Assembly (NCBI RefSeq): GCF_900107435.1
Contig: NZ_FNPZ01000003.1
Coordinates: 124,001 to 188,000 of the forward strand
Length of the DNA stretch: 64,000 bases
DNA from: Herbiconiux ginsengi
Lineage (GTDB): Bacteria; Actinomycetota; Actinomycetes; Actinomycetales; Microbacteriaceae
Direction: 5' to 3'
The translations under genes were made by a program, and so were the position numbers. Each line of letters begins with the position of its first letter. The first letter of the stretch is position 1. A model generated the notes under the pieces. The model saw nothing but the letters and a program-made list of their open reading frames with translations. It searched no databases and was not told where the DNA came from. This document shows positions 1 to 64,000 of the stretch, piece by piece.

Positions 1-373
1 GCTCACTCCCCACCGCTGAGATCAGGTTCCGCACCGTCACCAAGATCTGCCGCCGCAGCAGGCCCTCCGGCGCGCCTGCTTCCTGCGGCATGCTCAGCAG
101 GAGAGCGGCGATCGCGGCGCCGAGCCCTGTCGAGCCGTCGATCGGGTGCTGCTCGATCACGGCTCGCTCGGCCCGGGTCAGCCAGAGGAGCTCGACCTCG
201 GTGATGAGTCTTTCCGAATTGTTCGTGTCACCCGTCGTGGGAGACGTCGGGCGCATCGGCGTCAGGCGGATGGTCGTACCGATGACGCCGATCCAGACAT
301 CCGGATGCTTGCGCTGCGAGCCGTCTTCGTGGCCCGTCACTCGCACGGTCGCCGGCACGGGCGCGCGGTGCAT
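1..373 (-). CDS. Partial protein, possibly second AraC-type regulator
   Basis: An open minus-strand frame starts with ATG at 373-371 and runs off the left edge (124 residues visible). Its ATG shares one base with the TGA of the AraC gene upstream (TGATG), so the two are probably translationally coupled. Residues 72-108 have the same spacing of hydrophobic and Arg positions as the linker helix region of the AraC neighbour (LLRRQILVTVRNLISAV against DALSRAIVDAVRMV), which hints at a related regulator. No DNA-binding domain is inside the window, so the assignment is weak. Confidence 0.45.
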   Translation of the reverse strand, partial: MHRAPVPATVRVTGHEDGSQRKHPDVWIGVIGTTIRLTPMRPTSPTTGDTNNSERLITEVELLWLTRAERAVIEQHPIDGSTGLGAAIAALLLSMPQEAGAPEGLLRRQILVTVRNLISAVGSE

Positions 374-1287
374 CACGGCCGCGGGCCCTCCCCGGTGCCG
401 CCGAGTCGCCGGCGCCGCCATTGGGCCGGCGTGAGGTTCTCGGTGGTCTTGAAGGTACGGATGAAATGGGTGACGTCGAGATATCCGATGCTCTCAGCGA
501 TCTGACGAACCGGCGCCGTGGTGCCTTCCAGCTGCTGTCGGGCACGCTCGAGCCGCAAGCGCCGGATCAGCTGTCCCAGCGTCTCCCGCTCGTCTTCGAA
601 GGCGGCATGGAGCGTCCGCACCGATACATGCAGCCGGTTCGCGATCACCGTCGCAGACAGGCCGGGATCGCTGAGGTGCACGCGCGCGACATCGCGGGCA
701 GCCTCGGCGAGACCGGCACGCCCGGAGTCGAGCGTGCCGCCTCCCGCGTGTTCGCGCGTCACCATCCGCACCGCGTCGACGATGGCTCGCGAGAGGGCGT
801 CTCGGCTGTTCTCACCCAGCTGCTGGCCGTGGGCGCCGGCCGCGCGAAGGAGCCTTGAGAGCACGGCGCCGGCGGGGGAGCGATGAGTGGAGCCGCGCTC
901 GGAGAGTGTCTTCAGCACGCCGTTCGACACACCCGTCGATGCGGTCGGCATCTGCACGATGGTGGTGCGGAACTCCTGCGGGTAGACGAACTCGAACGGT
1001 CGGCTCACGTCGTAGACCACCACGCCACCCGCGGCCACGGAGGTCTGACGACCACCCTGATCGAGGATCAGTTCGCCGGAGTGCACCAGTTGCACCTGAA
1101 TGCTCTCCGGGGAACGGGCGGGCACCTCGCCGAGGATCGCCGTCACCTTCTGCGGCACGGAGGCGATGCGCGCCATCGCGAGTCCGCCGAACTCGTGCCG
1201 CGACATCCGTCGGTAGGCGGGCGCATCGACGAGGGTCTTCGCGCTCATCTGCACGAGCACGCACGCGGAGTTCGAGGGTAGCTGCAC
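373..1287 (-). CDS. AraC-family transcriptional regulator
   Basis: 304 residues with the two-part layout of AraC regulators: a cupin-like sensing region at about residues 40-150 and a C-terminal double helix-turn-helix at about 200-295, including the RQIAESIGYLDVTHFIRTFK second helix-turn-helix. The GTG start at 1287 has an AGGAG eight bases upstream. It is divergent from an alpha/beta hydrolase across 265 bases, so that hydrolase is the likely target; the effector is unknown. The upstream end lies in a GC-rich spacer in which I see no clear operator. Confidence 0.88.
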   Translation of the reverse strand: MQLPSNSACVLVQMSAKTLVDAPAYRRMSRHEFGGLAMARIASVPQKVTAILGEVPARSPESIQVQLVHSGELILDQGGRQTSVAAGGVVVYDVSRPFEFVYPQEFRTTIVQMPTASTGVSNGVLKTLSERGSTHRSPAGAVLSRLLRAAGAHGQQLGENSRDALSRAIVDAVRMVTREHAGGGTLDSGRAGLAEAARDVARVHLSDPGLSATVIANRLHVSVRTLHAAFEDERETLGQLIRRLRLERARQQLEGTTAPVRQIAESIGYLDVTHFIRTFKTTENLTPAQWRRRRLGGTGEGPRP

Positions 1288-1552
1288 GGTTCACGCTCCT
1301 GTTCACGTCCGAACGCAGGTGAATCGATGATTCCACACTCATCGGCGGAGCCTGTCGCTGCTGTCATCCGCTCCGTCGGGAATCGGCTTTTTCTGCGCCG
1401 ATCACGCCGGCACGCGCACATCGCGATGCGTGCTCGCCAGCGTGAGGCACAGTGAATCCGCGCCGCCCGGATACGGGGCGACCACGTCGTGAACTTCTCT
1501 GTCCGAGCAGCTCTCGCGCGCACATAGCGTGCCAACCCGAAAGAAGATCATC

Positions 1553-2269
1553 ATGTCCGCAAAGCCCACCATCGTTCTGATCCACGGGGCCTTCGCCGAT
1601 GCCGCCAGCTGGGCGCCTGTCACCCTCGAGCTGCTGAATCAGGGCTACACCGTGCTGGTTCCACCGGTGTTCAACCGCAGCCTGATCGGCGACTCGGCCT
1701 ACATCAAATCGTTCGTCGAGCAGATCGACGGGCCGGTCGTTCTCGCGGGTCACTCGTACGGCGGAGCGGTCATCACCGTCGCCGGCGTCGCCGAGAACGT
1801 CATCGGACTCGTCTACGTCTCCGGCTATGCGCTCGACGAGGGCGAGAGCCTCGGCCAGCTGCAGGGCGGCTTCCCCGACTCGCCGCTCGCCGCGAACCTG
1901 GTCTACTCGCCCTACCCCATCGAGGGCGCCGACCCCGGAACGGATGTCTCGGTGAAGATCGAGGCCTTCCCCGAGGTCTTCGCCGCCGGCGTACCCACCG
2001 ACACCGCTCGCGTGCTGGCCGTGGGTCAGCGTCCGCTCGCCGCCGTGGCGTTCTCCGAGACCGCGCCCGTCGCGGCCTGGAAGACCAAGCCCAGCTGGGG
2101 GATCGTCTCGAGCGCCGACCACACCATCAACCCGGATGTCGAGCGCTTCGGCTACAAGCGCGCCGGCGCCCGTAAGGTGATCGAACTCGACGCGCCGCAC
2201 CTGGTGATGCAGACCAATCCGGTCGACGTGGCGACGTTCATCATCGCCGCCGTCGACGAACTCGGCTGA
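1553..2269 (+). CDS. Alpha/beta hydrolase
   Basis: 238 residues of the alpha/beta-hydrolase fold, probably a soluble esterase-type enzyme. Seen: oxyanion-type HG at residues 11-12, nucleophile elbow GHSYGG with Ser68, an acid region in SADHTINPDVERF and a C-terminal His in LDAPHLVMQ. There is no signal peptide. The ATG at 1553 was preferred to the GTG at 1529 because GAAAGAAG (1539-1546) lies just before it. It resembles the small EstC/salicylate-esterase-like hydrolases that many actinobacteria place beside AraC regulators. The substrate cannot be read from the sequence. Confidence 0.85.
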   Translation: MSAKPTIVLIHGAFADAASWAPVTLELLNQGYTVLVPPVFNRSLIGDSAYIKSFVEQIDGPVVLAGHSYGGAVITVAGVAENVIGLVYVSGYALDEGESLGQLQGGFPDSPLAANLVYSPYPIEGADPGTDVSVKIEAFPEVFAAGVPTDTARVLAVGQRPLAAVAFSETAPVAAWKTKPSWGIVSSADHTINPDVERFGYKRAGARKVIELDAPHLVMQTNPVDVATFIIAAVDELG

Positions 2270-2388
2270 ACCGGCCGTCGGCGACCACGTTCACGTCCGA
2301 GGCCGACGAGCCGCGTGTCGCAGGCCAAGGTCGTCGTAGGGGGAGCTTCGGCCGCTTCGCCGGCCTCCCTGTGGGGATCGGCAGCACC

Positions 2389-2616
2389 TCATGGGCAGAC
2401 GCGGGCGCTGCGCCCGTCGAATCCGACGATGTCGCCGAGCTGGAGCTGTCGTCCGCGACGTCGATCGACCTCGCCGTTCACGCTCACGAGGCCGTCGACG
2501 ATGGCCTCTTTCCCCGTTCCACCGCTGTCGAGAAGCCCGGCGAACTTCACGAACTGCCCGAGGCGGATGCTCTCACCGCCGATCGAGACGTCGTCGATCG
2601 CATCCGGGTTCGTCAT
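2389..2616 (-). CDS. S4-domain RNA-binding protein
   Basis: 75 residues that are essentially one S4 domain: an IRLGQFVKFAGLLDSGG helix, then EAIVDGLVSVNGEVDRRRGRQL and a closing strand with QLGDIVGF. This is the YbcJ/YaaA-like stand-alone S4 family, generally RNA-binding with a poorly defined role. A longer start at 2649 is possible; neither start has a strong ribosome site. It is tail-to-tail with the hydrolase and shows no operon link to the fructan genes that follow. Confidence 0.75.
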   Translation of the reverse strand: MTNPDAIDDVSIGGESIRLGQFVKFAGLLDSGGTGKEAIVDGLVSVNGEVDRRRGRQLQLGDIVGFDGRSARVCP

Positions 2617-2731
2617 GCCCGAATGGTAGCCGACATCCGAAGCCGTCATCCGGCGTCCGTTCGCACCGCTGTCGGCGGAAGTAGGTGTTCGCGTCGCGGG
2701 TGTGCCGGAGGACGATGCCGAGCGGGGATGG

Positions 2732-3979
2732 TCACTCGACGGCGAGCTGGGCCGGGCGCGAATCCTCGAGTTCGCGCTGCGGGCCTGTGCCGAATCGCGA
2801 GGTCGCCCCGATGCCGAAGACGGCTGCGCCGGTGAAGACCTCCACGGTCTCCTCGTCGACGAGGATCGTCACGACGCCGGCCGACGCAGGAACGACGGTG
2901 GTCGTGTCCATCCACGTGCACACGACACTCGTCGCGGTTCGGCGAACCCGGAGGGTGCCGGCGTCATTCGTCGTCGTCCATTCCTCGTCGCTGTCGAGCG
3001 TGTGCAGCGTGGGGCGGTGCTCATCCGTTCCGTCCGCGTGCACCGCGAGAGATGCCATGACCGACGGATGAGGTGCCGATACGAGGGTGTCGCCGTCGAG
3101 GCGCAGAACGTGCGGCACGCTCAGCGCGCTGGCACGGCCGGCGACCTCGTCGAGAACGCCGCGCATCCAGAAGATGAGGCACGGCTGCCCCGCTTCATCG
3201 CGGAAGAACGACGGCGCGTAGTAGCTCTCGCCGTAGGTGAGACGCCCCCAATGCTCCGGCTCGAAGCGGCCGTCTCTGAACTCGCCGATCGCGTAGACGA
3301 CGTAGTACAGCTCGTCGTCCTGCCAGACCGACGTCACCATCACGTCGCGCCCGTCGATGGTGAAGATCTGCGGGCACTCCCAGAGCGATCCGGTCCACAC
3401 GGGCTCGGTCTCCCGGGTGTTGCGCGAGGCGGCCAAGCCCTCGTACGACCACGCCGAGAGGTCGCCGGAGACGAACGAGCTCGCCGCGGCTTCTCCGCCG
3501 ACGAGGGCGGTGCCGACGAGCATCCGCCAACGATCGCCGTCACGCACGACGAAGGGGTCGCGGAAGGCCACGGGGTCGAGGGGTGGAGCCTCCACGACCA
3601 CCTCGCCCTTGGCCCAGACCAGCCAGTCGTCGTCGACGGGGGTGGCCGTGCGGATGCTCCCCACGCCGAAATCGGGAACCTGCACCGAGGTGTAGAAGAT
3701 CGTCGGTCGGCCGTCGTCGTCGATCGCCATCGACCCCGACCAGATGCCGCCGTCTCCGTCACCCGGCTCGAGGGCGGGCGGATGCTCCGTCCAGGTGACC
3801 AGATCGGGCGAGGTCGCGTGGCCCCAACGGCAGTCCGGTGCCCAGGTGATGCGGTCGGGAACGAACTGGAAGAAGAGGTGGTACTGACCGTTGTGCCAGG
3901 TCAACGCCAGGGGGTCGTTGATCCAGCCCGATCGCGGGGTGAAATGCAGGCGGGGGCGTGGTCGCTGCGCGTCCGTCAT
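2732..3979 (-). CDS. GH32 beta-fructosidase, cytoplasmic
   Basis: 415 residues, glycoside hydrolase family 32. All three family motifs are visible: WINDP (residues 19-23, Asp22 nucleophile), FRDP (139-142, Asp141 transition-state stabiliser) and WECP (200-203, Glu201 acid/base), followed by a beta-sandwich. There is no signal peptide, so it acts on imported fructosides, releasing fructose from sucrose, inulobiose or short fructo-oligosaccharides. The ATG at 3979 has AGAAGGAG upstream. It is transcribed divergently from the ABC importer operon across one shared promoter/operator region. Exact substrate is inferred from context. Confidence 0.92.
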   Translation of the reverse strand: MTDAQRPRPRLHFTPRSGWINDPLALTWHNGQYHLFFQFVPDRITWAPDCRWGHATSPDLVTWTEHPPALEPGDGDGGIWSGSMAIDDDGRPTIFYTSVQVPDFGVGSIRTATPVDDDWLVWAKGEVVVEAPPLDPVAFRDPFVVRDGDRWRMLVGTALVGGEAAASSFVSGDLSAWSYEGLAASRNTRETEPVWTGSLWECPQIFTIDGRDVMVTSVWQDDELYYVVYAIGEFRDGRFEPEHWGRLTYGESYYAPSFFRDEAGQPCLIFWMRGVLDEVAGRASALSVPHVLRLDGDTLVSAPHPSVMASLAVHADGTDEHRPTLHTLDSDEEWTTTNDAGTLRVRRTATSVVCTWMDTTTVVPASAGVVTILVDEETVEVFTGAAVFGIGATSRFGTGPQRELEDSRPAQLAVE

Positions 3980-4028
3980 GGGGGCGGCTCCTTCTGCGGC
4001 CTCCGTCGGTGGTGGCCGTGCTGTGACA

Positions 4029-4069
4029 ATTATGGAGTTGACAAGACGTTTTGGCAAAACGTATTGTCA
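4029..4069. promoter_or_regulatory. Divergent promoters with twin LacI operators
   Basis: Plus strand: TTGACA at 4038-4043, 17 bases, then a GTATTG/TATTGT -10 near 4061. Minus strand, towards GH32: TTGCCA (4057-4052), exactly 17 bases, CATAAT (4034-4029). Between them lie two CG-centred LacI-type sites, CAAGACGTTTTG (4042-4053) and CAAAACGTATTG (4055-4066), together forming a near-perfect 31-bp palindrome (4039-4069). One regulator, probably the LacI protein at 7347-8408, could silence both directions. Confidence 0.75.
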
Positions 4070-4156
4070 TCACAGTCGCTTCGGGCGACCGACGCCGGAC
4101 CACCCGGCGCGTACCCTCGCAATCACGCACCGCCGCACAGAATTGGAGCCGAAGTA

Positions 4157-5476
4157 ATGATGCTTCGCACACACCGGCACTTGTCCCGACGCGTTCTCGT
4201 CGGAGCCGCAGGAGCCCTTGCCGCACTCACCGCCGTCACCCTCACCGGGTGCGGCGCCGGAGGGGGCACCTCCGCCTCCGGAGACGATTCGATCACCGTG
4301 CTCGTCGAGGCCGGCGGCCACGGGGAGCTGCAGCCGATCGCCGACCAGTTCGAGAAGGACACCGGCACGTCGGTGGAGTTCGTCGAGCTGCCCTACGACG
4401 GTCTCTACAACCGCCTCAACAGCGAGTTCGGCTCGGGCTCGCTGTCGTTCGACGTCGCAGCGCTCGACGCCATCTGGCTGCCGACCTTCGCCGAGGCGCT
4501 CACCCCGCTCGACGACATGTTCACCGACGACGTGAAATCCGATCTCTTCCCGTCGCTGGTCAGCGAGGCACAGGTCGACGGATCGTTCGTCGGCATGCCC
4601 GCCTGGACCAACTCCGAGATCCTCTACTACCGCACCGACCTCTTCGAAGACCCGACGCAGCAGGCGAACTTCAAGGCCCAGTACGGGTACGATCTTGCTC
4701 CGCCCACGACCTGGGAGCAGTACGCCGACATCGCGAAGTTCTTCACGCAGGACACGAACGGAGACGGCCAGGTCGACCTCTACGGCACCGACGTCAAGGG
4801 CGCCGTGGAGACCGAGTGGCTCGCCACCCTGTCGCAGACCGGCGAGACGAACATGGTGGTGGGTGACGACGGCACCGTGTCGCTCGGCGATGCCGACAGC
4901 CTCAAGGCGCTCGACTTCTACACCAGCCTTCTGCCCTACGCGCCGAGCGGCGCCGCGCAGCTGGACTGGGCGGGCTCGCAGAACCTCTTCAACCAGGGTC
5001 AGCTGGCGATGATGCGTTTCTGGGCGCACGCGTACAAGCAGATCCCCGCTGACTCGGCGGTCTCCGGCAACGTGGGCGTCACCACGATGATCGGCGGCCC
5101 GGGCGGAGTCGCCGGAGTCCCCGGCGCGTGGTACCTCTCCGTGCCCTCAGGCACCCCGAAGCAGGAGAAGGCGCTCGAGTTCGTGCAGTACGCCTATGAC
5201 CACAACGATCTGTCGGTCGACACCGACCTGGGTCTGGCGTCACGGATCTCGGTGCTCGAGAAGTACGAGAGCGAGCCGGGCTTCGAGAACTACAAGCCGC
5301 TCGTCGACACCCTGAACGCGGAGGCCACCATCCCGCGGCCGGCCAACCCGAAGTGGCAGGAGATCGTGGACTCGGCGCTCATCCCGATGATCCAGAAGGC
5401 TGTCGTGCCGGGGGCGGACAACCAGAAGCTGCTCGACGACGCCAAGGCGCAAGTCGAAGACATCATCGGCGGCTGA
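4157..5476 (+). CDS. ABC sugar-binding lipoprotein (fructan/DFA locus)
   Basis: 439 residues, extracellular solute-binding protein family 1. The N-terminus has Arg-rich start, hydrophobic core and lipobox LTGC with Cys32, so it is membrane-anchored outside the cell. Context (GH91, GH32, fructokinase-like enzyme, LacI) suggests a fructo-oligosaccharide or difructose dianhydride ligand. The double ATG at 4157/4160 is preceded by GGAGCCGAAG. The same frame is open far upstream, but that part overlaps the GH32 gene and the operator and is not coding. It is followed by a 16-bp perfect hairpin and then the permeases. Confidence 0.9.
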   Translation: MMLRTHRHLSRRVLVGAAGALAALTAVTLTGCGAGGGTSASGDDSITVLVEAGGHGELQPIADQFEKDTGTSVEFVELPYDGLYNRLNSEFGSGSLSFDVAALDAIWLPTFAEALTPLDDMFTDDVKSDLFPSLVSEAQVDGSFVGMPAWTNSEILYYRTDLFEDPTQQANFKAQYGYDLAPPTTWEQYADIAKFFTQDTNGDGQVDLYGTDVKGAVETEWLATLSQTGETNMVVGDDGTVSLGDADSLKALDFYTSLLPYAPSGAAQLDWAGSQNLFNQGQLAMMRFWAHAYKQIPADSAVSGNVGVTTMIGGPGGVAGVPGAWYLSVPSGTPKQEKALEFVQYAYDHNDLSVDTDLGLASRISVLEKYESEPGFENYKPLVDTLNAEATIPRPANPKWQEIVDSALIPMIQKAVVPGADNQKLLDDAKAQVEDIIGG

Positions 5477-5482
5477 CCGCCG

Positions 5483-5520
5483 GCCGGTGGGTTTCCGCCC
5501 GCTCGCGGAAACCCACCGGC
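5483..5520 (+). terminator. Intercistronic hairpin after binding-protein gene
   Basis: Perfect 16-bp arms (5483-5498 and 5505-5520) around a six-base loop, starting seven bases after the binding-protein stop codon. No T-run follows, so it is more likely an mRNA-stabilising or partial-termination element that keeps the binding protein in excess over the permeases than a full terminator. Confidence 0.7.
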
Positions 5521-5554
5521 CTCTCCTGCCCACCACCTCACCGAAAGTCTCATC

Positions 5555-6448
5555 GTGCGTCTCACCGACCGCCGGTTCGCCTTCTTCTTGATGCTGCCGG
5601 CCACCCTCTTCCTCGCCGTGTTCGTGGCGTGGCCCCTGGTGCAGTTCATCTCGGACTCGTTCTTCGAGATCAGCAAGTTCGCCGGCGGCCCGCGCACCTT
5701 CGTGGGCCTCGACAATTACATCGAGGCCTTCACCTCCGGCGATTTCGGCAATGCCGCGTGGCGCACGCTCGTGTACACGGTCATCGTGGTCGTCTTCGAA
5801 TTCGTGCTCGGTCTCACGGTCGCGTTGATCTTCACGGCCCTCGGCAACAGCTCCCGGGTGTTCCGCACGATCTTCCTCTACCCCCTGATGATCGCCCCGA
5901 TCGTGGCCGGACTGCTCTGGCGGTTCCTGCTGATCGACAACTTCGGCATCGTCAACCAGCTGCTCACCGACGCCCACATCCTGCAAGACCCGGGTCAGAT
6001 CCAGTGGCTCAGCGACCCGAACATCGCCCTGTTCTCGGTGGCCATCCCCGACATCTGGCTGACCACTTCGTTCATCTCGCTCATCCTCTTCGCCGGCCTG
6101 CAGAACATCCCCGGCGACGTCATCGAGGCGGCCCGGCTCGACGGCGCCCGCTACCCGACCATCCTGTTCCGCATCATCATCCCGCTGCTCCGGCCCGTGA
6201 TCGCGGTCGCCCTCATCCTCCGCGGCATCGACGCCGCGAGGGCCTTCGACGTCATCCTCATCCAGACCAACGGCGGACCGCAGCAGAGCACGGAGACCAT
6301 GTCGCTGCTCGTCTACCGCACCATGGTGCGCTTCGGCGACCCCGGCCTGGCGAGCGCCATGGGCACCATCTACCTGATCGCGATGCTCGCGGTGTCGGTC
6401 GCCGCCATCCTGCTCATCTGGCGACCCGGAAGTGAGAACGATCGATGA
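5555..6448 (+). CDS. ABC sugar permease, MalF type
   Basis: 297 residues with six predicted membrane helices and the cytoplasmic EAA loop IEAARLDGARYPTILF that docks on the ATPase. GTG start at 5555 with a weak GAAAG site. Its stop overlaps the next permease start (ATGA at 6445-6448). It forms the membrane channel with the following gene. No ATPase gene is present in the cluster, as is usual for actinobacterial CUT1 importers that share a housekeeping MsiK-type ATPase encoded elsewhere. Confidence 0.9.
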   Translation: MRLTDRRFAFFLMLPATLFLAVFVAWPLVQFISDSFFEISKFAGGPRTFVGLDNYIEAFTSGDFGNAAWRTLVYTVIVVVFEFVLGLTVALIFTALGNSSRVFRTIFLYPLMIAPIVAGLLWRFLLIDNFGIVNQLLTDAHILQDPGQIQWLSDPNIALFSVAIPDIWLTTSFISLILFAGLQNIPGDVIEAARLDGARYPTILFRIIIPLLRPVIAVALILRGIDAARAFDVILIQTNGGPQQSTETMSLLVYRTMVRFGDPGLASAMGTIYLIAMLAVSVAAILLIWRPGSENDR

Positions 6449-7284
6449 ACGGCCTCGAAACCACCCGGATCAGTTCCCGCGTCATCCTCTGGATCGCGCT
6501 GGTTCTTCTCGTCGTGCTCTACGGCTTCCCGTTCCTCTACATGCTCTTCACCTCGTTCAAGACGCCGCTGGAGACCATCGCGGTGCCGCCGACGGTTCTT
6601 CCGTCGACCTGGACCGTCGAGAACTACGCGACGGCGATCGGCCGCGACGGTGTGGTGGCCTCGTTCATCAACAGCATCGTCACGGCGGTGCTCAGCACGC
6701 TCATCTCGCTCGTGCTGGCGGTGCCCGCGGCCTATGGCGTGACACGGTTCCGCACCAAGTTCGGACAGTTCTTCATCGTCGGCGCCCTCGTGATGCGGAT
6801 GGTGCCGCCGATCGTCATCGGCGTTCCGATGATCGCGATCTTCCGCAACCTCGGCATCTCCGACACCTCGTTCGCGCTGGCCATCGCGCACGCCACCATC
6901 TCGCTGCCGTTGTCGATCTGGCTCATGTCGAGCTTCTTCGAGGCGGTGCCCGAAGAGCTCGAAGAGGCGGCGAAGATCGACGGCGCGAGCCGGCTCGGTG
7001 CGCTCTGGCGCGTCGTGCTCCCGGTGACCGCGGGCGGAGTGGCGGTCACGGCGATCTTCGCCTTCCTCGCCTCCTGGAACGAGTTCCTCTTCGCCCTCCT
7101 CCTCACGGCCACGAGGTCGCAGACCACCCCGATCGTCATCGCGAACTTCCAGACCCAGTTCGGCCTCGACTGGGGAGCGATGACCGCTCTGGCGGTGCTC
7201 TATTCGGTTCCCGTCATCCTTCTCGCCCTTGTGCTGCAGCGTCACATCGTCGCCGGACTCACCGCCGGTGCGGTCAAAGGCTGA
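6445..7284 (+). CDS. ABC sugar permease, MalG type
   Basis: 279 residues, six helices, EAA loop EEAAKIDGASRLGALWRVVLP near residue 175. Second half of the importer channel with the gene at 5555. ATGA overlap upstream gives translational coupling; 62 bases separate it from the LacI gene. Confidence 0.9.
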   Translation: MNGLETTRISSRVILWIALVLLVVLYGFPFLYMLFTSFKTPLETIAVPPTVLPSTWTVENYATAIGRDGVVASFINSIVTAVLSTLISLVLAVPAAYGVTRFRTKFGQFFIVGALVMRMVPPIVIGVPMIAIFRNLGISDTSFALAIAHATISLPLSIWLMSSFFEAVPEELEEAAKIDGASRLGALWRVVLPVTAGGVAVTAIFAFLASWNEFLFALLLTATRSQTTPIVIANFQTQFGLDWGAMTALAVLYSVPVILLALVLQRHIVAGLTAGAVKG

Positions 7285-7312
7285 CGGGCTCGACGAGAAT
7301 GGTCGCCAACCA

Positions 7313-7322
7313 GGTTCGAACC
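7313..7322. promoter_or_regulatory. Small CG-centred palindrome before lacI
   Basis: Perfect 10-bp palindrome GGTTCGAACC in the 62-base gap before the LacI gene. It is centred on CG as LacI-family sites are, but it does not match the operator pair at 4042-4066. An autoregulatory site is possible; chance is not excluded. Confidence 0.25.
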
Positions 7323-7346
7323 GAACGCACGCAGAGGACGAGAGCA

Positions 7347-8408
7347 ATGGCACGCAACACAGTGGGCATCCGGGACGTCGCTCGTGAAGCCGGGGTCTCG
7401 GTCACCACCGTCTCCCACATCCTCAACGACGTCGAATCGGCGAGGGCGAGCGACGAGACGCGCGAACGGGTGCGGGCCACGGCGCAGCGGCTCGGCTACG
7501 GGGCCAACCGCATCGCGAGGAGTCTCCGGCGGCAGCAGTCCGAGATGATCGGTCTGCTGAGCGAGGAGATCGCCACCACACCGCACGCGGGTCGCATCAT
7601 CCTCGGCGCCCAGCAGGCGGCGCGGGAGCGAGGCTTGACGCTGGTCTTGATCAACACCACGCGCGACGCGCTCGACATCCAGCGCGACACGGATGCGCTG
7701 CTCCGCCAGCAGGTCGACGGCGTTCTCTACGCCACCATGTATCACCGCGAGATCGCGCTCCCGGAGTCCCTCCGGGCCGTGCCGACGGTGCTGATCGACT
7801 CGACGTCGGAGGACGGACGCGTGCCCTCGGTCGTGCCCGACGAGGAGGGCGGGGCGTACGTCGCAGTCGACGAACTCATCCGGCACGGACACCGACGCAT
7901 CGGCTTCATCACCAACTCCGACGACGTGCCCGCCACCCGAGGGCGGCTGGCGGGGTACCGCAAGGCGCTCGCCGACGCCGGACTGGACTTCGATCCGACC
8001 CTCGTCGTCGCCGAGCCCTCCGAGACTCCGGGCGGCTACAAGGCCGCGGTCGAGGTGCTCGGGCGGCCCGATCGGCCGACGGGCCTGTTCTGCTACAACG
8101 ACCGGATGGCGATGGGCGCCTACCGCGCGGCGGCCGAACTCGGTCTCCGCATTCCCGACGACCTCTCCCTCGTCGGCTTCGACAACCAGGAGCTCATCGC
8201 CGAGGGCCTCTATCCCGCCCTCACGACCGTGGCGCTCCCGCACTTCGAAATGGGGGAGTGGGCGCTCGGCGCCCTCACCACGCTGATGGAGGCCGGAGAC
8301 GATTCCGATCAGGAGACCGTCTACGAGGTGGCCGTGCTGCCCTGCCCGCTCGTGCGGCGGCAGTCGGTCGCGGCACCGGCGCGCTCGAAGGAGAGCGTCG
8401 ATGAGTGA
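7347..8408 (+). CDS. LacI-family regulator of the GH91 fructan locus
   Basis: 353 residues: N-terminal helix-turn-helix (GIRDVAREAGVSVTTVSHIL, residues 6-25), hinge with RIARSLRR, then a periplasmic-binding-protein-like sensor domain. ATG 7347 has GAGGACGAGAG before it. The stop overlaps the kinase start by eight bases. It shares long stretches of sensor-domain pattern with the LacI of the second locus (both keep ATTP-AG-II-GAQ and GVFCHND/GLFCYND), so the two probably descend from one gene and sense related fructosides. Likely binds the twin sites at 4042-4066. Confidence 0.9.
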   Translation: MARNTVGIRDVAREAGVSVTTVSHILNDVESARASDETRERVRATAQRLGYGANRIARSLRRQQSEMIGLLSEEIATTPHAGRIILGAQQAARERGLTLVLINTTRDALDIQRDTDALLRQQVDGVLYATMYHREIALPESLRAVPTVLIDSTSEDGRVPSVVPDEEGGAYVAVDELIRHGHRRIGFITNSDDVPATRGRLAGYRKALADAGLDFDPTLVVAEPSETPGGYKAAVEVLGRPDRPTGLFCYNDRMAMGAYRAAAELGLRIPDDLSLVGFDNQELIAEGLYPALTTVALPHFEMGEWALGALTTLMEAGDDSDQETVYEVAVLPCPLVRRQSVAAPARSKESVDE

Positions 8409-9333
8409 GCTGCTCGTCATCGGTGAGGCGCTCGTCGACGTGGTGTCGACCGCGGACGGTCGCGAGGCCCACGCCGGCGGAAGCCCCATGAACGTCGCGG
8501 TCGGTCTGGCCCGGTTGGGGGCATCCGTGACCCTGGCGACACGGATCGGCACCGACGAGAACGGGCGTCTTCTCTCGGATCATCTCGCTCGCTCGGGCGT
8601 GGAGCTGACGCGCGGGTCGGTCGATCCCGCCTTCCGCACCTCGTCGGCGACGGCGACCATCCAATCCGACGGATCGGCGCGGTACGACTTCGACATCACC
8701 TGGGACATCGCCGCTCCTCCGGTCGCCGGGTTCGGGGCGATCCATTCGGGGTCGATCGGGGCCCTGCTGTCGCCGGGAGGCGAGGTCGTCGCGGCCTGTT
8801 TCGAGGCCGCCGGGCCCGGCGTCCTCCGCTCGTTCGACCCGAACATCCGCCCGTCGGTGCTGGGACCGCGGGAGACCGTGCTCCCCGCCGTCGAGCGTCT
8901 CGCGCGCCGGAGCACCGTCATCAAGCTGAGCGACGAGGATGCGGCCTGGCTGCACCCGGGGCTCGATGCGGCCGAGGCGACGGCGCACTACGCGCGACTC
9001 GGGGCCACGATCGTGATCGTCACCCAGGGTGCATCCGGGAGCCTTCTCCGGCTCGGCGCGGAGACGGCGTTCGTCCCGGCCGTGACCACCGAGGTGGCCG
9101 ACACCATCGGGGCCGGCGACTCCTACATGGCGGGGCTGCTCTACTTCCTCACCACGACGGTCGGCATCGATCCGGTCGTGAGCGGGTCGGCTTCGTTGGC
9201 CGAGGCTGTGGACGCGGCCTCGTTCGCGGCGGCCTGCGCGGCCGTCACGGTGAGCCGGCCGGGCGCCGACCTGCCGCGGCTCGACGAGGTCGCCTCTCTC
9301 TCAACACTCCGTTCCGAAAGCGAGACCCCATGA
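8401..9333 (+). CDS. PfkB-family carbohydrate kinase (fructokinase-like)
   Basis: 310 residues, ribokinase/PfkB fold: N-terminal GEALVDVV and substrate-side AGGSPMNVAVGLARLGASV, C-terminal GAGDSYMAGL with the catalytic Asp of the GAGD anion hole. Located between LacI and GH91 with overlaps on both sides, it most likely phosphorylates the fructose set free by the GH91/GH32 enzymes. Fructokinase is inferred from context. Confidence 0.88.
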   Translation: MSELLVIGEALVDVVSTADGREAHAGGSPMNVAVGLARLGASVTLATRIGTDENGRLLSDHLARSGVELTRGSVDPAFRTSSATATIQSDGSARYDFDITWDIAAPPVAGFGAIHSGSIGALLSPGGEVVAACFEAAGPGVLRSFDPNIRPSVLGPRETVLPAVERLARRSTVIKLSDEDAAWLHPGLDAAEATAHYARLGATIVIVTQGASGSLLRLGAETAFVPAVTTEVADTIGAGDSYMAGLLYFLTTTVGIDPVVSGSASLAEAVDAASFAAACAAVTVSRPGADLPRLDEVASLSTLRSESETP

Positions 9334-10679
9334 GCGCCGCCAACCGGTATGACGTGACCGAGTGGCCCGTCGGAGACCCGTTCGACGACGTCGGCGAGGT
9401 GATGATGAGCATCCTCGCCGACATCAAGCGACGACAGTCCGCCACCGACGAGAACGACGGCGGCAAGCCGGGCGCCGTCATTTACATCCCGCCGGGGGAC
9501 TTCCGTCTGCGCACCCAGGTCGTGATCGACGCCAGCTTCCTCCGGATCGAAGGCTCCGGTCACGGATTCACCTCGTCGAGCATCCGTTTCAACGTGCCCG
9601 AAGACGAGTGGCCCGATCTGCACGAACTCTGGCCGGGCGGCAGCCGAATCCTCGTCGACATCCCTCCGGAGAGGCGCGCGCAGCGATCCGACGGCGCCGC
9701 CTTCCTCGTCGAACGGCAGGGGAGTCCGCGGATCAGCTCGGTGGAGTTCTCGAACTTCTGCATCGACGGTCTGCACTTCACCGCCGACGGCTCCGACCGG
9801 CATCCGGAGAACACCTACGCGAACGGGAAGACCGGCATCCACGTCGCCGGCGCCAACGATTCGTTCCGGGTGAACGGCATGGGGTTCGTCTACCTCGAGC
9901 ACGCTCTCACCATCCACAACGCGGATGCGCTGTCGATCCACGACAACTTCGTCGCCGAGTGCGGGAGCTGCATCGAGCTGCGCGGGTGGGGTCAGGCGTC
10001 GAAGATCACCGACAACCTCATCGGAGCCGGCCCGAGCGGCTACTCGATCTACGCCGAGAACCACGGCGGCCTCCTCGTCACGGCGAACAACGTCTTTCCG
10101 CGCGGTGCGAGCAGCGTGTACTTCAGCGGCGTCACGCGCTCGAGCATCACGGCCAATCGGTTGCACTCCTTCTACCCGGGCATGGTCGTTCTCGACGCCG
10201 ACAGCTCCGAGAACCTCGTGGCCTCCAACCATCTGCTGCGCGACCACGAGCCCTGGACCCCGTTCCTCGGAGTCGACAACGGTCTCGACGACGGCTACGG
10301 ACTGGTGCGGATCAGCGGCAACGGCAACTCCGTCATCGGCAACCACATCTCCGAGGTCGTCGACTCCCGGAGCCTCCGGTCTGCCGGCACCCCGCCGACG
10401 ATCATCAGACTGGTGGCGGGCACGGGCAACTACGTGGCGACCAACCATGTCGTGGCGAGCGACGTGAGCGCGTCGTCGAGCGGCTCCGCGTTCGAGGCCC
10501 AGGTCGACGCCCTGCTGAGCACGGCGGTGTCGAACTCCCTCGACGTGCTGACCGTCGTGGCCGACCCGGAATCGACGGGCAACACGATCCTCGACTCGGG
10601 GACCGAGGCCCAGATCGTCGCCGATCGGCGCGCCAACGCGGTGAGGGCCACCCCCACGATCGGCGCCCCCAGCGCCTGA
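9330..10679 (+). CDS. GH91 enzyme: inulin fructotransferase / DFA hydrolase
   Basis: 449 residues matching the right-handed beta-helix family GH91. Seen: YDVTEWPV start, IPPGDFRLRTQVVID, NGMGFVYLEHAL, the IHDNFVAECGSCIEL stretch and AENHGGLLVTANNVFPRG. Asp205 and Glu216 are eleven residues apart, the spacing of the catalytic Asp/Glu pair in this family. Secreted inulin fructotransferases carry a signal peptide; this protein has none and is encoded behind an importer and kinase. An intracellular difructose-dianhydride hydrolase (DFA-IIIase-like) is therefore the better reading. ATGA overlap with the kinase. Which DFA (I or III) cannot be told. Confidence 0.88.
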   Translation: MSAANRYDVTEWPVGDPFDDVGEVMMSILADIKRRQSATDENDGGKPGAVIYIPPGDFRLRTQVVIDASFLRIEGSGHGFTSSSIRFNVPEDEWPDLHELWPGGSRILVDIPPERRAQRSDGAAFLVERQGSPRISSVEFSNFCIDGLHFTADGSDRHPENTYANGKTGIHVAGANDSFRVNGMGFVYLEHALTIHNADALSIHDNFVAECGSCIELRGWGQASKITDNLIGAGPSGYSIYAENHGGLLVTANNVFPRGASSVYFSGVTRSSITANRLHSFYPGMVVLDADSSENLVASNHLLRDHEPWTPFLGVDNGLDDGYGLVRISGNGNSVIGNHISEVVDSRSLRSAGTPPTIIRLVAGTGNYVATNHVVASDVSASSSGSAFEAQVDALLSTAVSNSLDVLTVVADPESTGNTILDSGTEAQIVADRRANAVRATPTIGAPSA

Positions 10680-10690
10680 CGGAGTCGCCG

Positions 10691-10927
10691 GCCGAGCGGA
10701 TGGTCGCGGTCGGCCTCAGACGGATGCCCGGCGCCCGAGTGGATGGCCGCGGTCGGCCTCAGACGGATGTCCGGGGGTCCGACGGTCGAGTGACGGTCGC
10801 GGTCGCCCTCAGGCGGATGTCCAGGGGCCTGACGGCCGAGCGGGCGGTCGCGGTCGGCCTGACGGACGCCCGGGGCCAGACGGCCGAGTGACGGCCGCGG
10901 TTCGCCTCAGACGGATGCCCGCGGAAC
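10691..10927. repeat. Five imperfect tandem repeats, about 45-50 bp each
   Basis: Units begin near 10691, 10735, 10784, 10834 and 10882 and share gccgagcgg / gtcgcggtcggcctcag / acggatgcccggg blocks with drift in between. They fill the gap between the converging GH91 and LacI genes; the last unit runs into the LacI reading frame and supplies its stop codon (10907-10909). No spacers of constant length separate the repeats, so this is not a CRISPR array. Confidence 0.7.
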
Positions 10928-11938
10928 CGGCGGGCAGGAGATCGCGAGCGGCGCTCCCGTCGGGGCCTCTTGCAGTCCGAGGAGCACCCGCACCCCCGCT
11001 GCGCCGAGTTCGTAGTGGGGGAGCGCGACCGTCGACAGCGGCGGCCGAAGGTGAGCGGCGATGACCTCCTGGTTGTCGAAGCCCACGACCGCGATGTCGT
11101 TCGGGATGGTCAGGCCGAGTTCGCGCAGGCCGTCGTAGAGACCCATCGCCACCCGGTCGTTGTGACAGAAGACGCCGGTCACGCCGAGGTCGCGGATGCG
11201 GCCGGCGACGGCGTATCCGCCCTCCTGTTCGGGCGCGGCATCCAACACCAGAGTGGGGTCGAAGGCGATACCGGCACCCTGCAAGGCGTCGCGGTAGCCG
11301 GCCAGACGGCCTGATCGCGCGGGCGACGGGGTGGTGGTGTTCACGAACGCGATGCGGGTGTGGCCCGCGTTCAGCAGCAACCGGGTGGCCACGTTTCCCC
11401 CTTCCCGCTCGTCGGGCACGACCGCGGGGGCGGGCGTCGCGGTGTCGAAGCAGTCGACGAGCACGTACTCGGTCTCGTGCAGCGCCGGCGGAGCGGTGAC
11501 GGCGCGGTGGTACCACGTGGAGTAGAGGATGCCCCGCACTTTGTGCTCGAGCATCATCGAGATGGCGGCCTCCTCCGCGGCGAGATCGCCCTCGGTGTTG
11601 GCGACGAGCAGCACATAGCCGTGCTTCCAGGCCTCGTCCTGGGCGCCGTGGATGATCTGACCGGCGAACGGGGTGGTGGCGATCGCGTCGGCGACGAGGC
11701 CGATGAAGTTCGAGCTCCCGCTGGAGAGCGTCTTCGCGAGAGCGTTCGGACGGAATCCCAGCTCCTTGACGGCGTCGAGCACGCGCTGCCGTGCCTCGGG
11801 CCCGATCCTCGCCCCCTTCTTGTCGTTGACCACGTACGACACGGTCGCGATCGACACTCCGGCCGCCTCGGCCACCTGGCGCATCGTGATGGGCTGGCCC
11901 GCCCGGTCGGCGCTCATCGGTTCACTCGTTTCGGACAC
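10907..11938 (-). CDS. LacI-family regulator of second fructan locus
   Basis: 343 residues with helix-turn-helix TMRQVAEAAGVSIATVSYVV (residues 18-37) and a PBP-like sensor. Last gene of a minus-strand operon; seven bases separate it from the permease stop. The probable targets are the paired TNAANCGNTTNA sites at 16706-16759. Its 3' end lies in the tandem repeat array, so the last few residues (about PPVPRASV) may have been reshaped by the repeat. Confidence 0.9.
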   Translation of the reverse strand: MSETSEPMSADRAGQPITMRQVAEAAGVSIATVSYVVNDKKGARIGPEARQRVLDAVKELGFRPNALAKTLSSGSSNFIGLVADAIATTPFAGQIIHGAQDEAWKHGYVLLVANTEGDLAAEEAAISMMLEHKVRGILYSTWYHRAVTAPPALHETEYVLVDCFDTATPAPAVVPDEREGGNVATRLLLNAGHTRIAFVNTTTPSPARSGRLAGYRDALQGAGIAFDPTLVLDAAPEQEGGYAVAGRIRDLGVTGVFCHNDRVAMGLYDGLRELGLTIPNDIAVVGFDNQEVIAAHLRPPLSTVALPHYELGAAGVRVLLGLQEAPTGAPLAISCPPVPRASV

Positions 11939-11945
11939 GTGACGA

Positions 11946-12842
11946 TCATCCCTTAGTCGCGCCGCTCGCGAGGCTGTAGGTCATGGCTTTGTTCAAGACC
12001 AGGAACACCAGGAGCAACGGGGTGATGCTCACGCACACCGCGGCGAAGGTCGCGGTCCAGTCGACCTTGCCCATCGCGCCGATGTAGTTCTGCAGCCCGA
12101 GCGGGATCGTCTTGAGGTCGTCGGTCAGCACGAAGGTGTTGGCGAAGATGAAGTCGTTCCAGATGAAGATGCTGTTGACCATCGCCACCGTCACCATCGT
12201 GTTCACCGACAACGGCAGGGTGATCTGCCCGAAGATGCGGTAGGGCCCCGCGCCGTCGAGTGACGCCGCCTCGTAGATCTCGCCGGGGATGTACTCGTAG
12301 AACGACGAGAAGAGGTAGATCGACGTCGGAAGCGCGAACCCGGCGAGCGGGATGATGATCGACTGGTACGTGTCGAGCAGGTTGACCGCGGCGTAGTCGA
12401 CGAAGAGCGGCACCAGGGCCACCTGCACCGGCACGATGATGCCGATGAGGAACAGCGCCCGCACGAACTTGCTGAAGCGGAAGCCCAGCACCTGCAGGGC
12501 ATAGGCCCCCATCATCCCGAGGAAGACGATCACCACGATCGCGCCGACCGTGACGATGAGGGAGTTCAGGATGTTGAGGCCCAGGTTCCCCGTGGCGAAG
12601 GCTCGCGTGTAGTTGTCGAAGGTGATCTCGGTGGGGAGGGCGAAGGGATTGCCTCCGGCGAAGTCCTGCTCGGTGCGCACGCTCGTGATGAAGAGCCACG
12701 CGAGGGGGTAGACCTGCACGATGACGATCAGCGCGACGATGACGCCGGTGAGCTTGCGCTGCAGATGCAACTGTCGGCGGCGCGGCCGCGGCAGGCTCTC
12801 CTGCTCGGAGGGGCGGATGGGGCGGGTCGCCGTGAGCGTCAT
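11946..12842 (-). CDS. ABC sugar permease, MalG type
   Basis: 298 residues with a 30-residue charged N-terminus, six helices and EAA loop YEAASLDGAGPYRIFGQITL. Its start overlaps the stop of the preceding permease by four bases. Forms the channel with the gene at 12839-13720. Confidence 0.9.
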   Translation of the reverse strand: MTLTATRPIRPSEQESLPRPRRRQLHLQRKLTGVIVALIVIVQVYPLAWLFITSVRTEQDFAGGNPFALPTEITFDNYTRAFATGNLGLNILNSLIVTVGAIVVIVFLGMMGAYALQVLGFRFSKFVRALFLIGIIVPVQVALVPLFVDYAAVNLLDTYQSIIIPLAGFALPTSIYLFSSFYEYIPGEIYEAASLDGAGPYRIFGQITLPLSVNTMVTVAMVNSIFIWNDFIFANTFVLTDDLKTIPLGLQNYIGAMGKVDWTATFAAVCVSITPLLLVFLVLNKAMTYSLASGATKG

Positions 12843-13720
12843 GCGTCGGCCTTACGTCGGAGGAGCAGGAAGATGAGGCCGACCGCGACGAGGCACTCCA
12901 CCACCACGAAGACCGAGATCGTGCTCGCGTAGCCGTAGTTCGTGCTCGTGAACGCCGTCTTGTACATGTAGGTCGTGAGGAGCTCGGACGACTGGCCGGG
13001 GCCGCCGTTGGTGAGGAGGTAGGGGATGTCGAACCCGCGGAGGGCGTTCGTGGTGGCGATGATGGTCGTCGTGATCCACACGGGGCGGATGTAGGGGAAC
13101 CGGATGCGCCAGAACGTCTGCCACCACGACGCCCCGTCGAGCTTCGCCGCCTCCTCGAGCTCGGCCGGCACGGCGAGCAGAGCGGCGTAGATGATGAGCA
13201 TGTAGAGCCCGGTGAAGCGCCATCCCTCCGGCACGGAGACGGCGGCCAGCACCGTGCCGACGTCGGAGAGCCAGGCGTTCTGCAGGTTGCCGAGGCCGAT
13301 GAACTCCAGCACCTGGTTGATGAGTCCCTCGGGGTCGAGGGAGTAGATGCGCTGGAACAGGAACGCGATCGCCACGGTGGAGATCACCGCAGGCAGGATG
13401 TAGAGCGTCTTGACGACTTCGCGTCCCCGGCGGAGCAGGGTGAGCAGGCTCGCCACGATCAGCGCCCCTCCGAGCTGGAGAACCAGGCAGATCACCACGT
13501 AGCCGAGGGTGTTGCGGAACGCGATCCAGAACACGGTGTCACCCGTGAACATCCGGATGTAGTTCTCGAACCCCACGAAGAGCATCGGGCTGATGCCGTC
13601 CCAGTCGAAGAAGCTGAGGAACAGCGACTGGAAGATGGGCAGCAGCACGGCGATGCCGTACAGGGCGAGCGGCGGTAGCAGGAAGACCAGCACGGAGAGG
13701 CGTGACCGCTGGGGAAGCAT
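12839..13720 (-). CDS. ABC sugar permease, MalF type
   Basis: 293 residues, six helices, EAA loop EEAAKLDGASWWQTFWRIRF. The partner permease follows with an ATGA overlap and the binding-protein gene precedes it, separated by 58 bases that hold a 9-bp hairpin. No ATPase gene in the operon; a shared ATPase elsewhere is assumed. Confidence 0.9.
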   Translation of the reverse strand: MLPQRSRLSVLVFLLPPLALYGIAVLLPIFQSLFLSFFDWDGISPMLFVGFENYIRMFTGDTVFWIAFRNTLGYVVICLVLQLGGALIVASLLTLLRRGREVVKTLYILPAVISTVAIAFLFQRIYSLDPEGLINQVLEFIGLGNLQNAWLSDVGTVLAAVSVPEGWRFTGLYMLIIYAALLAVPAELEEAAKLDGASWWQTFWRIRFPYIRPVWITTTIIATTNALRGFDIPYLLTNGGPGQSSELLTTYMYKTAFTSTNYGYASTISVFVVVECLVAVGLIFLLLRRKADA

Positions 13721-13734
13721 CGGCGTCCCCTTCC

Positions 13735-13756
13735 TGTGGGGCCCGGAGGCCCCACA
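13735..13756 (-). terminator. Intercistronic hairpin after binding-protein gene
   Basis: Perfect arms TGTGGGGCC / GGCCCCACA (13735-13743, 13748-13756) with loop CGGA, between the binding-protein stop and the permease start. Same position as the hairpins at 5483 and 55130; no T-run. Confidence 0.65.
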
Positions 13757-13778
13757 TCAGGCGTGGATGGGTGGGCGG

Positions 13779-15128
13779 TTACTGGAAGGCTTTCGGCCCG
13801 TTGTCGGCGATCACGCCGTCCATGGTGCTGATGAACTCGTCGGGGTCGACCTCGCCCTGCAGCAACAGGGTGAGTTCCTGCTGGAGACGGGTGTTCGAGG
13901 TCGGGTCGAGCTGGGTGTCCCACGGCATCGCCGTCTTCTCGCCGACGTCGTTGGCCTGGTCGACCGCGCGCTGATAGAGAGGAGTGGCGTTGTCTGGGAT
14001 GGTGGTCTGCACGTTCGTGGTGGGGGAGAGCGCGCCGGTGGCCGCGTACACCTCGGGGTAGCGCTTGAGGGCGAAGGAGAGGAAGTCGCGCACCAGCGGG
14101 TCGTAGGTCTTCGCGTTCACGGCCATGCCGATGCCCGACGGCGAGACGTACTCGTTGGCGGCCGTCACCGAGTCGGCGGTGACCGGAAGCGTGAAGTAGT
14201 CGATGTCGTCGCGCACCGAGGGGTCGAGTGCGTCGGTGGCGAGGCTGTTCAGCTCCCAGGTGCCGATGTTGTACACGGCGGCCTTGCCCGAGGTGAAGGA
14301 GGCCTGGGCGTCGGAGTATCCGGTCGACGAGAAGCCGTCTTGGAAGCATCCGGCCGATCCGAGGTCGCTCAGCCACTGCACGGCCTGCTCACCGGTCGCG
14401 TCGCTGAGCTTCGCGTCGCCCTTCTTGAGCTGCTGCACGTAGTCGGGACCCGCGGTGCGGAAGGGGTAGTAGGCCATGTACCGCTCGAGCGGCCACTGGT
14501 CTTGGCCGTCGAGTGCGATGGGGGTGATGCCGGCAGCGCGGAGCTTCGTGCACATCGCGGGGAAGTCGTCGAGGGTCTTCGGCACCTCGACCCCGGCCTG
14601 CTCGAACAGGGCCTTGTTGTACCAGAAGAACTCCAGCTGGAACTCGAACGGCACCATGTAGAGGGAGCCGTCGTCGAACCGCTGGTAGTTCAGAGCGGCC
14701 GGCCGGTAGTCGTCGTAGACGCCGAGATCTTTCAGCAACGCCTCGGCGTCCATCATCGTGCCTTGCGAGGCGAGCTTCTGGGCGAACGGGGTCGCATCCG
14801 TGTCGAACAGTTCGGGCAGCTTGTTCGCGGCGGCCAGAGTCTCGTACTTCTGGATGTACGACGGTCGGTCGGGCGTGGTGATCAGGTTGAGGGCGAAGCC
14901 GGGGTGGTCTTTCGCGTACTCGTCGGCGATCTGCTCCATCGCGGTGATCACGCCGCCGTCGGACGGCCGGGAGAGCAGCCAGGAGATCTCGCGGGGAACG
15001 ATCTCGCCTTCAGGGCTCACATCGGTCGGGTCGCTGCTGCCGGAGCTGCCACCGGAGCAGCCGCTGAGCAGCAATCCGATGGTGGCCACCGTGGCTGCGA
15101 GGGCGAGTCGTGTGCGGGTCTTGTTCAT
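13779..15128 (-). CDS. ABC sugar-binding lipoprotein (second fructan locus)
   Basis: 449 residues, solute-binding protein family 1. Signal sequence with lipobox LLSGC (Cys24) and a Gly/Ser-rich tether. ATG 15128 is preferred over the in-frame ATGs at 15137 and 15143 because GGAG lies nine bases upstream. It captures the sugar for the permeases that follow; the neighbouring GH32 enzyme suggests a short fructo-oligosaccharide. Confidence 0.9.
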   Translation of the reverse strand: MNKTRTRLALAATVATIGLLLSGCSGGSSGSSDPTDVSPEGEIVPREISWLLSRPSDGGVITAMEQIADEYAKDHPGFALNLITTPDRPSYIQKYETLAAANKLPELFDTDATPFAQKLASQGTMMDAEALLKDLGVYDDYRPAALNYQRFDDGSLYMVPFEFQLEFFWYNKALFEQAGVEVPKTLDDFPAMCTKLRAAGITPIALDGQDQWPLERYMAYYPFRTAGPDYVQQLKKGDAKLSDATGEQAVQWLSDLGSAGCFQDGFSSTGYSDAQASFTSGKAAVYNIGTWELNSLATDALDPSVRDDIDYFTLPVTADSVTAANEYVSPSGIGMAVNAKTYDPLVRDFLSFALKRYPEVYAATGALSPTTNVQTTIPDNATPLYQRAVDQANDVGEKTAMPWDTQLDPTSNTRLQQELTLLLQGEVDPDEFISTMDGVIADNGPKAFQ

Positions 15129-15190
15129 GTGTTCCATCTCCATTGATCGAAGGGTAGGTGAGGATTGGTGCTGGTGGCGAAGCGTGAAGG

Positions 15191-16687
15191 TCAGGCGTAC
15201 TGCCGGTCGGAACGGGTCATCGCGGAATCCGCGTCGGAGGCGGGGGATCGGTCGGGCCGCGCCGACACCTCGAAGTGGTGCGCGGTCACCGATCCCTCGC
15301 CGACGAACACGCCGATGCGGCCGCCGGTGTGGTCGTAGATCCGGGTGCTGAGGGTGGTGCGGTCGTCGAGGTTCACGACGCACAGGTCGTTCTCCACGAT
15401 CACGTCGAGCCGGTGCCGGCCGGGCGCGAGATCGCACGGGCGCTCCAGCTCGATGAGGAACGGCACGTCGCCGGAGATCTCCCACTGCCCGTCGCCCGTG
15501 CGCCGCCGGGGCCAGCGATCGAAGACCATCCGGTTGCGCTTGGGTTCGAGACGCACGATGTAGGAGGCATCGCCGTCGCCGCTGGAGCGGAGGAGAAGGC
15601 CGCATTCCGTGGTTCCGTGCTCGATGTCGAGCGTGACCGAGGCGCGGAAGGCGGCCGGTGTTTCCTGGTCGGAGAGCAGCGCGGTGTAGCCGTCCGGGGC
15701 GGCGAGCACGAGGGGGTCGCCGCTCGGGCGGCCGGCAAAGGTGGTGGTCACGGCCTCACTGAAGCTCTCTCGCGTTTCGGCGGCGAAGCCGAAGGCGAGC
15801 GTGCCGTCCGCGTTCTGTCGTGCTTCGAGCACCGACAGGGTGCCGGCCCACTGCCAGGCCCCGTCGTCGCGGGAATCCTCCTTGCTCGCGATCCAGCCGA
15901 AGAAGAAGCGGCGGCCGTTCAGCTCGGCGGTCTTCGAGGCGTAGAAGGCGCGGCCGTCGATGCTGTCGAACTCGGGAACCTGCCACGGGCCGTCGAGGGA
16001 GCGGGCCATCCGATAGCGCGTCGTGAAGCCTTCGGAGAACTCCGAGTAGACGAGGTACCACCAGTCGCCCCACTGGAACACCTCGGGGCATTCGTGAGCG
16101 ATGTAGCGGCGAGGATCCCAGAACGGCTCCACGGGCTCCCACGTGACGAGGTCGGTCGAGATGCACTGGGCGATCACGCCGCGCCGCCGCTCGGGGCCGT
16201 CGGTGTGCCGGGCGGCGATGAGCATCCGCCAGACTCCGGCGGCCTCGTCGCGGAACACGAAGGGATCGCGCCAGTCGGCGGATTCGTAGCCGGCGGATGC
16301 GCCGAAGGTGTGCTCCGGATGCCGGGTCCAGCTGGTCATCCCGTCTGAACTGGTGGCGTGCATCACCAGCTGCAGCGGAAGTCCGTCGGAGCCCAGGTGG
16401 CGCGGGTTCTGGCCGGTGTAGAAGAGGTGGAAGGTGTTCCCCTGCTGCACGATGCTTCCGGTGTAGACGTTGAAGTCGGGATCGTCGGTCGTGCCGTGTT
16501 CGAAGGCGAGCCCTTCGTCGTCGAAGTGGACGAGATCGCGCGTGGTGACGAGGTGCCACGGGGTGCCCGGCTTCGGGTCGGACCGCTCTTCGTAGAGGTA
16601 GAAGAGCGCGAGGTCGCCGTCGTGCTGGAAGGGGATGATGTCTCCCACCCACGCGCCGCGCGGCTGGAAGAAAGTGTGATCGGGCAT
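15191..16687 (-). CDS. Atypical GH32 fructosidase (Aec43-like subfamily)
   Basis: 498 residues. GH32 five-blade propeller in which the usual WMNDP start is WVGD (residues 13-16, Asp16 as nucleophile), with DWRDPF (138-143, Asp141) and AHECPE (197-202, Glu199) intact, then a C-terminal beta-sandwich from about residue 330. WVGD, the RRYIAHECP block and WWYLVYSEFSE are the marks of the E. coli Aec43-like subfamily associated with short-chain fructo-oligosaccharides. There is no signal peptide, so it acts on imported sugar. First gene of a five-gene operon; AAAGGA before the ATG. Confidence 0.88.
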   Translation of the reverse strand: MPDHTFFQPRGAWVGDIIPFQHDGDLALFYLYEERSDPKPGTPWHLVTTRDLVHFDDEGLAFEHGTTDDPDFNVYTGSIVQQGNTFHLFYTGQNPRHLGSDGLPLQLVMHATSSDGMTSWTRHPEHTFGASAGYESADWRDPFVFRDEAAGVWRMLIAARHTDGPERRRGVIAQCISTDLVTWEPVEPFWDPRRYIAHECPEVFQWGDWWYLVYSEFSEGFTTRYRMARSLDGPWQVPEFDSIDGRAFYASKTAELNGRRFFFGWIASKEDSRDDGAWQWAGTLSVLEARQNADGTLAFGFAAETRESFSEAVTTTFAGRPSGDPLVLAAPDGYTALLSDQETPAAFRASVTLDIEHGTTECGLLLRSSGDGDASYIVRLEPKRNRMVFDRWPRRRTGDGQWEISGDVPFLIELERPCDLAPGRHRLDVIVENDLCVVNLDDRTTLSTRIYDHTGGRIGVFVGEGSVTAHHFEVSARPDRSPASDADSAMTRSDRQYA

Positions 16688-16705
16688 CGTCGTCGAGTCC
16701 TTTGG

Positions 16706-16759
16706 TTAAACGCTTGATCATGACCATAAGGGATGAAATTGAGATGATCAAGCGGTTAA
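16706..16759 (-). promoter_or_regulatory. Promoter bracketed by two LacI operators
   Basis: TTAAACGCTTGA (16706-16717) and TCAAGCGGTTAA (16748-16759) both fit TNAANCGNTTNA, and their centres are 42 bp (four helical turns) apart. Between them, on the minus strand, TTGATC is followed by 17 bases and TATGGT, a plausible -35/-10. A LacI dimer pair could loop and close the promoter of the second fructan operon. Confidence 0.65.
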
Positions 16760-16823
16760 GCAATTTAAGCGTCCGGCTGGCTCGTCGCCTGGCGAACGGC
16801 CGATCTCCGTCAGACTGGCTTCT

Positions 16824-18065
16824 GTGACAAGAAGCTCTTCCTACCCCGTCGTCGACGTTCTGCGCACCCGGCATACCGGGTATCTGCTCTTCACCTCGTT
16901 GCTCGGTCGCCTCCCGGGCGCGATGGCGGCGCTGGCGATCGTGCAGCTCGTGCGTTCCACGAACGGCGACTTCGGCTTCGCCGGGCTCATCACCGCGGTC
17001 TACGTCGTCGCCGGGGCGGTCGGGCAGCCGCTTCTCGGACGGTTGATCGACCGCTTCGGGCAGGTCGCCATTCTGGCGGTCAGCGGCATCCTGAGCTTTC
17101 TCGCGTTCACCGGGATGGCGCTGATGCTCGACCCGCTGCCGGGTGTGGCGGTGGTGCTAGCCGCGGCCGCTGGGGTCTTCACGCCGCCGCTCGAGCCGGC
17201 GCTTCGGGCGTTGTGGCCGCGCCTCGTGACCCCGGGCCCGCAGCTGAAGGCTGCTTTCAGCTTGGATGCCGGCGCTCAGGAGATCATCTTCATCCTCGGC
17301 CCGCTGCTCACCGTCGTCGGTATCGCGGTCTTCGGCCCGGTCGGCAACCTGCTGTGCGCGGGAGGGCTCGGCCTGGTCGGTGCGCTCGCGTTCATCCTCA
17401 ACCCGGCGCCGCGCGCCGCGTCGGCTCGTCGTCGCAGCCATGTGACCGCCCATCTGGGCATCCGTTCACCCATCCTCATCCCCGCTGTCGCGCGGGTCGC
17501 CGTGTTCACGTTCGGCATCGGCGTGCCCGTCGGCGCGCTGACCATCGTCGCGACGGCCTCCGAGGCGGCCCGCTCCACCGACGGCCTCGCCGGCTGGCTC
17601 CTCGCCGTGAACGCGCTCGGCGCCCTCGTCGGAGCGACCGTCGTCGGCATCCGCCCTCTCGGCTCCACCCCGGCACGCCTCCTCACGCTCTGCGGCATGC
17701 TGCTCGCCATCGGATACCTCCCGCTCTCCGCGACCGCGCTCCCCACGTGGGCGTTCGTCGTCGCCGCCGGCATCTCCGGCTTGATGCTCCCGCCGACCCT
17801 GGGCCAGGTCTTCGAGCGGATCTCGCAACTCAGCCCCGCGGCCGCCCTCACCGAGGCGAACGGCTGGATCGTCAGCGCGATGACCCTCGGAATCGGCGCG
17901 GGCACTCTCGTGGCGGGCGTGGTGGTCGGTGCCGCCGGCACGTCCGTGGTGACGTGGATCGTGCTCGGTGCGTCGGCCCTCACTGCGCTCGTGTCCCTGG
18001 TCGCGCTGCCCAGTAAGAGTGTGATCGCCCCGCAGAGCGCGGCATCGCGATCTGCGGTTGGATGA
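16824..18065 (+). CDS. MFS transporter
   Basis: 413 residues, about twelve membrane helices, with the MFS loop motif GRLIDRFGQ near residue 72 and a second-half counterpart. GTG start at 16824. Divergent from the second fructan operon. It belongs to the drug/sugar-exporter-like MFS proteins with no substrate-specific motif that I recognise. Confidence 0.82.
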   Translation: MTRSSSYPVVDVLRTRHTGYLLFTSLLGRLPGAMAALAIVQLVRSTNGDFGFAGLITAVYVVAGAVGQPLLGRLIDRFGQVAILAVSGILSFLAFTGMALMLDPLPGVAVVLAAAAGVFTPPLEPALRALWPRLVTPGPQLKAAFSLDAGAQEIIFILGPLLTVVGIAVFGPVGNLLCAGGLGLVGALAFILNPAPRAASARRRSHVTAHLGIRSPILIPAVARVAVFTFGIGVPVGALTIVATASEAARSTDGLAGWLLAVNALGALVGATVVGIRPLGSTPARLLTLCGMLLAIGYLPLSATALPTWAFVVAAGISGLMLPPTLGQVFERISQLSPAAALTEANGWIVSAMTLGIGAGTLVAGVVVGAAGTSVVTWIVLGASALTALVSLVALPSKSVIAPQSAASRSAVG

Positions 18066-18221
18066 TCGATTTCGTGACGCAGCAGCACCGAGTTGTCCGG
18101 CGTAAGCGCCAGTCATGGCCCCGACTCGAGGACTAAGAGGTGACGCGCCAGTGCAATAATTGACAATATGTCAGCAAAGCTTCACGCGAGACGACCTCAA
18201 ATGGTAAAGTATTCGCATCAC

Positions 18222-18258
18222 GACCGGTTCCGCCTACATGTTAGGTCCAGGGCCGGTC
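18222..18258 (+). ncRNA. Structured leader upstream of AbiF-like gene
   Basis: GACCGG (18222-18227) pairs with CCGGTC (18253-18258), enclosing a second stem CCTA/TAGG (18233-18236, 18242-18245). It lies 25 bases before the HEPN gene, downstream of AT-rich promoter-like sequence (TTGACA at 18158-18163; TAAAGT near 18205). AbiF-type proteins have been reported with small RNA antitoxins upstream, so a regulatory RNA is plausible. Boundaries are guesses. Confidence 0.4.
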
Positions 18259-18283
18259 TTCGCTTTACCCGGAGTGCGCGATC

Positions 18284-19186
18284 GTGACCGCGGTGAAGCA
18301 ATACCGGGACTACGACGACCTGATAGATCTGCTGATCCACCGCGGCATGGACGTCGGCGATCGCCTACAGGCGACGCAGGAACTCCAGCGGGTCAGCTAT
18401 TACCGCCTCAGTGGCTATTGGTATCCCTTCCGAAAGCTAGAGAATGCCGCCCGACAGGACGACTTCTATCCAGGCACCACCCTGACAGCTGTCTTGGATC
18501 TATACCGGTTCGACCAAGGTTTGCGATCGATGACCTTCGCAGCCCTGGGCAGTATCGAGTTGGCTGTTCGGGCTTCGCTGGGCCACGCGTTAGGCGCTCT
18601 CGATGAGTGCGCTCACTTGCGCAGAGACCGTCTTGGCCCGATTGCCCAAGGGGATGCTTACGACGAGTGGGCGGCGAAGCTCGAGAAGTCCCAGAACGAG
18701 TCGCGAGAAGACTTCGTCGACCATCATGCACGAAAGTACGGCGGAACCCTTCCCGTCTGGGTGGCGGTCGAATTGCTCGATTGGGGTAGCCTCACGAGGC
18801 TCTACAACTTCGCTCCCCGTGCAACTCAAGATCAGATAGCCGGAGAATTCGGACTCTCAGCTCCACAACTCGGCTCCTGGCTCAAATCTCTCAACGTCGT
18901 GCGCAATGTGTGCGCCCATCATGGTCGATTCTTCAACCGTGTCTTCGCTATCGCACCAAAGCTCCCGTCTCCTGGCCGCTTCCCCGGGCTGGATGAATGC
19001 GGCCCCTTCACGAGAGCCTTCGGGCACCTCTCGATGATTCAATTCCTGCTCGAGCAACGGGGCATCGGCAGACTCGCTGTCTTGCCCGCCGTTTTGAAGG
19101 GCTTCCCCACGATGCCCACTGTCAACATCACTCACCTAGGCGCTCCGCCGAACTGGTCGGAGCTCGCCCTCTGGGGAAGTTCGTGA
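18284..19186 (+). CDS. AbiF/AbiD-type (Abi_2) HEPN protein
   Basis: 300 residues of the Abi_2 family, abortive-infection proteins with HEPN ribonuclease character. Seen: N-terminal YYRLSGYWYPFR, and two Rx4H motifs, R96-H101 and R207-H212 (RNVCAHH), the catalytic signature of HEPN RNases. GTG start at 18284 with GGAG nine bases before. The upstream DNA is AT-rich compared with its surroundings, as expected for a transferred defence gene. It probably cleaves RNA when phage infection or loss of an RNA antitoxin releases it; that role is from the family, not shown here. Confidence 0.88.
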   Translation: MTAVKQYRDYDDLIDLLIHRGMDVGDRLQATQELQRVSYYRLSGYWYPFRKLENAARQDDFYPGTTLTAVLDLYRFDQGLRSMTFAALGSIELAVRASLGHALGALDECAHLRRDRLGPIAQGDAYDEWAAKLEKSQNESREDFVDHHARKYGGTLPVWVAVELLDWGSLTRLYNFAPRATQDQIAGEFGLSAPQLGSWLKSLNVVRNVCAHHGRFFNRVFAIAPKLPSPGRFPGLDECGPFTRAFGHLSMIQFLLEQRGIGRLAVLPAVLKGFPTMPTVNITHLGAPPNWSELALWGSS

Positions 19187-19317
19187 TCGGGGTTGCACCG
19201 AGGAGGCCAGTGCACCGACGAAGCGAGTTGCGACCAAACCTTCGGGGGATGGCCGCCCGACAGTAGCCTGGTTGCGAACCAGCGAAATGAGCCGCCTGCA
19301 TCAAGGGAGAGCAACGG

Positions 19318-19878
19318 ATGCGACCACTGCGCTACGGAATCAACGTCACCCTCGACGGCTGCGTCCACCACGAGGCAGGCGTAGCCCCCGACGAGGACTC
19401 GATGCGCTTCTGGACCGCCGAGATGGACCGGGCGGACGCCCTGATCTACGGCCGGGTCACCTACGAGATGATGGAGTCGGCCTGGCGGCGGCCCGCCTCG
19501 GGCACGTGGCCGAACTGGATGGGGGAGTGGGACATCCCGTTCGCCGAGAGCATCGACGGCAAGAAGAAGCACGTCGTGTCGAGCGCCCTCGACGACGTCG
19601 ACTGGAATGCCGAACTCGTGCGGGGCGGCCTCGGCGACGCTGTCAGGCGGCTCAAGGAGGAGCCGGGAGGGCCCCTGTCTGTCGGGGGCGTGACCTTGCC
19701 CCTGGCGCTCGCTGACCTGGGCCTGATCGACGAGTACGCGTTCGTCGTGCATCCGGTGATCGCCGGCCGCGGCCCGACCTTGCTCGCCGGACTGCGCGAG
19801 CGGGTCGAGCTCGAGCTCGTCGAGCGCCAGGACTTCCGCTCAGGGGCTATGGCCCTGCTCTACCGCACCGCCGCATGA
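19318..19878 (+). CDS. Dihydrofolate-reductase-like (RibD C-terminal) protein
   Basis: 186 residues, RibD_C/DHFR-like fold: RYGINVTLDGCVHHE start, ADALIYGRVTYEMM and LSVGGVTLPLALADLGLIDEYA, which is the GG-containing nucleotide-binding segment. ATG 19318 has AAGGGAGAG before it. These stand-alone proteins are NADPH-dependent reductases of unknown substrate. Confidence 0.85.
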   Translation: MRPLRYGINVTLDGCVHHEAGVAPDEDSMRFWTAEMDRADALIYGRVTYEMMESAWRRPASGTWPNWMGEWDIPFAESIDGKKKHVVSSALDDVDWNAELVRGGLGDAVRRLKEEPGGPLSVGGVTLPLALADLGLIDEYAFVVHPVIAGRGPTLLAGLRERVELELVERQDFRSGAMALLYRTAA

Positions 19879-19893
19879 AGCCGAGGTAGGCAG

Positions 19894-20157
19894 ATGAGCA
19901 AGTACACCGACGTGAACGGCACTCCGTTCACAGATGCAGACATTGAACAATGGGCCGCCGAGACCGAATCCGAGCAGGGCTACACGGGTAAGCACCTCGG
20001 CCCTTCGGTGCCCGGACGCCCTATCAGCGTAGGAGCCCAGGCACGCCCGTTCACGCTCCGACTCGATGCTGCGCGCCGAGCCAAACTCGATGAAGTGGCT
20101 CAAGAGCGCCACACCACGCCCTCTCAATTGATGCGCGAGCTCATCGACTCGCTCTGA
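19894..20157 (+). CDS. Ribbon-helix-helix-type protein
   Basis: 87 residues. The C-terminal 40 (ARPFTLRLDAARRAKLDEVA...TTPSQLMRELIDSL) have the strand-helix-helix pattern of CopG/Arc DNA-binding proteins or antitoxins. The N-terminal YTDVNGTPFTDADIEQWAAE segment is typical of short actinobacterial antitoxin-like proteins. No toxin partner with a known fold follows; the next gene at 20171 is unrecognised. Confidence 0.65.
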   Translation: MSKYTDVNGTPFTDADIEQWAAETESEQGYTGKHLGPSVPGRPISVGAQARPFTLRLDAARRAKLDEVAQERHTTPSQLMRELIDSL

Positions 20158-20170
20158 TTGTGAGGTCCGG

Positions 20171-20815
20171 ATGCGTCCGCTAACGAAGTCATCCGCCGCC
20201 GAGTGGGTCGCGGCCGGCACCGATCACTGGAAGTTGACGATCGAAGGCTTCGTCCCGGCCGAGTACGAGGCGTACGCCCGAGTCCTCCATGAGATCGAGC
20301 AGGGCGGCGAGCACGCCACGTGGGTATCCGTCGCGGCTGCCAACGGCCGCCCGTTCGGCCCGCTCGCCCAGTGGACGCGGATCAACGTCGACCCCGACGG
20401 CCAGGAGTGGCACGACCGGCCGCGAGTCGGCACGCTCACCCCCTCCGTCGCACACTCGCTCTCCGAGGTGCTCGCCGCCTTCACCATCACTCCCGCGACG
20501 TGCTTCTTCGGTGTCTGGGAGGGATTCGGCGGCAGCGAGCTCCCTCCCGACATCCAGCTCTTCAAGTCGAACACGCGAGTCATGGGCTTGTTCGAAGGCC
20601 CGCTCCAGGATGCGACTCACTCGTTCAGCGCGTGGCCCGGCTCCCAGCTCGCGAACCTCTGGTGGCCGGCGGATCGCGCCTGGTTCGTCGTGTCCGAGAT
20701 CGACTCCGACCGCACGATCGTGGCCGGAAGCCGGGCGTGCATCGATGCACTGTTGAGAGCTCCCGGACTCGAGGTGTTCGAGGTAGGCCAGGGGGACACC
20801 CTCGCCATCTCATAG
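20171..20815 (+). CDS. Hypothetical protein
   Basis: 214 residues, soluble, no signal peptide or membrane segment, Trp-rich (WVAAGTDHWKLTIEGFVP; WEGFGG; WWPADRAWFVVSEID). The pattern is that of conserved actinobacterial proteins of unknown function whose second half has WPADRAW-SEID; I do not recognise a domain. It starts 13 bases after the ribbon-helix-helix gene and may be co-transcribed. Confidence 0.7.
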   Translation: MRPLTKSSAAEWVAAGTDHWKLTIEGFVPAEYEAYARVLHEIEQGGEHATWVSVAAANGRPFGPLAQWTRINVDPDGQEWHDRPRVGTLTPSVAHSLSEVLAAFTITPATCFFGVWEGFGGSELPPDIQLFKSNTRVMGLFEGPLQDATHSFSAWPGSQLANLWWPADRAWFVVSEIDSDRTIVAGSRACIDALLRAPGLEVFEVGQGDTLAIS

Positions 20816-20844
20816 CGCCGGTGACGGCTAAACGGCCGATGGCG

Positions 20845-21705
20845 TCAGGCCAGGCGCGTCACGTGGGGGTGGCCGGGGAGGGGCGGATGGCGGGTGAAGA
20901 CCTCGGGGTCGTGGCCGGGGGCGACGCGGGTCGGGCTGCCGGCGAGCTCGTTGATACGGTCGAAGCCGAGGTACATGCCGGGCACGTCGTGGAGGATCTC
21001 GAAGGGGCGGTCGTCTTCGATGTTCTCGTAGTAGTGGGCCGCGTCGGAGGCGACGACGAAGGGGCCCGCCGCGGTGGCGAAGCGCACCACCTGCATGCCG
21101 ACCGTGTGGCCGCCGACGAGGTGCACCGAGAAGCCGGGGGCCAGCTCGGCGTCACCGATGACCGCGATCGCCCCGCCCGGATGCGCATCCGTCGTCGGAG
21201 CGAGAGCCGCCTGCACGTGCGCCACGTCGGCGGGCTCCATCAGCCAGCGCTCACGCACGATGCGGGCGGCGAGTGGCCCGGTCCAGTACTCGAGCTCCGC
21301 CTGCTGCACCACGATGCGTGCGTTCGGAAAGAGCGCGACGGTTCCGGTGTGGTCGTAGTGCAGGTGCGTCAGCACGAGGGTGTCGACCTGCTCGGGCGCG
21401 ACGCCGAGCGCGGCGAGCAGCTCGGGCGGCGAACCTCGGTACGCGATCTCGGGCACCGAGGCCGCCCGCTCCGGGTGGATGCCCGCATCCACCACCACGG
21501 TGCGCGTCGCCGAGACCGCCACCCAGACGAAGTAGGCGGTCTCGTGCGGCGCATCCCAGTCGCTCGTGAGGCAGTGGAAGTGCTGCCCGCGCAGCCCCGA
21601 GCGCGTCGCGTACCGCACCGCGTACACGCGGAACTCGCTCGGCGAATCCGGCCGCCGGATCGGCGACGACACCGACGACGAGGGAGGCTGCTGCGGGTTG
21701 CTCAT
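20845..21705 (-). CDS. Metallo-beta-lactamase-fold hydrolase, lactonase-like
   Basis: 286 residues. Zinc motif HLHYDH (114-119), later His in VGGHTVGMQV and Asp in VASDAAHYY complete the binuclear site typical of the N-acyl-homoserine-lactonase-type branch. It is the last gene of the quinate/shikimate operon, nine bases after the transporter, which suggests hydrolysis of a lactone or ester related to quinate rather than quorum quenching; that is inference. Confidence 0.82.
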   Translation of the reverse strand: MSNPQQPPSSSVSSPIRRPDSPSEFRVYAVRYATRSGLRGQHFHCLTSDWDAPHETAYFVWVAVSATRTVVVDAGIHPERAASVPEIAYRGSPPELLAALGVAPEQVDTLVLTHLHYDHTGTVALFPNARIVVQQAELEYWTGPLAARIVRERWLMEPADVAHVQAALAPTTDAHPGGAIAVIGDAELAPGFSVHLVGGHTVGMQVVRFATAAGPFVVASDAAHYYENIEDDRPFEILHDVPGMYLGFDRINELAGSPTRVAPGHDPEVFTRHPPLPGHPHVTRLA

Positions 21706-21714
21706 GGCTGTTCG

Positions 21715-23084
21715 CTACTCTGCCACGGCGCCGGCGCGTACCCGATCGGCGGTCCGGGGCTCCCGGAGCCCCAGCTTCTCCATCGGCACCCGGAAGGTCT
21801 CCTTCGCGGTGGCGACGGCGACGACGTTGATGGCGACCAGCACCGACAGGAAGACCGCGACGATCAGCCAGGAGTCCGGCCCGTCGCCCGAGATCGCCAC
21901 CGCGATGGTGGGGGCGAAGCCCGCGATGGCGAAGCCGATCTGGGTGCCCAGCGCGGTGCCCGAGAGGCGCACCTTGGTGGGGAACCACTCGCCGTACGTG
22001 GCCGGCCATACCCCGCCGGTGGCGCTGTGCACGAAGCCGAACATCACGATTCCGATGAGGAAGATGAGCGCGTAGTTGCCCACCGAGATCGACCAGAGGT
22101 AGCCGAACATCAGCACCGCGCAGCCGATCGAGCCGCCGATGAACACGGGCTTGCGGCCGACGCGGTCGGAGATCCGGGCCCAGAACGGGATGGCGCCGAG
22201 CGCGACGACGTTGGCGAGCACTCCCACCCAGAGCATCGAGGTGCGATCCAGCCCCACGGTGTTCACGGCGTAGGTGAGGGCATAGACGGTGAAGATCGTG
22301 CTGACCGAGGCGATCAGGGCGGCCGCGACGACCCGCAGCACCGTGCGCCAGTGGTCGCGGAACAGCACCTTCAGCGGCGCCTCGGAGACCTGCCCGCTCG
22401 CCTTCTCCTGCTCGAACACGGGCGTCTCTTCGAGTGTGCGGCGGATGAGGAACGCCACCACCACCACGATCGCGCTCAGCCAGAACGGCAGCCGCCAGCC
22501 CCAGCTCAGCAGCTGGTCCTCGGGCAGCAGCGCCACGGGGATGAAGATGCCCGTCGCGAGGATCTGCCCGGCCTGCGTTCCGCTCATCGTGAAGCTCGTG
22601 ACGAAGGCACGCCGACCTTCGCCCGCGTGCTCGAGCGACATCGAGTTGGCCCCGGCCTGCTCGCCGCCGGCCGAGAATCCCTGGCACAGTCTCAGCACGA
22701 CGAGGAACACGGGAGCCCAGGCGCCGATCTGGTCGTAGGTGGGAAGGCAGCCCACCAGGAACGTGGCCACTCCCATCAGCAGCACGGTGAACACCAGCAC
22801 GCGCTTGCGGCCGAGGCGGTCGCCCATGTGCCCGAGTACGAGCGCTCCGAGCGGACGGGCCAGGTAGCCGACGCCGAAGGTGGCCACGGCAAGCAAGGTG
22901 GCGATGATGGGGTCGTTGCCGGCGAAGAAGATGCGGCCGAACACCAGCGCGGCGGCGGTGCCGTAGATGAAGAAGTCGTAGTACTCCAGCGCGCTGCCGA
23001 TCCAGGCGGCGGTGGCGGCACGCCGGGGATTGCCGGCGTGCGGCGCGCCGGTGGCAGCCGGGGAGGAGGGGAGAGAGAGGTCAT
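21715..23084 (-). CDS. MFS metabolite:H+ symporter, frameshifted at N-terminus
   Basis: About 455 residues of a shikimate/metabolite:proton symporter: AAWIGSALEYYDFFIYG first helix, GHMGDRLGRKRVL loop and twelve helices. The ribosome site GAAAGGA and ATGATG (23087-23082) are in a different frame from the first helix. In the helix frame there is no ATG, GTG or TTG between the upstream stop (23130) and a GTG inside helix 1 (22944). One base seems to be missing in the C/T-rich tract about 23055-23080. It sits in the position of QsuA and should import quinate or shikimate if intact. Confidence 0.8.
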
Positions 23085-23127
23085 CATTGATCCTTTCGAA
23101 GGGTAGCCGGAAGGCCGGCTGGTGCGG

Positions 23128-25044
23128 TCAGGTGGTGCGGGAAGGGAGGAGGGCCGCCGGGCTCGTGCCCGACGGGAGGGCGCCGGTGAGGCGTCGTTGT
23201 GCAGCCAGGCGCACCGGGGCGTTGGCCGCTCCGTAGCCGTCGTAGCCACCGCGACGCTCGATCAGCTCGAAGAACACCCGACCGACCGGCCGCGTGTACG
23301 CGTGCAAGAACTCGCCGTCGCCGGCCCGGTCGAGCAGCACATTCGCCGCCCGCAGCTCGTCGAGCAGTCCGGGCGCCAGCCCGTACCGCGCGTCGAGGTC
23401 GTCGTAGTAGTTGCCCGGCACCTCGAGCAGAGGCAACCCGTCGAGCCGCCGCAGCAGGCCGAGCAGGTCGTCGGTGACGAGAGCGATGTGGTTGGGGTAG
23501 TCGGAGTCGTCGCGAGCGTGATCGGGCAGGGCGTTCAGGGCCAGCCGGATGCCGCCGGCCGGCGACACGAGGCTGCGCGAGCGCACGAGACCGCTGGCCC
23601 CCGGCACGTCGACGAACTCGGTGGCGGTGAGGTCGAGCAGGCTGCGGTAGAACAGCACGGCCTCCTCCACGCGGTCCCAGGGCTGCACGAGGGCGACGTG
23701 GTCGATGCGCAACGGATGCGCGGAGGGGACCGACGCGTCGCCGTCGCCGAACTCCGCGGTCCACCGGCGCCCCGCGCCCCCGCCGGTGCCGGAGGACAAC
23801 TCGCTGAAGTACACCTCGGTGCCGTCGGGCGCCCGCACGGCGAGCAATTCGTCCTCGCCGGCGCGATGGTCGCGGTGCAGCACGTCGTTCTGCAGCGCGT
23901 CCGCCCGGGCCGCCGCCTCGCGCACCACGCGCACGTCGAAGCCGAGCGCGGCGATGCCCGCCGAGGAGGCCTCGAGTCCGTGGTTCACCACGATGCGCGC
24001 GTCGCCCTGCTGCCAGAGCGCCACGTTCTTGCGCCGATGCGAGCCGGTCTCGGTGAAACCGAGGGCCTGCAGCATCCGCTCGACGTCCGACGAGGAGCTT
24101 GGCTCGGAGAGCGTCTCCGAGGCCGACCCGTCGCTACCGCGCGGATCGGAGACTCCCGGCGCGAGCTCGACGAAGCTGAACCCGCCGAGCTCGATCGGCG
24201 CGGGAAGCACCTCGAGCGCACTGTCGCCGTTCCGCCTCGCCACCTCGTCCTCGAGCGCCACGAGCGATCGCCGCGCATCGACGGCGGTGACCCGGGGATC
24301 GCTCTCGCGGAACACGTCGTTGAACACCTCGAGCGAGAGCGGGCCGGTGTAGCCGGCGGCGAGCATCCGCGCCACGAAATCGGCCAGGTCCCACGAGCCC
24401 TCGCCCGGGAAGAGGCGGTAGTGCCGGCTCCAGCTGAGCGCGTCGAGGTTCATCCGGGGTGCGTCGGCCAGCTGCGCGTAGGCGATCTTCTCGCCGGGGA
24501 TGTCGGCGATGGTGTCGAGCGAGCTGCCGCGGGAGAGGATGTGGAAGCTGTCGAGGCAGACGCCGAGCGCGGGATGCGCCACCTGCTCCACGATGCGCCA
24601 CGCGTGGTCGTAGGTGGAGACGTACTTGCCCCAGGCCAGTGCCTCGTAGGCCATGACCACCTCGTGCTCGGCAGCCAGCTCCGCCAGTCGCCCGAGCTGG
24701 TCGACCGCGGTCTCGTCGTAGGGAACGGTGGCGGTTCCCACATTCGAGCAGACCAGGATGCGGTCGGTGCCGAGGCGGTGCATCAGCTCGAACTTGCGGT
24801 CGGCTCGCCGCAGGTTGGCGGCGAGCACGCTTGGTTCCACGCCCTCGAAGTCGCGGAACGGCTGGTAGAGGTCGATGGTGAGGCCCAGGTCGGCGCAGCG
24901 ACCGGCCACCTCCTCGGGGGAGAGCGGGCTGGTCACCAGGTCGGTTTCGAACAGCTCGATGCCGTCGAAGCCGGCGGCGGCGATGGCGTCGAGCTTCTCG
25001 GCCAGGGTGCCGCTGACGCAGACGGTGGCGATGGAGGTGCGCAT
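23128..25044 (-). CDS. qsuB: 3-Dehydroshikimate dehydratase, two-domain
   Basis: 638 residues. Residues 1-275 form a sugar-phosphate-isomerase/AsbF-like TIM barrel (GIELFETD, VMAYEALAWGKYV, LGVCLDSFHIL, LSLEVFND metal-site blocks). Residues about 300-620 resemble 4-hydroxyphenylpyruvate dioxygenase (RIDHVALVQPWD, YPNHIALVTDD, VFFELIERRGGYDGYG). This fusion is QuiC1/QsuB, which converts 3-dehydroshikimate to protocatechuate. The ATG directly follows the TAG of the preceding gene with no gap. Soluble, cytoplasmic. Confidence 0.92.
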   Translation of the reverse strand: MRTSIATVCVSGTLAEKLDAIAAAGFDGIELFETDLVTSPLSPEEVAGRCADLGLTIDLYQPFRDFEGVEPSVLAANLRRADRKFELMHRLGTDRILVCSNVGTATVPYDETAVDQLGRLAELAAEHEVVMAYEALAWGKYVSTYDHAWRIVEQVAHPALGVCLDSFHILSRGSSLDTIADIPGEKIAYAQLADAPRMNLDALSWSRHYRLFPGEGSWDLADFVARMLAAGYTGPLSLEVFNDVFRESDPRVTAVDARRSLVALEDEVARRNGDSALEVLPAPIELGGFSFVELAPGVSDPRGSDGSASETLSEPSSSSDVERMLQALGFTETGSHRRKNVALWQQGDARIVVNHGLEASSAGIAALGFDVRVVREAAARADALQNDVLHRDHRAGEDELLAVRAPDGTEVYFSELSSGTGGGAGRRWTAEFGDGDASVPSAHPLRIDHVALVQPWDRVEEAVLFYRSLLDLTATEFVDVPGASGLVRSRSLVSPAGGIRLALNALPDHARDDSDYPNHIALVTDDLLGLLRRLDGLPLLEVPGNYYDDLDARYGLAPGLLDELRAANVLLDRAGDGEFLHAYTRPVGRVFFELIERRGGYDGYGAANAPVRLAAQRRLTGALPSGTSPAALLPSRTT

Positions 25045-25926
25045 CTAGACCGCCGCCTTCGCGGTGCGCTCGTCGGCGTCGACCAGGTCGAGGAAGTGGG
25101 CGCGCATCCGTTCGGCGTCGGGCTCGACGCCGGTGATCAGATGCAGCGCGTCGACGGCCTGGCCCACCGCCATCCGCCCGCCGTCGAGAGTGCGAAGGCC
25201 CCGAGCGCGTGCCGCCAGTAGCAGCTCGGTGTCGAGCGGGCGGTACACCACCTCGGCGAGCCAGGCGGTGGGGGCGAGGGCTGCCACGTCGAAGGCGGTG
25301 CCCGGGTGCTCCTTCATGCCGGTGGGGGTGGCGTGCACCACGCCGTCGAGTCCGCCGAACTCGGCGGTGTTCAGGGCGTTGCGGGCGTCGACGCGGCGGT
25401 CGGGGAAGAGCTCGCCCAGCGACCGAGCGAGGGCCTCGGCGCGCTCGAGCTCGTCGTCGACGAGCAGCAGGTGCCGGGTGCCGGCGTCGAGCAGGGCGTA
25501 GCCGGTGGCGGCTCCCGCCCCGCCGGCGCCGATTTGCGCCACGAGATCGACGGCGACACCGGGCAGACCATCGGCGAAGGAGCGGCGGAATCCGGTCCAG
25601 TCGGTGTTGTGCCCCAGTGTGCCCTCGGCGCCGCGGGTGACGAGGTTCACGGCGCCGAGCCGCTCGGCGTCGGGGGTGAGGGCGTCGAGCTCGGGGATGA
25701 TGAGCTGCTTGCAGGGATGCGTCACGTTCACGGCGTCGAAGCCCTCGGCCCAGGCCTCGGCGAGCATCGCCCCGATCTCCTCCGGCCGGCGGCCGAGTTC
25801 GAGGATGTCGAGCACGCGGTACTCGTAGTCGAACCCGAGCGCCCGGCCCTCGCGTTCGTGCATGGGCGGTGTGAGCGACTCGGTGATGCCGGCGCCGATC
25901 AGGCCCACCAGGTAGCGGCGGGTCAT
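25045..25926 (-). CDS. qsuD: Shikimate/quinate dehydrogenase
   Basis: 293 residues, AroE family. Substrate-site NVTHPCKQ with catalytic Lys73 and GHNTDWTG with Asp109, then the Rossmann [13 protein letters not shown]. It oxidises shikimate (and perhaps quinate) to the 3-dehydro compound. In a catabolic operon rather than with aroB/aroK, so the catabolic QsuD role is preferred to biosynthesis. ATGA overlap with the dehydratase upstream. Confidence 0.9.
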
Positions 25927-26441
25927 GATGCCGTCGCCGTTCGGCGCGCGAGCAGCTCGACGGCCCAGCCGTACCCGGCGATGCCCGCCCCCACGATGAC
26001 CGCCGAGGCGATCGCCGAGAGGAAGGAGTGGTGCCGGAACGGCTCGCGAGCGTGCACGTTGCTCACGTGCACCTCCACGAAGGGGATGGCCACGGCGGCC
26101 AGCGCGTCGCGCAGCGCGACCGAGGTGTGGGTGAGACCGCCGGCGTTCAGCACGATACCCGCGATCCCGCCGTCTGCCTCTCCCGCAGTGCCGCGCGCGG
26201 CCTGGATGCGGTCGATCAGCACGCCTTCGTGGTTGCTCTGCAGGCACTCCACCGCGAATCCGGCGCGCGCACCCGCCTCGACGGCGAGCCTCTCGGCATC
26301 GGCCAGTGTGTCGTGGCCGTAGAGCGCGGGCTCGCGGGTGCCGAGCAGGTTGAGGTTGGGGCCGTTCAGAACCAGGATGCGGGGGAGCGGGGCCCCCGAA
26401 GGGCTGGGCCCTGTCGGGGTGGATCCGGGAGGATTCGTCAT
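25923..26441 (-). CDS. qsuC: Type II 3-dehydroquinate dehydratase
   Basis: 172 residues with the type II signatures [13 protein letters not shown] (26-38), catalytic Tyr41 in [28 protein letters not shown] and [16 protein letters not shown]. Converts 3-dehydroquinate to 3-dehydroshikimate. The ATG at 26441 has GGAG eight bases before it, so the upstream in-frame ATG (26501) was not used. First gene of the quinate/shikimate operon. An N-terminal 18-residue Pro/Ser/Gly extension is unusual for the family. Confidence 0.92.
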
Positions 26442-26474
26442 TGAGTGGTCTCCGTAATGTACCGTGCGGTTAAT

Positions 26475-26488
26475 AATGGACGGACATT
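26475..26488. promoter_or_regulatory. Possible TetR operator before qsu operon
   Basis: AATG, six bases, CATT, an imperfect palindrome in the AT-rich 108-base divergent region between qsuC and the 26550 gene. ACCGTGCGGT at 26461-26470 is a second small dyad. The TetR regulator at 27077 is the nearest candidate to bind here. Confidence 0.3.
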
Positions 26489-26549
26489 CACCCCGCGTCA
26501 AGGGGCGGGCAATGTACTATTCGGATCATTGATCGCCAGGAGCGAGAGG

Positions 26550-26996
26550 ATGACGTCTGCCGTGGAGCACCAGTCCGGCCGGATCGACGAGCCTCAGATC
26601 GACGATGCCGTGGCCGAGCTGCTGCGTGCCCGAGCCGTGCTGAGATCCCGTGGTGAGACGACGCTCGGCGGCCGTGTGGTGTTGCTCGCGGCCGCCCGGG
26701 ACGCCGAGTTGCCTGCCCGTGCGCTGCTGCGGATCAGTGTGCACGAACTCACCCTCTGGTCCGAATCACCGATCGATGACGGCATCGTCGACGCCCTCGT
26801 GGCCGCGAACCCGTCGCGGCGCATCCGGGCGGTCGCCACAGCCTCGCTCGACATGCCCTGGCGCAGCGCGCACGGTGTGCTCGACGCCCGGCCCGGTGTC
26901 GAGCCGCTCCCACTGCCGCTGGCGGCGCTCGCCCCGGGGAGCTGGGTGGTGCGCGCCGAAGCGTCAGCCGCCGGCTTCCGTCTCGTGGTCGACTGA
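26550..26996 (+). CDS. Hypothetical protein, divergent from qsu operon
   Basis: 148 residues starting at ATG 26550 (GAGAGG upstream). An Arg/Ala-rich helical N-terminal part (AVAELLRARAVLRSRGETTLGG) and a C-terminal strand-rich part ending RAEASAAGFRLVVD. No signal peptide, membrane helix or recognisable motif. It sits between the qsu operon and its probable TetR regulator. Confidence 0.6.
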   Translation: MTSAVEHQSGRIDEPQIDDAVAELLRARAVLRSRGETTLGGRVVLLAAARDAELPARALLRISVHELTLWSESPIDDGIVDALVAANPSRRIRAVATASLDMPWRSAHGVLDARPGVEPLPLPLAALAPGSWVVRAEASAAGFRLVVD

Positions 26997-27076
26997 GCCG
27001 CTCTCACGGGCCACCGGCCCGAGCGTCCTAAACTGGCCGCTGAGGAACCGATCGCGGCGAAAGGGGCGGGTCATCC

Positions 27077-27751
27077 ATGGCTGATTCCGTCGAGGAGCAA
27101 CCGGCGGTGAAGCGGCGGGATGCGCAGCGCACCCGGGAGAGCATCCTGCGCGCGGCCACCGCCGAGTTCGCCGACAACGGCTTCGCGGGCGGCCGTGTCG
27201 ACGAGATCGCAGCGCAGACGGCCACCACGAAGCGGATGATCTATTACTACTTCCGCTCGAAGGAGGGGCTCTACCTCGCGGTGATGGAGTCGGCGTACGC
27301 CGTCATCCGCCGGCTCGAGCAGGATCTCGACGTCGACGGGCTCGACCCGGTCGACGCCCTCCGCTCGCTCGCCGAGTCCACCTACGACCACCACACCAGC
27401 CATCGCGACTTCGTGCGGCTGGTGGCCATCGAGAACGTGCACCGGGCCGAGCACATCCGGCACTCGGGCGTCATCCGCGATCTCAACTCCACGGCGGTGC
27501 AGACGCTCGAGCGTGTGCTCGGGCGCGGGGTCGCTGCCGGGGTGTTCCGCTCCGACATCGACGCGCTCGACGTGCACATGATGATCAGCGCGTACTCCGT
27601 CTTCCACGTGGCGAACCGCTACACCTTCCGGGTGCTGTTCGAGCGCGACCTGCTCGACGTCGACCGCAACGAGCGCTACCGCCGACTGGCGGGCGACATG
27701 ATCGTGGCCACGATGACCGCGCCGGTGGGTCCCCGCGTCAGCAGGGGATGA
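27077..27751 (+). CDS. TetR-family regulator, likely for qsu genes
   Basis: 224 residues: TetR helix-turn-helix at 18-65 (RESILRAATAEFADNGFAGG, DEIAAQTATTKRMIYYYF) and an all-helical sensor domain containing HRDFVRLVAIENVHRA. It lies 81 bases after the 26550 gene and faces away from the qsu operon. In Corynebacterium the qsu operon uses a LysR activator, so a TetR here would be a different control logic. Confidence 0.85.
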   Translation: MADSVEEQPAVKRRDAQRTRESILRAATAEFADNGFAGGRVDEIAAQTATTKRMIYYYFRSKEGLYLAVMESAYAVIRRLEQDLDVDGLDPVDALRSLAESTYDHHTSHRDFVRLVAIENVHRAEHIRHSGVIRDLNSTAVQTLERVLGRGVAAGVFRSDIDALDVHMMISAYSVFHVANRYTFRVLFERDLLDVDRNERYRRLAGDMIVATMTAPVGPRVSRG

Positions 27752-27854
27752 CGCTGGGGTGCTCGGGCGCGGCCCTGTGTCGCGCTGCCGGATGTGCCGG
27801 CGCGGGGCTCTCCCTCCGGCGTCCGCGATACATCGATCGGCCCAAGAGAAGAGC

Positions 27855-28179
27855 CAGTAGCTCACGGGGCGGTACGCGATCTCGCCGTTCTCCAAGAGTT
27901 TGATCACGGAGGGGCGCGACACGTTCAGGACCTCCGCGGCCTGCACTGTCGTCAACTCCTCATCACGCGACAGCGCACTCACGTGGTGGCCGGCGGCGAC
28001 GTTCTCCAGAGCCTCGATCACGACGTCGGCCACCTCTGCAGGGATCTCAACCGGGGACTTCTCGCCCACGATGGAGAGTTCGAGCCCGGTGCTGCCTCGG
28101 TTGCACGACGGACACAGTCAAGGGCGCGCTTTGCGACGTGCTCCGGGTCACCCGGGAGCTGGCTTGCGGCGATCGACAT
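27855..28179 (-). pseudogene. Decayed excisionase-type antitoxin
   Basis: Two frames together give one antitoxin: MSIAASQLPGDPEHVAKRAL from 28179, then, after a shift near 28085, GLELSIVGEKSPVEIPAEV, a linker, and the helix-turn-helix ELTTVQAAEVLNVSRPSVIK. The family normally continues GTHRRIRLSDVLAY; here it breaks off after AYRPV at about 27860 into unrelated sequence. Frameshifted and 3'-truncated, with no toxin after it. Spacer 27752-27854 shows nothing. Confidence 0.65.
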
Positions 28180-28347
28180 GCGGCCGGTATCGCGAGGTAA
28201 ATGCAATAAGTGAAGTGGATGTCGCTGATGGCGCGTAGAGGATGCTGATCGTTGCGGCTCACAACACGGCCTTGTTGGTCAGAACGCCGCTCGTGTGTTC
28301 CGAAGGCTCAACGCACAAAGGGCACGTATCACCGCTACCCTGGCGGC

Positions 28348-28542
28348 ATGTCGCTGTTGGATCGCATTGTCATCAACCCGGAGGTCGTGCACGGCCGTCC
28401 TGCCGTTCGTGGCACGCGGGTGCGCGTGGCAGATGTGCTCTCGCTGCTAGCTGCTGGGGCATCGGAAGCAGAGATCCTCGAGAACTACCCGTACCTCACG
28501 GCCGACGATATTCGCGCGTGCCTCGAGTACGCTGCTGCGTAG
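28348..28542 (+). CDS. DUF433 antitoxin
   Basis: 64 residues, DUF433: RIVINPEVVHGRPAVRGTR, VADVLSLLAAGASEAEIL, and ENYPYLTADDIRACLEYAA. These proteins are antitoxins paired with DUF5615 PIN-like toxins. The start at 28348 fits the family length. The expected toxin follows after 33 bases but is broken, so the module is probably inactive. Confidence 0.85.
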   Translation: MSLLDRIVINPEVVHGRPAVRGTRVRVADVLSLLAAGASEAEILENYPYLTADDIRACLEYAAA

Positions 28543-28575
28543 GCCGACCACGCAATCGTCCTCGCTTCGTAGCCA

Positions 28576-28683
28576 GTGCGTTTCCTCGTCGACGCCCAAC
28601 TGCCGCCGGCGCTTGCCCGCATGCTGGCCGCTCGCGGTCACGTCGCAGAGCACGTGACTCATGCAGTGCTCGCAACCACCTGA
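28576..28683 (+). pseudogene. Truncated DUF5615 PIN-like toxin
   Basis: A 35-residue frame from GTG 28576 begins exactly like DUF5615 toxins (RFLVDAQLPPALARMLAARG, then HVAEHVTHAVLA) and then stops with TGA at 28681. The family is normally about 110-120 residues, including the second Asp-rich motif with TKDEDF, which is absent. Confidence 0.75.
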
Positions 28684-28706
28684 AGCCGCCGGGCACGCGA
28701 CCGTCT

Positions 28707-29924
28707 TCAACTGCGTTCGCGTCGCCCGGCGCGTTCGGCGAAGCGGTCGATGGCGCCGAGGATCTCGTCGGTGCGCCAGAACGGCCCCGCCCGGTGCTCG
28801 GCCTTCGACTTCAGGATGCCGGCTTCCGTGAGTGCCTGCAGTGCCGGGTAGACGTTCGGCTGCTTCACCCCGAGCGCGGCGGCGGCGGTGGCGGAATCGA
28901 TGACCGGCCGTTGAGCGATCACGTCGAGCAACGCCCAGGCGTTGCTGGATCGTCGTGCCGTCAGCCGCCCCTGCCAGCTCTCCTTGATGGCGTCGATATC
29001 GGCGACGAGTTCTCGCGAATTGGCGACTGCTCGGAGCGACGCTTCCGCGAACGCCAGAACGATGGGCGAGACGTCGCCCTCACGAAAGGCGGTGAGGGCA
29101 TGGTGATACCCCTCGACATCGGCGAGCAACCCCGCCGACACCGGCACAGCGACATTGCGGGTCACCCCGCGGTGCCTCAACAGCGCCTGGGCGAACGCCC
29201 GTCCGGTTCGACCGTTTCCATCGGTGAACGGGTGAATGGTCTCGAATTGTGCATGCGCGATCGCGGTCGAGATAAGGGCGGGTACGTCGCGCCTAGCCGA
29301 GAAGTCGATGACATCGTCGACGAGCGCCGGTACTCGTTCGAAGTGCGGCGCAACGAATTCGGCACCGATGGGGCTGTTCGACTTCGTCCCGATCCACACG
29401 GCTTCGCGGCGCCACTCACCCGGGGTGTGACGCATCTGATCGCCCATGAGCACGCGGTGCATCTCTGCCAGGGCGGCTGGTGACAGGGCATCCGACAGGT
29501 CGATCGCGGCCTGCATGGCGCGTGTGTTCGCGGCGATCAGCTCGGCGTTGCGACTGCTCTTCGACCCGAGTTCGGCGCTGAAGATGGCGCGAGCACTGGC
29601 TGTGAGGTTTTCGATCTGAGACGAGGATGCGGCCTCGGAGCGTAGAAGCACCGGAGCGAACCCCGCAACCCGACCGCCCAACTCGGCATCGAACCGGCTC
29701 AGCTCCTGCACCGCAGCCTCGGCGGCTTCGCGTGCATCTTTGTCGGGTTCGGGAGTCAGTGCGGCGATGGTCGGCGGAATCGAGGACTTGTAGGGCTGAC
29801 CGCCGCCCTCGAACTCAGCGTTCACGCTCCAGCCGGATGTGGGCAGCCACACCTGGCGCTCCCACGCAAGGCTCGGCCACTGCTTCGGGGTTGGCTCAGA
29901 GTCGCGGTTACCCATAATGCTCAT
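28707..29924 (-). CDS. Fic-domain AMP-transferase
   Basis: 405 residues. Fic active site HPFTDGNGRTGR (231-242, His231) and an N-terminal inhibitory helix SSQIEN (101-106, Glu105), making it a class II self-inhibited Fic protein. The C-terminal winged-helix segment about 310-370 (PVIDSATAAAALGVKQPNVY) resembles the DNA-binding or dimerising tail of Fic/DOC-like regulators. Likely transfers AMP to a target protein. An AT-rich 27-bp palindrome lies just upstream of the start. Single gene with no Fic antitoxin partner. Confidence 0.9.
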   Translation of the reverse strand: MSIMGNRDSEPTPKQWPSLAWERQVWLPTSGWSVNAEFEGGGQPYKSSIPPTIAALTPEPDKDAREAAEAAVQELSRFDAELGGRVAGFAPVLLRSEAASSSQIENLTASARAIFSAELGSKSSRNAELIAANTRAMQAAIDLSDALSPAALAEMHRVLMGDQMRHTPGEWRREAVWIGTKSNSPIGAEFVAPHFERVPALVDDVIDFSARRDVPALISTAIAHAQFETIHPFTDGNGRTGRAFAQALLRHRGVTRNVAVPVSAGLLADVEGYHHALTAFREGDVSPIVLAFAEASLRAVANSRELVADIDAIKESWQGRLTARRSSNAWALLDVIAQRPVIDSATAAAALGVKQPNVYPALQALTEAGILKSKAEHRAGPFWRTDEILGAIDRFAERAGRRERS

Positions 29925-29932
29925 CAGTCTAC

Positions 29933-29959
29933 TTTATGACTAACTCAGTTACTCATAAA
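29933..29959. promoter_or_regulatory. AT-rich palindrome before fic
   Basis: 13-bp arms (29933-29945, 29947-29959) with one mismatch around a central C; the minus-strand side contains TCATAAAGT, a possible -10. Ends nine bases upstream of the Fic start codon, so a bound protein would block transcription. Confidence 0.5.
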
Positions 29960-30005
29960 TTCGATCCTGCCGGTTCTGACATCCATGAATGAACACGGTT
30001 CTGAA

Positions 30006-30395
30006 TCAAGCCCCGATGCGCCCGAACCATCTCCACAGGGGGCGAGCCGTGACGAGGATGAGCGCCGCAAACAGGCTCTGACTGATGACGCCGAACAACG
30101 AGAGCCCGCCGACCATCAAGAAAACGGTCCAGTTCACTGCAATGTCGGCGACGATCACGGCGATGCCGAGCACGATGCCGGAGCGCCGTCGAAAGATGAT
30201 CAGCGCAGCGGTGGCCGGATCCAGGATCGTCAGTGTCACCCAGAACAGCCGGACGCCGAGAGGGAAGGCGCTGTAGGCGTTCACTCCGCCGATGATGAGA
30301 TCCGCCGTGTGAGTGGTTGTTCCCACGAGGAAGCCGAGCACCCACACGACTTGGAACACTCTGAGCGCTCGCGCTGATGAGGCGAGAGCGATCAT
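30006..30395 (-). CDS. Small membrane protein
   Basis: 129 residues with four hydrophobic segments (about 10-30, 48-66, 72-96, 98-116) and short charged loops, ending RPLWRWFGRIGA. The layout resembles DoxX-like or other small four-helix membrane proteins, but no motif identifies it. Stands alone between fic and the next small genes. Confidence 0.65.
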   Translation of the reverse strand: MIALASSARALRVFQVVWVLGFLVGTTTHTADLIIGGVNAYSAFPLGVRLFWVTLTILDPATAALIIFRRRSGIVLGIAVIVADIAVNWTVFLMVGGLSLFGVISQSLFAALILVTARPLWRWFGRIGA

Positions 30396-30438
30396 CCGCT
30401 CATGCTATCGAGCCAGATGGTGCCGCCGAGTCCTTCGC

Positions 30439-30597
30439 CTAGTCCACGAAAGCGTCGAACGTCTCCTTGAACCAGAGGTTGTTGGCGCAGTCTTCGGAGC
30501 AGGCGCGGTGGCCGTAGACCATCTCGCTGCGGGGCACCCGGATGCCGCATTGCCGGCACCGCCGAAGCCGGCCGCCGAACCGCTCGTGCGCGCTCAC
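30439..30597 (-). CDS. Small protein with four-cysteine zinc-type motif
   Basis: 52 residues from GTG 30597: RCRQCGIRVPRSEM, then RACSEDCANNLWFKETFDAF. Two CxxC/CxxxC pairs suggest a zinc ribbon. Its start overlaps the stop of the 48-residue gene upstream (GTGA), so they form a two-gene unit. Function unknown. Confidence 0.6.
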   Translation of the reverse strand: MSAHERFGGRLRRCRQCGIRVPRSEMVYGHRACSEDCANNLWFKETFDAFVD

Positions 30598-30740
30598 AGT
30601 GGCACCGCCCCGACGTACTCGCGCAGGGCCGCGCAGACCACTGCATTGATGTCCTCGCCTCGTGCCGCGGCAATAAGACGAGCCGTCCGTTCGAGCTGGT
30701 CGGGAACCTCGACGATCAGCTCCATTTTGTTGGCTGTCAT
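30594..30740 (-). CDS. Short ribbon-helix-helix-like protein
   Basis: 48 residues: MELIVEVPDQLERTARLIAA strand-helix, then EDINAVVCAALREYV helix, the pattern of Arc/MetJ-type DNA-binding proteins. ATG 30740. Upstream is a 16-bp perfect palindrome shared with the divergent gene at 30823. Confidence 0.6.
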   Translation of the reverse strand: MTANKMELIVEVPDQLERTARLIAAARGEDINAVVCAALREYVGAVPL

Positions 30741-30754
30741 AGGGCTATTTTACG

Positions 30755-30770
30755 GGGTGCTATAGCACCC
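30755..30770. promoter_or_regulatory. 16-bp perfect palindrome between RHH genes
   Basis: GGGTGCTATAGCACCC, exactly between the divergent 30594-30740 and 30823-30996 genes, each encoding a ribbon-helix-helix-like protein. A natural operator for autoregulation by one of them. Confidence 0.55.
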
Positions 30771-30822
30771 GCGCCAGAGGAAAGTGATGCATTGTCAGAT
30801 TGCCGCGTGGCACACTGATCGC

Positions 30823-30996
30823 GTGCCAAATCAGCCGAAGACCCCTATGCGAGGGTTCAGAATCCCCACCGATCTTTACAAGGCAGCGCAGGCCAAGGCT
30901 GCGAGCGAGGGGCGGACTGTCACAGACGTCGTTCGGCATGCGCTGGCCCGATACGTAAAGGAAGAGACGGGACTAAGGCCGGAGCGGTTGCCATGA
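30823..30996 (+). CDS. Ribbon-helix-helix protein
   Basis: 57 residues from GTG 30823: PMRGFRIPTDLYKAAQAKAA then GRTVTDVVRHALARYVKEE, a CopG-like fold. The family usually starts VPN(Q)PKTP, which fixes the GTG rather than the ATG at 30784. Probably a small DNA-binding regulator or orphan antitoxin. Confidence 0.7.
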   Translation: MPNQPKTPMRGFRIPTDLYKAAQAKAASEGRTVTDVVRHALARYVKEETGLRPERLP

Positions 30997-31579
30997 GAGA
31001 AGGCGCGCATCGCTCGCGCACCGGAAATGCGCGTTGCTAACGAACCGTGTCGCTAGGGGATTGGCCAGCGGCCGCAGCTGGCCAATCAGCGTGGGATGGC
31101 CCGAGCTACTGAATATCGGTAGGTTCGTGCGCTCCAGCAGCGGTCAGTCTAAGGCGGGCGGACGCTGTCGACGTCGGGAGGTATCTCGGATGTGCCAGCA
31201 GCTCCGGATTAGGTTCGGACAGGTTGCCTGAGACGCAAGAACTCGACCCAACCCCTAAGCAGACAATGTTGCATTGCCAATTTGGTCAAAATGTCTTTGA
31301 GCCAATCCGCAGGAGTAATCCCAATCATGTCTCGTAAAGCCGACCGATCACAGGTATGACATTTGGACGGCCCAGACGACATTGTGAGACATCGGTTTGT
31401 GAAGGCGTCCCAGGGAGGGATCGACCAGTGGGGCGCGCGATGGGTGTCTCGAGAATCTTTAGCTTCTCGAGACACGATCTCGGCTTGGGATGAGACAAAG
31501 TGCGCGCGCCCGGAATGAGCTGCCTGCCGGCAAGGGCTGACCGACGCCTTGCGGCGTTGGTGTGCCAGATACTAGACGC
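30997..31579. other. 583-base gap without a convincing gene
   Basis: Lower GC than its surroundings, notably AATTTGGTCAAAATG near 31270. Short frames here lack family features or ribosome sites. The only clear structure is the 12-bp inverted repeat at 31444-31475. Possibly remnant DNA from insertion events next to the IS element. Confidence 0.5.
31444..31475. repeat. Perfect inverted repeat, 12-bp arms
   Basis: GTGTCTCGAGAA (31444-31455), eight-base loop, TTCTCGAGACAC (31464-31475). About 100 bases before the DUF3800 gene, no T-run on either side. Could be a protein-binding site or an RNA hairpin. Confidence 0.55.
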
Positions 31580-32575
31580 ATGATTCAGATTGCGGGTGAT
31601 GAGTCCGGGTCGGAGGGTGAAAACCTGACCGCTCCGACCCATAGGTTCTTCACCTACGGGACGGTGGACTTGTCGGAGGTCGAGGCATCATCGATCATTC
31701 GGGACCTTCGGAAAGCTATTGGCTCAACCGAGAATGAAATTGCTTCGGCAGGGGAGTTGAAGTCCAGCGGCCTGGTGAACAAGCATCCGAAGGTACTGGC
31801 AGCGTTCCTGTCCCCTAAAGGCGCACTTGGCCAGCGCGCGAGCATCCACGTTACTGACAAGTCGTACTTCATTACGAGCAAGCTCATCTCGCTCCTGGTG
31901 GAAGAGGAAGCGCACGAACGCAACGTGAACCTAGCCCCAATTGAGCGTGACCTGGCCAACGAGCTCCATGACGAAGTCGCACCGCATGTCGACCCTGTCG
32001 CGTGGTCCGTCCTCTTAGACACTTTCAACCGTCTCGTGCGCTTTTATAAGCTGCCAGCCGGCAAGGCTGCGACACCTTATGACTTCATGAAGGCGCTGAA
32101 CCGAGTGCGGCGCTCGGCGTCGTCGGCACTCAATGCGGACTCATTTCGGATGCTATGGGAAGCGCGCCTTCAAGCCAACGAATACGGGAACGACTCCGCG
32201 GCCCCCATCGTTCGCTACCTTGAGCCCATGGTGCCTGTCCTGCTTTCAGTCACTGCAACCTGGACGGCTCGTTACCCCGGAGAAGAGCTCGAGCTCGTGG
32301 CGGACGAACACTCGGCACTCACGGCCGAGGCCCTCGACCTGGTCCGCGGAGCGGCACCGATTGTTGGTTCCGCTATCACTGAGGTCCGGACGGCAGACTC
32401 CAAAGCTGACCCGCGAATTCAACTCGCGGATGTCGTAGCGGGCGCAGGTCGTCATTCTGCGGAAGTTCTACAGAACGGTGGTCTCGACGAGCTCACGCGG
32501 GCGTGCGTGCCGCTATTTGACCGTAATGGTCTCTGGTCGAGCGGGTCTCCACTCGAGGCCGCCGTCAATGTTTAG
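31580..32575 (+). CDS. DUF3800 protein
   Basis: 331 residues. The N-terminal IQIAGDESG (Asp-Glu-Ser-Gly) and the C-terminal IQLADVVAGA are the two conserved blocks of DUF3800, a family with predicted RNase-H-like fold and carboxylate active site common in defence islands and near mobile elements. ATG 31580 gives the DESG at the usual position; the upstream ATG (31562) is less likely. Followed by 46 bases and then the IS element. Confidence 0.82.
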   Translation: MIQIAGDESGSEGENLTAPTHRFFTYGTVDLSEVEASSIIRDLRKAIGSTENEIASAGELKSSGLVNKHPKVLAAFLSPKGALGQRASIHVTDKSYFITSKLISLLVEEEAHERNVNLAPIERDLANELHDEVAPHVDPVAWSVLLDTFNRLVRFYKLPAGKAATPYDFMKALNRVRRSASSALNADSFRMLWEARLQANEYGNDSAAPIVRYLEPMVPVLLSVTATWTARYPGEELELVADEHSALTAEALDLVRGAAPIVGSAITEVRTADSKADPRIQLADVVAGAGRHSAEVLQNGGLDELTRACVPLFDRNGLWSSGSPLEAAVNV

Positions 32576-32621
32576 CGGTGACGCGCCGAAGCGGGACGGC
32601 CTAGTCTTGCCGACGGTTCTA

Positions 32622-32636
32622 GGGCGTGTTGCTAAA
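32622..32636 (+). repeat. Left terminal inverted repeat of IS element
   Basis: 15 bp, identical to the complement of 34104-34118; preceded by TA. Confidence 0.85.
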
Positions 32637-32670
32637 CCCGTTCCGATGATTCGCTAGCGAGGCTTGAATC

Positions 32671-33544
32671 GTGTCGCGTGATGTGATTTCTGATGAGGCC
32701 TGGGCTGTGATTGGTCCGCTGTTTCCAGTAGTGTACGCGACTGGGCGACCGCCGGTGGATCGTCGAACAGTTGTTGAGGCCACGGCGTGGCGGTTCCGGA
32801 CGGGCGCACCATGGCGCGACGTGCCGGAGCGGTTCGGGAACTGGAACACGATCTACAAGAACTTCAATAGGTGGGCCGAACAGGGGGTCTGGGCTCGGGT
32901 GCTCGAGCGCGTGCAGTCCCTCGCCCAGCAGGCCGAGGAACTGGATTGGGTCGCCTCGATCGACTCCACGATCGTGCGCGTGCATCAGCACGGCGCAACC
33001 CTTCCGCGGGTCACGGGGGGCTCTTCAGAATTACAAGAAGTTCGGTGAAGAGCCGTCCGATCACGCGATCGGTCGCTCTCGGGGCGGGTTGACGACGAAG
33101 AACCACCTGGTCTGCGATGGGAAGGGCCGGGCGCTGGCGTTCGTCCTGACGCCGGGGCAGGCTGCGGATACGACCATGCTTGCTGCGACGCTGGAGCAGA
33201 TTCGTGTTCCGGTCGGGAGAGGCCGGCCACGCACTCGCCCCGACCGGCTGATGGCCGACAAGGGCTACCCATCCCGCGCGAACCGGGCGTGGCTGCGCGA
33301 GCACGGCATCGCCACGACGATCCCCGAACGTGACGACCAGATCACCCATCGGCGCAAACGGCGCGGCCGTCCCATCGACTTCGGCGACCAGCAGCGACGC
33401 CGTTACCGCGGCCGCAACGTCGTCGAGAGATGCTTCAACAAGCTCAAGCAATGGCGCGGCATCGCGATGCGCTCAGACAAACTCGCCAAGAACTACCACG
33501 CTGGCCTCTGCCTCGCCGCAACGCTCCACTGGCTTACCTCGTAG
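32671..33544 (+). CDS. IS5-family transposase, two overlapping frames
   Basis: Frame A (32671-33048) has the N-terminal WAVIGPLFP, the GAPWRDVPERFGNW block and the first DDE Asp in SIDSTIVRVHQHGA. Frame B, reaching the stop at 33542-33544, has DHAIGRSRGGLTTKNH, the second Asp in MADKGYPS and the catalytic Glu in NVVERCFNKLKQWR. The frames meet at a run of six G (33015-33020), a likely slippage site; frame B is +1 relative to A. This is the usual IS427-type arrangement, so the enzyme can be active. Confidence 0.88.
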
Positions 33545-33556
33545 CAGAATAGGGGG

Positions 33557-34108
33557 ATGCGCGCCGAGCTTCCCACAGAGGTCATTTTCATCGGCGGCCG
33601 CTCCGGCGTGGGGAAGTCCTCGGTCGCCGCCGAGGCATCACATCTCCTGGAACGCGCCGACATCCGACATGCCGTCATCGAGGGCGACAATCTCGATCAG
33701 GCGTTCCCCCAGCCGTGGCGCGAAGGTATAGACCTCGCCGAGCAAAACCTTGCCGCAATCTGGCGCAACTACCGCGCGATCGGCTACTCCCGGCTGATCT
33801 TCACCAACACCGTTAGCGTGCTGGAGATCCCTTCGCTCACGGCTGCCCTCGGCGAGCAAGTCCACTCGTTCGGCGTCCTGCTGACCGCGAGCGACACAGC
33901 GACCGCGGATCGTCTAGCTAGACGCGAGATTGGGACAGCACTGCAGGAGCACATCGAACGCAGCAAGCTAGCCGCAGCGAGACTCGACGCTTCCAGCACG
34001 GCATACAGAGTGACCACCGATGGCCGCCCGATCACCGACATAGCCGCCGAGATCCTTCACGCAGCCGGATGGCTCCGTGGGGTCAGCCCCGACACGTCAC
34101 AGCTTTAG
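33557..34108 (+). CDS. P-loop kinase/ATPase, IS passenger gene
   Basis: 183 residues. Walker A GGRSGVGKSS (residues 12-21), EGDNLDQAFPQPW in the position of a nucleotide-kinase Asp loop, and LLTASDTATADRLARREIGTA with an Arg-rich lid. It resembles chloramphenicol-phosphotransferase-like or AAA_33 small kinases; the substrate is unknown. It starts 12 bases after the transposase with AGGGGG directly before ATG, and its stop is inside the right terminal repeat, so it is part of the element. Confidence 0.8.
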   Translation: MRAELPTEVIFIGGRSGVGKSSVAAEASHLLERADIRHAVIEGDNLDQAFPQPWREGIDLAEQNLAAIWRNYRAIGYSRLIFTNTVSVLEIPSLTAALGEQVHSFGVLLTASDTATADRLARREIGTALQEHIERSKLAAARLDASSTAYRVTTDGRPITDIAAEILHAAGWLRGVSPDTSQL

Positions 34109-34118
34109 CAACACGCCC
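34104..34118 (-). repeat. Right terminal inverted repeat of IS element
   Basis: 15 bp, exact complement of the left repeat; contains the TAG stop of the passenger gene and is followed by TA. Confidence 0.85.
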
Positions 34119-34169
34119 TAATCGCCGGCGCCGGCGCCGCCATCACATTCACATAACAGGGGAGACAGC

Positions 34170-34448
34170 ATGGGGAAAGCCAGCCGGAACAAGCGTGGAC
34201 GTGCCAACGTGCCTGCGGTGACGCACGAACCGGACGCCCCCCTTGCGAACTGGCCAGAAGGCCACGCTGACGTGGAGCTGACTGGTGACGACGATAGCGA
34301 GTGCATCGCCGTCACAATCCATGGAGTGCGGCATTATCTGCACTCCACGACCGCCTACGAGCTCAGCAAGAAGCTCGACGGCCGCATCCGGGAATGGGAC
34401 GTCTACGCCAAGTCGAAAGGAGCACCCGGCGTCATCGACGAGGACTAG
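34170..34448 (+). CDS. Hypothetical protein
   Basis: 92 residues with a basic N-terminus (MGKASRNKRGRAN) and a compact C-terminal part (CIAVTIHGVRHYLHSTTAYE, LSKKLDGRIREWDVYAKSKG). The preceding GGGGAGA fits as ribosome site. No domain recognised. Overlaps the convergent 34445-34909 gene by four bases at the 3' end. Confidence 0.6.
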   Translation: MGKASRNKRGRANVPAVTHEPDAPLANWPEGHADVELTGDDDSECIAVTIHGVRHYLHSTTAYELSKKLDGRIREWDVYAKSKGAPGVIDED

Positions 34449-34909
34449 CGAAGATCGAGCCCTCGGAGGTCCCGGTGGTTCGCGTTCAGCGCCAACTGCA
34501 CTTTGATCGCCTCCTTCTTGTAGTCCGGCATCTCCGGATCGTCCAGGAGAGCATGCAGCGCGGCGTCCGAGTCGACGTGATTCGCCCACAGCTCGGGGAG
34601 CCGCTGCGGTCCGATCGCACCGATCAGCGTCAACGCTTCACTGCCCATTCGGGATGCTTCCGCGGAGTCGGTTGACCCGCCGCGGTTGTAGTTCTCGAGC
34701 AGGCGCTGCAGGAGCTCCTGCTCTCGGAACAGCCGCTGAAACTCGTGGTCCCGTACCGAGATCCGCTGCGCGTTCCTTCGATCTAACGCGCCGAGCACCA
34801 CGGCGACCACCGACGCCGTAACCGCGGCCAGCACAGCGGCCACAACGGCGCCGATGGCTGCCAGCACGGCTATTACCTGAATCCACAGCGCGAGTGCGTC
34901 TTGAGTCAT
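34445..34909 (-). CDS. Membrane-anchored coiled-coil protein
   Basis: 154 residues from ATG 34909. One or two N-terminal hydrophobic helices (about 8-43: IQVIAVLAAIGAVVAAVLAA) followed by a charged helical segment (VRDHEFQRLFREQELLQRLL) and a compact C-terminal helix bundle. Longer in-frame upstream sequence would cover the promoter of the 35140 gene, so the shorter start is chosen. Function unknown. Confidence 0.6.
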   Translation of the reverse strand: MTQDALALWIQVIAVLAAIGAVVAAVLAAVTASVVAVVLGALDRRNAQRISVRDHEFQRLFREQELLQRLLENYNRGGSTDSAEASRMGSEALTLIGAIGPQRLPELWANHVDSDAALHALLDDPEMPDYKKEAIKVQLALNANHRDLRGLDLR

Positions 34910-34936
34910 GTCTTCGATGCTAAGTCGGGAGGACAG

Positions 34937-35139
34937 CTGACAACCGGGCGGGTCTTCCCTATGCTTGAGTGCAGGCGGTTCTGGACCGCCTCTCTCCGAG
35001 CTGAGACCCCCACGCGGTCTCGGCGCTGAGGACAACGGCGGCCGATCCAGAAGAGCAGTTCCTGTCAGTTCATCGTCTCTCTTGAGGGCATGCGCGGCGG
35101 GCGTGGGGTGCTGAGCGAAGGCCCGGAACAGAGATTGAC
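34937..35139 (+). promoter_or_regulatory. Promoter and structured leader of 35140 gene
   Basis: CTGACA (34937-34942), exactly 17 bases, TATGCT (34960-34965). The transcript leader of about 165 nt begins with two hairpins: AGGCGGT/ACCGCCT (34973-34979, 34985-34991, five-base loop) and an 8-bp stem CTGAGACC/GGTCTCGG with one G-T pair (35001-35008, 35016-35023). No known riboswitch class matches by eye. Confidence 0.5.
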
Positions 35140-36348
35140 ATGACGACCGACAACGACATCACCCTGCGCTTGCAGAACCGTGAGCTCCAGCGGGATGCCC
35201 GCGCGTGGCAGCGGTTCGCCGGCATGAAGTACACCGAGGCGCTTCGCCTCATGCAGCATCCCCTCGCACAGGGCATCCTCGGGGACAGGATCAGCGCCCG
35301 CGAGCTGATCCGAGTTCTCACCGAGCACCAGGTGCTCGTGGACCTCGATGATGGCCAGACGATCACCAACCTGGGTGAGAACGGTTTGTGGTCCGCGTTC
35401 GAGCAACCGCTCATCTGCGCCGAGGAGCGCGACTTCCTCGACCTGGTGCTCACCATCGAAGTGCTGCGGATGTTCACGGTGACCCCCGCGCCGAACGACG
35501 GGGCGCACAGCTACTCCCTCAAGCACGTCGCGGAGAACTTCCTCGGAAGCGTGCTCAGGGATCATTCTTACGTGTCGAACGGCAAGCTCATCTGGGCGGC
35601 GGCGGCCCTGGGGCTCCCGCTCGCGGAGAGTAGCCCGGGAGAGCGGTCGCTGAACGCCAACCTCGGCCTCAACCCCCAGCAGGTACAGTACGCGCGTGGG
35701 ATGAATCGCCTCGGCACGCAGCCGCGCGCCCATCACCACCGCCCGCCGGGCTACCGGCACCTGCTCGCAGCGCTCGAGCACTACGCGAAGACGGGCGAGA
35801 CCACCGAACGTTGGAACGGTGTCGACGACGCGGCCGAGCCGCTGACGAGCCCGTTCCACGAGTGGCTGATCGCCCAGGTGGACTCCGCGGGGGAGCGGGG
35901 CGCGATCGGCAGTCGGGAGACTCTCGCCTTCGACTACATCGCCGGCATCGCCGACAGCGACCATGGCGTCGCGCGCGTACCGGAGGAGCTGCTGACGATC
36001 CTCCACAACGTCGGTGCCGCCGACGAGGTCTTCGACGCGGCCCGCAGCGCCATTGCGGAGTGGGCGAGGACTTCGTCACGGCCGGTGAGCATCCGTACCG
36101 AACGGATCTACGGAGACAAGCACGGCCACCAGGGCTGGGGCGCCGGCGGCGGAACAGTCGAGCGGTACGAGTACCTGTGCCCGTGCGGTGAGGGCACGAT
36201 CCTCGAGGAGCACGACAACATCCCTGGCTTTCGTGAGCACGACGTGAGGCTCATGTGCGGGAAGTGCAGCGCCGAATGGCAGTTCGTCGACGGGCGAGCC
36301 ACGCGCGACTGGCGCCTCGAGCCGATTCCGGCAGACGTCGGCGTCTGA
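35140..36348 (+). CDS. Unrecognised protein with C-terminal zinc ribbon
   Basis: 402 residues. The N-terminal 70 are helical and charged (RLQNRELQRDARAWQRFAG), the middle is rich in helices (LEHYAKTGETTERW, REDFLDLVLTIEVLRMF-like), and the end has a zinc ribbon: CPCGEG at about 348, then LMCGKCSAEW about 35 residues later. No signal peptide or membrane helix. Proteins ending in this CPCGxGxI...CxxC ribbon occur in actinobacterial accessory DNA, usually hypothetical. Nucleic-acid binding is possible. Confidence 0.65.
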   Translation: MTTDNDITLRLQNRELQRDARAWQRFAGMKYTEALRLMQHPLAQGILGDRISARELIRVLTEHQVLVDLDDGQTITNLGENGLWSAFEQPLICAEERDFLDLVLTIEVLRMFTVTPAPNDGAHSYSLKHVAENFLGSVLRDHSYVSNGKLIWAAAALGLPLAESSPGERSLNANLGLNPQQVQYARGMNRLGTQPRAHHHRPPGYRHLLAALEHYAKTGETTERWNGVDDAAEPLTSPFHEWLIAQVDSAGERGAIGSRETLAFDYIAGIADSDHGVARVPEELLTILHNVGAADEVFDAARSAIAEWARTSSRPVSIRTERIYGDKHGHQGWGAGGGTVERYEYLCPCGEGTILEEHDNIPGFREHDVRLMCGKCSAEWQFVDGRATRDWRLEPIPADVGV

Positions 36349-36409
36349 CGTCGCATCCTGGCACTCCGAGCGGCCGGCCTATCCCGGTATGGACGCTCGG
36401 AGTGTCAGA

Positions 36410-36943
36410 TTAAAGATCGCAGTAGGCGCCCCTGCCGTCGTTGGAGTAGGCCGGGCAATCGCTTGGCCCGCCCCCGCCCCCGGTGAGTAGGGATGCTGCG
36501 ATCCAGTAGCCGGCCAGGACTGCGAGGGTTACACCAGCAACTCTCCACCAGGGCCACGGCTGCTTTTTCACCCACTCGCCATCCTTGTTCTGCGCATCCT
36601 GAGGTTTCGCGGCCGGGACATTCCAACCGATGACTAGGAACAGCGCGGCGCCGGCGATGTCGAGGAAGAACCAGACCGAGCGATCGAGATAGATCGGGAT
36701 CGTGAAGTTCCAGACGATCAGCAGAGCGATCGCTCCTGCTACCCAGAGCCGCGCACTCGAGCGAAGCGCCAGAACTCCGACCACGATCGCGATGAAGCTG
36801 TTTTCCCACCGGAGCGCGACGTAGTACCAGCCCGGCAGCGGAAACAGGGCGAGCAGGAGGAACAGGGCGCCGATCATCCCCGGGACTAGCGCTGGCTTTG
36901 CAGTCAGGAGTGGCGCCCTCTCCCGCTGAACCTCTGCGGTCAT
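36410..36943 (-). CDS. Membrane protein
   Basis: 177 residues from ATG 36943: helices at about 20-40, 43-60, 65-85, 92-112 and 138-158, a cytoplasmic KPQDAQNKDGEWVKKQPWPW loop, and a C-terminal tail with GGGGG and two cysteines (CPAYSNDGRGAYC) resembling an excalibur-like DCP/CPAYSNDG tail fragment. Longer in-frame starts would overlap the promoter of the SIR2 gene. Function unknown. Confidence 0.6.
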   Translation of the reverse strand: MTAEVQRERAPLLTAKPALVPGMIGALFLLLALFPLPGWYYVALRWENSFIAIVVGVLALRSSARLWVAGAIALLIVWNFTIPIYLDRSVWFFLDIAGAALFLVIGWNVPAAKPQDAQNKDGEWVKKQPWPWWRVAGVTLAVLAGYWIAASLLTGGGGGPSDCPAYSNDGRGAYCDL

Positions 36944-37064
36944 CTTTGCCCCCGTCCCCTCAGACTCCTCGAAGAATATCGTCAGCGCCCCGCTGCGATG
37001 AAGCGCACAACCCGAGGCAAGAGCGCCCACAGACATCCCTGGAGTCAGCCGATAGCGTGGGCTC

Positions 37065-38681
37065 ATGACTGACCCGATCGTGTCTCCTCGGTCGATCTTC
37101 GACCCACGGGTGACACTAGCGACCTCGCTTGCAAGCCAACCCGGCGTCTACGCCCTTCTGGTCGGCTCCGGCGCGTCGACCGGGGCGGGGATACCCACCG
37201 GGTGGGGTGTGGTCGAGGCCCTTGTGCGCAAACTCGCAGCCGCGTCTCTCGACGGCATTACCGAAGGGCAGAGCTGGGAGCAGTGGTGGCACGATCACGC
37301 CGACGGAGCGCCGCTCGGATACTCGACCCTGCTCGAAGGCCTCGCGTCTACCCCGCCCGAGCGGCGTGCCCTTCTCGCCGAGTTCTTCGAACCGTCCGAG
37401 GAGGACCGAGAGTTGGGCCGGAAGGTGCCGGGCCCGGCGCATAAGGCGATCGCGAAGTTGGTCGCGCGCGGCACGATCCGCGTCATCGTGACCACGAACT
37501 TCGATCGGCTCATCGAGCAAGCACTCGAGGCCGAAGGCATCATGCCGCAAGTCATCACCTCGGATGCCAGCTTCCAGGGCATGGTGCCCCCGCAACACAT
37601 GCCGGCTACGGTCATCAAGCTGAACGGCGACTACGCGAGCCTGGATCAGCGCAACACCGTCGAAGAGCTCAGCAGCTATCCCGAATCCACTACCAAGTGG
37701 CTGGCTCGGATCTTCGACGAATACGGACTCCTCGTCTCAGGCTGGTCCGGAGACTGGGATCTCGCCCTACTCGCCGAGATTGAACGCACCATCAACCGCC
37801 GCTACCCGCTCTACTGGACCGCCCGAACAGAGCTCGGCGCGATCGGGAAGCGACTCACCGCTCGGCCGGGCGCGCACGCCGTTCTCAGCGTCACCGCCGA
37901 TGACTTCTTCACGGACATCCTCGCCCGAGTTGGAGCCGTCGAGCAGCTGACCGAATCGCCGGTCTCGCTCGCGATGAAGCTCGCGCGTCTGCGCCGTACC
38001 CTGCCCGACCCGGTCCGTCACCTCGAGCTGCGAGATCTCTTCGACACCGAACTCGATGAGCTCCGACGATGGGCCACCGAACGCGCGCACGCTCCCGCCG
38101 AATCCACCTTCGAGGCGGTAGACGCGGAATCTGACGAGATCTTCGCGCGCATTCGCCCGCTCCTCGACCTCTTCACCCAGGGCATCCTGCTGGACCGAGA
38201 CCGGCAACACACCGATCTCTGGTGCTGGGTGCTGCAACAGTCGCTCGATGCCCGCCAGGCAATGCTGGGCGGAAGCTACCTCGAGTGGTGGGAGAACCTT
38301 GCACACTACCCGGCCTTGCTCCTCTACCGAGCCGGCACCATGGCAGCCCTGACGGCCAAGCACGAAGACGTCATCATCGCCCTCGCGACGCAACCCACCT
38401 GGAGCAGCCCCATGGTCATGCAGGGCGCCGAGGTTCAAGCCCACGGCGTCCTGCACCCCCTTGTGGTCCTCGATCGCGAGGTCGTCGAGCAGCTGCCGCG
38501 ATGGGGCAAATCCAAGCCCTACTTCGCCATCAGCCGGCTATTGCGAAAACAGCTCGAACCCATCGCCCGCGAACTGACCTCACAGCCAAGCCGGCTCCTC
38601 GACCGCATGGAATATCGCATCGCGCTCGCTGACTACCTTCACCGACAGCAGCACGCTCTACTACCCGCCATACGGCGGTGA
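37065..38681 (+). CDS. SIR2-like protein with apparent C-terminal frameshift
   Basis: 538 residues as read. NAD-site GSGAST (34-39) with GAGIP, TTNFDRLIEQAL (143-154) and VIKLNGDY (183-190) define a SIR2-like domain; the remaining 340 residues are helical. The usual sirtuin His is Asn187. The frame ends ALLPAIRR, but from about 38645 the +1 frame continues as strongly coding sequence (TLYYPPYGGDFLGAWPYRDD, then TPWAIGREPDTFATKLKAMD) to TAA 38851-38853, about 67 residues. One indel has probably separated the true C-terminus. Family members deplete NAD in phage defence; here that is inference. Confidence 0.82.
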   Translation: MTDPIVSPRSIFDPRVTLATSLASQPGVYALLVGSGASTGAGIPTGWGVVEALVRKLAAASLDGITEGQSWEQWWHDHADGAPLGYSTLLEGLASTPPERRALLAEFFEPSEEDRELGRKVPGPAHKAIAKLVARGTIRVIVTTNFDRLIEQALEAEGIMPQVITSDASFQGMVPPQHMPATVIKLNGDYASLDQRNTVEELSSYPESTTKWLARIFDEYGLLVSGWSGDWDLALLAEIERTINRRYPLYWTARTELGAIGKRLTARPGAHAVLSVTADDFFTDILARVGAVEQLTESPVSLAMKLARLRRTLPDPVRHLELRDLFDTELDELRRWATERAHAPAESTFEAVDAESDEIFARIRPLLDLFTQGILLDRDRQHTDLWCWVLQQSLDARQAMLGGSYLEWWENLAHYPALLLYRAGTMAALTAKHEDVIIALATQPTWSSPMVMQGAEVQAHGVLHPLVVLDREVVEQLPRWGKSKPYFAISRLLRKQLEPIARELTSQPSRLLDRMEYRIALADYLHRQQHALLPAIRR

Positions 38682-38853
38682 CTTCCTCGGAGCGTGGCCC
38701 TACCGCGACGACGACCAAGAGCATCTGCAGCCCACCGAAGACTTCCTGAAATCAGGCGACACCACCCCCTGGGCGATCGGACGCGAACCAGACACCTTCG
38801 CCACCAAACTCAAAGCGATGGACACCCGCTTCCGTTCTATACGACCCACGTAA
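38645..38853 (+). pseudogene. Out-of-frame C-terminus of the SIR2-like gene
   Basis: About 67 codons in the +1 frame with no start codon of their own and nearly every third position G or C. They overlap the end of the SIR2 frame and end at TAA 38851. The natural reading is the displaced tail of the SIR2 protein. Confidence 0.65.
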
Positions 38854-38933
38854 ACGTCGACAGGTTGTTGGATGATGCCTTTCCATGGTTGTCGACTGCA
38901 TGTAGTGTCCGGGCGGCTCAATACGATGAGCAC

Positions 38934-41900
38934 ATGTCCGAGAACGCAATTGCGCATCCAGATGGAGACAACCTCCGACCGGGAGAGGAACTGCGTCTGA
39001 CGAGCCTGGCACCGGCGTTCGACGACAAGCAGCATCAGCTGTACTACGACTTGCTCGTCCGCGCGATCGACGCCGAAGGTACACGCAACATCGCGCTCAC
39101 TGGCGCATACGGCACTGGCAAGAGCAGCATCCTCCAGCGTCTCAGCGAGACTCACGGGGTCCGAACGGTACAGCTCTCGCTCTCGACAATCGCGCCCGGC
39201 GACCACGACACAGACGCCGCCAGCCAGAACTCTGCCGAGAATGGGCCGGCGTCGCGCACGAACCAGATCCAGAAGGAGATCGTCAAACAGCTGCTGTATC
39301 GGCTGCCTCCCGAAGCCGTGCCGCGATCGAGATTCCGTCGGGCGAGTGCATCGAACAGGCGTCGTGACTGGGTGGTCGCCGGCGCCATCGGCGCCGCCGT
39401 CTTCATAGTTCTCCTTGGGTTAGGACTCGTCCAACCGCTAGTAGAGGCCCTCTTACCGGTTCTGTGGCGGCAGATCGTCGCATACGTCCTTATTCTGGGG
39501 CTGGCGGTGGGCGCTACTTGGGCGATCATCAGCGTGCTCCGCTCACGGCCGACGATAAGTGCGTCCGTTCAGGCCGGCGCCGCAACGGTCACCCTTTCGA
39601 AGCAATCGGACACATACTTCGACGAGTACTTGGACGAGATCGTGTACTTCTTCCAAGTGAGCCGCCGAAACATCGTCGTTTTAGAGGACATCGACCGGTT
39701 CGAAGACGTGCAGGTCTTCGACACACTCCGCGCGTTGAACGGCCTGTTAAACAGTTCGGATCAAGTCGGCCAACGCATCATCTTCATCTACGCCATACGC
39801 GACAGCGTGTTCGAGCAGATCGGCGCGCCGCGGCGAGACGGTAAAGACCTCCCTGCCGTGATCGAGGACTCTGACCGCGCGAAAGCGACGTTGAAGCGCG
39901 CGAGCCGCACGAAATTCTTCGACGTGATCGTCCCGGTAGTGCCGTTTGTCAGCGCCGACAACGCCCGTGACTTGATGTCGGACGCAATGGCGAGCGATGA
40001 CTTCAAGATCAACCCCGCACTCATACGTCTTGCCGCCCGCCACGTCGCCGACATGCGGATGATTCACAACGTTCGCAACGAGTTCGAGGTGTACCGAAAC
40101 CGTCTTGTCGTTCCGGCGAGCCGCATTCCGGGTATCGACGACGATCTCGTATTCGCGATCGTGCTGTTCAAGAACACGCATCTCACGGACTTCGAAAGGA
40201 TCCGTCACCGAGACAGCACCCTCGACCTCGTCTACAACGTGTGGCGCGCTCTTGTACGTCAGAATCTCGCGACACGCGCCCAGCAACTAACGAGTTACAG
40301 AAACAGCCGCCACCTCGAGGCCACAAAGAACGCGCGTGCTACTCGCCTCGGACATGCTCTCCTCCAACTTCGCGATGGGCTGCTAGCGGCGGCTCAGGCA
40401 ACAGCGTCCCAGGCAACTGTCGAACTGACAGGCCCTGCTACAGAGGGCAACCTCGACGACGCCGAAACCTGGGCTCGGATCGCTGCCGGTGAACCCCAAC
40501 AGCTTCAACTCCGCGATCCGGGCACCTACCGCGCTCCGACGATCAATCTGTCATTCACCGCCGATCAGCTCACTGAAATGTTCGGCATCACCGTCAGCGC
40601 GGACGGATGGGAAGCTGCCGACCTCGCCGAAGTAAACGCAGCAATCGTGAAGGAAGAGCAAGCGATCGATTTCCTGCGACACCACACCTGGGAAGAGCTG
40701 TGCGCCCATCCCGAGTTCAGAGTCGACACATCTGAACTCGCACTCACGGACTCGTCTGGTGAGCCCCTCGACGGTGTGATCTCGTTCGATGCTGTGGTCC
40801 AAGCGGCACTCGAGTCAGACCTGGCACGCGACCTGGTCCGCCACGGCTTTCTCACATCCCACTTTGCGCTCTACTCCTCGAGCTACTACGGCAACCATCT
40901 AGGTCCCGACGCGATGGAGTACATCCGCCGTTGCGTCGAGCCCGGGATACCCGACGCATCGTTCCCGATGAGCGACACAGATGTTGTCCAACTCCTACGC
41001 GAACAGGACGCTGAGAACAGCGACACCGCCGACTTCTTCGGTGACGCGAGCGTCTTCAACATCGCGATCATGGACTATCTGCTCTCGAAACGGCCCGCAG
41101 CAGCGGCCACGGTCGCCCGACACCTGTCTCTCCTCGGCGAACAAGAACACGAGTTCCTAGACACCTACATAGCCCAGGGAGAGCACCCCGCCCGTCTGCT
41201 CGCCGCGCTGGCACCCTACTGGCCCGGCGTACTCCGATATGCGGCAGTGACCGCGCCTGTGGACGCCGCTGTCCGCCCCGCGCTTCTCAACGCTGTGCTC
41301 CAGGTCGCACCCAACGACGAATTCGAGACTGACCGAGAAGTCGGGCTAGTCATCCAAGCCAACTATAAAGACATGGATGCCATTTGCCAGCCAGTCTCGG
41401 CGGATCACGCCGAGATCGTCCTGCGGATCGTGAAAGCAAACGGCGGATCACTTGAGTCCCTCGCCGACCTAGACGACGCCGCAAAGGATATCGCAGTACA
41501 ACTCCGGATCTTCCCCCTAATCGAAGCGAACCTACGCGCCCTCCTGCCCACTGGTCCGATCTCGCTTGACACTCTGAGACCCAACCAAAACGTCTACGCC
41601 TACGCGCTCGACGAGCTCGAGGACTACCTCGACATCGCAAGCACCTCACCGCTGAACGTCCAGACCGTCGCCGATCCGAAGATGTTCGCGACCGTCTTGA
41701 CCGAAGCAGCAAAGCGTTCGAGCGCTGACTTGCTCGGCCGGCTCGTCGACATGTCCGGCGCTGACTGCCAAGTACCTGCGCTCAGTGACACGGGCGTCCA
41801 GGCATGGCCGTTCCTTGCCAGGAGCAACCGAACCGATCCCACGTTCGAGAACGTGTCTGAGTACATCGATCAGTTCGGAATCGACGAGCACATTGGTTCG

Positions 41901-42689
41901 CTGCTTAACAAGCACAAGAAGATCACTGACTGGCAACGCTTCCCCACTGAGAAGCGGATCGAAGTGGCCATCGATGTGCTCGCTGCAAGTAGCGCGATCA
42001 CTTCGACCAACACGCGTGTCCGCATCGCCGCAAGCATCGAGCCCGGGACCATCGAAGCAACCAGGATTACCCCAGAGACGGGCGACTTGGTCGCGCGGCT
42101 ACTGAAGCGTCGTCTACTCGCAGACGACGCGACCGCGTTCTCCGCGGACCTCATGGTCGATTGGGTGACCCTGGAGACAACGATCGCTGCATCTAAGAAG
42201 TTCGAGACGTTCGTATCACCCGAAGTGCTCGACGTCGCTAAGATCCCGCCTCTACTACGTAGTTCGTCCATCCCCGCAGCGACCCGACTCGCGGTCGTCT
42301 CAAGCATTACCGCTTACCTTGCTGGTGCGAGCCAACTGCAGGTCCGACCACTTGCCAGCGCCCTGGCTGAGAACGGATGGGGCTTGCCATACGAGAGCAT
42401 TGAGGCGTTGAGAACCGCTGGCGCGACTACCGGTCAAGTTGTCGCGCTCATCGCCGCTCGAGGAGACCGTCTTCCGGTCGACCAGCTCAAGTTGCTGCTG
42501 CGAGCACTGGGAGGCGACTACTCGCGCGTCGCGAACGGCGGACGAGGGCGCCCCACGTTCAATGTCGATTCGGCTCACACATACGTCTTGAATCGACTCG
42601 TCGGCGACACTATCAAGCAGGTTGAAACCGAGACCTTCAAACTCAAGGGACCGAAGCTGGTCGCGCCTCTCCAGCAGGCCAGCGTCTAA
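38934..42689 (+). CDS. YobI-type membrane P-loop ATPase, very large
   Basis: 1,251 residues from ATG 38934. RLTSLAPAFDDKQH then Walker A GAYGTGKSS (57-65), two membrane helices (about 146-166 and 181-203), and Walker B NIVVLEDIDRF (246-256). Residues 300-480 look like an ATPase lid and helical region; the last 750 residues are helical repeats with no known motif. The N-terminal layout matches YobI-family P-loop NTPases. It follows the SIR2-like gene by 80 bases on the same strand, so the pair may act as sensor (ATPase) and effector (SIR2). Confidence 0.82.
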   Translation: MSENAIAHPDGDNLRPGEELRLTSLAPAFDDKQHQLYYDLLVRAIDAEGTRNIALTGAYGTGKSSILQRLSETHGVRTVQLSLSTIAPGDHDTDAASQNSAENGPASRTNQIQKEIVKQLLYRLPPEAVPRSRFRRASASNRRRDWVVAGAIGAAVFIVLLGLGLVQPLVEALLPVLWRQIVAYVLILGLAVGATWAIISVLRSRPTISASVQAGAATVTLSKQSDTYFDEYLDEIVYFFQVSRRNIVVLEDIDRFEDVQVFDTLRALNGLLNSSDQVGQRIIFIYAIRDSVFEQIGAPRRDGKDLPAVIEDSDRAKATLKRASRTKFFDVIVPVVPFVSADNARDLMSDAMASDDFKINPALIRLAARHVADMRMIHNVRNEFEVYRNRLVVPASRIPGIDDDLVFAIVLFKNTHLTDFERIRHRDSTLDLVYNVWRALVRQNLATRAQQLTSYRNSRHLEATKNARATRLGHALLQLRDGLLAAAQATASQATVELTGPATEGNLDDAETWARIAAGEPQQLQLRDPGTYRAPTINLSFTADQLTEMFGITVSADGWEAADLAEVNAAIVKEEQAIDFLRHHTWEELCAHPEFRVDTSELALTDSSGEPLDGVISFDAVVQAALESDLARDLVRHGFLTSHFALYSSSYYGNHLGPDAMEYIRRCVEPGIPDASFPMSDTDVVQLLREQDAENSDTADFFGDASVFNIAIMDYLLSKRPAAAATVARHLSLLGEQEHEFLDTYIAQGEHPARLLAALAPYWPGVLRYAAVTAPVDAAVRPALLNAVLQVAPNDEFETDREVGLVIQANYKDMDAICQPVSADHAEIVLRIVKANGGSLESLADLDDAAKDIAVQLRIFPLIEANLRALLPTGPISLDTLRPNQNVYAYALDELEDYLDIASTSPLNVQTVADPKMFATVLTEAAKRSSADLLGRLVDMSGADCQVPALSDTGVQAWPFLARSNRTDPTFENVSEYIDQFGIDEHIGSLLNKHKKITDWQRFPTEKRIEVAIDVLAASSAITSTNTRVRIAASIEPGTIEATRITPETGDLVARLLKRRLLADDATAFSADLMVDWVTLETTIAASKKFETFVSPEVLDVAKIPPLLRSSSIPAATRLAVVSSITAYLAGASQLQVRPLASALAENGWGLPYESIEALRTAGATTGQVVALIAARGDRLPVDQLKLLLRALGGDYSRVANGGRGRPTFNVDSAHTYVLNRLVGDTIKQVETETFKLKGPKLVAPLQQASV

Positions 42690-43149
42690 GGAGTTCGCGA
42701 ACGCGGTACGACGCTCCGCGAGTTGGACAGCTGTGCCTACAGCGCCAGCTGCACCGCAGGCCGATTCCTTCGCCAGATGCAGCTGATCACAGGGGCCAGC
42801 TCTAACAGGGTCAAAGATCGCATGTGGTATTCCCGAGATGGCTCAAAGGACGTCAAGAGCACGCTGTAGCTCATGACATGGCTCGCCGCTCCCTAGGCAT
42901 GTCGATTAGCCCCCCGTCACCGGAATAGTCATCGGGAGGGTCATACGAGAGGAAGTGTGCCTTGGAATGTCGCGGCAGCTCCCGAAGGCAGAGCACTTCG
43001 GTGAACGATCCTCAAACGGGACACCCTGATCGCCATCGGATGGCCGGGGGCGCCAGTTCAAGTCCGAGAACCGCGGGGGCATGTGTCAGAAACCGCCTAA
43101 CGCGGCGCATATTATGCTTCCTCTCCAGCCTTGCCCGGCGATTCGGAAT
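42690..43149. other. Spacer without a supported gene
   Basis: 460 bases between the ATPase and the convergent ubiquitin-like operon. Only a 10-bp palindrome GTTCGCGAAC (42693-42702) and a tRNA-T-arm-like GTTCAAGTCC (43056-43065) without cloverleaf partners. Codon positions are not biased; nothing coding is supported. Confidence 0.5.
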
Positions 43150-43176
43150 GGGCCGGAACCGTACCGGTTCCAGCCC
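43150..43176. terminator. Hairpin at end of ubiquitin-like operon
   Basis: Arms GGGCCGGAACCG and CGGTTCCAGCCC around TAC with one mismatch (C-A). It begins five bases past the E1-JAB stop codon on the minus strand. No T-run. Confidence 0.5.
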
Positions 43177-43180
43177 ACTT

Positions 43181-44665
43181 TCATCGAAGCCGTCGAGCCC
43201 GCAGCGCTGCCCACCAGTCGACGATTTGACGCCAGAGTCGGGTGGCGGGGCGTTCGGTCGCCAGCACCGCCGTCTTTGGCTCGTCGTCGATGACTGTCGG
43301 GCCACCGGTGAGAACGATGCGGCCGTCGCCGTGAGCGAGTCCGTTCTCGTAGGCGCAGTAGGCGCCACTGGCCGCGTCGAGATGTTCGAGGTGATGTGGT
43401 GCGAGCCAGTAACGGAGTGGGGCTGCAACGCCTATTCCGGCGGGGGCGGCGACCAGGCTGACGAATTGGGCGAGTTGGGCGGCGCTGACGGAGGCTGCGA
43501 GAGCGGCAACGTTAGGGCTGCCGGCCTGCACGGCGAGACCAGCGTTGCGGATGTATTCCGGGTCATCCAGACGCCCGTCGCGGTCGAGTGTGAGTTCATT
43601 AACACGGAGCTGCCCGTTGCACTGCATGCACGGGCGTCCGGGCACGATGGCATGGGCGCGCCACGTCCCGCCCCGCATCTCGCCATTGGGCAGTGTCTCG
43701 AGTGCGATGCCGCCATCGATCACGGGGATGAGATCGGAGTACGCGAGTCCGTTGAGAACGGACCGAGGCCAGGGGCGATCGACGCAAGAGAAGATGACGT
43801 CGTAGTCTAGGGCGACCTCTAGGCCTGCGGGGTCGGTGATGCTGAGGTTGTGCACGTCGACGGTGAAGCTGTTGGCGGTGGAAGCGGCTGTTGCGATGCG
43901 AGCTGCGACCTCTGTCTTGCGCCGTCTTTGTGCGGCGTCGTCTCGGGTCGCGCCAACCATGCGGTCTAGGTTGAGGTCTTCGACAACGTCGATGTCCATG
44001 ACTCCGAGATGTTCGATGCCCGTTGCGGCGAGTCGGGCGGCGATGTCCAGGCCGACGCTTCCGACGCCGACGACGAGGACCCGAAAGCGTGCGATGTCGG
44101 CTTGGCGCTTGGCTCCCCAGGCGGCGACTGTGCGCTTTTGGTAGCGCGTCGCGATTGGGACGGGTCGGGCGACGTCGAACCAGGTGGTCGCCAGGGTGTC
44201 TCCGACGACGCGGACGGCTTCCGCGTAGTCCGGCGCTGCGGCAGTCGGCCAGAGTCGCGCAGACCATGCTGCGGCCCCGGTTCCCAGCGTCATGCCGACG
44301 AGAGGAAGCCCGGTGATGGCCTGAGCAACGCGCTGATACTCCGATTCCGTGTCTCGGTCCGGACCGCTCAGACCCTGCCAGGACACGGCTCCCGGGTGAG
44401 AGTGAAGGAGCACGATCCCCTCGCCTCGGCGTGCAGCTTCGGACGCTGCACGCAACACGTACCCGCCATTGAACGAGGCGTTCCCATGAACCAGGCGATC
44501 ACCTTCCTGGGGGAGCACCGCCTCACGCAGCAGTGCGGTGCGCCGACCCCTACCTGTCGACCACGCGTAGGTCGCGATGCACACGTCTTCGTCTCCGTCT
44601 GCTCGAGTCAAGTGTGCGGATAGCTCGGCAGAGAGGGTCTTGGTCATTGCTACCGAGAAGATCAT
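43181..44665 (-). CDS. JAB protease - E1-like fusion
   Basis: 494 residues. N-terminal JAB/MPN domain with JAMM motif HSHP (88-91) and SGPD (100-103); from about residue 190 a ThiF/E1 domain with RVLVVGVGSVGLDIAARLAA (nucleotide site), the DVIFSCVDRPWPR segment (Cys as candidate thioester residue) and PCMQC. Such fusions activate a ubiquitin-like protein and also trim it. ATG 44665 overlaps the E2 stop (ATGA). Last gene of a three-gene operon. Confidence 0.88.
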   Translation of the reverse strand: MIFSVAMTKTLSAELSAHLTRADGDEDVCIATYAWSTGRGRRTALLREAVLPQEGDRLVHGNASFNGGYVLRAASEAARRGEGIVLLHSHPGAVSWQGLSGPDRDTESEYQRVAQAITGLPLVGMTLGTGAAAWSARLWPTAAAPDYAEAVRVVGDTLATTWFDVARPVPIATRYQKRTVAAWGAKRQADIARFRVLVVGVGSVGLDIAARLAATGIEHLGVMDIDVVEDLNLDRMVGATRDDAAQRRRKTEVAARIATAASTANSFTVDVHNLSITDPAGLEVALDYDVIFSCVDRPWPRSVLNGLAYSDLIPVIDGGIALETLPNGEMRGGTWRAHAIVPGRPCMQCNGQLRVNELTLDRDGRLDDPEYIRNAGLAVQAGSPNVAALAASVSAAQLAQFVSLVAAPAGIGVAAPLRYWLAPHHLEHLDAASGAYCAYENGLAHGDGRIVLTGGPTVIDDEPKTAVLATERPATRLWRQIVDWWAALRARRLR

Positions 44666-45027
44666 GATTGCGCTCCTGCCACGATGCCGCGAACGTGCGC
44701 GAGCCAGTTCAAGATGGGGGGCCGGTTGGTCGACCAGGTGCCGATGTCGCGGGAGTGCCGCTGCCAACCGTCAAGGCAGTCGGCGGTGTCGGTGTTTGCC
44801 TGCTCGAAGATGATCGTCGTGGGGAAGTGGACCCAGTGCGGCGGTACGGCCGGCCACCCGGTAAGTTCGTTGACGCTGACCCCGGTGGGGACCTTCTGGT
44901 TCACCAGACCGCCGGAGACGGCGGGGATCGAGTAGATGACGGCCGGCCCCTGCAAGTGGGCCTCGACGCCTTGGCTGGCAAGGTCGTTGATGAATGCCTG
45001 GACAAAGGCAGGGGTTTCGGCCGACAT
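44662..45027 (-). CDS. Prokaryotic E2-like protein, family E
   Basis: 121 residues. The VPPHWVHFPTTIIFEQANT block and DGWQRHSRDIGTW ... WLAHVRGIV match the bacterial E2 family E that accompanies multi-ubiquitin and JAB-E1 genes. The single cysteine, Cys84, is the only possible thioester residue. The ATG shares one base with the stop of the ubiquitin-like gene (TGATG). Confidence 0.78.
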   Translation of the reverse strand: MSAETPAFVQAFINDLASQGVEAHLQGPAVIYSIPAVSGGLVNQKVPTGVSVNELTGWPAVPPHWVHFPTTIIFEQANTDTADCLDGWQRHSRDIGTWSTNRPPILNWLAHVRGIVAGAQS

Positions 45028-45506
45028 CAAGCTACCGGGCTGTTCTGCTTCACCGAGATGAAGATGTCTCCTTCGTGCAGGTCGAGGACCTTCTCATCCT
45101 TGAAGACCTTGGGGTCCTTGCCTGCGACAATGCGGGCGAGGTCGTACTCGGCCGGGTCGAGGCCAGCGAGGCGAAGCAGGGAAGCGGATTCCTGGTCGTC
45201 ATCGCGGGTCGTGTAGCTGACTCCGTCGATAGTGAACGTCAGAGGCATGCGCTCCCTGACGGAGACGAACGCATCGCCGTCTGCCAGATCGATGACCTTT
45301 CCGTCCTTAATCACCGTCGGCTCCCCGCCGGGAACGAGCCGAGCCAGGTTGTACAGCTTCGGATCGCGACCAGCCAGGCGCAGCAGGCTCGCGGCCTCCT
45401 GGTCGTCGTCGCGGGTCGTGAAAGCCGCGCCGTCGATCGTGATCTGGATCTTCGGGCGCTTTGCGCCCCCACCCTGAGAGTGGTCGTTGACATTGGCCTC
45501 AGCCAT
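45027..45506 (-). CDS. Double ubiquitin-like (multiubiquitin) protein
   Basis: 159 residues made of two copies of one domain (about 19-88 and 89-155): each has IDG-(A/V)-(A/S)-(F/Y)TTRDDDQE, ASLLRLAG-DP, Y-LAR-V-G, DGKVIDL or DEKVLDL and GD-F-SV. This is the bacterial multiubiquitin domain. The C-terminus is SVKQNSPVA without a GG tail, so either it is trimmed by the JAB domain at another residue or it conjugates differently. First gene of the operon; upstream dyads at 45528-45586. Confidence 0.88.
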   Translation of the reverse strand: MAEANVNDHSQGGGAKRPKIQITIDGAAFTTRDDDQEAASLLRLAGRDPKLYNLARLVPGGEPTVIKDGKVIDLADGDAFVSVRERMPLTFTIDGVSYTTRDDDQESASLLRLAGLDPAEYDLARIVAGKDPKVFKDEKVLDLHEGDIFISVKQNSPVA

Positions 45507-45527
45507 GAGAGTGCCCTTCTGTCGAAT

Positions 45528-45586
45528 GCAACACGGTGTTGCGGAACTGGAACACCATCCACTGTAGCAGAGTGTGTCGGTACCGA
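45528..45586. promoter_or_regulatory. Two dyads in divergent control region
   Basis: GCAACAC-G-GTGTTGC (45528-45542), near the multiubiquitin start, and TCGGTACCGA (45577-45586), nearer the XRE gene. Either could bind the XRE regulator at 45639. Confidence 0.45.
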
Positions 45587-45638
45587 GACACTTGTGTGGT
45601 TGCGTACCATGAAGGGATACGATTCAAGGGAGCTCTCC

Positions 45639-46004
45639 ATGGCGCACACCAACATCGACGTCGATCGACTGGTCTCGGTCCTCGACACTCGAATCGAAGC
45701 GGACGGCCTTTCATGGCGTCAGGCAGCCGCGCAGATCGGGGTCAGTCCATCACTGCTGTCGAGACTGAGGAACAGGCAGCGCCCAGACCTCGACGCCTAC
45801 GTACGAATCGTGCGCTGGCTCAGCATGTCCACTGAGGACTTCATCGAACGCACCGGACCGCAAGACCGACAGCCCGAACTCACCAGCGAAGTCGCCGCCC
45901 TGCTACGCGCGCGGCGCGACCTCACCGAGGGTGACAAAGCCATCCTGGAAAGTGTTTTCAAATCGGGTTTGCAGGTCGTGCGGAGCACCCGAAACGAGAG
46001 CTGA
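45639..46004 (+). CDS. XRE-family DNA-binding regulator
   Basis: 121 residues. Helix-turn-helix LSWRQAAAQIGVSPSLLSRL (residues 24-43), then a C-terminal part ending KAILESVFKSGLQVV. ATG 45639 has AAGGGAG upstream. Two bases separate it from the metallopeptidase gene, a coupled pair like ImmR/ImmA. Divergent from the ubiquitin-like operon, which it probably controls. Confidence 0.82.
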   Translation: MAHTNIDVDRLVSVLDTRIEADGLSWRQAAAQIGVSPSLLSRLRNRQRPDLDAYVRIVRWLSMSTEDFIERTGPQDRQPELTSEVAALLRARRDLTEGDKAILESVFKSGLQVVRSTRNES

Positions 46005-46006
46005 GC

Positions 46007-46588
46007 ATGAACAAAGCAGAACTTGGCCGCCTCGCTGATGAGGTCCGTGCAGAACTAGGGCTGACGACCAGGCAGCCATTCGATCCCGACCGCTGGTCTG
46101 ACGAATGGGGTGTCAAGATTCTGTCTCTGGCGCAAGCGACCGACGACAAGGCGACATTGCGTCGTCTCACTGTGGAGGCGCCCGAGCTGTGGTCCGCGGC
46201 CCTTGTGAAGGACCAGACGGGTCACTTCATTATCTACAACCACGCTCACTCCGAAGCCCGCATACTGTCTGACCTCGCCCACGAGATCGGTCACCTCATC
46301 GCCGAGCACCGGCTCGATGTTGCTTGGATGGATGCCAGCGGAAAGAAGTGTGGCGCCTCGCCGTCCCACGAGAGAGAGGCGGCCGAGTTGGGAGGGGCCC
46401 TGCTCGTCCCCGCGGGCGAAGCTAAGACACATGCCATCTACGGGCGCCCTGCCGACACCCTCGCCTCGAGGTACAAGGTCAGTGAGGAGATGGCCTCCTG
46501 GCGAATGAAGGTCTCTGGAGGTCCGAAGATTCGCGAACGCTGGCTGGCGAGGCAGGCCGGGTCGTCGCTACGACGCGGAGCGCGCTAG
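46007..46588 (+). CDS. ImmA/IrrE metallopeptidase
   Basis: 193 residues. Zinc motif LAHEIGHL (HExxH) near residue 91-98 and a downstream Glu in EREAAELGGALLVP, the ImmA/IrrE signature; LAxRYxVSxEMxxWR follows as usual for the family. These proteases cut a partner XRE repressor after DNA damage or phage signals. Here the partner is the adjacent gene, so the ubiquitin-like operon may be induced on stress. Confidence 0.85.
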   Translation: MNKAELGRLADEVRAELGLTTRQPFDPDRWSDEWGVKILSLAQATDDKATLRRLTVEAPELWSAALVKDQTGHFIIYNHAHSEARILSDLAHEIGHLIAEHRLDVAWMDASGKKCGASPSHEREAAELGGALLVPAGEAKTHAIYGRPADTLASRYKVSEEMASWRMKVSGGPKIRERWLARQAGSSLRRGAR

Positions 46589-46715
46589 CGCTGATTAGGC
46601 AATGAGGGCCGGTCCCTCCGTGCGGCGCAAATGAGTGTCGATGTAGGAGAGGGCGTCATCGCGACCGACGTTCGCGCGCTCGCGCCGCGCGCAGGTCAGC
46701 GCAGCTCCTGATCAG

Positions 46716-46961
46716 TCAACTTTTTCCGTCTAAGCGTGAGGAGTACCCGACGATAACGTGGAGGCGGTCTTTAAGAGTGATGTCGACTCTGGGCCGTCGT
46801 CTTTGCGGTTCTGGAGCATCCGGATCGCCATCGAACCACCACGTTTGCTGCTTCGCGAGTTCACTCGCGACAACGCCCTCAGTGACGCCGCCTGTTAGGG
46901 CGGCGGAGTCCAAGAGCGAGTTTACGGCTGCATCGATCGTGGTCGCTAACGCCCAGAGCAT
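46716..46961 (-). CDS. Hypothetical short protein
   Basis: About 81 residues from ATG 46961: LWALATTIDAAVNSLLDSAA helix, then QTWWFDGDPDAPEPQRRR and VDITLKDRLHVIVGYSSRL. The pattern of helix then two strands looks natural, but no ribosome site or family is evident. It abuts the broken transporter at 47038. Could be a remnant. Confidence 0.35.
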   Translation of the reverse strand: MLWALATTIDAAVNSLLDSAALTGGVTEGVVASELAKQQTWWFDGDPDAPEPQRRRPRVDITLKDRLHVIVGYSSRLDGKS

Positions 46962-47037
46962 CCTGCGCCCGATCGCTGATGGTCTGTCGCTGTGCGGAGA
47001 AGGGCAGCCCGGGGAGCACATTCGGTAAGGTCGTCGA

Positions 47038-47507
47038 GTGATTCCCACCCAGTCGGCCGCAGGCGGGTCGCATCAGGATCGTCGCGCTCAGGTGGGGGTC
47101 ATCCTGGCGGGGTCGGTACCGAATCTCGTGCGGTGGTTCAACTTCTAACTCTACGCGACCTTCGCTCCGTACTTCCGGACCGAGTTCTTCGATCCCGACT
47201 CGCCCGATTCGCTGATCTACGTCTACGGGCTCTTCGCCCTGACGTTCGTGGTTCGCCCGCTTGGCTCCTGGCTCTTCGGCAGACTCGCCGACACGCGAGG
47301 CAGGCAACGGGCACTGGTTGCGGCGGTCACGATGATGTCGGCCGGATCCGTCGCTCTCGCGCTTGCCCCGACCGAGCGCGCGGTCGGGGCGTGGCGGCCG
47401 TGATCCTCGTGGTCGTGAGCCTGCTCCAGGGCATCGCCACCGGGGGTGAGTACGCGGCCGCCACGGTGTTGTTGTCGGAGTCGGGCACGCGGGGGAGGCG
47501 CGGTCAC
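47038..47507 (+). pseudogene. Broken MFS (MHS-family) transporter
   Basis: From GTG 47038: VILAGSVPNLVRWFNF, stop TAA, LYATFAPYFRTEFFDPDS, YGLFALTFVVRPLGSWLFGR, LADTRGRQRAL, then a frameshift near 47395 into AAVILVVVSLLQGIATGGEY and truncation at the end of the convergent exporter. The start, first helix and GRLADTRGR loop match metabolite:H+ symporters. One in-frame stop, one shift and a missing second half make it dead. Confidence 0.75.
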
Positions 47508-48922
47508 TCCACCTCGGCGACCGCGGTGCGGGGCAGCAGTGGCACGACCAGGAGGCACGCGACGAGGAGCGCGAGCAGCATGACGAGTGTCACGGAGACC
47601 GCGCCCACATCGCCGCCGGGCAGCAGCGTGAGGAAGATGCTCGTGACCAGTGCTGAGCCGATGCCGTTGGCGACCTGCTGAACGGCGCTCAGTGATCCGC
47701 TGGCCGAACCTGCCTCGTGGGCGTCGACGTCGCCGAGCGCGGTGTTGAAGATGGAGCTGAAGCAGATGCCCGCACCAAGGCCCATGAACAGGGTGGCGAT
47801 GGCGAGCTGCCACCAGGTGAGGTCGGATCCGGCGACGGTGACGAACACGAGCATCAGCCCGACACCGGCGAGCATTGCGCCGAGGCCGAGCACGACCAGG
47901 CGACGGGCGAGCTTCACGATCAGGGCGGCGGCGATGCCGGAGCCGCCCATGATGCCGAGGGTGAGCGGGATGAGGCTCAGCGACGTCTGGGTGGGGGAGT
48001 AGTCGAGCCCGAGCTGCAGGAACAGCGAGATGACATACATCAGGCCGCTGAAGCCGGCGAACACCAGGAGCCCGACAATGAGGCCCGCCGTGAACCCGCG
48101 GTTCGCGAGCAGGGTGCGCGGCAGCAGCGGGTCGGGCGTGCGCGCCTGCCGCCAGACGAAACCGGCGAACACGATCGCGCCGACGGCGAGGGAGGCGATC
48201 GCGAGGGCACCCCACCCGTCGCTCGAACCCTGGATGAGCCCGAACAGCACCCCGAAGAGCGCCACGACGAGCAGGACGCTCCCGAACACGTCGATGCGCG
48301 TCGCCGGCCGCGGCGGAACATGAGGCAGGAACTTCACCGCCATCACCAGGGCGAACCCGCCGAGCAAGAGGTTGATGAGGAACACCGGGCGCCACTCGAG
48401 GCCGAACAGGTTCGCGTCGATCAGGAGGCCACCGAGGAGGGGGCCGGCCACCGTGAACACGCCGAGCATCGGAGCGAACACGCCGAATGCCTTCTGCAGG
48501 GCGGGCTTCGGGAAGGTGGCGGTCATGATCGCCATGCCCTGTGGGATGAGGAAGGCCCCGAAGACGCCCTGCGCGACCCGTGCTCCGATCAGCATCTCGG
48601 GCGACACGGCGACGCCGGCCGCCGCCGAGGCGGCGACGAAACCCGCCATCCCGATGAGGAACGTGCCGCGCTGGCCGAACTTGTCGCCGATGCGGCCGCC
48701 CAGCACGAGGAGCGAGCCGAGCGCGAGAGCGTATGCGGCACCGAGCCACTTGATGACGCTCTCGTCTGCTCCGAGGTCGGCGACGATCGACGGCGCCGCG
48801 ACGTTGGTGATCGTCGAATCGATCAGGTCCATCGCGTCGGCGAGGAGCACCACGATCAGCGTCAGCCACACGCCCTTGGTGGATAACGACGGGGCGGTGG
48901 CTGTCGTTGCTGTGCTGGTCAT
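47504..48922 (-). CDS. Multidrug MFS exporter, DHA2 (EmrB/QacA) type
   Basis: 472 residues with about fourteen helices; motif LADAMDLIDSTITNVAAPSI in helix 1 and LGGRIGDKFGQRGTFL in the first loop. ATG 48922. Divergent from a TetR regulator over a 30-bp perfect operator, the classic layout for inducible drug efflux. Its 3' end overlaps the broken transporter by four bases. Confidence 0.9.
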   Translation of the reverse strand: MTSTATTATAPSLSTKGVWLTLIVVLLADAMDLIDSTITNVAAPSIVADLGADESVIKWLGAAYALALGSLLVLGGRIGDKFGQRGTFLIGMAGFVAASAAAGVAVSPEMLIGARVAQGVFGAFLIPQGMAIMTATFPKPALQKAFGVFAPMLGVFTVAGPLLGGLLIDANLFGLEWRPVFLINLLLGGFALVMAVKFLPHVPPRPATRIDVFGSVLLVVALFGVLFGLIQGSSDGWGALAIASLAVGAIVFAGFVWRQARTPDPLLPRTLLANRGFTAGLIVGLLVFAGFSGLMYVISLFLQLGLDYSPTQTSLSLIPLTLGIMGGSGIAAALIVKLARRLVVLGLGAMLAGVGLMLVFVTVAGSDLTWWQLAIATLFMGLGAGICFSSIFNTALGDVDAHEAGSASGSLSAVQQVANGIGSALVTSIFLTLLPGGDVGAVSVTLVMLLALLVACLLVVPLLPRTAVAEVE

Positions 48923-48955
48923 GGGGTTCCTTTCCCGCGGAGATGATTACGAACA

Positions 48956-48985
48956 GCATCGTAACGAACATGTTCGTTACGATGC
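48956..48985. promoter_or_regulatory. 30-bp perfect palindromic operator
   Basis: Perfect dyad: 15-bp arms (48956-48970 and 48971-48985) with core CGTAACGAACA-TGTTCGTTACG. Lies between the exporter and tetR start codons; TetR binding would shut both genes. Confidence 0.85.
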
Positions 48986-49005
48986 AAGCCGAGTACGCTG
49001 TGGAC

Positions 49006-49692
49006 ATGGCACGACCTGAACCGATCAGTCGCCGGGATCGGCCCGCGAAGCCCCCGCTGTCGAGAGCGGCGATCCTCGACGCCGCCGTCGAGGTCGTCCA
49101 TCGGGACGGCGCCGCCGCCTTGACCATGCGTCGACTCGCCTCCGAGCTCGACACCGGGCCAGCATCGCTCTACGTCTACGTGCGCAACACGACGGAGCTG
49201 AATGCGCTGCTCATCGACCGGTACCTGTCCGAGCTCGATCTCTCCTGGGACGGGCGAGAGCCTTGGCGGGAGCGGCTGCAGCGGGTGGTCGACGACTACG
49301 CAGGCCTGCTTGCGAGCCAGCCCGGCCTCGCGTCAGCAGCGCTGACCACCTGGCCAGACGGTCCCCACTACCTCGACCTCCTCGAGTTGCTGATGCGGCT
49401 GCTCGATGAGGCCGGAGTCGACATCGAGACCGCGGCCCGGGGGGTCGACCTCCTGCTCCAGCACGCAACGGCTTCCGCAGCCGAATGGGCCGCCCATGCG
49501 ACCCCGACGGGGCAGGACCTCGCCGACCTCACGGAGACGCTGGACGCGGCGACCGCCGAACGGCACCCGTCGCTGCACCGGGCGGGATCGACGGTCTTCA
49601 CGTCAGGGACACCGGACGAGCGGACCCGATGGGCGACCACCGCGATCGTCAACGGAATCCTTGCAAGCGGGAGCGAGCATCCGCACCGCTGA
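49006..49692 (+). CDS. TetR-family repressor of the exporter
   Basis: 228 residues: helix-turn-helix LSRAAILDAAVEVVHRDG / TMRRLASELDTGPASLYVYV (residues 18-58) and a helical sensor domain like TetR_C_11-type. ATG 49006, twenty bases after the 30-bp operator. The sequence immediately after its TGA stop is a remnant of the 58333 gene family. Confidence 0.88.
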   Translation: MARPEPISRRDRPAKPPLSRAAILDAAVEVVHRDGAAALTMRRLASELDTGPASLYVYVRNTTELNALLIDRYLSELDLSWDGREPWRERLQRVVDDYAGLLASQPGLASAALTTWPDGPHYLDLLELLMRLLDEAGVDIETAARGVDLLLQHATASAAEWAAHATPTGQDLADLTETLDAATAERHPSLHRAGSTVFTSGTPDERTRWATTAIVNGILASGSEHPHR

Positions 49693-49942
49693 GCCCCGGT
49701 CGACGGCCCCGTGCTCACCTACGCGGAGTTCAGCACACGAGGCGTCGCCAGCTCGCCGCTAGCCGGCTCGCCGTCGACCCCAGCTGGCATCCGTCTCGGG
49801 TCGTCGGAAGACGGCCTGATCGCCGCCTCCCCCGACCTCCGGCAGACCACTTCCCGTTATGACGACACGATGGGACCGCACCCGCACTGTCCGCCTCCTT
49901 CAGACATCCACCTGGGAGATCGTCTTCGACATCGGCGACTGA
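49691..49942 (+). pseudogene. Partial copy of the 58333-59205 gene
   Basis: Aligns with 58888-59205: VLTYAEFSTRGVASSPLAGS, GIRLGSSEDGLIAASPDLRQ, YDDTMG, then about 65 bp missing and the ending QTSTWEIVFDIGD-like in another frame. Starts exactly at the TetR stop codon. No start codon or N-terminal part. Remaining bases to 50093 show nothing. Confidence 0.75.
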
Positions 49943-50093
49943 CGCTCCTGGGCCCGGGCGCCTGCCCACCGCGACGCGTCATCCGACCGTGCCCGCTCGG
50001 GGCCTCGACGTGGTCGACGGCTTCTCCAGCGGCTAGTCTTCGAAGCCAGAACGGTCAACCGCCCGTGCCGGCATCTACCCGAGAAAGCGCGCA

Positions 50094-50924
50094 ATGAGCC
50101 AACCCGACATCCGGCTGGACGTGCCCTACGGCACGGCTGCATCCGCCACCCTGCTGCTCGACGTCTACCAGAGCCCGCAGAGCACCCAGGACTCCGGCCG
50201 GCCCGCCATCGTGCTCGTGCACGGCGGCGGGTGGTTCCGCGGTGACAAGGCCAAGGAGACGACACTCGCCTCGCTGCTCGTCGACGCCGGCTACCTCGTG
50301 TTCGTGCCGAACTACCGCCTCGCTCCCGACCACGTCTTTCCGGCGGGCCGCGACGACGTGCTCTCCGCGGCGCACTGGGCGAAGGACTCCGAGTACGCGT
50401 TCGATCGCGACCGCATGGCCTTCGTCGGCGGGTCGGCCGGAGGAAACCTCGTGGTCGAGGCGGCCATCGCCACAGGATGCCCCGCCGTGAGCTGGTCGGG
50501 CATCTTCGACCTCGAGGGCATCATCCGCTCGACCGACGCCACCGCGGCGGCGCCCACGGCGCAGGATCTCGACGCGATGCGGAGTGCCGACATCAACCAG
50601 ACGGGCCGGGATGACGCGTTCCTGCGCTGGGTCATCCTGCAGGAGGTGGGCGGAGACCGCCTGCGGTTGCCCGATGCGACCACGACGACCCGGGTGACGG
50701 CGAGCACCGGACCGGTCTACCTCGCCAACTCCCTTGCCGAGTTCGTGCCGGTGACCGACCCGGCCGCCCTGCAGCACGCGTTGGCGGCGGTCGGTGTGGC
50801 GAGCACGCTCCAGCTCATCCCGAGCACGCGGCATGCGGAGGGCTACCTGGCCGACGCGCTGCCTGGCTCGCTCGCCTTCCTGGCCGAGGCTCTCGACCTC
50901 CGAGCACCGTCGGCGCCCGCGTGA
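50094..50924 (+). CDS. Alpha/beta hydrolase (GDXG-type esterase)
   Basis: 276 residues. Oxyanion motif HGGGW (residues 40-44), nucleophile GGSAGGN (about 118-124) and a C-terminal His in STRHAEGYL. Family of BD-FAE / hormone-sensitive-lipase-like esterases; cytoplasmic. GAGAAAG before ATG 50094. Four-base GTGA overlap with the transporter that follows, so the two are co-expressed and the esterase may process a compound the transporter moves. Confidence 0.87.
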   Translation: MSQPDIRLDVPYGTAASATLLLDVYQSPQSTQDSGRPAIVLVHGGGWFRGDKAKETTLASLLVDAGYLVFVPNYRLAPDHVFPAGRDDVLSAAHWAKDSEYAFDRDRMAFVGGSAGGNLVVEAAIATGCPAVSWSGIFDLEGIIRSTDATAAAPTAQDLDAMRSADINQTGRDDAFLRWVILQEVGGDRLRLPDATTTTRVTASTGPVYLANSLAEFVPVTDPAALQHALAAVGVASTLQLIPSTRHAEGYLADALPGSLAFLAEALDLRAPSAPA

Positions 50925-52630
50925 GCAGTGCGACCGCCGCCCCGTCTGCGGCAAGACCCTCCGGCCCCTTGGCTCCGCTCGCGGTCACCATCTTCCGGTG
51001 GCTGTGGATCGCCGACGTCGTGAGCAACATCGGCGGCTGGATGCAGACCGTCGGCGCTCAATGGTTCCTGGTCGAACAGAACGCCTCGCCCGCGATCATC
51101 GCGCTCGTGTCGACCGCCGCGGCCGCCCCGGTGCTGCTGTTCGGTATTCCGGCCGGCGTCCTCGGGGAGTTCGCGAACAAGCGCGTCCTGCTCATCGGCG
51201 TGCAATCGGCGCAAGCCCTCGTGGCCGCCGCGCTCGCCGTGCTCACGGCGACCGGCTCCATGACCCCAGCCCTCCTGCTCGCCTTCACCTTCGCGCTCGG
51301 GGTCGCCTCGGCCATCCAGCTGCCCGCCTATCAGGCCTTCGTGCCCGGGGTGGTGCCGAAGGCGCTCATCGCCGATGCCGCATCGTTGTCGTCGATCGGG
51401 GTCAATGTCGCCAGGGCGATCGGGCCCGCCGTGGCCGGGATCGTCATCGGGTCGTGGGGCATCCCGTTCGTGTTCGCCCTCAACGCCCTGAGCTTCGCCG
51501 GGTTGCTGCTCGTGCTCGCGCTGTACCGCGGATACAAGGCGCCCGTCACCGAACGTGAGCCGTTCATGGCGGCCACCCGGGCGGGCCTCCGCTACGTGTT
51601 CCACGCCGGGGTGGTGCGGCGCATGTACGTGCAGCTCCTGATCTTCATCATCCCGGCCAATGCGCTCTGGGCGCTCCTGCCCGTGCTCGCGAGCGGCCGG
51701 CTCGGCCTCGACTCCAACGGGTACGGCATCCTCCTAGCCGCTCTCGGGGTCGGCTCGATCGGCGGCGCCTTCATCATTCCCCGCGCACGGGCCGTTCTCG
51801 GAACGAACCGGCTCGTGATGCTCACCAGCGCCGCGTACGGGGTGGGGATCGCCGCCACCGCGCTGTCGACATCGCTCTGGGTCACCCTCCCCGTGCTCGT
51901 GCTCGTCGGCCTCTCGTGGATCGGGGTGATCGCGACGCTCAACGGCACGGTGCAGGCGTTCTTGCCGGGATGGGTGCGCACCCGAGGGCTCTCGGTGTAC
52001 CAGCTGGTGCTCTTCGGGGGCACGGCACTCGGTGCGGCCGTGATCGGCGCCCTCGGAAGCGTGTTCGGCACGGCTCAGACGATGGCCGGGGCGGGCGCCG
52101 TGGTGGTGCTCGGCGCGGCGCTACTGCTCCTCCTGCCGCTGCATCCCACCGCGAACAAGAACCGCGCATCGTTCCCGATGCCCCTCACCGACGTGCCGCC
52201 GGTCGCCACGCCACTGCCGGGAGACGACACTGACGACGGCGTCGAAGCGGATGATCGGAGTCCCGACCCCAAAGGGTCCACGCTCGTGATCGTGCGCTAC
52301 GAGATCGCTCCCGGCGACCGGGACTCGTTCCTCGCGACGATGCGCGCGGTGGAGCAGAGCCGGCGACGCACCGGTGCCCGCAGCTGGAATGTCTATGACG
52401 ACCGCGAGCATCCCGGTTACCTGATCGAGGCCTTCGAGGTGGGCAGCTGGCAGGAGCACCTCAGCCAGCACCACAGCCGCACCACCGGCTACGACGCAGA
52501 AATCGTTGACGCCGCACGCGCCCTCTCCCAGTCCCCGCCCACGGTCGAGCACCTCATCGCAGCCCCGCTGGCCCGCCGCGCCTCGCGTTCGACTGCGGCG
52601 ACGGCTCCGGCGAAGCGGTCGCGGAGTTGA
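50921..52630 (+). CDS. MFS transporter fused to monooxygenase-like domain
   Basis: 569 residues. Residues 15-415 are an MFS protein of the EntS/DUF894 type (RWLWIADVVSNIGGWMQTVG, SWGIPFVFALNALSFAGLLL). After an Asp-rich linker (415-450), residues 455-545 form an antibiotic-biosynthesis-monooxygenase-like domain (STLVIVRYEIAPGDRDSFLA, YLIEAFEVGSWQEHLSQHHS). Such fusions are annotated DUF894 transporters; the extra domain may handle the exported molecule. GTG start overlapping the esterase stop. Confidence 0.85.
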   Translation: MSSATAAPSAARPSGPLAPLAVTIFRWLWIADVVSNIGGWMQTVGAQWFLVEQNASPAIIALVSTAAAAPVLLFGIPAGVLGEFANKRVLLIGVQSAQALVAAALAVLTATGSMTPALLLAFTFALGVASAIQLPAYQAFVPGVVPKALIADAASLSSIGVNVARAIGPAVAGIVIGSWGIPFVFALNALSFAGLLLVLALYRGYKAPVTEREPFMAATRAGLRYVFHAGVVRRMYVQLLIFIIPANALWALLPVLASGRLGLDSNGYGILLAALGVGSIGGAFIIPRARAVLGTNRLVMLTSAAYGVGIAATALSTSLWVTLPVLVLVGLSWIGVIATLNGTVQAFLPGWVRTRGLSVYQLVLFGGTALGAAVIGALGSVFGTAQTMAGAGAVVVLGAALLLLLPLHPTANKNRASFPMPLTDVPPVATPLPGDDTDDGVEADDRSPDPKGSTLVIVRYEIAPGDRDSFLATMRAVEQSRRRTGARSWNVYDDREHPGYLIEAFEVGSWQEHLSQHHSRTTGYDAEIVDAARALSQSPPTVEHLIAAPLARRASRSTAATAPAKRSRS

Positions 52631-52713
52631 CGAGTTCGCTGACGAGGTGGTGCGGCAGCGTGTCGAACTCGTCGTTGCAGCCTTGCAGCATCGGTGACAC
52701 GCGATGACGATTG

Positions 52714-52765
52714 CGACCGTGCGCCCCCGTCAGATCTCGACCGGCTCCGACATCTGCGACTGATC
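52714..52765 (+). pseudogene. 3'-end fragment of the 58333 gene family
   Basis: GACCGTGCGCC, CAGATCTCGACC and CCGACATCTGCGACTGATCC align with 59150-59214 with small gaps; it covers the last 15 codons and the stop. Third copy of this tail in the window. Confidence 0.5.
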
Positions 52766-52789
52766 CGGAACCCGCGTCGGCGTGTCACC

Positions 52790-52870
52790 CCGATGCGGGT
52801 GATCAGCGTCACGCGCCGGCCGAGGCGGGCGAGCCCGATCGCGACGACGGAGGTGGGGAAGTGGGACACG
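52790..52870 (-). pseudogene. Fragment of a PfkB-type kinase
   Basis: Minus strand reads SHFPTSVVAIGLARLGRRVT then LITRIG, the substrate-binding region of ribokinase-family enzymes (compare NVAVGLARLGASVTLATRIG of the gene at 8401). The flanks are unrelated. Remnant of a sugar kinase, perhaps once part of the fructose-transport cluster next door. The rest of the 52631-52959 gap holds nothing else clear. Confidence 0.55.
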
Positions 52871-52959
52871 GGTCGGGCCTTTCAGGCGTGGTGACGGCTC
52901 TGCCCGCGAGCAGGACCGCGGCCGGAGCCGTCGTTCGCGAGCAGAGCCGTCTGTCGTGG

Positions 52960-53262
52960 TCAGCTCCCGAGGGGCTGGAGCCAGGTGAGCTGCGATCCGT
53001 CCTCGACGATCAGCGGCCCGAGCCGGGCGTTGAATTCGAGTCCGTGGCGAGTGCCGATGTGTGCTGCAAAGGCGTCGTCGTCGCGATAGACCTCGTAGAC
53101 GAAGAAGCGCGTCGGCTGTTCGGCCAGCCGGAACGGGGCGAACTCGACGCACCCGCGTTCCGCTCGCACCTGCACGGCGAAGCCGGCCAGCAGCGCAGCC
53201 ACGGTTTCCTCCTCGCCCGGCAGTGCGGTGAACTCGGCGAAGAGCACCCTCCGCCCGCTCAC
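52960..53262 (-). CDS. Antibiotic-biosynthesis-monooxygenase-domain protein
   Basis: 100 residues: one ABM domain (RRVLFAEFTALPGEEETVAA, RGCVEFAPF, FFVYEVYRDDDAFAAHI). Small dimeric quinol monooxygenases or isomerases (YgiN, LsrG) have this fold. GTG 53262 overlaps the FrcA stop, so it is the last gene of the fructose-import operon, an unusual partner. Confidence 0.8.
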   Translation of the reverse strand: MSGRRVLFAEFTALPGEEETVAALLAGFAVQVRAERGCVEFAPFRLAEQPTRFFVYEVYRDDDAFAAHIGTRHGLEFNARLGPLIVEDGSQLTWLQPLGS

Positions 53263-54053
53263 GCCGTGGCCGCGCCCGTCATGATCGCCACCGCGTCGGT
53301 CATCGAGTGCGACTGCGGGGTGATCGTCGCCGCGCGCTTGCCGAGCCGCTGGATGTGGATGCGGTCGGCAACGTCGAAGACGTGCGGCATGTTGTGGCTG
53401 ATCAGGATGACCGGCACCCCTCGATCGCGCAGGTTGCGGATGAGCTCGAGCACCTGGTTCGACTCCCGCACCCCGAGCGCTGCGGTGGGCTCGTCGAGCA
53501 CCACGACCTTCGACCCGAATGCTGCGGCCCGCGCCACCGCCACGGCCTGACGCTGACCTCCGGAGAGGTTCTCGACGGGCACGGTCACGTCTTGCAGCGT
53601 CGAGATTCCGAGGTTCGTGAGCTCTTCCTTCGCAGCCTTCCGCATTCCCGCGGTGTCGAGCACTCGAAACACCGAGCCCAGGATGCCGGATCTCCGCATC
53701 TCCCGACCGAGGTAGAGATTCGAGGCGACATCGAGAGCGGGGGAGACGGCGAGGTTCTGGTAGACCGTCTCGATCCCCGCTGCGCGGGCGTCCTGGGGCC
53801 GCTTGAAGGTGACCTTCTTGCCGTCGAGGAAGAGCTCGCCCTCATCCGGGATCTCGGCGCCGGTGAGGCACTTGATGAGCGTCGACTTGCCGGCTCCGTT
53901 GTCGCCGATGATGGCGAGAACCTCGCCGGGGTAGAGTTCGAGGCTCACGCCGTCGAGACCGACCACGCGGCCGAAGGTCTTCACGAGGCGGCGGGCTTGC
54001 AACACCGGCGTGCGCGTGGCCGATTCGGGAGCAGTGTTCTCGGTGATGGTCAC
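53259..54053 (-). CDS. frcA: Fructose ABC importer ATPase
   Basis: 264 residues: Walker A GDNGAGKST (50-58), Q-loop in ETVYQNLAVSP, signature ENLSGGQRQAVAVARA, Walker B VVVLDEPTAALG and switch His in ILISHNMPH. A single ATPase domain, as in FrcA, not the two-domain RbsA/AraG form. GTG 54053 overlaps the permease stop by four bases. Confidence 0.9.
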   Translation of the reverse strand: MTITENTAPESATRTPVLQARRLVKTFGRVVGLDGVSLELYPGEVLAIIGDNGAGKSTLIKCLTGAEIPDEGELFLDGKKVTFKRPQDARAAGIETVYQNLAVSPALDVASNLYLGREMRRSGILGSVFRVLDTAGMRKAAKEELTNLGISTLQDVTVPVENLSGGQRQAVAVARAAAFGSKVVVLDEPTAALGVRESNQVLELIRNLRDRGVPVILISHNMPHVFDVADRIHIQRLGKRAATITPQSHSMTDAVAIMTGAATA

Positions 54054-55096
54054 TTGCGTACCTTTCTGATCCACTGGTCGACGGCTACGGCCACGATGAT
54101 GAGCACACCCACGGCGAGCGTCTGGTAGAGCACGTCGAGGCCGGCGAGGGAGAGCCCGTTGCGGAACACGCCCACGATGAGCGCGCCGAGCAGCGTGCCC
54201 CACACGGTGCCGCGACCGCCGAAGAGACTCGTGCCGCCGATCACGACGGCGGTGATGGAGTCGAGGTTGAGGTCGGCGCCCGCGTTGGGACTGGCGGCGT
54301 TGGTGCGGCCGATCTGGATCCACGCGCCGATGGCCAGGATGGCGCCAGCGGCGAGGTACACGCTGAGCAGCACCCGGTTGACGCTGATTCCGGCCAGGCG
54401 GGCGGCTTCCTTGTCATCGCCGACGGCGTAGACGTGGCGGCCCCAGGCGGTCTTGCCCAGGATGAGCGCCACGATCACGTAGAGCAGCAGCATGATCACC
54501 ACGCCGAAGCTGAAGCGCACGCCGAGGATGTCGAAGGTCTGCCCCGTCCAGGTGAGCAGGGCGGGCATGTCGCCGCCGCGCACCGTGGAACCCGCGGAGT
54601 AGAGCAGGGTGAGCGCCACGAAGATGTTGAGCGTGCCGAGGGTGACGATGAAGGGCGGCAGCTTGAGCCGGGTGACGAGCAGGCCGTTGAACAGGCCGGC
54701 GGCGATGCCGACGAGCAGGCCCAGGAGCAGCGCGAGCAGAGCGGGAACTCCGTTCTGCGTGGCCGTCTGCGCCATCACCATCGATGCGAGAACCATCACG
54801 GCCCCCACCGACAGGTCGATGCCCGCGGTCAGGATGATCAGGGTCTGGGCGACCGCGAGAGTGCCGACCACGGCGACCTGCTGAGTGATCAGCGAGAGGT
54901 TGGCCGGGGCGAGGAAGCGGTCGTTCAGGATGCCGAAGACGATCACGGCGATGACGAGCACCACGGCCGGGCTGACAGCGGGGTAGCGGTGCAGCACACC
55001 GCGGATGCGGTCGAGGGGTGTGCGGCGATCGAGGAACTCGGTCGCCAGGTCGAGCGAGGAGGTCGGCGGATTCGACGCCGGAGTTGGAGTGCTCAC
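54050..55096 (-). CDS. frcC: Fructose ABC importer permease
   Basis: 348 residues, RbsC/FrcC-type permease with about ten helices; LTAGIDLSVGAVMVLASMVM and VYAVGDDKEAARLAGISVNR are the typical family blocks. Placed between the binding protein and ATPase genes. Confidence 0.9.
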   Translation of the reverse strand: MSTPTPASNPPTSSLDLATEFLDRRTPLDRIRGVLHRYPAVSPAVVLVIAVIVFGILNDRFLAPANLSLITQQVAVVGTLAVAQTLIILTAGIDLSVGAVMVLASMVMAQTATQNGVPALLALLLGLLVGIAAGLFNGLLVTRLKLPPFIVTLGTLNIFVALTLLYSAGSTVRGGDMPALLTWTGQTFDILGVRFSFGVVIMLLLYVIVALILGKTAWGRHVYAVGDDKEAARLAGISVNRVLLSVYLAAGAILAIGAWIQIGRTNAASPNAGADLNLDSITAVVIGGTSLFGGRGTVWGTLLGALIVGVFRNGLSLAGLDVLYQTLAVGVLIIVAVAVDQWIRKVRK

Positions 55097-55129
55097 GAGA
55101 GCCTTTCTGGTGGAGATGAAGGGGGGCGG

Positions 55130-55161
55130 GATCTGGGGCGCGCCGTGGCGCGCCCCAGATC
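55130..55161 (-). terminator. Intercistronic hairpin between frcB and frcC
   Basis: Perfect 14-bp arms (55130-55143, 55148-55161) with a four-base loop, very GC-rich, starting seven bases after the frcB stop. Third binding-protein gene in the window with a hairpin in this position. No T-run. Confidence 0.7.
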
Positions 55162-55167
55162 AATCGG

Positions 55168-56268
55168 TCACTCGCCCCAGCAGATCTTGCTCGCGTCGGC
55201 GGAGGTGATGCTGTCCAGGCCGTCGACGGGGGTGTCGGTCACGAGGGCCGAGCCGGTGTCGAAGAAGTCGAGACCCTTCGTGGTCTCGGGGGCGGTGCCG
55301 TCGGTCGCCAGCTTCGCAATGGCCTCGACGCCGAGTTCGGCCATCTTGACCGGGTATTGCTGGGCGGTGGCGCCGATGATGCCCTCTTCGACGTTCTTCA
55401 CGCCGGCGCAGCCGCCGTCGATCGAGACCAGCAGCACGTCCTTCTCCTTGCCGGCGGCCTGCAGGGCCTGGTAGGCGCCGTAGGCGGCCGGCTCGTTGAT
55501 CGTGTAGACCACGTTGATGTCGGAGTTCTTCGACAGCAGGGTCTCCATCGCGGTGCGGCCGCCGTCTTCGGCGCCATTGGTGGCCTCATTGCCGACGATC
55601 TCGTACTCACCGCCGCTGTAGGAGCCGGTGGCTGCCTCGTCGCCGTTCTTCTGGTCATCCGCCGTGTCGATGCCCATTCCGGTGAGGAAGCCCTGGTCGC
55701 GGTTGTAGTCGACCGAGACGACCTTGTCGTCGAAGAGGTCGAGCAGGGCGATGGTGGCCTTCTTGCCGTTCAGCTGAGCCGCCGTCCAGGTGCCGATCGA
55801 CTCGCCGGCGGCGAAGTTGTTGGTGGCGAAGGTGATGTCGACGGCGTCCGCGGGGTCGGGTGGCGTGTCCAGAGCGATGACGTAGAGCCCGGCATCCCGG
55901 GCCTTCTGGATCGCGTCGACGACGGAGGGACCGTTCGGCGTGATCAGGATGCCCTTGTCGCCCTTGGAGATGGCGTTCTCGATGGCCTGGATCTGGGTGT
56001 CCTCGTCGCCGTCCTCCTTGCCGGCTGCCAGGGTGAGGTTCACCCCCGCCTTCTCGGCGGCGGCTTTCGCCCCGTCTTCCATGGCGACGAAGAAGGGGTT
56101 GGTGGTGGTCTTGACGATCAGCGTCACGCCGACGTCGCCGGCCGAGGTGGAGTCGGTGCTACCGCCGCCTCCACTGCCGCTGGAACAGGCGGCGAGACCG
56201 ACAGAGGCCACGAGTGCGATGGAGGCCAGGCTTCCCAGCCGGGCGGTCGTCGATGTGCGATTCTTCAT
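55168..56268 (-). CDS. frcB: Fructose-binding lipoprotein
   Basis: 366 residues. Lipobox LAAC (Cys28), then a periplasmic-binding fold close to FrcB: KTTTNPFFVAMEDGAKAAAE, AIENAISKGDKGILITPNG, VIALDTPPDPADAVDITFAT, VYTINEPAAYGAYQALQAAG, VSIDGGCAGVKNVEEGIIGA, and the C-terminal KICWG. These blocks favour fructose rather than ribose. ATG 56268. Confidence 0.92.
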   Translation of the reverse strand: MKNRTSTTARLGSLASIALVASVGLAACSSGSGGGGSTDSTSAGDVGVTLIVKTTTNPFFVAMEDGAKAAAEKAGVNLTLAAGKEDGDEDTQIQAIENAISKGDKGILITPNGPSVVDAIQKARDAGLYVIALDTPPDPADAVDITFATNNFAAGESIGTWTAAQLNGKKATIALLDLFDDKVVSVDYNRDQGFLTGMGIDTADDQKNGDEAATGSYSGGEYEIVGNEATNGAEDGGRTAMETLLSKNSDINVVYTINEPAAYGAYQALQAAGKEKDVLLVSIDGGCAGVKNVEEGIIGATAQQYPVKMAELGVEAIAKLATDGTAPETTKGLDFFDTGSALVTDTPVDGLDSITSADASKICWGE

Positions 56269-56305
56269 TGAAGTCCTCTTCTGCAATCGGGAGACCTGTC
56301 GTCTC

Positions 56306-56398
56306 CGACAACGATGTCAGATCTAGGTATAGACGGGTTCGCCTAGTAGAGTCAACCCTGAGAAGCAATCAGAAAGCGCGTTTATGACATCGTTATCA
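56306..56398. promoter_or_regulatory. frc promoter with paired LacI operators
   Basis: CGACAACGATGTCA (56306-56319) and TGACATCGTTATCA (56385-56398) share TGAYAWCGWTRTCA, centres 79 bp apart. Minus strand between them: TTGACT (56355-56350), 18 bases, TATACC (56331-56326), the frcBCA promoter. One site lies downstream of this promoter, the other at the regulator gene start. Confidence 0.7.
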
Positions 56399-56407
56399 GA
56401 AAGTGGC

Positions 56408-57424
56408 ATGCCTCGAAAGCGTCCGACCATGAAGAATGTCGCCGATCTCGCCGGCGTCGGCGTGAAGACCGTGTCGCGAGTGATCAACCAAGAGCGTTAC
56501 GTCTCGGCCGACACCATCGCGAGGGTCATGCGGGCCGCCGAGCAGCTGCAGTACCAGCCCGACGTGCAAGCCGGGAACCTCCGCCGCGCCGACCGCCGCA
56601 CCGACACCCTCGGCCTTCTCGTCGGCAGTGTCGCCAACCCGTTCTCCGCAGCAGTGCACCGCGCGGTCGAGGACGCGGCGATCCAGCGGCATGTCGCCGT
56701 GTTCGCCTCGAGCCTCGACGACGACCCCGAGCGCGAGCGGGCTTCCGTCGAGGCGTTCCTGCGCCGACGCGTCGATGGACTCATCCTCACCACGATCCAG
56801 CGCAGCCAGGCCTATCTCGGCCCTCAACTCGAGCAGGGCATGCCGGTGGTGTTCGTCGACCGGAAGCCGAACGGGCTGATCGCCGACACGGTGCTGACAG
56901 ACAATCTCGAAGGCGCCGCGCGCGGGACCCGACACCTGCTCGCAGCCGGCCATCGCCGCATCGCCTTCCTCGGTGACAGCGAGGAGATCTACACCGCCAA
57001 GGAGCGCAAGCGCGGATACCTCGACGCCCTGAGGCTCGAGGGGGTCGCACCCGATCCGCGGCTCGTGATCGAGAACCTGGGAGAGGAGGCGCAGGCCGAG
57101 CTCGCCGTGAACGAGCTGCTGGCGCTCGACGACCCTCCCACAGCGATCTTCAGCGCTCAGAACCTCATCACCATCGGCGCCATCATCGCCCTGCGCGCGC
57201 AGGGGGCGTCGGAGCGGGTGGCGCTCGTGGGTTTCGACGATGTCCCGATGGCCTCGCTGCTCTCGCCGGCAGTGACCGTCGTCGCCCAGGACCCATCGGC
57301 CATCGGCGCCATCGCCGCTCGCCGCATCTTCGAGCGCCTCGATGGTGAGTCGGAGCCCGCCCGGGATTTCATCGTCCCGACCCGTCTGATCAAACGGGGT
57401 TCGGGCGAGATCCGACCGGCTTAG
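56408..57424 (+). CDS. LacI-family regulator of the frc operon
   Basis: 338 residues from ATG 56408 (PRKRPTMKN start). Helix-turn-helix KNVADLAGVGVKTVSRVI and LGLLVGSVANPFSAAVHRAV sensor domain. The upstream in-frame ATG at 56384 overlaps the operator at 56385-56398, so the second ATG is preferred; the longer form would have 346 residues. Divergent from frcBCA. Confidence 0.87.
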   Translation: MPRKRPTMKNVADLAGVGVKTVSRVINQERYVSADTIARVMRAAEQLQYQPDVQAGNLRRADRRTDTLGLLVGSVANPFSAAVHRAVEDAAIQRHVAVFASSLDDDPERERASVEAFLRRRVDGLILTTIQRSQAYLGPQLEQGMPVVFVDRKPNGLIADTVLTDNLEGAARGTRHLLAAGHRRIAFLGDSEEIYTAKERKRGYLDALRLEGVAPDPRLVIENLGEEAQAELAVNELLALDDPPTAIFSAQNLITIGAIIALRAQGASERVALVGFDDVPMASLLSPAVTVVAQDPSAIGAIAARRIFERLDGESEPARDFIVPTRLIKRGSGEIRPA

Positions 57425-57615
57425 CCCTCCGAGCCTCGCGCGGAGACCGGGCGCATCCGTGGGGAACTGCGCGCTGTCGTTCTCGTAGGCCTTCGAGATG
57501 GTGCCCGACTCGTGCACCGTCCAGGAGTGCACCGGGATGCCCAGGTGCTCCGTGGCCAGGTCCGTGAAGCGGTGCGCCGTTGTCTCTTGCTCTCATCGAT
57601 GAACAGACTGCTCAT
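57425..57615 (-). pseudogene. Possible coding remnant of unknown family
   Basis: Minus strand, ATG 57615: SSLFIDESK, then after an apparent one-base shift ETTAHRFTDLATEHLGIPVH, SWTVHESGTISKAYEND, SAQFPTDAPGLRARLGG. Third positions are G/C-rich, as in real genes here, but I do not recognise the family and no intact frame exists. Bases 57616-57776 hold only a lone TTGACA near 57712. Confidence 0.35.
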
Positions 57616-57776
57616 GGGGCGGCTCTGTCGTGCGACGTTGGGCTACCGAGGGAAAACATGAGCACACATCCGTATTGCGTAACCTGGTGCCTCTGATCAT
57701 CCACTGTGAATTGACATAGCCCACATAGGCTTTCCCGGTCGTGTGACTTTTCCGCGTTCCGCGACATCTCTAGGGT

Positions 57777-58343
57777 ATGGGGGTGCCTGTGGATGACAGC
57801 GGAATGACCGATGCCGCGCTGCTCGAGCGACTGGCTCGCGGCGAGCCCGAAGCGCTGGGTGCCGTCTTCGACCGACACGCGTCGGCTGTGACCCGGTACG
57901 CCTGGGCGCTGGCATCCGATCGCCGCGACGTGGAGGAGCTCGTGCAGGACACGTTCCTCACGGCCTGGCGTCGGGGCGCCTCGATCCCGCAGGAGTCGCT
58001 GCTGCCCTGGCTCCTGGTGACCTGCCGCAATCACGCTCTCAATCTTCAGCGGCTCCGGGCCAAGCACCGGGCAGACGAATTGCGTGATGACCTGCTCGCG
58101 ACATCCGGAAGCGGAGTCGAAGGCGGGGATGGCGACGACGCGCGCGATCAGCTGCGGTGGGTGATGGCGGAGATCGAGAAGCTCCCCGCGATCGACCGCA
58201 GGGTGTGCGAGCTGTGCTTGATCGAAGGCCGCTCCTACGCCGAAGCGGCCGAACAGCTGGGTCTGACGGTGGGTGCTGTGAAGCAGCGCGTACTGAGATC
58301 CAGAACGCGACTCAGGAAGGTGGTGACCGACGATGAGAACTGA
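57777..58343 (+). CDS. ECF-type sigma factor
   Basis: 188 residues: sigma-2 region about 15-85 (ALGAVFDRHASAVTRYAWAL, VEELVQDTFLTAWRR), sigma-4 region about 130-182 (RRVCELCLIEGRSYAEAAEQ, GLTVGAVKQRVLRSRTRLRK). ATG 57777 or, with similar support, ATG 57804. Overlaps the next gene by 11 bases, the normal sigma/anti-sigma pairing. Confidence 0.9.
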   Translation: MGVPVDDSGMTDAALLERLARGEPEALGAVFDRHASAVTRYAWALASDRRDVEELVQDTFLTAWRRGASIPQESLLPWLLVTCRNHALNLQRLRAKHRADELRDDLLATSGSGVEGGDGDDARDQLRWVMAEIEKLPAIDRRVCELCLIEGRSYAEAAEQLGLTVGAVKQRVLRSRTRLRKVVTDDEN

Positions 58344-59205
58344 TCCTCCGGCCGGCGACGAGCTCGCCCGCCTGCTCGTGACCATGCGCAGCTCCGTGAT
58401 GACCGCTGCGCTCCAGGATGCGCCCGAGTCGGCCGTCGCCCGGCAGCAATGGGCGACAGTGCGCCGCCGCACTCTGGGCATCACCATCGCTCTGCTGAGC
58501 CTCCTGGTGATCGGAGGAGGCGGAGCAGCCCTGGCGACGGGCCTCATCCCGAATCCGTTCGATGGGCCACCCGCACCCGTCGCTACCGTCACGCCCACCC
58601 AGGCGCCACCCAGCACACCGACTGCGACGCCGTCTCCGGAGGCCTCTGCACCTGTCACGCCACCGGAGCCCGTAGTTGATCCCCTTGATCCCGGAACCTG
58701 GATCATCGACTACAGCCAGGCGGGCAGTCTCCTGGTGGGTGACCCGATAGCACCGTTCGCCGAGGCCGCGGGTCTGCAGCCGAACCCGTCGCCGATCGAC
58801 TGCCCCTCCGGCTTCTATCTGTTCAGGGACCAGGATGAGAACTCGGTGGACGTGAGCGTGGCCCTGACACAGGCCGACGCGCGCGCGACCCCGGTGGACG
58901 ACCCGGTGCTCACCTACGCGGAGTTCCACACACGAGGCGTCGCCAGCTCACCGCTGCCCGACTCGCCGTCGACTCCGGCGGGCATCCGCCTCGGCTCGTC
59001 GGAAGATGACCTCATCGCCGCCTACCCCGACCTCCGGCAGACTTTTTCCAAGTACGACGACACGATGGGGTTCACCACCTACGTCTCCGGGCCGGTCGAC
59101 GGCCGCTACCTCGTGTTCCAGGTCGCGCCGTCTCCCGACGGTCCGCGCACGGTGCGTCTCCTCCAGACCTCGACCTGGGACGTGGTCTTCGACATCTGCG
59201 ACTGA
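58333..59205 (+). CDS. Membrane protein paired with ECF sigma factor
   Basis: 290 residues: short cytoplasmic region (1-46), one membrane helix (47-70), Pro/Thr/Ala-rich linker (79-120) and an external domain (120-290) ending TVRLLQTSTWDVVFDICD. Position after the sigma gene makes it a candidate anti-sigma factor, but there is no zinc-finger anti-sigma motif in the N-terminus. Copies of its 3' end occur at 49691-49942 and 52714-52765. Confidence 0.75.
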   Translation: MRTDPPAGDELARLLVTMRSSVMTAALQDAPESAVARQQWATVRRRTLGITIALLSLLVIGGGGAALATGLIPNPFDGPPAPVATVTPTQAPPSTPTATPSPEASAPVTPPEPVVDPLDPGTWIIDYSQAGSLLVGDPIAPFAEAAGLQPNPSPIDCPSGFYLFRDQDENSVDVSVALTQADARATPVDDPVLTYAEFHTRGVASSPLPDSPSTPAGIRLGSSEDDLIAAYPDLRQTFSKYDDTMGFTTYVSGPVDGRYLVFQVAPSPDGPRTVRLLQTSTWDVVFDICD

Positions 59206-59327
59206 TCCGGGCTTTGGGCCGCCAGAGCGTGCTCGTGACGATCAGCTGCGCCCCGCGATCGGATCGGACCGCGATAGTAGGGTGCCGAGTGAGGCCGGCT
59301 GGGAGTGTTGAGGGCGAAAGGGGAGCT

Positions 59328-60194
59328 GTGATCGCTGAGCTGAACAGGCTGGTCGAGCTGGTCGAGGAGCGCCTCACGAGCGAGATCGACGTAGGGGAGC
59401 TGGCGCGCGGGCTCGGCACGACCGAGTACCACCTGCGGCGGATGTTCTCGTCGCTGGCCGGGATGCCGCTGTCGGAGTACATCCGCCGGCGTCGCATGAC
59501 GGTCGCCGCAACGGAGGTTCTGCACGGCGACGAACTGCTCGGTCTCGCGGTGCGATTCGGGTACGGGTCGACCGAGGCGTTCGGGAGGGCGTTCCGCTCC
59601 GTGCACGGTGTCAGCCCCGGCGACGCGCGGCGAGACGGCGGCCCCCTTCGCATGCAACCGCAGATCAGGTTCCGCCTGACCGTCGAAGGGAACATCATCA
59701 TGGAAACTCGCCTCCTCGAACGACCCGCATTCCGCTTCGTCGGGCATGCCGCCCGCGTGCCGCTCATCCACAAAGGGGTCAATCCGCGCATCCAAGCTCA
59801 CATCGCCTCGCTGCCGATGTCGGAGCACGCGCGGCTCAAGCACCTCAGCGACACCGAACCCGCGGGGCTGCTGCAGGTGAGCGCGGATGTCGACCCGGAC
59901 TACCGGGAGGGGAGCGACCTGACGTATCTGCACGGGGTCGCCGTCTCGGAGGTGACGCCCGTGCCAGAAGACCTCGACCGCATCGACGTGCCGGCTGGGA
60001 TGTGGGCGGTCTTCCGCAGCGAAGGAGAGTACCCCGCGGCGCTGCAGACCGTGTGGGCGGCCACGGCGACGGAGTGGTTTCCGTCGAATCCCTGGCGTCT
60101 GCGGCCCGGCCCCTCGATCGTCGCGGTGATCGAGCGCGCGGAGGACTTCAGCACGGCGACGTGCGAGCTGTGGCTGCCGGTCGAGCACGCCTGA
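59328..60194 (+). CDS. AraC-type regulator with GyrI-like domain
   Basis: 288 residues. AraC helix-turn-helix at about 1-100 (VGELARGLGTTEYHLRRMF, TVAATEVLHGDELLGLAVRF) and GyrI-like effector-binding domain at 125-288 (METRLLERPAFRFVGHAARV, DVPAGMWAVFRSEGEYPAAL). GTG 59328 has GAAAGGGGAG upstream, so earlier in-frame codons were not used. Probably senses a small toxic compound. Confidence 0.87.
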   Translation: MIAELNRLVELVEERLTSEIDVGELARGLGTTEYHLRRMFSSLAGMPLSEYIRRRRMTVAATEVLHGDELLGLAVRFGYGSTEAFGRAFRSVHGVSPGDARRDGGPLRMQPQIRFRLTVEGNIIMETRLLERPAFRFVGHAARVPLIHKGVNPRIQAHIASLPMSEHARLKHLSDTEPAGLLQVSADVDPDYREGSDLTYLHGVAVSEVTPVPEDLDRIDVPAGMWAVFRSEGEYPAALQTVWAATATEWFPSNPWRLRPGPSIVAVIERAEDFSTATCELWLPVEHA

Positions 60195-60288
60195 CCGGAT
60201 CGCCGCGTGACTGACGTCGGCTGGCGTTGAAACCATCGTGTCGAATCGCTGTCGACGAGAGATTCGGCGACAAGGCGTTCGGTGGGGC

Positions 60289-60873
60289 TCAGGGTGTGGC
60301 GGTGAAGGCTGCCAGGGTCTGCTCGAGGTTGCCGGCCGCCCCATCGGCGCTGTTGTCGAAGAGGATGTGGTGGGCACCCCGCCAGCGGCACTCCGAGGCC
60401 TGCGCCGCCGCCCAGAACTCGTCCCAGTGGGCGAGCTTCCACGCGTCGCGTTCGTAGCCGCGGGCATCCACCCGGTTCTTCACCCGGGAACCTTCGACCG
60501 TCACGTGCACCACCACGATCTCGACATCGTTCGGCCAGTCGTGCTCCGCGGCCGCCTTCTCCAGGAAGTCGTCGCGCGGGAAGTAGCGCACGAACGGGGC
60601 ATCGAGCACGACTGCGTTGCCGAGGCGGAGGTTGTCGCCGGCGAGCCGCAACAGCGTGCGGTACTCCAGATCCATCACCACGCGCTGGTAGTACTCGTTG
60701 TTGTCGCGTTCGTGCTTGTCGGTGCCGGCCGCCTCGAGCAAGGCCTCGGTGAAGAAGGTCGCCACCGAGTCCTTGTCGAGGTAGGCCGCGTGCATCCGCT
60801 GGGCGATCAGCGTGCTCACCGTCGACTTGCCGGAGCCCGCCGGCCCGATCACGAAGTACAGGGTGCTGCCCAT
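60289..60873 (-). CDS. Small P-loop kinase
   Basis: 194 residues. Walker A GPAGSGKST (10-18), Asp-loop YLDKDSVATFF, and VVVHVTVEGSRVKNRVDARG with an Arg-rich lid; AAA_33/gluconokinase-like fold. Ten bases after the stop of the sugar-acid transporter gene, so it may act on the same sugar, but the substrate is unknown. Confidence 0.8.
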   Translation of the reverse strand: MGSTLYFVIGPAGSGKSTVSTLIAQRMHAAYLDKDSVATFFTEALLEAAGTDKHERDNNEYYQRVVMDLEYRTLLRLAGDNLRLGNAVVLDAPFVRYFPRDDFLEKAAAEHDWPNDVEIVVVHVTVEGSRVKNRVDARGYERDAWKLAHWDEFWAAAQASECRWRGAHHILFDNSADGAAGNLEQTLAAFTATP

Positions 60874-60882
60874 GACGTCAGG

Positions 60883-62193
60883 CTACGCCGTCGCCACGGG
60901 CTCGTTCGGCGCGACAGGGCGCTCCTTGACGAACAGCCCGTACGAGAGCGCACCGACGAGCAGCAGCACGCCCCCGATGAGGAACACGAGAGTGTAGTTG
61001 CCGCCGGTGGAGGCGAGGATCGCACCGGTGACCACGGGCGCGACTGCGGCGCCGATGAATCCGCCGAAGTTCTGGATGGCGCCGAGCGAGGCCACCTGAT
61101 TGGAGGGCGCGACGTCGGAGGCGAGCGTCCACAGGCATCCGATCGGCACCTGCGACGCGAAGTAGCCGACCGAGAGCAGCACGATCGCCAACGCGGTGTT
61201 GTCGACGTAGGCCACGGGGAGCACGGCTGCGGCGGCCAGCAGGGCGCCGCCGACGATGGGGATCTTGCGGGCGCGCACGGTGTTGACACCCCGGCCCACG
61301 AGGCGACCGGAGAGCCAGCCTCCGAAGATCACGCCGATGATGCCGCAGAGGAAGGGCAGCGAGGCGAGCCAGCCGCTCTCGGCGAGGCTGAATCCGCGGG
61401 CGGTCTGCAGGTAACTCGGCAGCCAGGTGAGGTAGACCCAGACGGTGTAGAAGATGCCGAAGGCGCCCAGGATCATGAACCAGGTGTTGCGGTACTTGAA
61501 CAGCTGCCCCCAGCCGACCTTCTCCTTGGTCGCCACGATCCTCGCTTCGGCTTCCGCGCCCTTGATGAGCGCCTGCTCCTTGAGCGTGGGGTCGCGGTAG
61601 ATGCGCAGCCAGACGAGTGCGATCACGACGCCCAGCACGCCGACGATGATGAACATGCCTCTCCAGCTCATCGTGAGCAGCAGGAAGGTGAGCAGTGGCG
61701 GCGCGATCGCGTTGGCGATCTGCGAACCGGTGTTCACGAGCGACACCGGGAGGGCGCGCTCCTTCTTGTTGAACCAGCGCTCATTGACCTTGAGCGCCGA
61801 GGTGAAGAAGGGCGACTCGGCGATTCCGAGCGCCACCCGGGCCGCGTAGAGGAAACCGAAGGAGTTGGCGGCAGCGGTGACGATCGACACGAGCGACCAC
61901 GCGCCCGCGGCGAACGCGAACATCTTCTTGGGCCCGAACTTGTCGACGAGGTAACCGGCGGGCAGGTTGGCGATCGCGTACGGCCAGGAGAACGCCGAGA
62001 GCAGGAGTCCCATCTGGAGGGCATCGAGATGGAACTCCTGGGCGATCGTCGTGTTCGCCACGCTGAGCGTCGAGCGATCGAGGTAGTTCACCACCCCGCC
62101 CAGGATGAGGAAGCCGACGAGGAACCAACGGATCCTGACGGTCTTCTTCTCGGCCTTGCTGAGGACGGGTGCCTCCGTGGTCGTCTGGCTCAT
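60883..62193 (-). CDS. MFS sugar-acid transporter (ACS family)
   Basis: 436 residues, twelve helices; NYLDRSTLSVANTTIAQEFH in helix 1 and GYLVDKFGPKKMFA are the anion:cation symporter marks of hexuronate/galactarate/aldonate carriers. ATG 62193 has AAAGGAG eight bases upstream; the GTG at 62202 is too close to that site. Forms a sugar-acid unit with the KDPG aldolase upstream. Confidence 0.88.
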   Translation of the reverse strand: MSQTTTEAPVLSKAEKKTVRIRWFLVGFLILGGVVNYLDRSTLSVANTTIAQEFHLDALQMGLLLSAFSWPYAIANLPAGYLVDKFGPKKMFAFAAGAWSLVSIVTAAANSFGFLYAARVALGIAESPFFTSALKVNERWFNKKERALPVSLVNTGSQIANAIAPPLLTFLLLTMSWRGMFIIVGVLGVVIALVWLRIYRDPTLKEQALIKGAEAEARIVATKEKVGWGQLFKYRNTWFMILGAFGIFYTVWVYLTWLPSYLQTARGFSLAESGWLASLPFLCGIIGVIFGGWLSGRLVGRGVNTVRARKIPIVGGALLAAAAVLPVAYVDNTALAIVLLSVGYFASQVPIGCLWTLASDVAPSNQVASLGAIQNFGGFIGAAVAPVVTGAILASTGGNYTLVFLIGGVLLLVGALSYGLFVKERPVAPNEPVATA

Positions 62194-62240
62194 GCCATTC
62201 ACTCCTTTGTGTGTGGTTCGTGGTGGGTCGGGATGTTCGG

Positions 62241-62888
62241 TCAGGCTCGGGCGGCCGCGATGGCTGCGAGGAAGGCCTCGGCGGCGCGCGTGACCTTCGA
62301 GTAGTCGCCGTCGGGTCGGGCGGCCTTCGTGACGGCGCTGCCGACGCCGACGGCCACGGCCCCGGCGGCGAACCAGGCGCCCACGTTCTCCGGCGTCGCT
62401 CCGCCGGCAGGCAGGATCGGAGCCTGTGCGAGGGGGGCTCTGACCGTCTTGAGGTACTCGGGCCCGACGATCTCGGTGGGGAAGAGCTTCACGATGTCAG
62501 CGCCCGCCGACAGGGTGTCGACGATCTCGGTGGGCGTGAACGCGCCGCTGATCGACACGGCCTGGTAGCGCGCCGCCGTGCGGATCATGCCCGGGTCGAG
62601 ATTCGGGCTCACGAGGATGCGCGCTCCGGCTTGTACGCAGGCGAACGCGGCTTCGGCATCGAGCACCGTGCCCGCACCGATGGCGACACCCTGGTCGGCG
62701 TATTCGGTGGAGAGCGTGCGGATGACGCCCAGCGCATCCGGCACCGAGAGGGTGATCTCGAGCGCGCGGAAGCCGCCCGCAATGGCGGCCCTCGCGACGT
62801 GGAGGGCTTCGTCGGCGCTGTCGAGACGGATGATCAGGACGGCACCGGTGTCGTGGATCGTGCGCAGCACGTCGAATTTGCTTAACAT
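62241..62888 (-). CDS. eda: KDPG/KHG aldolase
   Basis: 215 residues. Schiff-base Lys134 in DIVKLFPTE, Glu44 in RALEITLS, and GAGTVLDAEAA. Splits 2-keto-3-deoxy-6-phosphogluconate into pyruvate and glyceraldehyde 3-phosphate. Divergent from a DeoR regulator and followed by a sugar-acid importer. Confidence 0.92.
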   Translation of the reverse strand: MLSKFDVLRTIHDTGAVLIIRLDSADEALHVARAAIAGGFRALEITLSVPDALGVIRTLSTEYADQGVAIGAGTVLDAEAAFACVQAGARILVSPNLDPGMIRTAARYQAVSISGAFTPTEIVDTLSAGADIVKLFPTEIVGPEYLKTVRAPLAQAPILPAGGATPENVGAWFAAGAVAVGVGSAVTKAARPDGDYSKVTRAAEAFLAAIAAARA

Positions 62889-62910
62889 TGAGGATCACAA
62901 TAGCTCATGG

Positions 62911-62930
62911 ATTCACAAACATTCACACAT
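62911..62930. promoter_or_regulatory. Tandem 10-bp repeats, possible DeoR site
   Basis: ATTCACAAAC followed directly by ATTCACACAT in the 81-base divergent region between eda and the DeoR gene. DeoR-family proteins bind direct repeats of this type. AT-rich against its surroundings. Confidence 0.5.
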
Positions 62931-62969
62931 TCTCCCGAATTGGTCTCGCCGGGCGTTAGGCTCTAGCTC

Positions 62970-63767
62970 GTGAGTACCGCCCCGCCTCTCATCCCCGAGC
63001 AGCGCCACCAGGAGATCCTGCGGTTGCTCCGGAGCGCGGGCGTGCTGAGCATCCGGCACATCGTCGACCTCCTCGGTGTCTCGCACATGACCGTGCGACG
63101 CGACATCGCCGCGCTCGAGGAGGGCGGTCAGGTGGTCTCCGTTCAAGGCGGCGTGCGGCTCAGCGAATGGAAGGGCTCCGAGCCACCACGGGAGCGCGCC
63201 TCCCGGGCCGGGCTGGAACTCCCTCGCAAACGGGCGATCGCCGAACTCGCCGCCACACTCGTGCAGGATGACATGGTCGTCTTCCTGGATGCCGGCACCA
63301 CCTGCGAGGCGGTCGTGCCCTTTCTGGCCACCCGCCGCGGCCTCACCGTGGTGACCAACGACTTCTTCGTGGTCACCACTCTGCTCGACTACCCCAGCAT
63401 CGAGACGATCCACACGGGAGGCGTCGTCGACGTCTCGAGCGGATCGTCGAGCGGCAGCCTCGCTGCGGCCACGCTCGGATCCATCAGCCTCGACCTCGCC
63501 TTCCTGAGCACCGGCACGTGGGATCTGGCGCACGGCGTCACCACTCCGGCCACCGACAAGGTGGTGCTGAAGAAGGCGGCCATGGCGGCGGCGTCGTCGT
63601 GTGTGCTCCTCGCGGACAGCACGAAGTTCGGCACCTTCGAACGGTTCAAGGTGGCGCCTCTCGACGCCCTCGACAGCGTCGTCACCGATGCAGACCTGCG
63701 CCTCGATGCGCGCGCGTCGCTCAACGATCTCGGGCTCGAGCTCCGCCTCGCCCAACCTGCCCAGTGA
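62970..63767 (+). CDS. DeoR-family regulator
   Basis: 265 residues: DeoR helix-turn-helix (QRHQEILRLLRSAGVLSI, DLLGVSHMTVRRDIAALEEG) and a sugar-phosphate-sensing domain (VFLDAGTTCEAVVPFL, VTNDFFVV, HTGGVVD, STGTWDL, LADSTKFG). GTG 62970. Divergent from eda and the transporter, which it likely represses until a sugar phosphate accumulates. Confidence 0.9.
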   Translation: MSTAPPLIPEQRHQEILRLLRSAGVLSIRHIVDLLGVSHMTVRRDIAALEEGGQVVSVQGGVRLSEWKGSEPPRERASRAGLELPRKRAIAELAATLVQDDMVVFLDAGTTCEAVVPFLATRRGLTVVTNDFFVVTTLLDYPSIETIHTGGVVDVSSGSSSGSLAAATLGSISLDLAFLSTGTWDLAHGVTTPATDKVVLKKAAMAAASSCVLLADSTKFGTFERFKVAPLDALDSVVTDADLRLDARASLNDLGLELRLAQPAQ

Positions 63768-63824
63768 GTCGGCGGCCGGCGTAAAGCGGCTCGAGCTGCG
63801 TTGCTGCTCGGATCGTCTGCCGGA

Positions 63825-64000
63825 CTACGACTCCGCCGGCGCGTGGCGCTCGAGGAACTCGAAGACCTCCGTGGTGTCGACGCCGGTGAATCCGGTCGTG
63901 GGCATCGCGGCGAGCAGGGATGAGTTCAGGCGCGCCGACGGATGCGACTGGCCGGCCCAGGCGGCGGTGAGCGCTGCGGGCGGTCGCCGGCAGCAGGACT
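63825..64000 (-). CDS. C-terminal part of an unidentified protein
   Basis: The minus-strand frame enters from the right edge and stops at TAG (63827-63825): about 57 residues visible, ending TTGFTGVDTTEVFEFLERHA. Third-position bias is typical of the genome. Too short to identify. Confidence 0.5.
   Translation of the reverse strand, partial: SCCRRPPAALTAAWAGQSHPSARLNSSLLAAMPTTGFTGVDTTEVFEFLERHAPAES

Follow-up and report, generated by a model that had tools for sequence, protein, structure and literature searches.

A predicted self-regulated unit for uptake and cleavage of difructose dianhydride III in Herbiconiux ginsengi

A 64,000-nucleotide stretch of Herbiconiux ginsengi DNA (the whole of the sequence analysed, hereafter 'the window') carries a gene cluster that we interpret, with a probability of roughly 0.86, as a dedicated, self-regulated unit for the uptake and cleavage of difructose dianhydride III (DFA III). 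The initial annotation had proposed import of a DFA, its hydrolysis in the cytosol, cleavage of the product by a GH32 enzyme and phosphorylation of the resulting fructose. This route remains the best reading, and comparative evidence adds support to it through the clade and lid of the GH91 protein, the linkage of the importer and the presence of an operator. Among the DFAs, DFA III is the most likely substrate, and nothing points to DFA I.

In the proposed mechanism, the inulin fructotransferases (IFTases) of other organisms would release DFA III extracellularly; a binding lipoprotein would capture it, and it would enter via two permeases, with energy supplied by a shared MsmK-type ATPase that is encoded elsewhere. 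The lid-bearing GH91 protein would convert DFA III to inulobiose in the cytosol, and the GH32 enzyme, produced from a divergent promoter, would split inulobiose into two fructoses, drawing the reversible GH91 step forward. A PfkB kinase would then phosphorylate fructose for entry into glycolysis. A LacI-family protein on a single operator would close both promoters until released by a pathway sugar.

Organization of the locus

The genes and coordinates of the initial annotation were confirmed: six genes occupy the + strand between positions 4157 and 10679, and a GH32 gene diverges from them on the − strand. The first + strand gene (4157..5476) encodes the substrate-binding protein (SBP) of an ABC importer, a lipoprotein (lipobox LTGC, Cys32) that matches Pfam SBP_bac_1 at 102 bits and is linked to DFA-III hydrolases in relatives. 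Next come importer permeases 1 (5555..6448) and 2 (6445..7284), both matching Pfam BPD_transp_1, a LacI-family regulator (7299..8408; Pfam LacI and Peripla_BP_3) whose start is uncertain (7299 or 7347), a PfkB-family kinase (8401..9333; Pfam PfkB, 135 bits) and the GH91 protein (9330..10679). Description of these genes as an overlapping operon holds for three of the five junctions, with overlaps of 4 bp (between the permeases), 8 bp and 4 bp, but fails for the other two, where the SBP and permease 1 are separated by 78 bp containing a strong hairpin, and permease 2 and LacI by some 14 bp, taking ATG 7299 as the LacI start. The hairpin (5482..5521, + strand) has a perfect 17-bp stem, and its 91-nt stretch folds with −44.2 kcal/mol (z −4.54; 0 of 200 shuffles as good). 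It is probably an mRNA-stability or stoichiometry element.

The GH32 beta-fructofuranosidase (2732..3979, − strand; 415 aa) matches Pfam Glyco_hydro_32N at 188 bits, carries the WINDP, FRDP and WECP motifs and matches the T. maritima beta-fructosidase at 140 bits; it would be expected to cleave inulobiose to fructose. A divergent, signal-less GH32 had been recognized previously, but with an extent of 2732–4057. The upstream TTG of that reading frame falls in a promoter; the gene starts at ATG 3979, from which no signal peptide is evident. For the PfkB protein, the best NCBIfam model is a fructokinase (121 bits, below the model's cut-off of 450), and the enzyme is a probable fructokinase that would act on the released fructose.

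The GH91 protein is a predicted DFA-III hydrolase

Judged by its sequence, the GH91 protein is a DFA-III hydrolase (DFA-IIIase). It is 76.8% identical to the structure-solved, characterised AcDFA-IIIase of A. chlorophenolicus, with an E-value of 3e-232 that excludes chance resemblance, and 49.5% and 50.1% identical to the IFTases 2inu and 9j4i. It scores 774–775 bits against full-length DFA-IIIase entries versus 276–368 bits against three fructotransferases, and a tree of 50 GH91 rows (L063 not included) places it in the DFA-IIIase clade with support of 100/100. In Pfam it matches the inulin fructotransferase model Beta_helix_2 at 36.5 bits (cut-off 30). No NCBIfam model matched GH91 at E up to 0.001, and PADLOC gave no match for either GH91 or GH32.

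A catalytic Asp/Glu pair with a spacing of 11 residues has been reported as D207/E218 in AaDFA IIIase, which requires the equivalent residues, and as D233/E244 in BsIFTase (PMC4640833). This spacing had been taken as a mark of IFTases in the window protein. The pair is indeed present (D199 and E210), but it occurs in 130 of 130 GH91 rows and therefore cannot separate hydrolase from fructotransferase. The lid insertion does make this distinction. An extra lid region is described as a DFA-IIIase trait (PMC11538131, citing Yu et al. 2018), and alignment of GH91 rows reveals a lid of 27 residues in the window protein (residues 378–404; 10461..10541, + strand). Lids of 26–27 residues are present in all 91 DFA-IIIase-type rows, a set in which the window protein and its copy L003 are both counted, as opposed to 0–2 residues in all 39 other rows, of which L009 and L060 are uninformative because they end or lose frame before the lid. 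In identity, lid, Asp/Glu spacing and the lack of an evident signal peptide, the window protein has the traits of a DFA-IIIase, and it displays neither the secretion signal nor the missing lid of an IFTase.

The window and its Herbiconiux, Agreia and Frigoribacterium relatives are 86–97% alike in SBP and permeases and 75–78% alike in GH91, a disparity that hinted at replacement and prompted the hypothesis of a GH91 gene swap within the operon. This idea was rejected, as a branch of the tree (63/94, not starred) still has the rows of the window, of these genera and L006 on the same side. A separate observation bears on database naming: among relatives on plasmids (85 records in all), 24 of the 30 listed carry only the annotation 'NosD domain-containing protein'.

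The importer accompanies the hydrolase

An SBP and two permeases with no local ATPase and a MalK-type ATPase elsewhere is an architecture that fits the carbohydrate uptake type of ABC transporter. Pfam searches of the locus genes found no ATPase gene in the operon, and two MalK/MsmK-type ATPases exceed the Pfam cut-off elsewhere in the genome, with a third match below it. No relatives of the permeases or SBPs of this unit or of the neighbouring unit were detected by tblastn within about 6 kb of either ATPase (best E 0.18). From the absence of a local ATPase, we infer that a shared MsmK-type protein drives the importer. On both of the two rhizobial plasmids looked at, a homologue of the importer, equipped with a UgpC ATPase of its own, adjoins a DFA-IIIase. 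The nearest solved relatives of the SBP found by sequence search are remote sugar or polyol binders only, from which the ligand is not derivable; DFA III is the candidate that we propose.

Among 80 named DFA-IIIase loci, the SBP and both permeases lie within 9.5 kb, on either strand, at 77. The three remaining loci (L005, L028 and L057), which were retained in all denominators of 80, lack a full importer and lie on contigs of 4.5–7.3 kb. GH32 and LacI are each present at 75 of the 80 loci, the importer together with GH32 at 73, and PfkB at only 46 (at the cut-off used), such that the kinase is not an essential part of the unit. In 398 family genomes, including that of the window, the SBP, scored as present at E up to 1e-100, occurs in 19 of 19 DFA-IIIase genomes versus 2 of 379 others (p 1.6e-30 by Fisher's test, with no correction for relatedness), although absences are not absolute given that at most four first-look candidates were scored per genome. 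One of these two exceptions has another GH91 beside the SBP, and in genome G463 an SBP at 48% was seen with no GH91 found. The DFA-IIIase genomes exclude G506 and G478, whose GH91 is lid-less, and the GH91 genomes exclude G484, which has a GH91 fragment (E 3e-4).

This co-occurrence bears on whether the importer might serve mainly inulobiose or short inulin-type fructo-oligosaccharides, with GH91 as an accessory trimmer or isomeriser inside the cell and DFA III as one of several substrates. Such a role would suit an SBP to which no solved structure of a characterised protein is closely related, and the Blautia DFA-IIIase is reported to act also on GF3, GF4 and inulin to yield DFA-III and inulobiose (PMC11538131). 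However, the importer tracks the lid-bearing DFA-IIIase in all 19 genomes, and fructo-oligosaccharide uptake should need GH32 alone, so a constant DFA-IIIase would not be expected. We consider this alternative unlikely.

One predicted operator for two promoters

A LacI-type operator, ACGTTTTGGCAAAACGT (4046..4062), overlaps two divergent sigma70-like promoters (4029..4067) that were recognized by consensus match only: TTGACA at 4038 with TATTGT ending at 4067 on the + strand, and TTGCCA at 4057 with CATAAT ending at 4029 on the − strand. Two such promoters were found in positions 2600–17000 versus a shuffle mean of 0.8 (sd 0.8). The operator has a shuffle mean of 0.01 and is the sole site in the 4.85-Mb genome with up to 2 mismatches. 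In relatives, when up to 4 mismatches are allowed, 72 of 77 named loci have the operator in the 260 bp preceding the SBP gene (70 loci at a limit of 3), compared with 17 of 1540 random 260-bp segments of the same loci, and it is mostly present where a LacI homologue is present. Some matches in relatives may be due to chance, including those at L084 (4 mismatches), where no LacI was found, and at L040, where the match is not a clean palindrome. One predicted operator appears to serve both divergent promoters, and LacI probably regulates its own unit by binding there and responding to an inducer.

This arrangement also argues against GH91 working in reverse, whereby imported inulobiose would become DFA III for use as a store, an osmolyte or an exported product. 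The GH91 reaction is reversible with an equilibrium toward DFA III (59:41 in Blautia; PMC11538131), a property that favours the reverse direction and counts against the forward one. Yet the operator region is common to the GH91 unit and the inulobiose-removing GH32, no exporter is found among the genes of the unit, and three homologue-bearing Blautia strains utilise DFA III (PMC11538131), making a reverse role very improbable. A further point against the forward reading is that B. hansenii carries a cluster yet does not utilise DFA-III; its authors note its inability to metabolise fructose (PMC11538131).

A possible scavenger of DFA III

That GH91 lacks a signal peptide, as proposed earlier, was borne out: by inspection, its N-terminus MSAANRYDVTEW is not hydrophobic, and its start codon overlaps the PfkB stop. 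AaDFA IIIase likewise has no signal peptide by SignalP (PMC4640833). The IFTases of relatives that carry twin-arginine signals form a separate clade from the DFA-IIIases, a division from signal-less GH91 proteins that was made by eye, with doubtful starts (L023, L054, L073/L096/L105 and others) settled by tree position. A crude hydrophobicity score was rejected as a signal-peptide test because it did not separate the groups; values of at least 2.0 were reached by none of 103 DFA-IIIase-type ORFs and by 7 of the 42 other GH91 ORFs (counts in which some genes appear twice, under two locus ids), and those seven are not twin-arginine. That the window GH91 is an IFTase working on inulin outside the cell is scarcely credible, for although it shares its family and catalytic pair with IFTases, it has the lid, no signal peptide and about 50% identity to two IFTases versus 76.8% to a DFA-IIIase, and the twin-arginine IFTases of relatives sit in another clade.

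The genome encodes one GH91 protein and three with a GH32 domain, and no signal is evident in any of them, which suggests a DFA-III scavenger; the lack of a second GH91, and of an evident signal on any GH32, is what would be expected if DFA comes from other organisms. No second GH91 (at least 300 bits; fragments in G828, G798 and G804 not counted) was found in 47 of 80 DFA-IIIase genomes, which are the closest relatives of the window, drafts and MAGs included, and not a random sample. We give even odds that the owner is a pure scavenger that makes no DFA III, secretes no GH91 or GH32 fructanase and yet retains an importer, a hydrolase and a one-operator regulon dedicated to a cyclic sugar serving inulin-degrading neighbours as a semi-private product, with such consumer-only lineages being common. 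The operator and the split between producers and consumers make DFA III cross-feeding testable in Actinobacteria.

Comparison with known systems

DFA III is discussed as a potential prebiotic, and an ABC importer has been proposed for it, with no importer test reported in the covered passages of that paper (PMC11538131). If the SBP of the window binds DFA III, it would define an importer for a cyclic fructose disaccharide. The initial annotation held that an importer locus for DFA is rarely described, which is only partly right given the published Blautia clusters (PMC11538131) and the import proposed for the DFA I enzyme of B. dentium (PMC8605356).

DFA-III clusters are reported for the gut bacteria B. 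parvula, B. hansenii, B. hydrogenotrophica and B. wexlerae JCM 35486, in which GH91 and GH32 take DFA-III to inulobiose and then fructose, and three Blautia strains with the cluster grow on DFA-III (PMC11538131). Like the window, these clusters combine a GH91 DFA-IIIase, a GH32 and an ABC transporter, with a sugar kinase in two species, and import followed by two-step cytosolic hydrolysis was proposed (PMC11538131). The window unit belongs to a different phylum and includes both a regulator gene of the LacI family and a defined operator, whereas the main text of the Blautia paper mentions neither LacI nor any other regulator (PMC11538131). Conversely, the Blautia case is backed by growth tests and one recombinant DFA-IIIase, whereas the window unit is predicted from sequence.

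The DFA I locus of Bifidobacterium dentium resembles the window in its adjoining ABC transporter and GH32, its signal-less enzymes and the import proposed for its substrate, but employs an unrelated enzyme family (GH172) and DFA I rather than DFA III (PMC8605356). In A. aurescens SK8.001, a close DFA-IIIase, conversion of DFA III to inulobiose and then fructose, and proposed assimilation of DFA III into the cell parallel the window, and an intracellular DFA-IIIase pathway is cited for Arthrobacter sp. H65-7 and A. ureafaciens (PMC4640833). One difference is that A. aurescens SK8.001 has an IFTase with which it also produces DFA III from inulin, and the main text of that paper mentions no transporter (PMC4640833). 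With the pathway and gene kit already published for Blautia and intracellular enzymes for Arthrobacter, the window locus is a well-formed further example, from an actinobacterium.

Gene organization of the probable DFA-III unit and its neighbour

The probable DFA-III unit comprises six plus-strand genes that span positions 4157 to 10679. These encode a substrate-binding protein (SBP) lipoprotein (4157-5476), two ABC permeases (5555-6448 and 6445-7284), a LacI regulator (about 7299-8408), a PfkB kinase (8401-9333) and a GH91 protein (9330-10679), and a GH32 gene (2732-3979) is divergent from this set. Genes overlap at three of the five junctions, and a 17-bp perfect hairpin (folding z -4.54) resides in the 78-bp gap between the SBP and permease genes. 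The GH32 start chosen by the ORF caller, TTG at 4057, falls within the promoter, and the likely start is the ATG at 3979. No ATPase gene is present within the unit. Two MalK/MsmK-type ATPases above the Pfam cut-off are encoded elsewhere in the genome, and no permease or SBP relatives of either importer in the window were found within about 6 kb of them.

A second, convergent unit on the minus strand (10907-16687) carries genes for LacI, two permeases, an SBP and a signal-less GH32 protein. This protein resembles the solved GH32 entries 6r3r/8a9y (134 bits), which we take to be the Bacteroides endo-levanase BT1760. Of the 11 relatives fetched, 10 have the same SBP-permease-permease-LacI set around it and the eleventh is a cut contig; eight of those 10 have a further GH32 gene past LacI. 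Among 398 genomes of the organism's taxonomic family, 35 encode this GH32 (490 bits or more), five of which also encode a DFA-IIIase (the GH91 hydrolase that converts difructose anhydride III to inulobiose). The substrate of the neighbouring unit is possibly another fructan oligosaccharide. The interval separating the two convergent operons (10678-10933) contains a 65-nt G+C-rich unit repeated directly in four degenerate copies, which are 60-75% similar to the reference copy. The flanks, with divergent genes for an AraC-type regulator and an alpha/beta hydrolase (373-2269) on one side and an MFS transporter (16824-18065) on the other, have no clear fructan link.

The GH91 protein is of the DFA-IIIase type

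Among solved relatives, the GH91 protein scores highest against the full-length Arthrobacter chlorophenolicus DFA-IIIase entries (774-775 bits) and next against three fructotransferases (276-368 bits). In the alignment it is 76.8% identical to the DFA-IIIase and about 50% identical to two inulin fructotransferases (IFTases). The catalytic pair D199 and E210 is conserved in all 130 GH91 rows examined, which are partly non-independent (the window protein occurs twice and some genes appear under two locus identifiers). The equivalents of these residues are described as indispensable and match D233/E244 of the Bacillus IFTase in PMC4640833, which also reports that the AaDFA IIIase lacks a signal peptide.

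A 27-residue insertion, or lid, occupies residues 378-404, and every one of the 91 DFA-IIIase-type rows has a lid of 26-27 residues. The lid is missing (0-2 residues) from the 39 other GH91 rows, including both solved IFTases, although two of these rows (L009 and L060) end or lose frame before the lid position. Lid removal converts AcDFA-IIIase to an IFTase, according to PMC11538131, citing Yu et al. 2018.

In a tree of 50 GH91 rows, three groups emerge. The window protein falls among the DFA-IIIases (support 100/100), both solved IFTases fall among the twin-arginine IFTases (100/100), and signal-less, lid-less GH91 proteins make up the third group (77/96). How the groups join is unsure, because long branches meet between the DFA-IIIases and the twin-arginine IFTases, as the tool warned. 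Members of the third group (L071:4939-6153, L018, L048, L058, L102 and others) are about 405 amino acids long, without an evident signal peptide or lid, and their genes are divergent from and adjoin the DFA-III importer, a slot that holds twin-arginine IFTases in other genomes. Tandem GH91 genes were also encountered, behind an importer and UgpC-type ATPase gene on an Agrobacterium plasmid (L117:9001-11663) and, as a signal-less pair, across from the SBP gene in Subtercola (L007). Short GH91 N-terminal fragments located a few kb from DFA-IIIase genes in two genomes (G798:C5:41814-41972 and G804:C33:43273-43434) are possibly remnants of a lost IFTase.

The importer belongs with the DFA-IIIase

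Neighbours were sought within 9.5 kb on either strand at 80 named DFA-IIIase loci, the best 80 of 156 relatives. The SBP and both permeases are present at 77 of these loci, and the remaining three are contigs of 4.5-7.3 kb. LacI and GH32 each occur at 75 loci and PfkB at 46. In the 398-genome survey, which includes the window's own genome and scored at most four first-look candidates per genome, the SBP (E up to 1e-100) occurs in 19 of 19 genomes with a DFA-IIIase and in two of the other 379 (p 1.6e-30, a statistic that ignores relatedness). In one of these two, G478 (locus L185), the importer, LacI, GH32 and PfkB genes accompany a third-group GH91, and a DFA-IIIase was not found; the second, G463, carries an SBP of 48% identity, and GH91 was not found.

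Homologous importers extend to Bacillales DFA-IIIase loci (SBP 35-43%) and to two rhizobial plasmids on which a UgpC-type ATPase gene forms part of the set. On other plasmids (L116, L119 and L120) the ABC importer is replaced, by a mannose-type PTS near the DFA-IIIase in Latilactobacillus and by an adjoining MFS transporter in Citrobacter and Rahnella. Across the five plasmid records examined of 85, transporter type varies and the hydrolase is always near some transporter.

A predicted operator

The palindrome ACGTTTTGGCAAAACGT (4046-4062) overlaps sigma70-like promoters pointing in both directions and is unique in the 4.85 Mb genome at up to two mismatches. The 260 bp preceding the SBP gene contain a match at 72 of 77 named loci at up to four mismatches, and at 70 at up to three. 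By comparison, 17 of 1540 windows drawn at random from these loci matched, and true sites may lie in some of the windows. The five loci without a match are four from Bacillales and one from Terrabacter. Four of them have no DFA-III-unit LacI at the cut-off, whereas L082, the remaining one, has a LacI of 26% identity; the LacI present at the Terrabacter locus more closely resembles that of the neighbouring unit. At L084, where the DFA-III-unit LacI was not found, the sole match has four mismatches and may be due to chance. The simplest reading is a predicted local LacI regulator with a one-site regulon.

Source of the sugar and comparison with known systems

The genome encodes a single GH91 protein (14 of 14 candidates scored) and three GH32-domain proteins, and inspection of their starts revealed no evident signal peptide. 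Therefore, as regards these two families, the organism appears to lack the means to produce DFA III or to degrade extracellular inulin. A second GH91 (300 bits or more) occurs in 33 of the 80 DFA-IIIase genomes; the other 47 give only a rough figure for consumer-only genomes, because the set of 80 was drawn from the closest relatives of the window and several assemblies are drafts or MAGs.

Searches of the open-licence PMC literature returned no paper on a DFA solute-binding protein or on an inulin fructotransferase in Microbacteriaceae, and one for a DFA III operon in Arthrobacter; among the matches listed for further searches, no paper dealt with an actinobacterial DFA-III importer. Within the reach of this literature search, the new elements are the operator, the co-occurrence figures and the consumer-only genome, and together they make the unit a well-supported further example of a published DFA-III gene kit. 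An intracellular GH91 and GH32 route in Arthrobacter dates to work from 1975-1997, as cited in PMC11538131. For Bifidobacterium dentium, ABC-transporter import has been proposed, but for a DFA I enzyme (PMC8605356). The Blautia clusters share the pathway and gene kit of the window unit; their publication gives growth tests, enzyme data and a model in which ABC import is followed by GH91 and then GH32 (PMC11538131).
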